Source of the DNA: Deltaproteobacteria bacterium
Lineage (GTDB): Bacteria; Myxococcota_A; UBA9042; CAIXZC01
Direction of reading: 5' to 3'
NCBI GenBank assembly: GCA_016875215.1
Contig: VGRX01000011.1
Location: 1-37,462 of the forward strand
Length of the DNA: 37,462 nucleotides
Part shown: positions 1-37,462 of the stretch, piece after piece
Layout of the letters: each line of letters starts with the position of its first letter
Numbering within the stretch: the stretch's first letter is position 1
Notes under the pieces: model-generated
Told to the model about the DNA's origin: nothing
Database searches by the model: none
What the model saw: only the letters and a program-made list of their open reading frames with translations
Translations under genes and position numbers: made by a program

Positions 1-33
1 CAGGGCTATCAAGGTCGAAAGCACGATGCGCAT
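1..33 (-). CDS. 5' end of an exported protein (partial, cut by window edge)
   Basis: Only the first 11 codons are inside the window, reading MRIVLSTLIAL on the minus strand from the ATG at 31-33. A GGAGG ribosome binding site lies 8 to 12 bases upstream of the ATG. The start is Arg-containing and then hydrophobic, as in a signal peptide. The gene begins 13 bases after the stop of the upstream HAD/LNS2 lipoprotein and is on the same strand, so it is probably the third gene of the nikR operon. Its product cannot be identified from this fragment. Confidence 0.55.
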   Translation of the reverse strand, partial: MRIVLSTLIAL

Positions 34-46
34 GGCGAGCCCTCCT

Positions 47-1165
47 TCACCAGTCCAGTTGCGGGGCCTTGACCGCGGCTTCAGGCTGCTTGCCGACAAA
101 CTCCTCGGCATGGGTCGAGTAGCTGGACAGCGCCGTCGTGGCCGATTCTCCGCCGTGCTTCCCGGCGATGAACGTCCTGTCCTTCGGGATGTTCGCTGCC
201 GCGTAGGCCTGGATGTCGGTCGTGGCGTTTCCGTAGGCTGCGGCGAAACTGAACCCCCGTCTTGCCAGGAGCTCGAGGAAAGCGGTCTTGTACGCGCCCA
301 CTCCGTCCTCGTCCGGTGCGGCCTGGTGGAGCGTGTCGGTGAGGTGCAGCACGCCCGGCGGAAAGCCCTTGTCCACCAGCCACTCCCGCGTGATCCCGTA
401 GAGCAGGTCGGGGCGCCCGGTGAGGTACAGCACCAGGTACCCCTTGTCCCTCCAGGCTCGGGCCGCAGCCGGTCCTCCGGCTCTGAGCTCCGGGACGTTG
501 CGGCGGTGGATCAGGTCGCCGATGATCTCCTTGATCAACTCGGAATCCCCGGTGGTCAGAGTGCCGTCCACGTCGAACACGACGACCTGTGTCCCGGGCC
601 GTGCCACGATCACCTTGAAGTCCGCGTGGCTGGAGTCACCCCGGACCCGCATGCGCACGGCGTGCACGCCCAACGGCAGGCGCTTGCTCCCGGGGATCTC
701 GAAGAACACGCGGCCGCCGTCGTTCTCGACCCCTTCGACGGTCTTGGAGGGACCATCCTTGGTCGTACGGACCGTGGCAAGTTGCTCCCATCCGCCGCAC
801 GGAGCATTCTCCTGGACCCAGATCTCGACCTCCTCATCTTCGAGGTCCTTGTCCGCCGGGCCATAGGCGAACTTCCCGATGAGCCATTGACTGTTGCCCT
901 CGACGACCAGGAGGTCCTGGCCGCGGTGGGCGGCAGCCCCCTGGGGGACGGTGAACAGGCCGGTGCGCGTGTGCCGCCAGGCCGTCGTGCCGCCAGGTTC
1001 AGGAAACGGGACCGGTTTCCCGCAACCGGGGGATGTCTGCGACGAGCTGCCGGCGATGGCGGCAGGGGCCGCTGCCGGAGCGGACGGCTCCCCGCCGCGG
1101 CAGGCCGGGGCCGGTGCGAGGCATAGAAGGGCAACGAGAACAGCGATGGTGGAAGATCGGATCAT
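47..1165 (-). CDS. LNS2/HAD-type phosphatase-like lipoprotein
   Basis: A 372-residue protein with a lipoprotein-like signal peptide (hydrophobic residues 6-20, Cys at 22). Residues about 75-190 form a beta-rich domain with no motif I recognise. The C-terminal half is a HAD phosphatase of the LNS2 type (lipin/Nir2 family): motif I is [11 protein letters not shown] with Asp198 and Asp200, motif II lies in LYLTGRP, a Lys follows in GAYKTAF, and the acidic motif is [10 protein letters not shown]. The family acts on phosphatidate-type lipid phosphates or related phosphomonoesters; the substrate here is unknown. The lipobox places it outside the cytoplasm. Its ATG overlaps the nikR stop codon by four bases (ATGA), so the two genes are translationally coupled. 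It could alternatively be a general secreted acid phosphatase. Confidence 0.8.
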
Positions 1166-1584
1166 GCGAGCCCCGCTCCGGTGGTGGTGAAGGTCATCTT
1201 GCCGTGCTTGATACCGCGAGTGGAGACGAGCTTTTCGCCGAGCTTGCGGACTCGGCCGGCCTCCCCCTTGAGCACGAGCACCTCGAGGCAGTTGTGGTGG
1301 TCGAGGTGGACGTGCACGGTCGAGATGACCAGGTCGTGGTGGTCATGCTGGACCTCGGTGAGGCGACGGGGCAGCTCGAGCTCGTGGTGGTCGTAGACCA
1401 GCGAGACGGTGCCGGCCACGAGGGTTTCCTCCGCAGCCCATTCCTGCTTGATCAGGCGCTCCCGGATCAGGTCACGGATTGCCTCGGAGCGATTGGTGTA
1501 GCCCTCCTCCTGGATCATGGTATCGAACTGATCGAGCAGCTTGGGGTCGAGCGAGACCCCGAAACGAACTACCTGGTCAGTCAT
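1162..1584 (-). CDS. nikR: NikR nickel-responsive transcriptional regulator
   Basis: A 140-residue protein of normal NikR length. Residues 1-48 are the ribbon-helix-helix DNA-binding domain ([13 protein letters not shown] then an [18 protein letters not shown] helix pair). Residues about 53-135 are the ACT-like nickel-sensing domain. The Ni ligands known from E. coli NikR (His76, His87, His89, Cys95) align to His80, His91, His93 and Cys99. The ATG at 1582-1584 has a GGAGG site 7-8 bases upstream, which sets the start inside a longer open frame. NikR represses nickel uptake and sometimes hydrogenase genes when Ni is sufficient. It overlaps the following lipoprotein gene by ATGA and lies about 25 kb from the NiFeSe hydrogenase genes. 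No GTATGA-type NikR operator was found upstream. Confidence 0.95.
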
Positions 1585-1652
1585 TGGCAGACCTCCTGCC
1601 GGGGGTGTCCTCCGAGAAGTTCTGTGCTCTTCATCCTTCCCTCCTCGCCCCG

Positions 1653-4040
1653 CTAGGGGATGAGATCGAACGTGGCCACGGCTCCGACCTCCGGCGGGTC
1701 CGCCGGGTCGTGCCACTCCGGGAGCGTCTGGTTGCTGATGCCGGGCTTGTCGCCGTATCGGTCGGTGAGCTTGACGACCAGCCCGACCTTGGTTCCTGCC
1801 TGGGGTGCTCCCCCCTTGTAGAGCGTGGACAGCGGGATTGCCGCCTCGATGCCCTTGTCCGTGCACGCGACGGTCCCCTGGATCCACGAGAGGTTGTAGG
1901 GCGGACCCAGCTCCCGCCATCCCACGAACTTGGAATCGCCGAGATTTCCCCCCTCCTTGTACGAGGCCATGCCGCGTGTTCCAAAGCCGTAGTCCCCGCC
2001 AAACCCGGCAGCAGTCACTTCGAGGATGTTGCTGAGCGCATCGTCGAGATCTCCGTCGCCGGCATTGTCCGACAGCCAGATCATCTCGGCCGTGCCCGAG
2101 GCCTTGCCAAAGTCGCCGTCGACGTAGCCGACGATGTAGTTCTGCCCCTCGCACCAGCCTGCGACCGCGACGTAGAGGTGGGTGGCGTCGAACGCTGCGT
2201 AGAGGGTTGCAAGGCTGTTGAGCGCGGCATCCCAGTTGCTGACCAGCGAATTGGTCCCGACCTGGAATGTGTCGGTCCACTCGTCGAGCTTGCCATCGAG
2301 CGTGGGGGTGAAGCGCAGCACATAGGTAAAGGCATCATCCAGCTTGGCGGACTGGCCGTCGGGGTTGACCAGCGAGACGGCGACGCTGCCGGCAGCGTGC
2401 TCCGGGACGATCAGCTCGACCGACTGGGACGTGACCTTGCCAGGGGCCAGCTGCGCCCCTGCGAACGTGAGCACGAGGCCGTCGACGAAGTGCTTGCCCG
2501 TGACCGTGACCTTGTCTCCGCCCAGGACGGTGCCGTGATCCGGGACAACCCCCGTGATCTCGGGCGGCGGTGGGACGTCGAGCATCCCGAGCTTCTGCAC
2601 GTCGAAGCCGCCCGAAAGACCGTCCGAGTCCGCGTACACCCAATGCTTGCCGTCGAGGGAGAAGCGGAACGTGTACGCCCATGTCCCGGGCGAGGGGGTG
2701 ATCAACAGGCTCTGCCAGACGTCGAAACCTCCGTCGTCGCCCTCATACGCGGCCTTGGTCCAGATCCACTCGCCCGGCTGCAGGTCCGGGGCGGAACCTC
2801 CGGGACCCAGGCCGATCTCCCCGACGATCCCGGGGCCGGGGCCGGGAGCGGGAGTCACCCCGGCTTCCTTCACCCGGGCCTTCAGCACGTCGGTCGGCTT
2901 CCCGCTCGCTTTCGTCTGGACCAGCGGCGCCATGAGCACAGCGTCGTCCGGCACGTCGGGCTGGCAGTAGCCGCCCACGCACTCGTCACCGGAAGCACAT
3001 TCGATGTCGGTGTCGCACCCGGGCTTGCAGTCGCCGAACAGGCACTTGGTTCCCGGCATGCACTCGCCGCAATCACCGCCGCAACCGTCATCTCCGCACT
3101 TGGTTCCGGCACAGGAGGGCACGCAGACGCACGTTCCGTCCACCTGGCAGACGTTGAACGGAGGGCACTTGCCGCAATTGCCGCCGCAGCCGTCGTCGCC
3201 GCATTCCTTCCCCTGGCAGGAGCAGATCACGCAGACGTCGGGGTCGTCGAGCATCCCGTCGCAGTCCTCGTCCTCGTCGTTGTCGCAGACCTCCTCGGCC
3301 GGAGCCTTGGCATTGCAGGCGGACAACCCGGTCTCGTCGCAGCTCCGCCACCCGGAGCACGTCCCGAATTCGCTGGTGGCCTGGCAGGGAGTGGCCAGCT
3401 TCGACAGGACTGCGTAGTCCGTACAGTCACACTCCCCGGACGTCCGCATGCAACGGGTCGCGGCCCCTCCCTCCACCGTCGTGGCTTCCTTGCAATCATA
3501 GCCGTCGGGGCACGCGACGTCCGCGCTGCACGCCCCGCCGCAGAAGGCTCCCAGCCCTCCGGGATACACCACACACCGGTCCATCGGGGAAGGACATTCG
3601 CTCGATGCGCTGCAAGGAAGGCACAACCCCGGGAAACGGGACATGCAGACGAACACGGGGTCCGCCCCGAATGCCAGTGTCTGCTCGCATGCGAAGCCCG
3701 TCGGGCATTCGTCGATGCAGTCGGTCGTGCAGATCCGATTCCCGAGATGGAAGGTGCAGAAGCCCGAAGCGCAGTCACCGTTGGCGTGGCACGGGCAGCC
3801 GGAGCCTCCGGGCAGCTCGTCGCAGGAGGGAGGAACGACCTCGAAGTCGATCCCGGGTCCGTCGGGCCTCAGCGAAAGGTCCGGCTCCGCATCGCCGTTG
3901 CCGATCCGAACATCGGCGTCGGCCGGCGCCGGGAGGTCTGCCGCAGCGTCGGGCTGAGGACTCGCAGAGGTACCTCCGCAGCCCGTTGCGACCGCAAGCG
4001 CCACAGTCACGCTGAACCATGCGACCCGAACCCTGTGCAT
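1653..4040 (-). CDS. Cys-rich modular lipoprotein with IPT/TIG and CBM9/DOMON-like domains
   Basis: A 795-residue lipoprotein. The signal peptide ends in a lipobox at VATGC, followed by an acidic Ala/Pro/Asp linker. A Cys-rich module of about 200 residues follows, also found in the genes at 11852 and 17424, ending in one MopE-like motif (EDEDCDG). Next come two copies of a [13 protein letters not shown] motif. The middle holds an IPT/TIG immunoglobulin-like domain ([21 protein letters not shown]). The C-terminal 220 residues begin TLDGKLDEW and resemble the CBM9/DOMON sandwich of surface carbohydrate- or haem-binding proteins. The ATG at 4038-4040 is chosen because it starts the signal peptide and has a GGAGGGGG site upstream; upstream in-frame Met codons would precede the signal peptide. 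Likely a surface-anchored binding protein with unknown ligand. Confidence 0.8.
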
Positions 4041-4215
4041 CTGCCCCCTCCATCCCTGCTGCCAGTCCATCGGGCGGAACATACCAGATGGGAGCCCGAA
4101 CCGGAAGGGCCGTGTGGTACGCGTTCCAGACATCTTCGTGGTGGTTCTTGGAGGGGGGATCGGGTAGACTTCCTGCTTGATGCGGCCGGGAAGACCGGGC
4201 GCACGGAGGTACGGG
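4041..4215. promoter_or_regulatory. Divergent intergenic region between two lipoprotein genes
   Basis: This 175-base gap separates a minus-strand and a plus-strand lipoprotein gene and must hold both start regions. On the plus strand a TAGACT hexamer at 4165-4170 matches the -10 box found upstream of other genes here, but no good -35 lies 16-18 bases before it. On the minus strand TTCCGG-N17-TATGTT is a weak candidate. I see no coding sequence or terminator. Confidence 0.3.
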
Positions 4216-5832
4216 ATGAGAAACAAGGCGATGTGGCTCGTGGCAGCAGCGGTGCTCACAGGGTGCGGCGGGAACGGGACGTCCGCGCCGGATACGGCGC
4301 AGCCCGAGACGTCGACAGGAGACATCGCTGACGCGGCGGGGCCGGATGCACCGGGCGGGGATCATGCTTCAGACCTTGCCCGGGATTCCGTGGATGCGCA
4401 GGACATCGCGGTCACTCCCTTCCCTCTGGACCCGGCGCAGCGGGGGCTCGTCGAGCTGAGAGGGATCATCCACCTGCACTCCGCACTGTCGCACGACGGA
4501 TGCGGGCCGAACGGCTACGAGGACTTCGGTGGACCCGATCCCGAGTGTGTGGCCGAGCTTCGGGCCGCCCCCTGCCAGACCGGCATTGACTTCATGATGA
4601 TGACCGACCACCCGGGCGAGCTCAAGAACCACCCGTACGAAGAGGGACTCCAGCACCAGGAGGGGGACGAGATCGCCAAGGACGACAAGGGACGGCCGTT
4701 CGCCAACCGGATTGCCTGCCCTGACGACAGCCTCGTGCCTCATGCCTGGGTGTTCTACGGAACCGAGGGAAGCAAGAACATGCCGGTCGGGCTCGCGGGC
4801 CCGGACATTCCCAAGGAGATCTACTCGACCTCGTATGCGGATTCCACGCCGTTGGAGGATGCTCAGGCCGCAGTGTCCATGGTGCACGATCTGGGCGGCA
4901 TCGCACTGGGGGTCCACACCGAGGAGCCGGACATCACGGCCGAGCGGATCGCAGCGATTCCGTTGGATGGCATGGAGATCTACAATCTGCACGCGAACCT
5001 GATTGGTGCGCTGGAGAGCATCGACACGCTGCTGAAGCTGGACCGGTTCATGGTCCCCGGGACGGACGCACCGAGCCCGGATCTGAGCCTCCTGCTCTTC
5101 CTCTCCGAGGTGAGCAAGGACGTGGAGAAGTTCGATTGGGTCTCTCCCCGAGTCCACATGGTTTCGGTCGCTGCCACCGACATCCACCGCAACGTCGAGG
5201 TACCTGCGCTGTGCCCGAACGGCGTGGAAGGCTCGGTGTGCGAGGGGTTTGCCGAGGAGTATCCGAACTTCGTGGCGTTTGCGATGAAGGGGGGCCCGCT
5301 CCCGCTTTCGGATGGGGAGCGGATGGATTCCTATGCCCGCTCGTTCCGCTGGTTCTCCAATCGTTTCCGGGGAGCAAGCGGCGATCCTTTTGACATCCGA
5401 GAGGCCGTTCGGACCGGCCGGGGATACGCCTGCTTCGAGGTGTTCGGTTACCCGGGCGGATTCGATTTCTACGTGGTCAACGGCGGCAAGCTCATGGAGA
5501 TGGGGGACGAGGGGCCGCTCGACGGCGAGGCCTATGCGTGGTTCCGTACGCCGAACATCGAGGCGCCGCCCTGGATGGATCCGGCCGGAATCGCGTTTGG
5601 CATGGCGCAGGTGAAGACGCACCTGGTGCGCGCAACCGAGGAGGGGATCGAGATCGTCACAGAGGTGAAAGGTCAGGGGGACGTCGTCTCGGCATTGTTG
5701 CCCGGCCCGGGGGCATACAGCCTGCGCATCGCGGTGATGCCTCTCCACCTGAAGCCGCGGCTGCCCGGGGTGGAGAGCCTGGCCAGCAAGACCTACCCCT
5801 ACATCTACACGAACCCCGTGTTCCTCCGGTAG
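4216..5832 (+). CDS. PHP-domain metallophosphoesterase-like lipoprotein
   Basis: A 538-residue protein with a signal peptide and lipobox (VLTGC), an Ala/Asp-rich linker and then a PHP-type domain. The HxH metal motif is in GIIHLHSALSHDG near residue 90, followed by FMMMTDHPGE and a later GVHTEEPD segment. PHP domains are metal-dependent phosphoesterases and most known ones are cytosolic, so export is unusual. The C-terminal 150 residues are probably a beta-rich accessory domain. The ATG at 4216 is favoured over two earlier Met codons because GGAGG lies at 4205-4209 and the Met begins the signal peptide. The HAD gene begins eight bases after the stop, suggesting an operon. The substrate is unknown. 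Confidence 0.75.
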   Translation: MRNKAMWLVAAAVLTGCGGNGTSAPDTAQPETSTGDIADAAGPDAPGGDHASDLARDSVDAQDIAVTPFPLDPAQRGLVELRGIIHLHSALSHDGCGPNGYEDFGGPDPECVAELRAAPCQTGIDFMMMTDHPGELKNHPYEEGLQHQEGDEIAKDDKGRPFANRIACPDDSLVPHAWVFYGTEGSKNMPVGLAGPDIPKEIYSTSYADSTPLEDAQAAVSMVHDLGGIALGVHTEEPDITAERIAAIPLDGMEIYNLHANLIGALESIDTLLKLDRFMVPGTDAPSPDLSLLLFLSEVSKDVEKFDWVSPRVHMVSVAATDIHRNVEVPALCPNGVEGSVCEGFAEEYPNFVAFAMKGGPLPLSDGERMDSYARSFRWFSNRFRGASGDPFDIREAVRTGRGYACFEVFGYPGGFDFYVVNGGKLMEMGDEGPLDGEAYAWFRTPNIEAPPWMDPAGIAFGMAQVKTHLVRATEEGIEIVTEVKGQGDVVSALLPGPGAYSLRIAVMPLHLKPRLPGVESLASKTYPYIYTNPVFLR

Positions 5833-5840
5833 GTGCAGAC

Positions 5841-6449
5841 GTGGCAGCGCTGAAGGCTCTCTTCCTGGATCTCGGCGGGGTGCTGGTCACGGTCGACCTG
5901 GCGGCCGGATGCCGGCGGATTGCATGCCTTGCCGGGGGGGCCGATCCGGCTGCGGTTCTGCGGGTGATGACGGACGGGTTGCAGGCAAGGCTCAGCACGG
6001 GAAACATGAGCCCGGCCGAGTTCCACGAGGCGGTATGCTCGCGGCTGGAGCTGAAGGTCGGGTATGCTGACTTCGCCAGGGCGTACTCGGACATCTTCGC
6101 CCCGATCCAGGGAACCTGGGATCTGCTGGCGCAGGCCCGCAAGCGTTTCCGCATCCACCTGCTCTCCAATACCGACCCGCTGCATTTCCGTTTCATCGCG
6201 GACGAGCTGTTTCCCGGGAAGTTCGAGATGTTCCGACACCTGGTGCTGTCGTACGAGGTCGGGCACTTGAAGCCGGGCTCCGAGATATACCGGCACGCGC
6301 TCGAGCTGTGCGGCGCCCCCCCGGAGGCCTGCCTGTTCGTCGACGATCTTGCCGGAAACGTCGAAGGGGCAAGGGCCGTGGGGATGCGCGGGATCGTGTT
6401 CCAGTCGCCGGAGCAGCTGGCCGTCGAGCTCGTGCGCGCGGCATGGTGA
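5841..6449 (+). CDS. HAD-superfamily (subfamily IA) hydrolase
   Basis: A 202-residue cytosolic protein starting at GTG 5841, because no in-frame ATG precedes the first catalytic motif (FLDLGGVLV). Later HAD motifs are visible: the motif II Ser in LLSNTD, the motif III Lys in LKPGSEIY and the motif IV acids in CLFVDDLAGNVEGA. It resembles the YihX-like phosphatases/dehalogenases in length and layout. The second Asp of the usual DxD nucleophile motif is Gly, as in many members with DxGG, so phosphatase activity cannot be assumed. It follows the PHP lipoprotein by eight bases and is probably co-transcribed. The ribosome binding site is weak (GGTAGG). Confidence 0.8.
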   Translation: MAALKALFLDLGGVLVTVDLAAGCRRIACLAGGADPAAVLRVMTDGLQARLSTGNMSPAEFHEAVCSRLELKVGYADFARAYSDIFAPIQGTWDLLAQARKRFRIHLLSNTDPLHFRFIADELFPGKFEMFRHLVLSYEVGHLKPGSEIYRHALELCGAPPEACLFVDDLAGNVEGARAVGMRGIVFQSPEQLAVELVRAAW

Positions 6450-6500
6450 TGCACCACCCGGATGACAAGGAGCGCGGACGATGCGGCAAACCCCGGATTC

Positions 6501-6528
6501 TTGCCTCCGTCCGTGCTTCGGGTAGGCT
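6501..6528 (+). promoter_or_regulatory. Probable sigma-70-type promoter for the phosphoesterase gene
   Basis: TTGCCT at 6501-6506 and TAGGCT at 6523-6528 are separated by 16 bases. The predicted start near 6535 leaves a leader of about 35 bases before the ATG at 6571. It follows the HAD gene stop by about 50 bases, which suggests independent transcription of the phosphoesterase gene. Confidence 0.4.
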
Positions 6529-6570
6529 ACCCGAGTGGCGGTCCGTGCGCGGGCCGTGAGCGGAGAAGGC

Positions 6571-8199
6571 ATGCACGCATTGCAACCCAAGACGCAGCCG
6601 CCGGTTTCCCCGGGCGTGGACTACGTGATCTTCAGCGATCTGCACCTGGGCGAGGGGTTCAATCCGGAGGTCTGCCGCTACTACCCGCTCGAGGACTTCT
6701 TCCACGACAGAGCATTTGCCGGCCTGATGGGGCAGCTTCGTGAGCGGTATGCTGCCGATCCGTCCCGGCTGGTCATCGTGTTGAACGGAGACGTGTTCGA
6801 CTTCCTGACGGTGACCGGGTTGCCGTCGGAACCTTCGCAGGCGGAGCTGGGCATCTTCCCGTCCCCGACCGAGAAGCGGCTCGGGCTGGATCCCACGCCG
6901 ACGCGGTCTCTGTTCAAGCTCGATCTCATCGTTGCCGGACACCCGGAGTTCTTTGCCGCCCTGGGGAGAATGGTGGCATCCGGCTTCCGGGTGGAGATCC
7001 TGCGCGGCAATCATGACATGGAGCTGTACTTCGACGTGGTGCAGCAGCGAATCCTCGAGAGCCTCTGCCGCCTGGCTCCGGAGCTGACGCCGGAGAAAGC
7101 ACGCCGTCTCGTCGCTTTCCACCAGTGGTTCTTCCTGGAGCCCGACCGCGTCTACATCGAGCACGGCAACCAGTACGAGGCATCGAACAGCATCCGCTAC
7201 ACGTTGCGCCCCGTCCTGCCCGAGAAGCGCCCGAAAGAGGGGTTGCTCAATCTCCCCCTGCTGCGGGCCAAGACCGTCGTCCGAGAGGACCAGCCGGTGC
7301 TCGACTACCCGCTGGGCAGCCTGTTCATCCGCTACTTCTACAACCGGGTGCACCGGATGAACCCCTACGCACCCAGGGTGGCCTCGCTGGAGCAGTACCT
7401 CGACTTCATCCTGCACTACAACCTCTCCGACATCGTCCGCGTGCTGCGGGATCACTGGAGTCACTTCATCGCTGCGCTTCGCCCCGGGGCAACGGCGGGC
7501 ACATCACGGTCGACGGCCGCAGCCGATGCGGTGCAGGAGGAGCAGTTCGATCAGATCGAGGAGTCGCAGGAGGTGAGCGACCTCTGCAGCCGCCTCAACG
7601 CGCTCAAGGTGCACCCCAAGGCAGCATCGAAGCTGGCGTTCGTCAAGGAGATGTTCCGCCCCATCGTACGGCGGGTGCTGTTCGCAGGCGGAGCTGCCGT
7701 GGCTGCGCTGTACGTGTGGCTCCTGGTGTTCAACATCATCCAGGCGCCGCTGCTGGTGGAGAACGTGTTTGCCAAGGCGACGCTGCTCTTCCTCTTCTCG
7801 CTGCTGTCGGCCGGCGTCCTGGTGTGGCTCGGTGCCCAGGCCCGGCGTTTCCTCGGCTCCCGGGAGGACGTGACGGTGGACAACTGCGTCCAGGCAGCGG
7901 AGCAGATCGCTCGAATCACCGGAGTGCGGTTCGTCGTCATGGGCCACACGCACGTGGTGGACATCCGGCCGGTTGCCGGCGGTCAGGCAGTCTACGCCAA
8001 CAGCGGCACGTGGATCGCTGTGCACAATCCGTGGCAGCAGCTCGACCCGGATGCCCGACGGAAGTCATTCGTGTGGATTCGTGGGGGGGAGGTCCAGCTC
8101 TGCCGGTGGAACGACGATGCGCAGCGGGTGGATCTCGTGCCGATGTTCGACAGGCGGGAGGACACGGTGCGGACCCCCAGGCGGATCAAGCCGATGTAG
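6571..8199 (+). CDS. Calcineurin-like metallophosphoesterase with two membrane segments
   Basis: A 542-residue protein. The N-terminal half carries the metallophosphatase motifs in order: FSDLHLGEG (DxH), LNGDVFDFL (GD), LRGNHDMEL (GNHD), then a His in EHGNQYE. Residues about 367-391 and 403-428 are hydrophobic and form two predicted transmembrane helices. The last metal motif, VMGHTHVVD, comes after them, followed by YANSGTWI. The hairpin is thus inserted between the third and fourth motifs, which would anchor the enzyme to a membrane. The ATG at 6571 has GGAGAAGG just upstream; a GTG at 6535 is possible. The closest general resemblance is to UDP-2,3-diacylglucosamine hydrolase-like and cyclic nucleotide phosphoesterases, but the length and the insert differ. 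The substrate is unknown. Confidence 0.8.
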   Translation: MHALQPKTQPPVSPGVDYVIFSDLHLGEGFNPEVCRYYPLEDFFHDRAFAGLMGQLRERYAADPSRLVIVLNGDVFDFLTVTGLPSEPSQAELGIFPSPTEKRLGLDPTPTRSLFKLDLIVAGHPEFFAALGRMVASGFRVEILRGNHDMELYFDVVQQRILESLCRLAPELTPEKARRLVAFHQWFFLEPDRVYIEHGNQYEASNSIRYTLRPVLPEKRPKEGLLNLPLLRAKTVVREDQPVLDYPLGSLFIRYFYNRVHRMNPYAPRVASLEQYLDFILHYNLSDIVRVLRDHWSHFIAALRPGATAGTSRSTAAADAVQEEQFDQIEESQEVSDLCSRLNALKVHPKAASKLAFVKEMFRPIVRRVLFAGGAAVAALYVWLLVFNIIQAPLLVENVFAKATLLFLFSLLSAGVLVWLGAQARRFLGSREDVTVDNCVQAAEQIARITGVRFVVMGHTHVVDIRPVAGGQAVYANSGTWIAVHNPWQQLDPDARRKSFVWIRGGEVQLCRWNDDAQRVDLVPMFDRREDTVRTPRRIKPM

Positions 8200-8321
8200 A
8201 GGGCCCGGACGATCCGGTGACGGAGGGGGGGGGCGGAAGGGCGTGAGTCGTGCAGTGCAAGTGGGCTCTGGCGCGAGCCGACGAGTTGCAGGAAATCCGT
8301 TACGTGACAGAAGGAGAGACG

Positions 8322-10610
8322 ATGCGTTGGACAGAGGCTATCTGGGGTGGGATCTTCTTGGCGGCACTGGTTTCGTGTGGGGGGAACGACGGGAAGAGCG
8401 CCGCGGACACCGCGGACATTCCAGGCGATGCAGCCGCCGTTGACGCAGCGGTTGACGCAGCCCCCGACATCGCGGCCGATGTCGCGGTGGATGTCACGGA
8501 CCTCGGAAGAGGGGGCGACGTGGCCGAGGATGTCGCCGAAGATGTCCCTCCGGACGGCGTCGAACCGGATGTCGTTTGGCCACTGCCGCCGCTGCCCACG
8601 CAACCTCCGCTGGCGACACCGGCGGACCCGCTGGCCGGCACGGGAATCGAGAGCTGCGCCCTGTTCAAGGAAGAGCGTTGCGAGGGAGGAAAGCTGCGCA
8701 CGTGCGACCTCTACGATCCGGCCTCGAATCAGTTCGTGGATGCTCCGGACCCGCTCCTGAAGAGAGCGTACCTGTTCGACCGGTGGCGGGATCTGTACAA
8801 CTCGCCGGACGGGCAGGCGGTCGACCGTGATTTCGCCGTACCGGTGCCCCCCGGAACTCCGGAATCCGAGTGGAGCAAGCCGGAGAGCTTCTCGGGATAC
8901 TGGGGGTCGGGGGACGGGGGGATCTGGACCGGCTGGTCCACGGTCGCCTCGATCCTGAGGTACTCCCAGACCGGCACCGAGGCCGACTACCAGAGAATGG
9001 AGCAGCAGGTGCGCGACATGGTGACCCTGTACGACGTCACCGGTGTGCCCGGATACCTCTGCCGGTTCCACTACCTCCTGCTTCCGGAAGGGGCGCCGAA
9101 CGACACGGAGCACATCCTGCGCTGGGAGAACTCGACCACGCTGGGCAGCCATGACCGTCCCGTCGCGGATCCGGTGAACACCCCCAACCTCCCCAAGATC
9201 TACACTGAAGGGATCGTGGACAAGGACGGGAAGGTGTGGAAGGGAAAGCCCATGTGGCACGGCCGCCCGTCCATCGACCAGAACACGGGTCCCATGACCT
9301 CGCTGCCCATGGCATACTCCCTGCTCAAGGACGAGGCCCTCAAGGAACGCATCGTGCACCACCTGACGTGCTACCTCAAGCGGCTCAAGCGGGTGGAGCT
9401 GGTGAACCTCCAGTCCAACCCGGAGCTCATCGAGGGACTCATGGCCTACTTCAGCGTGGGCGAGCTGAGCTTCGACCCGGGGGACATCGACCTGACCAAG
9501 CTCGACCGCATCGTCGGCTACGTGCACGTGCAGATCAACACGAAGAACGAGGCCACCTTCGACAAGTCGTGTCCCGACCATGTCGCGATGGAGCCGTGGC
9601 GCGTCGTCGATGCAGCGGCCGATACGTTCTTCGGCGACATGCTTTCCCTCGTGATGGACATGGATACCGATGCAGAGGGTCCCAACCAGATCGACCACTA
9701 CTACTGGCCGAGCATCCGAGGCGGCGACGCCATGCACCTGATGCACCTGGCGACCATGGCGTACTACCTGACCGGGGACGAGCAATACAGGGAGTTCCTC
9801 TACGAGGAGCTCGTGGGCAACATCGATACGGTTGCCGTCGTGCACACGGCAGGTGCGTTCAACCTGCCCAAGTTCTGCAAGAAGTTCTTCGGTGACCAGA
9901 TCACCTTCGGCCCGTGGTGGGATTTCATCCATCTCCTGGGGGACTGCGACCTGAAGACCGAGGTCCAGAAGGCGTTCCACAACGAGATGTGGGACAAGCT
10001 GGTCAAGGTGGCGGGCAACGTCGACTTCGACATCATGTACGCGGGGGCGCTGCCGCCCGAGATCGCGACGGACCGGGAGCAGGCACTGGCTTACGGACTG
10101 GACCAGCTTGCATGGATGGGGGGCAACGGCGGACTGCCGGCCGGGGCTCCGGACGATGCTGCCTACCTGGATGAGCCGAGACGCTCCTACACGACGACGC
10201 CGGAGATGATCCTGGCAGCGACGCCGGACGGAATCACGGCCGAGTGCCCCACGCAGCATGACGTGGACGTGTGCACGGCCAAGGTCGAGGTGATGGGAAT
10301 CGACCTGGGCAACCTCACGGGGTGGTCCACGTTCAAGTGCTCGGGCGGGGAGTACGAGTGCGAGGTGACCCCCGGCCAGTGCGTGCGCATGGAGGCCTCG
10401 GGCCCCCTGCCGGTGCATCTTCGCAACCACACCGACTACCTCTGGCAACGCGATCCGTTCGAGCTCGGCTCTGGTGCCGGCTTCCCCGGACAGCGCCAGT
10501 TTGCAGGCTCCGACTACTCGGTCCCGTACTGGAATGCCCGCCGCTACGGCTTCATCCAGGAAGGGAGCGGCCAGGTGCTCGCCTGGCGTGACGAAGGGAC
10601 GTGCGAGTAG
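8322..10610 (+). CDS. Large secreted lipoprotein of unknown function
   Basis: A 762-residue protein with a signal peptide and lipobox (ALVSC). Residues about 25-85 are an Ala/Asp/Val-rich acidic linker with repeated DAA and DVA units, typical of surface lipoproteins in this lineage. The remaining 670 residues are globular, with many Trp, Tyr and His residues and a GYWGSGDGGIWTGW segment. The pattern is reminiscent of helical (alpha/alpha) barrel carbohydrate-active enzymes, but I do not recognise a catalytic signature. The ATG at 8322 has an AAGGAGAG site and begins the signal peptide. The upstream 122 bases contain a run of nine G and no clear promoter. It converges on the DUF2891 gene with 44 bases between the stops. 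Confidence 0.7.
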   Translation: MRWTEAIWGGIFLAALVSCGGNDGKSAADTADIPGDAAAVDAAVDAAPDIAADVAVDVTDLGRGGDVAEDVAEDVPPDGVEPDVVWPLPPLPTQPPLATPADPLAGTGIESCALFKEERCEGGKLRTCDLYDPASNQFVDAPDPLLKRAYLFDRWRDLYNSPDGQAVDRDFAVPVPPGTPESEWSKPESFSGYWGSGDGGIWTGWSTVASILRYSQTGTEADYQRMEQQVRDMVTLYDVTGVPGYLCRFHYLLLPEGAPNDTEHILRWENSTTLGSHDRPVADPVNTPNLPKIYTEGIVDKDGKVWKGKPMWHGRPSIDQNTGPMTSLPMAYSLLKDEALKERIVHHLTCYLKRLKRVELVNLQSNPELIEGLMAYFSVGELSFDPGDIDLTKLDRIVGYVHVQINTKNEATFDKSCPDHVAMEPWRVVDAAADTFFGDMLSLVMDMDTDAEGPNQIDHYYWPSIRGGDAMHLMHLATMAYYLTGDEQYREFLYEELVGNIDTVAVVHTAGAFNLPKFCKKFFGDQITFGPWWDFIHLLGDCDLKTEVQKAFHNEMWDKLVKVAGNVDFDIMYAGALPPEIATDREQALAYGLDQLAWMGGNGGLPAGAPDDAAYLDEPRRSYTTTPEMILAATPDGITAECPTQHDVDVCTAKVEVMGIDLGNLTGWSTFKCSGGEYECEVTPGQCVRMEASGPLPVHLRNHTDYLWQRDPFELGSGAGFPGQRQFAGSDYSVPYWNARRYGFIQEGSGQVLAWRDEGTCE

Positions 10611-10654
10611 GACGGCCACCTCGCTGTGTGGTAGCGAATCCCACGAACATTGCC

Positions 10655-11833
10655 TCAGAGTGAGCCCGGGGCCGGGTCACCACACCCGGTCAGCAGGTAG
10701 ATCGCGAAGCTGGCCAGCCAATGCTCGCCGCCGTATCCGCTGTCGAACACGAGGCTGGAGCCGTGGCCGCACATGGCCGCAGAAAGCCCTGCAATCACTG
10801 AATGTTCCGCACTGTCCGCCGGCCAGACATCCGCCAGTCCCCGCAGCGCCCACGCACGCTGGAACGACAGGCCGACGAGATGCCCGAGCTTGGGGTCCTT
10901 CACGTCGCGGATTTCCGGAGGGATGCCGACGGGACCGAGCTTGCCCGTCGAAAGCCCGGGCAGGAACACGGCCAGCCAGGGCATCAGCTCGTCAGGGGGA
11001 AGGACTCTGCGCATGAGGTCCGCTTCGGCCAGGCACGGGGAGATGAAGTCCTCGCCGGAGGGCTCGTATGCGACAGGGCAGTCCACATCACTCCGGTAGA
11101 AGCGGAGGGCCGCCTCGACGATCGCCTTCTCCAGTGCCTCGTCACCGACCGTCCGTGCATAGTCGAGTGCGTGGACCATGGAGAACGCGGTATTGGCGTG
11201 AGTGCCCTCCCGAACTGGCCGGCTCAGGCGGGCAAGGTAGCTCTGGAAGGCCCCGGAGAAGTGATCCGCCAGCAGCCGCAGGTTGACGCGCCAGGCAGCG
11301 GCCTGCGAAAGCTCCATCCCGTGCAGCTCCGCGGCCAGGCGCAGGAGCCAGCCCCAGCCATAGGGCCGTTCGAAGGTGGCGCTGCGCTTCAGCGCGAAGA
11401 AAGCGAGCTCCCTGTCGAGCCGTTCCCTGGACAGGTGGGTGTCGAGCAGCGAGAGGATTGCGTCGCGTTCGGGCAGGTTGGGGAAGACCTTGAGCGCACG
11501 CACCATGGCCCAGTGTCCGTGGACTGCGGAATGCCAGTCGAAGCAGCCGGCAAAAGCAGGGGTCGCATGGCGGGGAGGCACGACGGTCTCGTCCCCGTCG
11601 AAGACGTGTCCCGGCTTGTTCGGATACTCCCGATCGACGCACGCCAGAGACAGCCGAACGAAGCGGCTCACCTGCTCAGGCGACAGGGCCGGGCAGGAGG
11701 CCGGCCTGGTGGCCGATGGCGAAGCATCCGATGCGGACGGTGCAGGGGCCGAGGCCTGCGGCATCACCGGAGCCTCCCGGCAGGCAAATGCAGCGACCAG
11801 GGCCAGTGGCAGGAACAGTCGGGGCAGTTTCAT
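10655..11833 (-). CDS. DUF2891-type lipoprotein
   Basis: A 392-residue protein with a lipoprotein signal peptide (hydrophobic stretch, then AFAC) and an Ala/Ser/Pro linker. The core carries GCFDWHSAVHGHW near residue 92, the hallmark segment of DUF2891, whose sequence suggests an all-helical toroid fold. Further segments are YGWGWLLRLAAEL and YGGEHWLASFAIYLL. Function is not established for the family. The ATG at 11831-11833 is preferred because GAGG lies eight bases upstream; an ATG two codons earlier is possible. It begins 18 bases after the stop of the large Cys-rich repeat protein on the same strand, so the two are probably one transcription unit. Confidence 0.8.
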   Translation of the reverse strand: MKLPRLFLPLALVAAFACREAPVMPQASAPAPSASDASPSATRPASCPALSPEQVSRFVRLSLACVDREYPNKPGHVFDGDETVVPPRHATPAFAGCFDWHSAVHGHWAMVRALKVFPNLPERDAILSLLDTHLSRERLDRELAFFALKRSATFERPYGWGWLLRLAAELHGMELSQAAAWRVNLRLLADHFSGAFQSYLARLSRPVREGTHANTAFSMVHALDYARTVGDEALEKAIVEAALRFYRSDVDCPVAYEPSGEDFISPCLAEADLMRRVLPPDELMPWLAVFLPGLSTGKLGPVGIPPEIRDVKDPKLGHLVGLSFQRAWALRGLADVWPADSAEHSVIAGLSAAMCGHGSSLVFDSGYGGEHWLASFAIYLLTGCGDPAPGSL

Positions 11834-11851
11834 CGGCATCGCCTCAGCGTC

Positions 11852-14800
11852 TCAGGGCACGCACGTGTAGACGGGCCACCAGTTCGAGTCTCCGTACTTC
11901 TGGTAGTTCTCGAAAGGCGACCCGAAGTTGTGCGTGCCGCACTGCTTGGTCCCGTTGTTGCACCACATGGCATGTGCGCAGCACTCGTACTTGCCGATGG
12001 AGGTGAACCCCCAGGCTGCGGCGACCTGGGTCAGGACCGTGTTGTCCCACGGGACGTTGACGCTGTACGGAGTCTGGGGCTTGCCGATACGGGCGCATGC
12101 GGCCGAGTGCGTTTCCTCCCAGGCAATCGCCTTGACCCAGCAGTAGTTGTGGACGTAGGCCGTCCCGACCGGACAGGGGGATTCGTTCTGGCAGGTGGCC
12201 GAGCAGCCGTCCCCTCCCTTGTTGTTGCCATCGTCGCACTGCTCGCCCGCTTCGACGATGCTGTTGCCGCAGCAGGGAGCGATCGGGGCGTGCACGCATC
12301 CCTTGGTCTTGTCGCACGAGTCGGTGGTGCACGGCTTGTTGTCGTTGCAGTCGGGCGGGTTGGAGCCGACGCACTTGCCGGCCGCGCATTGGTCGGTCTG
12401 GGTGCATGCGTCGAGGTCGTTGCACAAGGTACCGTTCTGCACAGGGGTGTTCACACAACCGATCCCGGGTTCGCACGTGTCGCTGGTGCAGGGATTGCCG
12501 TCGTTGCAGTCGGGCGGGTTGGAGCCGGTGCACTTGCCGGACGCACACTGATCCGTGAGTGTGCACTTGCTGCCGTCATCGCAAGCGGTCCCGTCGGGGC
12601 GGTTCGTGTGGGTGCACCCGGACTTGGGGTCGCAGGCGTCCTCGGTGCAGGCGTTGAAGTCGTCGCAGGCGAGGGCCGGCCCCGGGGTGCACGTCCCGTT
12701 CACGCAGGCATCGCCATTGGTGCAGGCGTTGCCATCGTCACACGGGATGTCCAGCGGCAGGTGCTTGCAGCCGGTTGCCGGAACGCACGAGTCCACAGTG
12801 CACGGGTTGCCGTCGTTGCAATCGACGAGGGCCTTGCCTACGCAGGCTCCGGCAGTGCAGGCATCACCCGTGGTGCAGGCGTTCTGGTCATTGCACTGAG
12901 CCGCATTGGGTGAGAACACGCAGCCCTGCGCAGGGTTGCACGAGTCGTCGGTGCACGGGTTCGCATCGTCGCACTTGAGGCTGGAGGCAGGCTTGCACAC
13001 GCCGTTTGCGCACTTGTCGCTGAGGGTGCAGACGTCGCCGTCGTCGCAGGGGGCGGTGTTGTGCAGGTGCACGCACCCCTTGGCCGGGTCGCAGAAGTCG
13101 GTCGAGCATATGTTGTCGTCGTCGCAGTTGACGGCCAGGCCGGGGGCGCAGACGCCATTGGCACAGGAGTCCCCCTTGGTGCACAGGTTGGAATCGTCGC
13201 ATGCCCCTTGTGCCGGGGCGTGCTTGCAGATTCCGGCATCGCAGGAGTCGAGCGTGCACACGTTTCCGTCGTCGCACTGGACCGGGATGCCCGGAACGCA
13301 CTTCCCGCCCGAGCACTTGTCGCCGGTGGTGCACAGGTTGCCGTCGTCGCATGCGGCCTGGTTCGGCACGGACTTGCACCCGCCGTCGGGCAGGCAGATG
13401 TCGGTAGTGCACGAGTTCTTGTCATCGCACTGGACGGGGCTGAGCGACACGCACTTGCTCTGGGCGCAGTGGTCGTCCTGCGTGCACGCGTTGGCATCGT
13501 CGCATGGGCCGTCGGCAGGGAGAAACTGGCACCCCTTCGCCTTGTCGCATGAATCCTTGGTGCAGATGTTCCCGTCGTCGCAGGTCAGGGCGGCTCCGGG
13601 GATGCACAACCCTCCCTTGCACTGGTCCGCCACGGTACACACGCTTCCGTCGTTGCACGGAGCGGTATTGGCCTGGTGCGAGCAACCCGCCATGGGAACG
13701 CAGAAGTCGTCGCTGCACGGATTCCCGTCGTCGCAGCCGACCGCTCCGGAACCGACGCAGCTTCCACTGGCGCAGACGTCTTCCTGCGTGCAGGGGTCCA
13801 GGTCGTCGCAGGAGGCCGTGTTGTTCACGTGCATGCAGCCCAGGAGGGGATTGCACGAGTCGTCCGTGCACGGGTTGCCGTCGCCGCAAGCGAGAGCCTT
13901 GCCGGGCTGGCATTCGCCCCCCGCACACTTGTCACCGAGCGTGCAGAGGCTCGAGTCGTCGCACGGGAGCGCGTTGGGCACGTGGGTGCACCCCTGCGTC
14001 GGGTCGCAGGCATCGGTTGTGCACAGGTTGCCGTCATTGCAGTCGTCAAGCGCCTTGAAGGTGCATTTCCCCAGCGAGCAGAAGTCCCCCGTCGTGCACG
14101 GGTTCAAGTCATCGCAAGGGCCGTCCACGGGTTGGTACAGGCACCCCTTGTCGGCATCGCAAAGGTCCTTGGTGCAGGGATTGCCGTCGTTGCAGGTCAC
14201 CTTCGGCCCCGGGGTGCACGTCCCTTCCTGGCACTGGTCCGCGAGAGTGCATGGGTCGTCGTCGTCGCATGGCATCTTGTTGTTCGGGAAGGCACAGCCG
14301 CTGACCGCATCGCACAGGTCATCCGTGCACGGATTGCCGTCGTTGCAGGTCACCGCGCTCCCGGAGCAGGTGCCCTCGTCGCACATGTCACCGGTGGTGC
14401 ACTTGTCCGAGTCGTCGCACGGGGTGGCGTCGAGCGGTGCGTGCTCGCATCCCTTCTCCGGATTGCAGAGGTCGTCGGTGCAGGAGTTGCCGTCATCGCA
14501 ACTCCCCTCGTCGTAGTCCTCGTCACAATCGTCGTCCAGGCCGTTGCAGGTCTCGGCCTTCGGAATCCCTGCGTCGCACGGCGCCAGCCCCTCCTGAGTG
14601 CATACACGGCGTCCGGTGCAAGTCCCGAACTCGCTAACCTGTTCGCATGCCGTTCCCATGGCCAGCTTGATCGCCCAGTCGGTGCAGTCGCACTCCCCGT
14701 CTGCAGCGACGCACTGCTTGGTCACCGTCCCCTCGGTGCTCATGGCATCCTGGCACAGGTAGCCGTCCGGGCAGGGATGCTCTGAATCGCACGAGGCTCC

Positions 14801-15331
14801 ACAGAAGGCCCCCAGGCCGGGGTACAGGATGCAGACGTTCTGCACGTAGGACATGCTGCAGTCGGAGCTCTCGCCGCAGGGGACGCACAGATGGCTGCGC
14901 TGCGAGATGCACAGCGCGACCGGATCAGGACCCAGGAGGTAGGTCATCTTGCACAGCCAGCCGTCCGGGCACTCCTCGATGCAGAAGTCGGTACACACCA
15001 GGTTGCCCATGTGCTCGACGCACACGCCGGAGATGCAGTCCGCCCCGCTTTCGCACGGATCACCGAAGCAGCCTGGTCCCCGGCAAGCGGAGGAGTGCTC
15101 GCCAGCCAGGTCCGGGACATCGACCGGAGTCGAGGTTTCGAAGCGGCCCCCCGGATCCGGAGTCGCATCCGTGCGGGCTGCCGTTTCCGCCACGTCAGCG
15201 ATCGCCACGTCCGGAAGCTCCAGGAGCACCGTGGTCCCGCCCGAGCACGCGGCAAGAACCGCAGCGCAGGCAGGTCCGAAGCACGCAGCGGGAACCACCC
15301 GAAGCCAAGAAGACAGTGGCGTTTCCTTCAT
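11852..15331 (-). CDS. Giant Cys-rich tandem-repeat lipoprotein
   Basis: A 1159-residue lipoprotein (lipobox VLAAC near residue 29). Residues 80-277 are the Cys-rich module shared with the genes at 1653 and 17424, ending in one MopE-like motif. From residue 278 there are 14 complete copies and one partial copy of a repeat of about 51 residues, pattern CDDGNPCTxDxCDPxxGC followed by PCDDxxxCTxxDxCxxGxC. Each copy has about eight Cys, presumably forming disulfides. A Myxococcus-type Cys repeat (GEQCDDGNN, GDGCSATC) follows, then a terminal domain of about 95 residues with C-type-lectin-like spacing of Trp and Cys (my guess). Likely a long rod-like surface protein. The ATG at 15329-15331 is chosen for GAGG seven bases upstream; a GTG four codons earlier is possible. 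Confidence 0.85.
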   Translation of the reverse strand: MKETPLSSWLRVVPAACFGPACAAVLAACSGGTTVLLELPDVAIADVAETAARTDATPDPGGRFETSTPVDVPDLAGEHSSACRGPGCFGDPCESGADCISGVCVEHMGNLVCTDFCIEECPDGWLCKMTYLLGPDPVALCISQRSHLCVPCGESSDCSMSYVQNVCILYPGLGAFCGASCDSEHPCPDGYLCQDAMSTEGTVTKQCVAADGECDCTDWAIKLAMGTACEQVSEFGTCTGRRVCTQEGLAPCDAGIPKAETCNGLDDDCDEDYDEGSCDDGNSCTDDLCNPEKGCEHAPLDATPCDDSDKCTTGDMCDEGTCSGSAVTCNDGNPCTDDLCDAVSGCAFPNNKMPCDDDDPCTLADQCQEGTCTPGPKVTCNDGNPCTKDLCDADKGCLYQPVDGPCDDLNPCTTGDFCSLGKCTFKALDDCNDGNLCTTDACDPTQGCTHVPNALPCDDSSLCTLGDKCAGGECQPGKALACGDGNPCTDDSCNPLLGCMHVNNTASCDDLDPCTQEDVCASGSCVGSGAVGCDDGNPCSDDFCVPMAGCSHQANTAPCNDGSVCTVADQCKGGLCIPGAALTCDDGNICTKDSCDKAKGCQFLPADGPCDDANACTQDDHCAQSKCVSLSPVQCDDKNSCTTDICLPDGGCKSVPNQAACDDGNLCTTGDKCSGGKCVPGIPVQCDDGNVCTLDSCDAGICKHAPAQGACDDSNLCTKGDSCANGVCAPGLAVNCDDDNICSTDFCDPAKGCVHLHNTAPCDDGDVCTLSDKCANGVCKPASSLKCDDANPCTDDSCNPAQGCVFSPNAAQCNDQNACTTGDACTAGACVGKALVDCNDGNPCTVDSCVPATGCKHLPLDIPCDDGNACTNGDACVNGTCTPGPALACDDFNACTEDACDPKSGCTHTNRPDGTACDDGSKCTLTDQCASGKCTGSNPPDCNDGNPCTSDTCEPGIGCVNTPVQNGTLCNDLDACTQTDQCAAGKCVGSNPPDCNDNKPCTTDSCDKTKGCVHAPIAPCCGNSIVEAGEQCDDGNNKGGDGCSATCQNESPCPVGTAYVHNYCWVKAIAWEETHSAACARIGKPQTPYSVNVPWDNTVLTQVAAAWGFTSIGKYECCAHAMWCNNGTKQCGTHNFGSPFENYQKYGDSNWWPVYTCVP
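12350..14500 (-). repeat. 14 tandem ~153-bp coding repeats (51-aa Cys-rich units)
   Basis: The region encodes 14 contiguous copies of a unit of about 51 residues, each beginning at the first Cys of the C(D/N)DGNxCT pattern. Total length 2151 bases gives 153.6 bases per copy. Copies differ at many positions, so this is an old duplication rather than a perfect array. A fifteenth, incomplete copy begins at 12349. Confidence 0.85.
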
Positions 15332-15393
15332 GAAGATCCTCACTGGTTCGAAGTCGAAAGCCCGTCCCGAGCCTCTCCGCCCGGGCCGCGTGG

Positions 15394-15422
15394 AGGCTAC
15401 TTCCGCACAAGGGCCCTGTCAA
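15394..15422 (-). promoter_or_regulatory. Probable sigma-70 promoter for the Cys-rich repeat lipoprotein
   Basis: On the minus strand a perfect -35 box TTGACA (15417-15422) and TAGCCT (15394-15399) are separated by 17 bases. The predicted transcript starts near 15387 and has a leader of about 55 bases before the ATG at 15331. Confidence 0.5.
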
Positions 15423-15442
15423 CCTGCACAAACCGTTTCCGC

Positions 15443-15459
15443 ACGGACCGTTCGTCGAC
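15443..15459 (+). promoter_or_regulatory. 17-base element shared with the hydrogenase leader
   Basis: ACGGACCGTTCGTCGAC occurs here and, identically and in the same orientation, at 28602-28618. It contains the palindrome ACGG-A-CCGT. Here it lies between two divergent promoters, 21 bases upstream of the minus-strand -35 box and just upstream of the plus-strand one. It may be an operator for a regulator common to both loci; this is inference from the shared sequence alone. Confidence 0.35.
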
Positions 15460-15462
15460 TTC

Positions 15463-15491
15463 TTCCCCTCGCGTTGGATATCAACTAGACT
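15463..15491 (+). promoter_or_regulatory. Probable promoter for the M28 peptidase gene
   Basis: TTCCCC at 15463-15468 and TAGACT at 15486-15491 are separated by 17 bases. The same pair with the same spacing occurs at 20623-20651 on the minus strand. The predicted leader before the ATG at 15517 is only about 20 bases and contains the strong GGAGG site. Confidence 0.35.
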
Positions 15492-15516
15492 ACAGATCAG
15501 CCGAAGGAGGGGGGGA

Positions 15517-17418
15517 ATGGCGAGACGTGACAGCCTGCTTGTCGGTGCGTGTCCTAGGAGGCCGATCGAAGTGATTTTGGGCAGCCTCCTTACTCTGGCA
15601 GCGGTAACGGCCGCTGCCGGGCCGGCCCAGTCGCCGGCACGGGTCGACAAGGCTGCGCTCGAGGTGGACATCCGCTATCTGGCCGATGATTCGCTCGAAG
15701 GGCGGGGGCTCGGGAGCCCTGGGCTCGAGGCAGCGGCCGCATACCACGAGAAGATCTACCGGGAACTGGGGCTCGAGCCGTTCGGAGGGCCGAGCTTCCG
15801 GCAGCCGTTCAGCCTGGTGGGGAGCCTGCCTTCGCCCGACACAAGCATCGTGGTGAGGGAAGGGAACGGGAAGGGGAAGCGGAAAGATGAGGTGGGCGGG
15901 AGGGGGAAAGGGGAGGGGAAAGGGGAGGTGGACGGGAGTGGGAAAGGAAAGGGGAAAGGGGAGGGAAGGACGGAGACCAGGGAGAGGAAGCTGGCCTGGC
16001 AGGAAGACATGGTCGTGGTCACGCACAGGCGGGACGCGCCTGCCGTGGTCGAAGCCGAGGCGGTCTACGCGGGGCACTTCATCGAGGCACCGGAGCGTGG
16101 TTGGGATGACGTCAAGGGGACCGATCTTGCGGGCAAGGTGCTCATCGTCGAGATCAACGAGCCGGAGAACCGGCCCGGCGGGTTGTTCGACGGGACCGCA
16201 ATGACCTGGTACGGTCGCTGGGGGTACAAGTTCGAGCACGCGGCCCGACTGGGAGCGCTGGGCGTGCTGATCATCCACGACGACGTGGGGGCGGGTTACG
16301 GCTGGAAGGTGGTGCGCAACGGATGGTCGCAGGAGGAGCTCTTCTTCGCCGGAGCGCCGACCGAAAAGCTGGCGTTCATGGGATGGGTGACCGGGGGGGC
16401 GGGCGACCGGATCCTGGCGTTGGCCGGCAAGGACCGTTCGAAGCTGCGGGTCGGCGCGGAGACCCGTGATTTCCGCCCGGTGCCTTTGGGTGTCACCGTG
16501 CGGGTGAAGCAGGCTCCGTCATTCCGGCAGGCGGACGTGGCGAACGTGGTCGGGTTGCTGAGGTCGCCGAGGAAGGAAGCGGAAGGGCGCTACGTCGTGG
16601 TGTCGGCCCACTTCGACCACATGGGGATGCAGACCTCTCCCCCGGAGTCGAGCACCGGACCTCCGAGAGGCGATGACGCTCCGACTCGGGCCGGGGGGCC
16701 AGGCAGCCCCGCCACGGCCGCAGGGACCCCGGAAGGAGCGAAGACGCCCGCTCCCGTCGACCGGATCTACAACGGAGCGGTGGACAACTGCTCCGCTTCG
16801 GCCGCGATGCTGGCGACTGCCCGCACACTGGCTGCCCATCGTGAAGAGCTCCTGGTGAACGTGGTATTCCTTGCGGCGACTGCCGAAGAGGATGGGCTTC
16901 TCGGGTCCGGCTGGTTCGTGAGCCATCTGCCGGTTCCTTCGAGCCAGGTGCTGGCGAACGTCAACTTCGAGATGACCAATGTCTGGGGGCGCACGCTCGA
17001 TGCCTACTGCATCTCGGCCAGGCATTCCGACATGGAGGAGATCTGCCGGCAGGCGGCGGCACTGGAAGGAATGGATCTCATCGAGGAGCGTGACGGGGAG
17101 AAGGGGTACCCGTTCCGCTCGGACCAGCACAGCTTCGTCAAGGCCGGGATCCCGGGGGTCTGGCTCCACGAAGGGGTGAAGTCCGCACCCGGGGCGAAGC
17201 ACGACGTGGCTGCCCGCCGTGTCGAATACGAGAGGAACCACTACCACCAGGTCACCGACAACGTGCGGGACGACTGGGACCTGGAAGGGACCGTGCAGGC
17301 AGTGGAGTGGGCGGTATCGATCGTGGAGGTGCTGGGGCGTTGGAAGGGGGTACCCGGCTTTGCCCCGGAGAGTCCGTTCCAGAGGCCTGCCATACCGTCG
17401 AACGGGCCGAAGGACTGA
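15517..17418 (+). CDS. M28-family zinc aminopeptidase, exported, with low-complexity inserts
   Basis: A 633-residue protein with an N-terminal signal-like segment (about residues 18-35). Zinc ligands of family M28 are visible: His and Asp in SAHFDHMG (near 363), Asp in NGAVDNCSA (near 420), the Glu pair in ATAEEDG (near 454) and His in NHYHQVTDN (near 574). The region of about 170-340 resembles a PA (protease-associated) domain. Two inserts are odd: a Gly/Lys/Glu-rich stretch at residues about 114-157, and a Pro/Gly/Ser/Thr-rich loop of about 45 residues between the His-Asp motif and the bridging Asp. Expected function is removal of N-terminal amino acids from peptides outside the cytoplasm. 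The ATG at 15517 follows AAGGAGGGGGGGA. Its stop is five bases from the convergent MopE-like gene. Confidence 0.9.
   Translation: MARRDSLLVGACPRRPIEVILGSLLTLAAVTAAAGPAQSPARVDKAALEVDIRYLADDSLEGRGLGSPGLEAAAAYHEKIYRELGLEPFGGPSFRQPFSLVGSLPSPDTSIVVREGNGKGKRKDEVGGRGKGEGKGEVDGSGKGKGKGEGRTETRERKLAWQEDMVVVTHRRDAPAVVEAEAVYAGHFIEAPERGWDDVKGTDLAGKVLIVEINEPENRPGGLFDGTAMTWYGRWGYKFEHAARLGALGVLIIHDDVGAGYGWKVVRNGWSQEELFFAGAPTEKLAFMGWVTGGAGDRILALAGKDRSKLRVGAETRDFRPVPLGVTVRVKQAPSFRQADVANVVGLLRSPRKEAEGRYVVVSAHFDHMGMQTSPPESSTGPPRGDDAPTRAGGPGSPATAAGTPEGAKTPAPVDRIYNGAVDNCSASAAMLATARTLAAHREELLVNVVFLAATAEEDGLLGSGWFVSHLPVPSSQVLANVNFEMTNVWGRTLDAYCISARHSDMEEICRQAAALEGMDLIEERDGEKGYPFRSDQHSFVKAGIPGVWLHEGVKSAPGAKHDVAARRVEYERNHYHQVTDNVRDDWDLEGTVQAVEWAVSIVEVLGRWKGVPGFAPESPFQRPAIPSNGPKD
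15854..15982 (+). repeat. Polypurine GGGGAAA-type low-complexity tract in the M28 gene
   Basis: About 130 bases are almost pure purine on the plus strand, built of irregular GGGGAAAG and GGGAAC units. It encodes the Gly-Lys-Glu insert. Such tracts can form G-quadruplex or triplex DNA and change length by slippage. The frame stays open throughout. Confidence 0.6.
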
Positions 17419-17423
17419 CTACT

Positions 17424-20594
<3,171 letters not shown>

Positions 20595-20622
20595 CTGTCG
20601 TCCCTCCGACTTCGTGCCTCCG

Positions 20623-20651
20623 AGTCTACGCCAATCCGTCCGGTTGGGGAA
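20623..20651 (-). promoter_or_regulatory. Probable promoter for the MopE-like gene
   Basis: On the minus strand TTCCCC (20646-20651) and TAGACT (20623-20628) are spaced by 17 bases, matching the element upstream of the M28 gene. The predicted start is near 20616, giving a leader of about 22 bases. Confidence 0.35.
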
Positions 20652-20738
20652 GTGCGCTTGCCCGCGATGTGGAAGCCCCTTGCCGAACGGAGGACCGCAG
20701 ATCCGCTCGACATGGACTCCTCCTCCGTTGCGGAGCCG

Positions 20739-20767
20739 TCGACACAGAGCCGTTCCGATGGTAAGCT
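20739..20767 (+). promoter_or_regulatory. Probable sigma-70 promoter for the small lipoprotein gene
   Basis: TCGACA at 20739-20744 and TAAGCT at 20762-20767 are separated by 17 bases. The predicted start is near 20774 and the ATG is at 20794. Confidence 0.4.
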
Positions 20768-20793
20768 CCTTGGGGCAACGGGGAGTGAGGTCC

Positions 20794-21201
20794 ATGAGAT
20801 CCGCGGCATGGTGGGTCATTTGTGCAGTGATGCTGTCGACTGTCGGCAGCGGCTGTCGGCAGGCGGCTGCGCGAGGGGCGGGGGCGTCGGAGGGGACGGC
20901 TCCGATCGGCCTCACCGCTGCGGTGACGAACGACGAAGCCGATGCCGGAACTGCCGGGGAACACGGCGGAGCTCGGGCTCCGGCCGCAACGACCGACGTG
21001 GCATCGCCGCCGGGTCGTGAGCCCCCCGACGCAGAGTCCGAGGAACTGGTGTTCAATGTCAAGATCCCCAAGCCGGAGGCGATGATCTTCGAGAAACGGG
21101 CCGATACGTCCATCCAGCCGATCGATGACAAGAAGAGCTTCCTGGACCGTATCGGTGATCCGGTCGGGAAGGAGCCGCCTCCGTCCGAGGGGAAGGAGTA
21201 G
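20794..21201 (+). CDS. Small lipoprotein of unknown function
   Basis: A 135-residue protein with a signal peptide and lipobox (TVGSGC near residue 18). The next 60 residues are Ala/Gly/Thr-rich and probably unstructured. The last 45 residues are charged and end PPPSEGKE. I recognise no family. The ATG at 20794 has GGGAGTGAGG immediately upstream. It is followed after 51 bases by a MopE-like lipoprotein on the same strand, so the two may be co-transcribed. Confidence 0.65.
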   Translation: MRSAAWWVICAVMLSTVGSGCRQAAARGAGASEGTAPIGLTAAVTNDEADAGTAGEHGGARAPAATTDVASPPGREPPDAESEELVFNVKIPKPEAMIFEKRADTSIQPIDDKKSFLDRIGDPVGKEPPPSEGKE

Positions 21202-21252
21202 CTCGTGGATTCCGGCCCGATTCCCGGTCCCGCCAAGGCGGGGGAGGTCAAC

Positions 21253-23061
21253 ATGCGCGCAGTTCTGCCCTGTCTGGGTGTTCTCTCCGTGTCCGTGATC
21301 TTCGGTCTGTCCTGCGGCTCCGCTCCGGTGCCGAAGCTGGCCGGAGACGGCAGCGGCTGGGAGGTCGACGGGATCTCGGACGGGCTCGAAGGTGAAGGGG
21401 GAGTGACGTGTGACGGCCCGGGATGCGGGAAGGAGGATGTCGTCCTCTCGGAGCAGCGCGGTGGGGATCGTGCGTCATCGGACGATACTGCCGACGGTTC
21501 GGCCGTCGAGGATGTCCTCCCGGACGGGAGCGGCGGTGACGGGGGCGATGCCCTGACCGAGGACGTCGACCCCCTGGACGGCCAGGAGATCGGCGAGGAC
21601 TGCGGTCAGCTCGACGAGGACAACGATTCGGTGCCCGACTGTGTGGACAACTGTCCGATCGTGCACAATCCCGGGCAGGAGGACCAGGACAAGGATGGGG
21701 TCGGGGATCCGTGCGACCCGGACGTCGACGGTGACGGAGTCGACAACATGGAGGACTGCGCCCCGGCAGACCCGACCGTGTACGCAGGGGCGGAGGAGCT
21801 CTGCGACGACGTGGACAACGACTGCAACGGGCTGGTGGATGAGGATCCCCTGGCCGACTGCTCCTGGCTCGGCGTCTGCGAGTCGGGGATGTCCGTGTAC
21901 TGCGAGGACGGCATGGCAAAGTGCAACTACGGGGCGGTCCAGGGGTGGTGCAGCTACGACATCTGCGACGGGCTGGACAACGATTGTGACGGCCAGGCGG
22001 ACGAGGACGATTTCGGGATCTGCTGCGACTGCGATTCGGATCTGCTGCCGCCGCCGGCGTGGTACTTCGAGTGCGATCCTGCCGCTGCCAATCCGGACGA
22101 TGACGGCGACGGCGTGCTCGACGGTGAGGACAACTGCCCCGCAGTTGCCAACCCGGAGCAGGAGGACTTCGACCAGGACCTGGTCGGAGATGCCTGTGAC
22201 GAGGATGACGACAACGACGGCGACCCCGACGGGACCGACTGCGCTCCTCTGGATGTAGCGGTGTTCACCGGCGCTGCGGAAGCCTGCAATGCCGTGGACG
22301 ACAACTGCGATGGGAACGTGGACGAGACCTTCGGTCTTCTCACCTGCGGCATCGGGGCATGTGAGAACTCCGTGGCCGAATGCGCCGGCGGCGCATTGCA
22401 GCAGTGTCTTCCGCTCGAAGTCGCGCTTCCGGAGGCGTGCGACGGGGTGGACAACGACTGCAATGGCGCAGTGGACGACGGATTCGAGGACATCGCATGC
22501 GGCAGCGGGGTCTGTGCAACGGTGGTTTCGGGTTGCAAGGACGGTGTGGTCCCCGAGTGCATCCCGCTTCCCGTTGCCGCACCCGAGGCATGCGACGGAG
22601 TGGACAACGACTGCAACGGTGAGGTGGACGAGGAGCTGGGGCAGACCACGTGCGGCGAGGGACCTTGCTCCTCGACCGTGGACAACTGCGTGGGCGGCCA
22701 ACAGCAGCAGTGCGTCCCCGGCCCCGTCCCGCCCGGGACCTGCAACGCCCAGCCCGCGGTCTGCAAGACGACCACCTACGGTACCGACGCATGCGGAGAC
22801 ACCTGCACCAAGGTCGGACCGCCCAAGTGCTATACCATGCACCCTGCCTGCTTCAACTCCGGCCCGGGAACGTTGACCGATGCTCCTTCGTGCACCACCC
22901 CCAAGGGGCAGTGGGACTGCGGTCTCACGTGCCAGCAGTGGGCCAACAGCATCGGAGCGGACTGCGTTTACTGCAAGAACATTCTGTGCCAGTCCATCAT
23001 GGGGGGGAAGGACATGGCGCAGTTCCAGTGCAACAATCCGCCGGCACCGGCAACCCCGTAG
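21253..23061 (+). CDS. MopE-like Cys-rich lipoprotein with thrombospondin type-3-like repeats
   Basis: A 602-residue lipoprotein (lipobox FGLSC). After an acidic linker there are two calcium-type segments ([18 protein letters not shown] and [15 protein letters not shown]) and five MopE motifs (for example [15 protein letters not shown]). The C-terminal 110 residues are a separate Cys-rich domain with about 14 Cys, which I do not recognise. It lacks the N-terminal Cys-rich module of the other three large Cys-rich proteins. The ATG at 21253 has GGGGAGG upstream; an earlier in-frame Met would precede the signal peptide. Likely surface-exposed and calcium- or metal-binding. Confidence 0.8.
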
Positions 23062-23092
23062 GCCAGCGATTGTCGCCTTCTCGGTGCCCCGG

Positions 23093-23115
23093 GGGGGCGC
23101 GAAGCCCCCTTGCTT
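23093..23115 (+). terminator. Possible weak terminator hairpin
   Basis: GGGGGC (23093-23098), loop GCGAA and GCCCCC (23104-23109) form a six-pair GC stem, followed by TTGCTT. It lies 30 bases after the MopE-like stop codon. The T-run is poor and overlaps the next promoter's -35 box, so termination is only a possibility. Confidence 0.35.
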
Positions 23116-23138
23116 CAAGCTCGGAGCTGGCCTATTCT
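23110..23138 (+). promoter_or_regulatory. Probable sigma-70 promoter for the GDD-Y repeat lipoprotein
   Basis: TTGCTT at 23110-23115 and TATTCT at 23133-23138 are separated by 17 bases. The leader to the ATG at 23204 is about 60 bases and ends with AGGAGGAGG. Confidence 0.5.
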
Positions 23139-23203
23139 CTTCTCGAAACTTCGGTGCGCCGGGCCCGGCCCGTGAATGAGTGGAGCCAGCAGGAGGAGGT
23201 AGA

Positions 23204-25471
23204 ATGCGCAGAACAGACCGCACGGCCGTAGCGTTTCTTTCCGCCTTGGCTCTGCTGAGTTCGATGCTGTTCGTTGCCGCGTCGTGCTCTGGCGGATCAG
23301 CGGGAAGCCCACCGGATTCGACTTCTGAGCTGCCTTCGGCCATGGACGGCCAGTGCATGGACTCTGCCTGCGGTGACGCAGTCCCAGGTACGGACCTGCC
23401 CGGTGACGTTTCCGTCGACTCGGCAGGCGAGGTGGGAGCGGACGGCATGACGACGGCAGACGCCGATGAGGCGGACGCAGCGGCTCCCGGCTGCGAGGAC
23501 CCGCTGGCCGGCATGGACCTGGCCTATGCCGGCACCGACTCGCTCGAGCCGCCCGATCCTGGTATCGAGGCCTTTCTTGCCGAGGTGGACGACGCCTTCG
23601 CGTTGGCAGCGCTCTCCGACCCGCCGGTAGCGCTTTCGCGCCAGGACTTCCCGGTCTACGACTTCAAGCCCGAGGGATCGCCGAAGGGGCGCCTGGCCTG
23701 GGAGTACCGGGTGCGCCACGGACATTTCGACAACCCTGGCTACCTGAAGGGGCTTCAGGCGCAGCTCGAGCAGGCCGGCGGCGATACAGCGGTGCTGCTT
23801 TCATTCCTGTCCGACAAGGTCGATGCCTATGTCGAACCCGGTTCCGTGGAGCCTCTGCTTGCGAGGGCCGATGAGCTGGCCGCTCAGCCCGAAGCCTTGA
23901 GCTGTGCTCTTCTTTCACTCTCCGAGGCGGCCGTTTCGCTTCCGCCGGAGTGGGAAGCGCTGCCGGCCGACATGCAGGAACAGATTGCCCGGTTTCTGTT
24001 CGCCGCTCGCATCTCCCGGGCGCTGCAGGAGCAGGCCATGGCCGGATGTGAGGCTCTGATCCCCATCGACGAGTCTCTGTACGGCAAGGCGCTGACCCCG
24101 ACATTCGATGCCCTGGCTTCGGCCGACGGGCTCGAGGCCTGCGGGAACCAGGTGGACTTCCGGCAGCTCTTCCGGGGAGCCCAGGTGCTGACCTCAGCGG
24201 CCGAGACGCTGGCCGACCAGGCCGAGGGGTGGGAGACGGAATCCAAGCTCGTGCTCGACACGGGGTTGGGGCGGGTCGTGATTGCTCCCGCCGGCAAGAA
24301 CATGCACAAGGGCAAGGACGCGGACTACCTGCTCATCCTGGATCTCGGGGGAGATGATACCTACCTCGACGGGTTGGCCACGAGTCGCCCGACCCTCCCG
24401 CTTGCCGTGGTGATCGACATGGCAGGCAACGACCTGTACACGACTCAGGGGGCCGGACCTGCGTTCGCAGCGGGTTTCCTCGGATACGGGATCCTGTTGG
24501 ATCGGAGCGGGGACGATACCTACTCGGCCCGGTACGACAGTGTCGCTGCGGCCTGCCTCGGTGTGGCCGTGCTGAAGGACGAGTCAGGGGTCGACTTCTA
24601 CGATTCCGTGGATGGTGCGCAGGCATCCGCGCACCTGGGGGCAGCGCTGCTTCTCGACATGGCGGGGGACGACCACTACTACGCGTTCCGGATGGCCCAG
24701 GGAATGGGGGCCTACCGGGGGACCGGCCTGCTGCTCGACCGCAGCGGGGACGATTTCTTCGAGGCCGAGGACGACGAGGTGATCTATCCGGCCGCGCAGA
24801 ACCCGAACTACAACGCCAACATGTCTCAGGGGGCCGGCTTCGGGTTCCGGAATGATGTCGTGCCTTTCACCGACACCTATTGCGGCGGAATCGGGATGCT
24901 GGCCGATCTGGTGGGGGCCGACGTGTACTCGGGGGGCATCTTCTCGCAGGCCGTCGGATACTGGTTCGGAGTCGGCTTCCTGATCGATTCGGAGGGGGAC
25001 GACTCGTACAGCGGCGTCTGGTACAACCAGGGGGCGGCAGCGCATTTCGCCGGCGGCGCTCACCTGGATTCCGCCGGAAACGACACGTACTACTGTGTCC
25101 AGGACCAGTGCATGGGAGAAGGACGGGACTACTCCATCGGCACGCTCATCGAGCTTGGCGGCAACGACGAATACTACGCCAAGGGGGGCCGCAACATCGG
25201 CTCCGGCGACCTGTTCGGCAGCGGCGTCCTGTGGGACGCGGGCGGCAAGGACTCCTACAAGGACGATACGCCGTGGGCCATCGGCTTCGTGACGACCGAT
25301 ACCTATGTCGAGAACTCCTTCACGTTCGGTCTCTTCCTCGATACCGGCGGCGCCCCGGATAGCTACACGCTCCCCTCGAACCACGCTGCGGATTCCACCT
25401 TCTGGACCCAGCTCGGCAACGGCAACGACGGCCAGTACGAAAACGTGATTGCCGTGGGCCGGGACAAGTAG
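23204..25471 (+). CDS. GDD-Y repeat lipoprotein (predicted beta-solenoid)
   Basis: A 755-residue lipoprotein (lipobox VAASC). Residues about 25-85 are an acidic low-complexity linker and 100-360 are mostly helical. From about residue 378 there are 12 repeats with the core D-x-x-G-D/N-D-x-Y, usually preceded by a QGxGxxxGxGxLxD stretch, spaced roughly 25-45 residues apart. The regular Gly and Asp pattern suggests a parallel beta-roll or solenoid, with the Asp residues possibly binding calcium, in analogy to but distinct from RTX repeats. I know no characterised function. The ATG at 23204 is fixed by AGGAGGAGG and the signal peptide. It converges on the hydrogenase protease gene with four bases between the stops. 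Confidence 0.75.
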   Translation: MRRTDRTAVAFLSALALLSSMLFVAASCSGGSAGSPPDSTSELPSAMDGQCMDSACGDAVPGTDLPGDVSVDSAGEVGADGMTTADADEADAAAPGCEDPLAGMDLAYAGTDSLEPPDPGIEAFLAEVDDAFALAALSDPPVALSRQDFPVYDFKPEGSPKGRLAWEYRVRHGHFDNPGYLKGLQAQLEQAGGDTAVLLSFLSDKVDAYVEPGSVEPLLARADELAAQPEALSCALLSLSEAAVSLPPEWEALPADMQEQIARFLFAARISRALQEQAMAGCEALIPIDESLYGKALTPTFDALASADGLEACGNQVDFRQLFRGAQVLTSAAETLADQAEGWETESKLVLDTGLGRVVIAPAGKNMHKGKDADYLLILDLGGDDTYLDGLATSRPTLPLAVVIDMAGNDLYTTQGAGPAFAAGFLGYGILLDRSGDDTYSARYDSVAAACLGVAVLKDESGVDFYDSVDGAQASAHLGAALLLDMAGDDHYYAFRMAQGMGAYRGTGLLLDRSGDDFFEAEDDEVIYPAAQNPNYNANMSQGAGFGFRNDVVPFTDTYCGGIGMLADLVGADVYSGGIFSQAVGYWFGVGFLIDSEGDDSYSGVWYNQGAAAHFAGGAHLDSAGNDTYYCVQDQCMGEGRDYSIGTLIELGGNDEYYAKGGRNIGSGDLFGSGVLWDAGGKDSYKDDTPWAIGFVTTDTYVENSFTFGLFLDTGGAPDSYTLPSNHAADSTFWTQLGNGNDGQYENVIAVGRDK
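24330..25370 (+). repeat. 12 coding GDD-Y repeats
   Basis: Twelve degenerate copies of a D-x-x-G-x-D-x-Y unit, examples being DLGGDDTYL, DMAGNDLYT, DRSGDDTYS, DSEGDDSYS and ELGGNDEYY. Spacing is irregular and the copies are divergent at the DNA level. Confidence 0.7.
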
Positions 25472-25475
25472 GGCA

Positions 25476-25973
25476 TCACCCCGGCGCAATCGTGACGAGT
25501 TGCCGGATGAGAACGATGGCCTTGTCCACCGCCGCAATCACGGGAGCAGACATTCCGGGCTCGACATGCTCCGGGACGTGTGCGGTCTGGCAGGCGACCA
25601 CGCGGACGTCGATGCCGGCCTGCTCGCGCATCTCGTGGAGCATGTTGGTGGTGGGGAACTGGTGGAAGGAGAAATCGGGCAGCTTGATCTTCGGCATGGC
25701 GGAAATGTCCATCTCGAAGACCTCGCCCGGTTGTCGCCCTTCCAGAGTCACGGCATCGACGATGATCACCATCCGGGGGCGTTTCCTTGCCACCGTGATG
25801 TTGAACAGGATGTCCCGGACGCTGGTACCGCAATCCTCCGCATAGGCATGGTCCGGAAGGACCCCGGGGACCGAGAGCCGGTCCGCGACTTCCGGACCGA
25901 AGGCATCGTCCCCGAAAAGGACGTTGCCGCACCCCAGGATCAGAACCTCCTTGGTTTCGATCTCACGAAACAT
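25476..25973 (-). CDS. [NiFe] hydrogenase maturation endopeptidase
   Basis: A 165-residue protein of the HyaD/HybD/HycI family, which removes the C-terminal extension of the hydrogenase large subunit after nickel insertion. The N-terminal signature is LILGCGNVLFGDDAFGPEVA. The nickel-sensing ligands of HybD (Glu16, Asp62, His93) align to Asp23, Asp73 and His104. It lies downstream of the large-subunit gene on the same strand, separated by 179 bases. In this locus its substrate should be the extension after the His of DPULSCATH. The ATG at 25971-25973 has a GAGAGGTG site. No accessory genes such as hypABCDEF are in the window. Confidence 0.9.
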   Translation of the reverse strand: MFREIETKEVLILGCGNVLFGDDAFGPEVADRLSVPGVLPDHAYAEDCGTSVRDILFNITVARKRPRMVIIVDAVTLEGRQPGEVFEMDISAMPKIKLPDFSFHQFPTTNMLHEMREQAGIDVRVVACQTAHVPEHVEPGMSAPVIAAVDKAIVLIRQLVTIAPG

Positions 25974-26152
25974 GTACGGGCACCTCTCTGTGGTATCGCC
26001 CCTTCCCGTGTTCGGACAGACGAAGGCGGCCGCAGGACGAGAGTAGCGCGCCTGCGAGACGCGAGCAGGAAGCGACTGTGGCGTACTTCCCGTAGGCCGC
26101 AGAAAGCGACGCAGCGATGAAGCGACGTAGGCGTGTCACTATGGGCCTGCGG

Positions 26153-27601
26153 CTAGAAATTCCGGATCGTGTCGACGTGTTCACCCGTGCTGTCCACGAT
26201 TTCGGCCTCGATTGCAAGACCGCCATCCAGGCGGTGCGTGGCGCAGGACAGTCAGGGGTCGTAGGCGCGCACCGCCATCTCGACCTTGTTGAGCAGCCCC
26301 TGGTTCACCACGCCTCCGTGGATGAGGGCCTTGGCCGCTGCATTGACCGACATGTTGATGGGCGCCTGGTTGTGGGTGGAGCCCACGATCAGGTTCGCGT
26401 TGGTGATGAACCCTTCCCCGTCGCCGGTGTAGTCGTGGATGAGGGTTCCGCGCGGAGCCTCGACGCAACCCACACCGCGACCGGCCTTGGGGGTGACCTG
26501 GGCCCGGACGTCCTTGGAGAGGATGGCCGGGTCCTGGGCGAGCTGGAGGGCCATCTCGCAGTTGGCAACGAGCTCGATGAGCCGTGCCCAGTGGTAGAGC
26601 AGCGTGAACTGGGCGGGGCGGCCGAACGCTGCCCGGAACTCCTCGAGCTCCTTCTGGGCCAGCGGGGTGGGCATGCGGTCGCACACGTTGATTCGTGCGA
26701 GGCAATTGGCCCGGTAGATGCCCTTGGGGGCAGCGAGGTCCATGGAGAAGCCCTCGCCCCACTTCTTGGCATAGGGCATCTTCACGTAGGACCAGCCCTC
26801 GACGTGCTCTTCGAGGTAGTCGGAGTACTGTTCGTAGGTGAAGTCGTCGTAGCTGCCGTCCCGCTTCATGAGGCGGAGCTTCCCGTCGTAGATGTCCCAG
26901 GTGCCGTCCGCAGTCACCGTTCCGAGGAAGCCGGAATCGAAGTTGCCGAGGATCTTGACCGTGTCGAGGTACTTCGGGAACACGTTCTCCTTGGCGAACT
27001 TGATGGTGAACTGAGCGAACTCGAGCTGCTCCTTGGTTTCCTCGATGATCCGCTGCTGGATGGCGGCGGCCAGCGGGGTGGAGAAGCCGCCGGTGACTGC
27101 CGCCACCGGGTGGATCACCTTGCCCAGCCAGTCCTCGAGCAGCATGGCTCCCTTCTGGCGCAGGTGGACGACCTTGCGGGCCAGGTCGGGGGCGGCGCCG
27201 ACGATGCCGATGACGTTCCGGACCGACGGGTCGGCGTCGGGGCCGATGACGAAGTCGGGGGCTGCGAGGAAGTAGAAGTGCAGCAGCTTGTCCGGGATCC
27301 AGGCCAGGTGCTGTGCCATCCGCCGCAGCTTGACGGCTGTGGGCGGAAGCTCCACGCCGAACACCTTGTCGGTGGCCTTGACCGAGGCCAGGTGGTGGTT
27401 CCACGGGCAGATGCCGCAGATCCGGTTGACGATGCGGGGCATCTCCTCGACGGGCCGGCCTTCCGCAAACTTCTCGAACCCGCGGAGGGCCATGACGTGA
27501 ACGCGGGTATCGTTCACTTCCCCGGCGTCATCGAGCTGGATGACCACGCGGGCGTGCCCTTCGATTCGCGTGACGGGCTGTATCTGGATTGTCTTTCCCA
27601 T
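26153..27601 (-). CDS. mvhA: [NiFeSe] hydrogenase large subunit, selenocysteine-containing, group 3 (MvhA/VhuA-like)
   Basis: Read through one in-frame TGA, this is a 482-residue protein. The N-terminal nickel motif L1 is RICGICPWNHH (Cys62, Cys65). The C-terminal motif L2 is DPULSCATH with selenocysteine at position 450 and Cys453. After the TGA the frame stays open for 32 codons to a TAG at 26153-26155; the residues after His456 form the expected cleaved extension. A conventional reading would stop at 26252 and lose both L2 nickel ligands. Selenocysteine in this position is established for Desulfovibrio NiFeSe enzymes and the methanogen VhuU peptide. The partner small subunit has no signal peptide, so the enzyme is cytosolic. 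GGAGGTGAAGAC precedes the ATG, 15 bases after the small-subunit stop. The alternative, a Cys codon mutated to stop, is less likely given the SECIS-like hairpin. Confidence 0.9.
26219..26251 (-). promoter_or_regulatory. Candidate bacterial SECIS element
   Basis: On the minus strand, 16 bases after the UGA, ACCGCC and GGCGGU form a perfect six-pair stem with loop UGGAU (26219-26235). The loop starts 22 bases after the UGA and has G at its second position, which fits the known bacterial pattern (loop 16-37 bases downstream, G in the first two loop positions). CUGUCC directly after the UGA (26246-26251) is also complementary to GGACAG at 26190-26195, allowing an outer stem. SelB would bind here to recruit Sec-tRNA. 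Confidence 0.7.
26252..26254 (-). other. Selenocysteine codon (UGA) of the hydrogenase large subunit
   Basis: The TGA falls exactly at the first Cys of the conserved DPCxxC nickel-binding motif, between GAC CCC and CTG TCC TGC. Everything on both sides matches the family, so this is a recoded codon rather than the end of the gene. Confidence 0.88.
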
Positions 27602-27616
27602 GTCTTCACCTCCCTC

Positions 27617-28582
27617 CTAGCGAGGTCCGGGCATGCCGGGACGCTGAGGCAGCGGCCGGAGCTTGTTGTGCGCACCGATGAACCGATTGAGGATCAGTCT
27701 CCGGTCGGGGACGCTCTGGGGGTTGATCCCCACCGAGGTGAGGGCGCCCATCATGTCCACGAGCGGGTTGGACGTCTTCTTGATCGGGCCGAAGCAGCCG
27801 CGGCACGGCATGCGAGCATCGATGCAGCGCGGGTTGCCTTCCTTGCCTGCGCATCCGGCCAGGGTGACCGGGCCGAGGCAGAGGAAGCCCTGCTCCATGA
27901 GGCAGCGCATCTTCTGGATCGGCTCTTCCGCTTCGAAGGTGGCGTTGGTCAGTGAGCGCTTGATGTTGGCGCCACCCGCTGCCTTCTTCTCACGGATGAC
28001 CTGACAGGTGTCGCACACGCTGCGCTCGGGCAGCTTGAACTCGGTCTTCCCATCGAGAAGGGCGAGGATCGCTGCCGCGATCCAGTCCGGGTGCGGGGGG
28101 CAGCCGGGCAGGTAGATGTCCACCTTGAGCCCGGGGATCTCGTCCAGGGCGTAGACCCGGTCGAGCAGCTTGGGCACCACCTGGGTCGGCGTTTCGGCCG
28201 GCGGGGTGGTGATGCTCCCCTTGAACACCTTGTTGAGCACGTCCGCGTTGTCCCAAGCATTGGCCTGGGCCGGGATGCCTCCGTTGGTTGCGCAGGTTCC
28301 CAGGGCAATCAGGAACTTGCACTTCTTTCGGAGCTCCAGCGCCACCTCCTTCTGCTCTTCGTTGCGGACTCCACCAGAGATGATCCCGACCTCGCATTCC
28401 GGAAGCGTGAGGTGGGTTCCGTCCCCGTTCGGACCGAAGTACTTGCTGTCCACGAGGGCCGGGATGTGCACCAACTGCAGCTTGGCCGGAATCAGGTCGA
28501 GGATCACGTCTCCCAGGTTCAGAATGGAGATCTCGCAGCCAGAGCACGAGCTGAGCCATTCTGAAACGACTCTCACCGCCAT
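27617..28582 (-). CDS. mvhG: [NiFe(Se)] hydrogenase small subunit (MvhG/VhuG-like)
   Basis: A 321-residue iron-sulfur subunit. The proximal cluster Cys are in SSCSGCE (near 13-16), GTCATNGG and LPGCPPHPD. The C-terminal third adds Cys for two further clusters, including CDTC, FLCLGP and CRGCFGPI. HoxY-type small subunits are about 200 residues with one cluster, so length and extra clusters favour the Mvh/Vhu (group 3a/3c) type. There is no twin-arginine signal, so it is cytosolic. The ATG at 28580-28582 has GGAGGTGG upstream; the longer open frame beyond it lacks any hydrogenase similarity. Its stop is 15 bases from the large-subunit start. Electrons from H2 would pass through it to HdrBC- or Hnd-type partners. 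Confidence 0.92.
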   Translation of the reverse strand: MAVRVVSEWLSSCSGCEISILNLGDVILDLIPAKLQLVHIPALVDSKYFGPNGDGTHLTLPECEVGIISGGVRNEEQKEVALELRKKCKFLIALGTCATNGGIPAQANAWDNADVLNKVFKGSITTPPAETPTQVVPKLLDRVYALDEIPGLKVDIYLPGCPPHPDWIAAAILALLDGKTEFKLPERSVCDTCQVIREKKAAGGANIKRSLTNATFEAEEPIQKMRCLMEQGFLCLGPVTLAGCAGKEGNPRCIDARMPCRGCFGPIKKTSNPLVDMMGALTSVGINPQSVPDRRLILNRFIGAHNKLRPLPQRPGMPGPR

Positions 28583-28599
28583 GTTCCACCTCCATGAGA

Positions 28600-28612
28600 G
28601 AACGGACCGTTC
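28600..28612. promoter_or_regulatory. 13-base palindrome in the hydrogenase leader (candidate operator)
   Basis: GAACGG-A-CCGTTC is a perfect inverted repeat with six-base arms. It lies between the predicted transcription start (near 28631) and the ribosome binding site of the small-subunit gene, a place where a repressor could act. The 17 bases from 28602 are identical to an element at 15443-15459. The regulator is unknown; it does not match the E. coli NikR site. Confidence 0.4.
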
Positions 28613-28637
28613 GTCGACCGACACTTCAAACCGCGCC

Positions 28638-28666
28638 ATTAGAGCAAAGGCAACGCGAGGCGTCAA
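28638..28666 (-). promoter_or_regulatory. Probable sigma-70 promoter of the NiFeSe hydrogenase operon
   Basis: On the minus strand TTGACG (28661-28666) and TCTAAT (28638-28643) are separated by exactly 17 bases. The predicted start near 28631 gives a leader of about 49 bases containing the palindrome and the GGAGGTGG site. It implies that the hydrogenase genes can be transcribed separately from the regulatory operon upstream. Confidence 0.55.
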
Positions 28667-28682
28667 GGGCAATTTCCTACGA

Positions 28683-28715
28683 GGGGAGTGGAATCCCCAA
28701 GCCGGAGTTGGCTTG
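28683..28715. repeat. Two adjacent inverted repeats upstream of the hydrogenase promoter
   Basis: GGGGA/TCCCC (28683-28698, six-base loop) and CAAGCC/GGCTTG (28698-28715, six-base loop) lie side by side, 17 bases upstream of the -35 box. They could be a terminator remnant for the regulatory operon or a regulator site. No T-run follows on the minus strand, so termination is not well supported. Confidence 0.3.
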
Positions 28716-28823
28716 ACGGAAAAACTAGTAATTCGATGGGATTTTAGCATGCTGGTGCGGCGCGGCATCGCGGGTTGTCAGCCGGGAACGGAGACCCTCG
28801 GTGTTATCCAAGAAAAAGTCGTG

Positions 28824-29372
28824 CTACTGCTTCAGGCCGAGGCTCGATTGTTTCTCCAGGACCGTCTCAGCCACGAAAGTCAGGACAGCGCCGTCCCGGA
28901 AGCAGCCTGTTCCAAGCTCTTCCTCCAGCGCTGCGCTTTCCAGGAGGTACGCGGGCCCGTCCCCCACGAGCAGGACCTCCAGCCGGAAGTCGGCCTCGTG
29001 TGCGAGCACGGCGGCCACGGTCTGCCCCAGGTCCCCCAGCGGCTGCCGGTCCGGGTGCGAGAGGCAGAAGCGGGCCTCGACGCGAGTCCCCTTCCCGGGC
29101 ACGGACTCCAGCCGCGCCGAGCCGCCTGCCTGCTCGGCCGCCTGCTTCAGCATCGGGAGTCCCAGCCCGAAGCGTCGCTCGGTCCGGGTGGTCACGAACG
29201 GGTCGAACACCCGCTCCGCCAGGTCGGCGGGCATGCCTCTGCCATCGTCCTCCACCACGATCGACAGGGTGTCCGCTGCCCGGTCCATCGCAACTTCCAG
29301 GCGGATGACGCGTGCGCCTGCGCGTATGCAGTTCTCGATGATGTCCAGCAGGTGAAGGGAGATTTCATCCAT
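28824..29372 (-). CDS. Histidine-kinase-type ATPase (HATPase_c) protein of the hydrogenase regulatory operon
   Basis: A 182-residue protein consisting of a GHKL ATPase domain and a short C-terminal part. Visible are the N-box region (LDIIENCIRAGA), the G1 box VEDDGRGMP, an F box (VFDPFVTTR) and the G2 box FGLGLPMLKQAAEQAGG. There is no dimerisation-phosphoacceptor His domain or sensor domain, so it is not a complete histidine kinase. Residues 120-182 are of unknown type. Its start overlaps the end of the PHP gene by eight bases. Similar stand-alone ATPases sit beside [FeFe] hydrogenase and Hnd genes in anaerobes, where a signalling role is supposed. It is probably the last gene of its operon. 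Confidence 0.85.
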   Translation of the reverse strand: MDEISLHLLDIIENCIRAGARVIRLEVAMDRAADTLSIVVEDDGRGMPADLAERVFDPFVTTRTERRFGLGLPMLKQAAEQAGGSARLESVPGKGTRVEARFCLSHPDRQPLGDLGQTVAAVLAHEADFRLEVLLVGDGPAYLLESAALEEELGTGCFRDGAVLTFVAETVLEKQSSLGLKQ

Positions 29373-30114
29373 GGAGATACTCCGGCGTGACGGCGCCGAT
29401 GCGCAATGCCCGGGCCAGCGTGTCGAAAGACGGGGGGCCTCCTTCCACGACCGTGAAACGACGGCCGATTTCGTGCAGGAGATGCGCGTCGGAGGTAGCG
29501 ATCACAGGTCTTCCCCTGGGCAGCGCGGCTGCCACGTTCTCAACGGCCGCAGCGGATGTCGCCTCTGCCGCATCGAAGTCCAGGCTCGGTGGGACGAAGC
29601 CGAGCTGGCCCAGAATCCCGAATGCCTCCCGGTCCGCATGGGCCAGGATGACCAGCCCGTCGAGGCAGCGGATCCGGCGCACCGCCTCCTCGAGCGAAAA
29701 CGATGTTGCGGCCAGCAACAGCCTCTTCTCGAAGCCGTCCACGCCGCCGTCCTCATCGGCCAGCACCTGGAGTCCGAATGCGTCGGGGTCGTTCAGGGCC
29801 GTGAGCGTATCGAGGCATGCGGCCTGGAGCTGCGCTGCGGCCTGGAGCGTGGGCAGAAGGGCCACCAGGTGGACTTCTTCCACGGTGCAGACCTCGATCC
29901 CCGGCAGCACGACCAGCCGGCTGCCGGCGGCCGCCTCCAGCGCGGCAGCGGCTCGTGTGACCGAGGCAGCGTTTCCCGCGTGGTTGTGGTCACAGACCGC
30001 GATGAGGTCGAGTCCGACCTGGAGTGCCTGCCGGACGATCTCCCGAGGGTGCATGTCCAGGTCGCCGCAGGGGGAGAGGCAGGTGTGGATGTGCGGGTCA
30101 GCGCGGTAGGACAT
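29365..30114 (-). CDS. PHP-domain metal-dependent phosphoesterase
   Basis: A 249-residue protein with the PHP motifs: DPHIHTCLSPCGD at residues 6-18, AVCDHNHAGN, LPGIEVCTVEEVH, ILAHADREAFG and ATSDAHLLHEIG. The metal-binding His and Asp residues all appear present, so it is probably an active phosphoesterase. The fold acts on nucleotide or phosphate ester substrates; which one is not known. It lies between the [FeFe]-like gene (97-base gap) and the ATPase gene (eight-base overlap), an arrangement seen next to hydrogenase genes in other anaerobes. The start at 30114 is forced by the position of the HxH motif, although no good ribosome binding site precedes it. Confidence 0.85.
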   Translation of the reverse strand: MSYRADPHIHTCLSPCGDLDMHPREIVRQALQVGLDLIAVCDHNHAGNAASVTRAAAALEAAAGSRLVVLPGIEVCTVEEVHLVALLPTLQAAAQLQAACLDTLTALNDPDAFGLQVLADEDGGVDGFEKRLLLAATSFSLEEAVRRIRCLDGLVILAHADREAFGILGQLGFVPPSLDFDAAEATSAAAVENVAAALPRGRPVIATSDAHLLHEIGRRFTVVEGGPPSFDTLARALRIGAVTPEYLHG

Positions 30115-30211
30115 GGGAGCCGGCGGTCAGGAGGTGGACTGCAACATGGAATTCGGGACGTCTCAATCCAGACCCTCCCCTCGGTTCCTTTCCGATCCGC
30201 GGCCGCCCCCC

Positions 30212-31897
30212 CTATTTCCCCACTCCCAACTCGTACAGCCTTCCTGCGACCTGGTACGCGGTGAGCGCCGTGGTGAGCAGCGGCAGCCCTTCCTCTTCGG
30301 CCTTTGCCAGCGTGTCCGCTGCCGGCTGCCGGCCGTTGACCAGGACGATTCCGGCCAGGTTGTTGAGCTTGGCGACTGCGACGACGTTGAGATGCGTCTG
30401 GAGGGTGATCCAGAGGATTCCGTCGGCCGCGTGTGCGATGACGTCGGACAGCAGGTCGGAGACGTAGCATCCGGCAACCTCGACGTCGAGGTGCTGCCGG
30501 CCGCTGACCGGGGACAGGGACAGGGACGAGGCGACTTCGGCAAGCTTCATGGTGTTCTCCTTACGTGCGGTTCGAGTTCCACGAGCGGCAAGGACCAGGC
30601 AGTCTCCCACGCTTGCGAGAGAACGCACGACGTCATCCGCGAGCTCGGCGCAGGTCGGGGCGCCGCAGGCGCCGCAGTCGATTCCCGGGAGCGAGGAGAG
30701 CAGCTCCTCCTTCTCGCGTGCCAGCAGGAGGGAGCGCCTGAAATCGGAATCGAGGGGAGGCAGCGGGGAAGCGACGAGGTCGTGCTTGCGCTGCAGCTCT
30801 CCCGAGCGGGCGATGGTGCGCAGCGAGGGGAAGTCGGCGCGCTCCTCCGGGGGGGGCAGCTTGCGGAGGTACTCGATGGCCTTGCTGCGGGCCGGGTAGG
30901 GGTTGTCCACCACGAGGCTGCCGCCGACGCATCCTTCGGGGCAGGCCATGCATTCGACGAGGTCGACGTGCTGGAGGCGTCCCTTCTCGATCTCGTCGAG
31001 GACGCGGCGGACGCTGGGGAGCTGGGCGACGGGAAGATAGTCGGTGTGGTCGGCCTTGCGTTTGCGCCCCCGCCCGGAGCGGGAATCGAGGGCATAGACC
31101 ATGCGGCGGAGGTTCCGGGACATGCCGCCGAGGAAGGCCCAGCCGAGGTCCGCGGATGACGAGCCTTCCCGGGTGAGCTCGCCTCTGAGGCGCATGTGCG
31201 ACAGTGCCGTGAGCACTTCGTGGTAGATCTCGTTGATGGGCAGCACGGCATGCATTGCCCCCCCGTCCGGGCTCTCGTGGATCATGGTATCCACGATCTT
31301 CGAGGGGCAGGGGGAGATGTAGACGATGCCGATGCGGTCCGGTGCGAGGCCGGTCTGCCGCACGAGGCGCTCCCGCACCCAGCGGGCGGCCAGCTCTCTC
31401 GGGGGGCCGCGCGGGACGAGGTTGCCGAGCAGGTCCGGGTAGAGGGTCTGGATGAGCCGGGTGACCGTCGGGCAGTGGGAGGTGATGAGCGGCCCTTCGA
31501 ACCTCCTCGACAGGACGAGCTCGGCCAGCGAGTACAGGTACGCGAGGCAGGCCTGCTCGAGCGACACCACCTCGTCGAAGCCGAGACGGCGCAGCGCCTC
31601 CGCCACGTCGCTGGGGCCCACGTCGGGTTGGAACTGGACGAGCAGGGGGGAGGAGGGGATGGCCACGATCTTCTCGAAGCGGGCGAGGTCGACGACCTGC
31701 GGCGTGCGCGACGTGATGGCATTCTCCCGGCAGGAGCGGATACACTCGCCGCAGTCGATGCACTTCTCCTGGATGACGAGCGGGTATCCCTTCTTCATGC
31801 GGATGGAGCGGGCGGTGCAGGCACGCATGCACGTCATGCAGCCGATGCAGCGGTCGTGGTTGAACCGCAGGCTGCGGTAGGTTTCGACCGCGCTCAT
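30212..31897 (-). CDS. [FeFe]-hydrogenase-like putative sensor fused to a DRTGG domain
   Basis: A 561-residue protein. Residues 17-56 form a 2[4Fe-4S] ferredoxin domain (Cys 17,20,23,27 and 46,49,52,56). Residues about 75-345 are an [FeFe] hydrogenase H-cluster domain: L1 is SHCPTV (Cys142), L2 is SPCPSK (Cys197) and L3 is ECMACPEGC (Cys319, Cys323). These match the four H-cluster ligands, but the proton-transfer Cys of the usual TSCCP is His141. Cys408, 411, 416 and 433 form a four-Cys FeS domain as in RnfB. Residues 450-561 are a DRTGG domain, elsewhere often a separate protein. The missing catalytic Cys and the signalling neighbours point to a sensor rather than an enzyme. It overlaps the upstream ATPase gene by ATGA. 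Confidence 0.85.
   Translation of the reverse strand: MSAVETYRSLRFNHDRCIGCMTCMRACTARSIRMKKGYPLVIQEKCIDCGECIRSCRENAITSRTPQVVDLARFEKIVAIPSSPLLVQFQPDVGPSDVAEALRRLGFDEVVSLEQACLAYLYSLAELVLSRRFEGPLITSHCPTVTRLIQTLYPDLLGNLVPRGPPRELAARWVRERLVRQTGLAPDRIGIVYISPCPSKIVDTMIHESPDGGAMHAVLPINEIYHEVLTALSHMRLRGELTREGSSSADLGWAFLGGMSRNLRRMVYALDSRSGRGRKRKADHTDYLPVAQLPSVRRVLDEIEKGRLQHVDLVECMACPEGCVGGSLVVDNPYPARSKAIEYLRKLPPPEERADFPSLRTIARSGELQRKHDLVASPLPPLDSDFRRSLLLAREKEELLSSLPGIDCGACGAPTCAELADDVVRSLASVGDCLVLAARGTRTARKENTMKLAEVASSLSLSPVSGRQHLDVEVAGCYVSDLLSDVIAHAADGILWITLQTHLNVVAVAKLNNLAGIVLVNGRQPAADTLAKAEEEGLPLLTTALTAYQVAGRLYELGVGK
30550..30562 (-). promoter_or_regulatory. Internal ribosome binding site and ATG at the DRTGG domain
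   Basis: Inside the fusion gene, AAGGAG (30557-30562 on the minus strand) sits six bases before the in-frame ATG at 30548-30550, exactly at the domain boundary (Met450). This spacing and sequence are as good as the true start sites nearby. The gene could therefore yield both the full fusion and a separate 112-residue DRTGG protein (30212-30550). Confidence 0.5.
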
Positions 31898-32343
31898 GAG
31901 GCCTGCTCCGGCGGGATCAGGATGACGGCCTCGAGCCGGGTTCCGTGGCCCACGGTCGAGCGGACGTCCAGGCTGTCGCTGTTGCGCTGGATGTTGGGCA
32001 GGCCCATGCCCGCGCCGAATCCCATCTCGCGGATCTCCTGGGTGGCGGTGGAGTATCCGACCTGCATGGCAAGGCCGATGTCGGGGATTCCGGGGCCGCG
32101 GTCGTCGAACGTCAGCACGATCCGGCGCAGGTCCACGAGCAGGGTCGCGGTGCAGGAGCTGGCATAGATGACGACGTTCATCTCGGCTTCGTAGGATACG
32201 ATGGAGGCCCTCCGGACCAGGGGGGCCGGCAGGCCGAGGCTGCGAAGGATGGCCTTGACCTCGGTGGAGACGGAGCCTGCGTTGGCGAAGTCCTTCCCTT
32301 CGAACCGGAACTGGCGCACGAAGAGTGGTTCGTTGGAGGTCAC
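31894..32343 (-). CDS. RsbW-like anti-sigma-type ATPase
   Basis: A 149-residue protein of the anti-sigma-factor/serine kinase HATPase_c family. The N-box is in SYEAEMNVVIYA, the G1 box is FDDRGPGIPD and the G2 box is GFGAGMGLPNIQR. Length and layout match the RsbW/SpoIIAB fold without other domains. Family members bind a sigma factor or phosphorylate an antagonist. No sigma factor or STAS partner is in this window. It overlaps both neighbours by four bases (ATGA), so it is made in step with the DRTGG protein and the [FeFe]-like sensor. Confidence 0.88.
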   Translation of the reverse strand: MTSNEPLFVRQFRFEGKDFANAGSVSTEVKAILRSLGLPAPLVRRASIVSYEAEMNVVIYASSCTATLLVDLRRIVLTFDDRGPGIPDIGLAMQVGYSTATQEIREMGFGAGMGLPNIQRNSDSLDVRSTVGHGTRLEAVILIPPEQAS

Positions 32344-32726
32344 GTCAGCTTCTCCCTCCGGTGCGCATCGGCTCCGGAGAGGCCGACGGAGCCGAGCAGG
32401 CAGCAGACGTCGAAGGTGCTCAAGGGGGTTGCCAGGAGGACGACCCCGAGAACCCGGGCCTTGTCCAGGGCATCCGGGCCCGGACGCTTTCCCCGGACGT
32501 AGACGATGCCGGCCGCGTCCGCGATGTGAGCCGTCACGACCGATTGCGGGGAAACGAGCCCGGTGACGAGGAGCGCCCCCGCCCCTGCGCTGGCGAGCAC
32601 GTCGCTCATCCGGTCCGAGGCGAACACCTGGGCGACGGTCCTGCCGGAAAGCAGCTCGCTGCCCACGAGAACCTCGAACGAGCAGCGCCGGGCAACGTCA
32701 TCGAGCGTCATCTTCCCCGCTTCCAT
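32340..32726 (-). CDS. DRTGG-domain protein
   Basis: A 128-residue protein that is essentially one DRTGG domain, the regulatory domain found next to CBS domains and in the Pta N-terminal region. Segments aligning with the C-terminal domain of the [FeFe]-like fusion include GSELLSGRTVAQVFASDRMSD and AAGIVYVRGKRP. It may bind a nucleotide or other ligand; none is established. It is the first gene of the regulatory operon and overlaps the ATPase gene by ATGA. The ATG at 32726 follows AGGGGG; an internal ATG at 32711 is an alternative. Confidence 0.8.
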   Translation of the reverse strand: MEAGKMTLDDVARRCSFEVLVGSELLSGRTVAQVFASDRMSDVLASAGAGALLVTGLVSPQSVVTAHIADAAGIVYVRGKRPGPDALDKARVLGVVLLATPLSTFDVCCLLGSVGLSGADAHRREKLT

Positions 32727-32750
32727 GGGCCCCCTATGCGAGAGGAACCA

Positions 32751-32779
32751 ATCCTATCATGACGCTGGCGCACAGGGAA
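32751..32779 (-). promoter_or_regulatory. Probable promoter of the regulatory operon
   Basis: On the minus strand TTCCCT (32774-32779) and TAGGAT (32751-32756) are 17 bases apart, similar to the TTCCCC-N17-TAGACT elements at 15463 and 20623. The predicted start is near 32744, leaving a leader of under 20 bases. Confidence 0.4.
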
Positions 32780-32790
32780 TCATTTTTCGT

Positions 32791-32818
32791 TTGACAGCGT
32801 TGCGCAGCGCGTTGTAAG
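32791..32818 (+). promoter_or_regulatory. Probable sigma-70 promoter of the hdrCB-hnd operon
   Basis: A perfect TTGACA at 32791-32796 and TGTAAG at 32813-32818 are separated by 16 bases. A run of seven G (32818-32824) begins at the last base of the -10 box, across the expected start site. The leader before the hdrC ATG at 32913 is about 90 bases. Only 11 bases separate this -35 box from that of the divergent regulatory operon, so one regulator could control both. Confidence 0.5.
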
Positions 32819-32912
32819 GGGGGGACTTGGCGTCGGCCCGTCGGGTGGGGTTGCGGTTTCGGGGAACGGGGACGGATGACGGGGCGACCTGTCAGTGGTC
32901 GAGGGGGTGAAC

Positions 32913-33584
32913 ATGGGTCACTTGATATCCGGCCGCAGGTCTGTCCCTGCGTTCCGCACCGAGGTCGAGGCCCGGGCGGGATGCGGCGTGCTTGCCTGCT
33001 TCCAGTGCGGCAAGTGCGGGGCCGGGTGCCCGCTCCAGGAGCACCTGGACTACTCGCCGTCGCAGATCATCCATCTGATCCGATTGGGACAGGAGGAGAC
33101 GGTCCTCGCCAGCAAAGCCATCTGGCTGTGCGCGTCGTGCGAGACCTGTACCACCCGCTGCCCGCAAGGGGTGGATATCGCTCGGGTGATGGATGCCGCC
33201 CGGTCGCTGGCATTCGACCGGAGAGTTCCCTCCGCGGTACCCTCCGTGCCGTCGTTCTACAAGGCAACCCGGGCCAACCTGATGAAGTTCGGCCGGATGT
33301 TCGAGGTGTGGCTCCTGGCCAGCCTCAAGCTGCGTACCGGCGACATCACCAAGGACATGGACCTGGGGCGGAAGATGATGGCGAAGCGCAAGCTGAATCT
33401 CTTCCCGACCTGGAACCGTGTCTGGGAGACCCGGGCCATCTTCAAGCGCGTCGCCAGGATCGAGAAGGAGCGCGCCGCGGAGCGGGCCGCAGATACCCAG
33501 TCCGGCAGCGGATCGGCCGGCGGCGCCGCTGCCTCCCCTCGTGAGGGAGGCCCCGGCAACGCGAGCGGAGGGGGCAACTCATGA
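32913..33584 (+). CDS. hdrC: HdrC-like heterodisulfide reductase iron-sulfur subunit
   Basis: A 223-residue protein with two [4Fe-4S] motifs of HdrC: CFQCGKCGAGCP (Cys29,32,35,39) and CASCETCTTRCPQG (Cys73,76,79,83). A helical region follows, then a Lys/Arg-rich segment and a Gly/Ala/Ser-rich tail of about 35 residues that is not part of the family core. HdrC passes electrons to HdrB. In bacteria such pairs occur with hydrogenase, formate dehydrogenase or Flx modules and need not use CoM-S-S-CoB. The ATG at 32913 has GAGGGGGTG upstream; the GTG at 32895 is less likely. The stop overlaps the hdrB ATG (ATGA). Confidence 0.9.
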   Translation: MGHLISGRRSVPAFRTEVEARAGCGVLACFQCGKCGAGCPLQEHLDYSPSQIIHLIRLGQEETVLASKAIWLCASCETCTTRCPQGVDIARVMDAARSLAFDRRVPSAVPSVPSFYKATRANLMKFGRMFEVWLLASLKLRTGDITKDMDLGRKMMAKRKLNLFPTWNRVWETRAIFKRVARIEKERAAERAADTQSGSGSAGGAAASPREGGPGNASGGGNS

Positions 33585-34450
33585 AATTCGCCTATTTCCC
33601 CGGCTGTTCCCTGCATTCCACGTCGTCCGAGTATGACAAGTCGTTCCGGGCGGTCTGCGCCGCGCTCGGAATCGAGCTCGAGGAGCCGAAGAAGTGGATC
33701 TGCTGCGGCACCACGCCGGCTCACGCGACCTCGCGGCTGCTGGGCGCCGCACTTCCGGTCAAGAACCTCAGGATCATGGAGGAGCAGGGCATGACCGAGG
33801 TCGTGGTACCCTGTGCTGCCTGTTTCTCCCGGTTCAAGTGCGCGGACCACGACATCGGGAAGGACCCGCAGCTTGCTGCCGACGTGGCCCAGGCCATCGG
33901 GGCCGAGTACGGGCGGACCGTGAAGATCCGGCATCCGCTGGAGCTGTTCCTGCGGGAGGACGTGCGGGCGATCCTCCGCCAGAAGGTGGCCAGGCCGCTT
34001 GCCGGACTGAAGGTGGCGTGCTACTACGGCTGCCTGCTGACCCGTCCGCCCGAGGTGACCCAGTTCGACGATACCGAGTATCCCATGTCCATGGACCTGC
34101 TGCTTCGTGACCTGGGGGCAGAGACGATCGACTGGGCGTACAAGGTGGAATGCTGCGGTGCGTCATTGTCGCTGACCAACTCCGATATCATCCTCGATCT
34201 CACGCGCAAGATCATCCTGGATGCGAAGGCCCGGGGAGCCTTGGCGCTTGTCGTGGCGTGCCCGCTGTGCCACGTGAACCTGGATTCGCGGCAGTTCCAG
34301 GCAGAGGAGAAGTACCAGACCAGGCTCGAGATGCCGGTTCTCTTCTTTTCCCAGCTCATCGGGCTGGCACTGGGGCTCTCGGGCAAGGAACTCGGCACGG
34401 ACAAGCACCTGACGGATCCGTCGGCCATCCTGTCCGCGGTCCAGGCATAG
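33581..34450 (+). CDS. hdrB: HdrB-like heterodisulfide reductase catalytic subunit
   Basis: A 289-residue protein with two CCG domains. The first has Cys9, Cys41-Cys42 and Cys78-x2-Cys81 (C-x31-CC-x35-CxxC). The second has Cys151, Cys191-Cys192 and Cys227-x2-Cys230. In HdrB of methanogens these ligate two noncubane [4Fe-4S] clusters that reduce a disulfide; all ligands are kept here, so the protein should be catalytically competent. The physiological disulfide in this bacterium is unknown. No hdrA gene follows; instead the operon continues with NuoE/NuoF-type genes. Start overlaps the hdrC stop by four bases, with a GGAGGGGG site inside hdrC. Confidence 0.92.
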   Translation: MKFAYFPGCSLHSTSSEYDKSFRAVCAALGIELEEPKKWICCGTTPAHATSRLLGAALPVKNLRIMEEQGMTEVVVPCAACFSRFKCADHDIGKDPQLAADVAQAIGAEYGRTVKIRHPLELFLREDVRAILRQKVARPLAGLKVACYYGCLLTRPPEVTQFDDTEYPMSMDLLLRDLGAETIDWAYKVECCGASLSLTNSDIILDLTRKIILDAKARGALALVVACPLCHVNLDSRQFQAEEKYQTRLEMPVLFFSQLIGLALGLSGKELGTDKHLTDPSAILSAVQA

Positions 34451-34461
34451 GGAGGAGAGCC

Positions 34462-34845
34462 ATGCCCAAGCTGTCGATCGAGGATCTCAAGAAGATGCGG
34501 GAGGATGCTGCACGCAAGCGGATCCTGCGGGACGGGGAATCGAGGGTCCGGATCACGATCCACATGGGGACGTGCGGGATCATGTCCGGGGCCCGGGATG
34601 TCCTCAAGGCGGTGCTGTCCGAGGTGGAGGCATCGGACCTGAAGGATACCATCGTGACCACTTCGGGGTGTGCGGGGCTGTGCTCCCGGGAGCCGATGGC
34701 CACGGTGGAGATCGCAGGTCACGCTCCGGTGAAGTACGTGGACCTGACTGCAGAGAAGGTGGTCCGCATCGTGAAGGAGCATATCGCGGGCGGGACGGTG
34801 GTGCAGGAGCTCGCCCTGGCGGTGGGCAGCGAGATGACACGGTAG
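34462..34845 (+). CDS. hndB: HndB-like thioredoxin-fold ferredoxin subunit
   Basis: A 127-residue protein with a thioredoxin-like [2Fe-2S] ferredoxin layout. The first motif is HMGTCGIMSGA (Cys38) and the second is SGCAGLCSREP (Cys70, Cys74). Only three Cys are present in the whole protein, whereas a standard cluster of this fold uses four, so the cluster may be absent or use another ligand. HndB belongs to NADP-reducing hydrogenase operons (hndABCD of Desulfovibrio). It lies 11 bases after hdrB with GGAGGAG in the gap, and 18 bases before the HndA gene. Confidence 0.82.
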   Translation: MPKLSIEDLKKMREDAARKRILRDGESRVRITIHMGTCGIMSGARDVLKAVLSEVEASDLKDTIVTTSGCAGLCSREPMATVEIAGHAPVKYVDLTAEKVVRIVKEHIAGGTVVQELALAVGSEMTR

Positions 34846-34863
34846 TACACGGGAGGGAACGGA

Positions 34864-35352
34864 ATGCAGAAGATTCTGCAGATCGTGGAGAAGTGGGGGG
34901 GCCGCAAGGACTGCCTCATCGAGATGCTGCACGACGTGCAGACGGAGTACAACCATCTGCCCGAGAGCGCGCTGCGGGTCCTGTCCGCCCGGCTCTCCGT
35001 GCCGCTCACGCAGATCACGCACGTGGCGACGTTCTATGCGTCGTTCAGCCTGGTGCCGAAGGGGGATACCCGTCTGCGGGTCTGCATGGGGACTGCGTGC
35101 TACCAGAAGGGGGGCAACCGGATCCTCGAGGCGCTGGAGCGGGAGCTGAAGGTGAAGTCGGGGGAGGTGACCCCGGACGGCGAATTCAGCCTCGAATCGG
35201 CCCGCTGCATCGGCTGCTGCGGCATCGCCCCCGCGCTGGTCGTCGACGATGACGACGTGTTCGGGAAGGTGAACCCGACGAAGATGAAGAAGTTCGTGGC
35301 GGACATCAAGAAGAAGAAGCAGGCCGGGAAGCAGAGCGCGGCGGAGGCGTGA
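34864..35352 (+). CDS. hndA: HndA/NuoE-like [2Fe-2S] subunit
   Basis: A 162-residue NuoE-family protein. The N-terminal helical part contains YNHLPESALRVLSARL and THVATFYASF. The [2Fe-2S] ligands are Cys74-x4-Cys79 (CMGTAC) and Cys115-x3-Cys119 (CIGCC). A short Lys-rich tail follows. In Hnd, Hyd and complex I this subunit passes electrons between the NuoF flavin site and the other clusters. GGAGGG precedes the ATG at 34864, and the next gene starts one base after its stop, so it is firmly part of the hdr-hnd operon. Confidence 0.93.
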   Translation: MQKILQIVEKWGGRKDCLIEMLHDVQTEYNHLPESALRVLSARLSVPLTQITHVATFYASFSLVPKGDTRLRVCMGTACYQKGGNRILEALERELKVKSGEVTPDGEFSLESARCIGCCGIAPALVVDDDDVFGKVNPTKMKKFVADIKKKKQAGKQSAAEA

Positions 35353-35353
35353 C

Positions 35354-37168
35354 ATGGAACCGAGACTGTCGGTGCTGATCTGCAGCGGTACGGGTTGCGC
35401 CTCGAACAAGTCCATGGAAGTCATGGATGCGCTTCGCAAGGAGATTGCGACCCGTGGGCTGGAGCAGGAGGTCGAGGTGGTTCAGACCGGCTGCCAGGGG
35501 TTCTGTGCGGTCGGTCCCATCGTGTATGTCCAGCCGGATGACGTCTTCTACCAGCAGGTCGGGGTCAAGGATGTCCCGCGGCTGGTGGAGGAGCACTTCC
35601 TGAAGGGGCGGCCCTACAAGGACAAGTTGTACGTGCCCCCGATGGGCGGGATGCCGATCCCGAAGCTGATGGACATCCCGTTCTTCAAGAGCCAGGTGCT
35701 GGTGGCATTGCGGAACAAGGGGCTCATCGACCCGGAGAAGATCGAGGACTACATCGCCCGGGACGGCTACCAGGCTCTGGCCAGGGTGCTGACCGAGATG
35801 AAGCCGGAGCAGGTCATCGAGTGCGTGACGAAGTCGGGGCTTCGCGGCCGGGGCGGCGGTGGTTTCCCCACAGGGGTGAAGTGGGCCAGTGCGCGCAAGG
35901 CCTCCGGGGACATCAAGTACGTCCTGTGCAACGGCGACGAGGGGGACCCCGGCGCGTTCATGGACCGCAGCATCATGGAGGGTGACCCCCATTCGGTCCT
36001 GGAAGGGATGTGCATCGCGGCCTTTGCGGTGGGGTCGAGCCAGGGGTACGTGTACGTACGCAAGGAGTATCCGCTGGCCGTGCAGCGCATCGAGGTTGCG
36101 ATCGAGCAGGCGCGGGAGTTCGGGTTGCTCGGGAAGGACATCCTGGGGGCCGGGTTCGATTTCGACGTCGAGGTACGGCGCGGGGCCGGTGCGTTCGTGT
36201 GCGGGGAGTCCACGGCCCTGATGGCCTCCATCGAAGGGAACCCTGGCGAGCCGCGGGCCAAGTACATCCACACGGTCGACGCGGGCCTGTGGAACCGGCC
36301 GTCCTGTCTCAACAACGTGGAGACGTTCGCCAACGTCCCGATGATCCTCCAGCGCGGGTGGGAGTGGTTCAGCTCCATCGGAACGGGTGATGTCAGCCAG
36401 GATCCGTGGGGTGGCAGCAAGGGAACCAAGGTCTTCTCCATTGCGGGTGACGTCAACAACACGGGCCTGATCGAGGTCCCGATGGGGACGACGCTGCGGG
36501 AGATCGTCTTCGACATCGCGGGCGGGTTGCCCGAGGGGAAGCGGTTCAAGGCGGTCCAGACCGGCGGGCCGTCGGGGGGATTCCTCCCGGAGAGCCTGCT
36601 GAACCTCCCGGTGGACTTCGACCGGCTGGTGGAAGCGGGCTCGATGATGGGGTCGGGCGGCATGGTCGTGCTGGGGCACGACAAGTGCATGGTCGACTCG
36701 GCCAAGTTCTTCATCGACTTCACCGCGGACGAATCGTGCGGGAAGTGCACGCCGTGCCGCATCGGGAGCAAGATCATGCTCCAGTCCCTCGAGAAGATCA
36801 GCGAGGGGAAGGCCACGGAGGAGGACGTGGAGCAGCTCGAGCGCGTGGCCCATGAGGTGGCCAACCTCTCGCTCTGCGGCCTGGGCAAGTCGGCGCCCAA
36901 CCCGGTGCTGACCGCGCTGCGCTACTTCCGGGACGAGGTGATGGCGCACGTGCACGAGAAGCGCTGCCCTGCCGGAGAGTGCAAGGCGCTGATCACCTAC
37001 TCGATCGATGCCGGGAAGTGCACCGGTTGCACGCTCTGTGCGAAGAACTGTCCGACCGACTGCATCACCGGCGAGCGGAAGGCGGCGCATGCCATCGTGA
37101 CGGACAGGTGCATCAAGTGCGGTTCGTGCAAGATCGTCTGCAACTTTGACGCGGTGGTGGTCCAATGA
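35354..37168 (+). CDS. hndC: HndC/NuoF-like NAD(P)H-binding flavoprotein
   Basis: A 604-residue protein with the domain order of HydB/HndC. Residues 10-51 carry an N-terminal thioredoxin-like [2Fe-2S] site (Cys10-x4-Cys15, Cys47-x3-Cys51). The FMN site GRGGGGFPTG is near residue 165, followed by the NAD(H)-binding region with CNGDEGDPGAFMDR and FVCGESTALMASIEG. A SLBB-type region and the [4Fe-4S] site CGKCTPCRIG follow. The C-terminus adds two ferredoxin clusters (CTGCTLCAKNCPTDC and CIKCGSCKIVC), which plain NuoF lacks. This is the electron-input/output and, in HydABC enzymes, the proposed bifurcating flavin subunit. Its stop overlaps the next start (ATGA). Confidence 0.94.
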   Translation: MEPRLSVLICSGTGCASNKSMEVMDALRKEIATRGLEQEVEVVQTGCQGFCAVGPIVYVQPDDVFYQQVGVKDVPRLVEEHFLKGRPYKDKLYVPPMGGMPIPKLMDIPFFKSQVLVALRNKGLIDPEKIEDYIARDGYQALARVLTEMKPEQVIECVTKSGLRGRGGGGFPTGVKWASARKASGDIKYVLCNGDEGDPGAFMDRSIMEGDPHSVLEGMCIAAFAVGSSQGYVYVRKEYPLAVQRIEVAIEQAREFGLLGKDILGAGFDFDVEVRRGAGAFVCGESTALMASIEGNPGEPRAKYIHTVDAGLWNRPSCLNNVETFANVPMILQRGWEWFSSIGTGDVSQDPWGGSKGTKVFSIAGDVNNTGLIEVPMGTTLREIVFDIAGGLPEGKRFKAVQTGGPSGGFLPESLLNLPVDFDRLVEAGSMMGSGGMVVLGHDKCMVDSAKFFIDFTADESCGKCTPCRIGSKIMLQSLEKISEGKATEEDVEQLERVAHEVANLSLCGLGKSAPNPVLTALRYFRDEVMAHVHEKRCPAGECKALITYSIDAGKCTGCTLCAKNCPTDCITGERKAAHAIVTDRCIKCGSCKIVCNFDAVVVQ

Positions 37169-37462
37169 GCGAACAGGTAGGCAAGACGGTGAAGATGACC
37201 ATCGACGGACGGGAGGGGGAGTTCCCGTCGGGCATGACCATCCTCGAGGCAGCCCGTCAGATGGGGATCCGGATCCCGACGCTCTGTTACAGCGAGGCGG
37301 TCAGCCAGTACGGCTCGTGCCGGCTGTGCGTGGTCGAGGTGAGCAAGCGGGGCCGCAAGCGCATGGTGATAGCGTGCATGCACCCGGTCGGCGATCTGGA
37401 GGTGCGGACAAGCACGCCGGAGATCCGGGATTCGCGCAGGACCATCGTGGAATTCCTGCCCC
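37165..37462 (+). CDS. HndD/HoxU/NuoG-like subunit, N-terminal part (cut by window edge)
   Basis: The first 99 residues are in the window. They form a plant-type [2Fe-2S] domain with Cys in PTLCYSEAV, GSCRLCVVEV and IACMHPV, as at the N-terminus of HndD, HoxU and NuoG. The end of the segment (RRTIVEFLP) is just before the His-Cys and [4Fe-4S] motifs expected next. Whether the gene continues into an [FeFe] hydrogenase (HndD/HydA), a 240-residue HoxU, or a formate-dehydrogenase-type NuoG cannot be seen. The answer decides the nature of the complex. The ATG overlaps the hndC stop by four bases. Confidence 0.88.
   Translation, partial: MSEQVGKTVKMTIDGREGEFPSGMTILEAARQMGIRIPTLCYSEAVSQYGSCRLCVVEVSKRGRKRMVIACMHPVGDLEVRTSTPEIRDSRRTIVEFLP

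Follow-up and report, generated by a model that had tools for sequence, protein, structure and literature searches.

Group C and group D [FeFe] hydrogenases are proposed H2 sensors, all of which are assumed to carry the H-cluster, with their maturation genes conserved (PMC8163306). For TamHydS, a group D representative, a proton pathway has been proposed (E252-E289-S249-D265), and the E252V and E252D substitutions leave <0.01% of the H2 oxidation activity (PMC10407848). One cluster of this protein is unresponsive to H2, and signalling via redox changes of its C-terminal [4Fe-4S] cluster was inferred to be unlikely (PMC13104023). The literature that we examined reports no signalling output for any group D protein. 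There are precedents for the hydrogenase-like fold without its full cofactor: Nar1 resembles [FeFe] hydrogenases but has no [2Fe]H (PMC12621388), and NiFe-HydABCSL contains a HydA subunit that is free of the H-cluster (PMC8880783, PMC9304861). Here we describe a HydS-like protein encoded in a 37,462-nucleotide stretch of deltaproteobacterial DNA (the window) and compare it with its relatives.

A HydS-like gene next to a NiFeSe hydrogenase

The HydS-like ORF is one uninterrupted frame of 561 aa on the minus strand (30212-31897). The gene order on this strand is DRTGG, SpoIIAB-like ATPase, HydS, (DRTGG), PHP, second ATPase, VhuG and VhuA. The annotated features of the window, which include repeat-rich proteins at 10655-21254 on the minus strand, are:

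10655-11839, minus: DUF2891 protein
11852-15343, minus: Dicty_CTDC repeats
17424-21254, minus: MopE-type metal-binding motifs with TSP3 repeats
26180..27601, minus: VhuA-like [NiFeSe] large subunit (VhuA model, E=5e-135; read-through frame shown to 26180)
27617..28768, minus: VhuG-like [NiFe] hydrogenase small subunit (VhuG model, E=1.4e-56, from residue 67)
28824..29372, minus: second HATPase, histidine-kinase-like ATPase (PF02518, E=2.5e-19)
29365..30114, minus: PHP-domain phosphoesterase-like protein (PF13263, E=3.7e-7; PF02811, E=3e-4)
30212..30550, minus: second DRTGG protein, in frame with HydS in the assembly and a separate gene in relatives
30549..31897, minus: group D HydS-like protein (Pfam, motif table, tree, AlphaFold model, Foldseek)
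31894..32343, minus: anti-sigma-like ATPase (HATPase, SpoIIAB-like; PF02518, E=5e-6)
32340..32726, minus: first DRTGG protein (PF07085, E=9.7e-5, under the curated cut-off)
32895..37461, plus: HdrC-HdrB-[2Fe-2S]-NuoE-NuoF-(NuoG-like, cut by the window end)

The SpoIIAB-like ATPase has the ATP-binding motifs and matches TIGR01925 (E=2.8e-9, under the cut-off); no phospho-acceptor domain was detected in the second ATPase. In the VhuA-like gene, an in-frame TGA was read as selenocysteine (DPULSCATH in the read-through translation), which predicts a NiFeSe hydrogenase, and the listed start of the VhuG-like gene is probably too far upstream. The first-pass annotation had set HydS between a NiFeSe and an Hdr/Hnd operon. 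The neighbours are as it described, but HydS is close to and co-directional with the NiFeSe genes and divergent from the Hdr/Hnd genes only. The interval between the two divergent sets showed no promoter or terminator pattern.

The HydS protein has domain matches far beyond chance (Pfam): two N-terminal ferredoxin-type [4Fe-4S] motifs (Fer4), Fe_hyd_lg_C (PF02906; residues 78-326, E=1e-23) and a C-terminal FeS motif (PF04060; residues 403-434, E=1.3e-10) of the form CX2CX4CX16C (C408, C411, C416 and C433). There was no Pfam match to a PAS domain. These motifs bear out the extra ferredoxin and RnfB-like clusters of the first-pass annotation, and a sequence check likewise found the four cubane cysteines of the H-domain (Cys142, Cys197, Cys319 and Cys323) and His141 at the positions it gave. 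His141 is equivalent to TamHydS A137, and Lys200 to CpI K358, a residue that contacts a cyanide ligand. The AlphaFold2 model of residues 1-437, built from 33 aligned sequences, had a pLDDT of 89.9 and a pTM of 0.89, and its best Foldseek matches among solved structures were [FeFe] hydrogenases (E=3e-20, probability 1.00).

Placement in group D

We collected 80 relatives by scanning genome contigs. In a quick tree, with groups A and C represented by eight sequences from related genomes and with group B and TamHydS left out, the window HydS fell inside the group D set and was split from groups A and C with 99 SH-aLRT support. The nearest rows to its long branch (1.65) are two acidobacterial proteins; RpoB groups the window genome with its class-mates, apart from the sampled Acidobacteriota and Aminicenantes. 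The tree and the operon, together with a domain order and missing PAS domain that agree with the TamHydS description of group D/M2e (PMC8163306), identify the predicted protein as group D [FeFe] hydrogenase-like (TamHydS/M2e type). The group A motifs TSCCP, MPCxxK, FGxxGGVMEA and EVMACPGGC are absent, their counterparts being TSHCP, SPCPSK, AFLGGMSRN and ECMACPEGC, and the NCBIfam group A model scored only 83 bits against a cut-off of 406. Neither of the domains that mark group C on the same chain (PAS and/or histidine kinase) was found in the window HydS; in the group C relatives, the same H-domain and C-terminal FeS motif come joined to a full histidine kinase.

The expectation that the protein would fall outside catalytic group A was borne out, its group D placement being well apart from group A among the groups sampled (A, C and D). 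The proposed Cys-to-His change at the proton-transfer site was not. The position of TamHydS A137 (CpI C299) is Cys in 0/81 aligned group D relatives, being Ala, Phe, Thr, Ser, Val or other residues, with His in the window protein only. Group D is without the group A Cys, so we rejected a within-family loss of this residue.

The surrounding genes are conserved as well. Among the 64 relatives with enough flank, the first ATPase is nearby in 63 and the second in 59, at least two DRTGG genes lie near HydS in 60, and a PHP gene does in 60. Local BLAST typing placed a group A HydA in the same locus in 31 relatives, VhuA or HdrB genes in 29 relatives and the window, and a NuoG-like gene only in five; 16 loci were untyped, many of them on short contigs. 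The DRTGG-ATPase-HydS-DRTGG-PHP-ATPase block accompanies HydA in one clade and VhuGA, NuoG or HdrBC in the other. In L003 (genome G039), a 37%-identical relative from a class-mate genome, both DRTGG genes are upstream of HydS.

The junction between HydS and DRTGG

The C-terminal part of the open frame scores under the Pfam cut-off for DRTGG (19.8 versus 25.2 bits), and homology to separate DRTGG proteins backs its identity. The relatives have a HydS frame that closes shortly past its last Cys and encode the DRTGG protein in a frame of its own. Around codons 426-436 of the window gene, the third-position GC of the HydS reading frame drops from 0.93-1.00 to 0.40-0.53 and that of frame +1 climbs to 0.73-0.80. 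Frame +1 reads LPLVELEPHVRRTP and then a TGA overlapping the DRTGG ATG (ATGA; 30550), which has an AAGGAG upstream; four-base overlaps are also present at both upstream gene pairs of the HydS operon. The simplest reading of the joint is probably a one-base frameshift, either true or from the assembly. The frame switch in codon-position GC and the separate genes in relatives make a real HydS-DRTGG fusion, as first annotated, unlikely, even if the DRTGG homology itself is supported by the separate proteins.

The frame switch at the 3' end could also be taken, with the branch length of 1.65 and two features private to the window sequence (His141 and an insert at residues 266-284), as a sign of a decaying gene without function. 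We regard such decay as very improbable: every Fe-S ligand Cys is kept, codon-position GC over the HydS gene is high (0.886), the AlphaFold2 model is confident and the genes around HydS are intact.

Maturation genes in the genomes with HydS

The window genome is a draft of 5.9 Mb (94% complete, 857 contigs) with one PF02906 protein, HydS itself. Profile searches of this genome recovered no HydG and no HydE, and the HydF model returned only a background GTPase match (5.6e-11, under the curated cut-off) of the kind seen in all 14 control genomes. The search does work, since the same models find HydE, HydF and HydG in genomes of Clostridia and Coriobacteriaceae (G064 and G087). The first-pass annotation had made its H2 sensor depend on maturation genes, and none of the three was found in this 94%-complete genome.

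The same pattern extends to other genomes. HydF or HydG was over the cut-off in 0/40 genomes that have a HydS protein without a HydA-strength PF02906 match (hereafter maturase-less), which belong to Aminicenantes, WOR-3, Ignavibacteria, Zixibacteria and others and include two single-contig chromosomes (CP070825.1, G075; CP070834.1, G092). The genomes of L102 and L110 were counted among the 40 by close kinship in the tree, without a PF02906 search. HydE was searched in 38 of the 40, one of which (G082) encodes a HydE-like protein on its own that narrowly misses the cut-off. A few have a second PF02906 match, these being group D paralogues, one 149-bit KSB1 protein and one 121-bit fragment. The KSB1 protein (G055:C8:5569-6246; 687 aa frame), from the genome of L034, which has no HydF or HydG, is possibly a group C-type sensor in the same maturase-less situation. 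We found no report of maturase-less group D proteins in the open-licence literature searched.

By comparison, HydA-type genomes (those with a HydA, or with an untyped locus from an [FeFe]-operon lineage) contain HydF or HydG in 25/40 cases, a difference from 0/40 with a Fisher p=2e-10 that ignores relatedness. The remaining 15/40 (37%) have neither gene over the cut-off. They are the genomes of L050, L061, L070, L081, L088, L090, L091, L093, L096, L098, L100, L101, L103, L108 and L109, mostly Firmicutes MAGs with one Coriobacteriaceae and two Bacteroidetes, and reflect draft gaps or real absence. Many of the comparison genomes are MAGs and, given these 15, a single draft without maturases proves little. 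Draft quality cannot be dismissed for any one genome, but as the sole cause of the absence it is unlikely in view of the 0/40 count and the two single-contig chromosomes.

Proton pathway and active-site residues

Working from an alignment that did not include TamHydS, we located E252 as the Glu of the SGGE motif via the printed mutagenesis primers (S-G-G-E-A-F) and took the Glu in F-F-E-G-L-A for E289. S249 and D265 were assigned by spacing, which fits: D265 comes 13 residues after E252, not counting the private insert of the window protein, and E289 comes 24 after D265. The equivalents in the window HydS are Met259 (E252), Glu315 (E289), Leu256 (S249) and Ala291 (D265), so that only E289 is kept. 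E252 is Glu in 31/31 proteins from [FeFe] operons versus 7/38 maturase-less proteins, and D265 is Asp in 30/31 versus 0/38, the latter having Ser (27), Ala (8), Gly (2) or Thr (1). In contrast to these losses, none of the 69 proteins lacks E289 or any of the four Cys, and Lys200 is present in 68/69 (37/38 maturase-less), the exception being L003 (SPCSALM). The first N-terminal [4Fe-4S] motif has also lost its second Cys (CxGRMxC) in most maturase-less relatives (among L032-L111), but not in the window protein.

E252 changes once on the tree and the operon type switches twice (D265 was left out of this count). We therefore rejected many independent losses of E252; the tree indicates that the residue losses are a few old evolutionary events seen many times, and Fisher values overstate the evidence because the E252 loss is one change. 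The seven maturase-less proteins with E252 (those of KSB1, WOR-3 and one set of Aminicenantes, plus L003) are all without D265, a pattern that would fit stepwise decay after the operon switch. Judged from these alignments, the group D proton pathway has been dismantled in the maturase-less clade, and the conservation of Lys200 and E289 appears to exceed what pure relaxation or simple decay would predict.

These residues bear on two further explanations. The H-domain fold is what would be expected of a catalytic hydrogenase or part of one, an option that we consider barely credible for a group D protein with no group A proton-transfer Cys, a broken group D pathway and no maturases found. An H2 sensor with a true H-cluster, its maturases having been missed or its cofactor made by another route, is less far-fetched and still improbable. 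The four Cys and Lys200 are conserved, many HydA-type MAGs are also without detectable maturases, and the window genome is a draft in 857 contigs. Against it are the absence of HydF and HydG from all 40 such genomes, two of them single-contig chromosomes, the lack of any other [FeFe] hydrogenase in the window genome, and the replacement of E252 and D265. The first-pass annotation had favored an H2 or redox sensor over an enzyme. The preference for a sensor stands, by group D placement apart from group A; the H2 half is not supported, given the undetected HydEFG and the two missing pathway residues, which leaves the redox (Fe-S) half as the better one.

Proposed function

We propose, with a probability of about 0.6, that the window protein is an H-cluster-free Fe-S redox sensor in a conserved DRTGG/ATPase/PHP module and not an H2-reactive enzyme. 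No H-cluster is expected without HydEFG, and the H-domain would probably hold a [4Fe-4S] cluster only. Together with the three accessory [4Fe-4S] sites, this would form a chain of four cubanes without H2 chemistry. HydS would most likely read the low-potential electron pool (reduced ferredoxin or NADH) and, as gene content suggests, pass the redox state to the co-encoded ATPase, DRTGG and PHP proteins. The latter could then tune the [NiFe(Se)]/NuoEF-type, probably electron-bifurcating, hydrogenase. The recurrence of the maturase-less pattern across several phyla suggests that a group D branch was kept as plain Fe-S redox sensors after the neighboring hydrogenase became [NiFe].

The main rival, which we rate as unlikely yet worth weighing, is by analogy an assembly or insertion factor (Nar1-like) for the Fe-S subunits of the neighboring hydrogenase. 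The H-domain and ferredoxin sites would carry clusters, with assembly being powered or edited by the ATPases and the PHP protein. Such a role agrees with the occurrence of the module next to both [FeFe] and [NiFe]/NuoG-type complexes, with Nar1 being an H-cluster-free homologue in Fe-S assembly (PMC12621388), and with the assumed roles of HydD, HydP and HisK of the NiFe-HydABCSL operon in maturation and/or regulation (PMC8880783). However, the fusion of group C relatives to full histidine kinases points to signalling, and the HydA-linked members keep the H2-pathway residues.

A variant of the redox sensor reading, speculative and rather doubtful, takes the retention of the four Cys and the cyanide-contacting Lys to mean that the emptied [2Fe] pocket binds another cofactor (e.g., [2Fe-2S], as proposed for Nar1) or a small anionic ligand. 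If true, the hydrogenase fold would have given these sensors a new active site.

More broadly, the survey delineates a group D branch with members in several phyla: searches of its genomes recovered neither HydF nor HydG, its proton pathway appears dismantled and the rest of its regulatory module is kept. The hydrogenase beside its maturase-less HydS is [NiFe]/NuoG-type where typable, instead of HydA. If the redox sensor reading is true, H2 chemistry was either not needed for sensing by the module or separable from it, and [FeFe] hydrogenase annotations overstate H2 metabolism in Aminicenantes and similar lineages. The maturase-less and HydA-linked clades offer a natural comparison that makes the question of group D sensing testable.

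Comparison with known systems

TamHydS of Thermoanaerobacter mathranii (group D/M2e) shares with the window HydS the two N-terminal [4Fe-4S] motifs, the H-domain and the C-terminal four-Cys FeS motif. It also has no PAS domain and no group A Cys, and is encoded beside a histidine-kinase-like ATPase gene (PMC8163306). However, artificially matured TamHydS has a bound H-cluster and catalyses H2 turnover, whereas the window genome has no maturases that we could find and its HydS has replaced E252 and D265. The group C HydS proteins (TmHydS) and HydS-histidine kinase fusions are alike in the H-domain, the C-terminal FeS motif and a proposed sensor role. They differ in having PAS and/or histidine kinase domains on the same chain, the window ATPases being separate, and the tree splits the groups.

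Nar1/IOP1 is also hydrogenase-like, with cubane sites and no [2Fe]H subsite (PMC12621388), but it is eukaryotic and works in cytosolic Fe-S assembly; the likeness is by analogy. The NiFe-HydABCSL complex (NiFe-Bfu) of Acetomicrobium mobile combines NuoE/NuoF/NuoG-like, [NiFe] and HisK-type genes in one operon, as the window does in two divergent gene sets, and includes a HydA subunit without an H-cluster (PMC8880783, PMC9304861). In that system, however, the H-cluster-free subunit is the HydA of the enzyme complex and not a HydS regulator.
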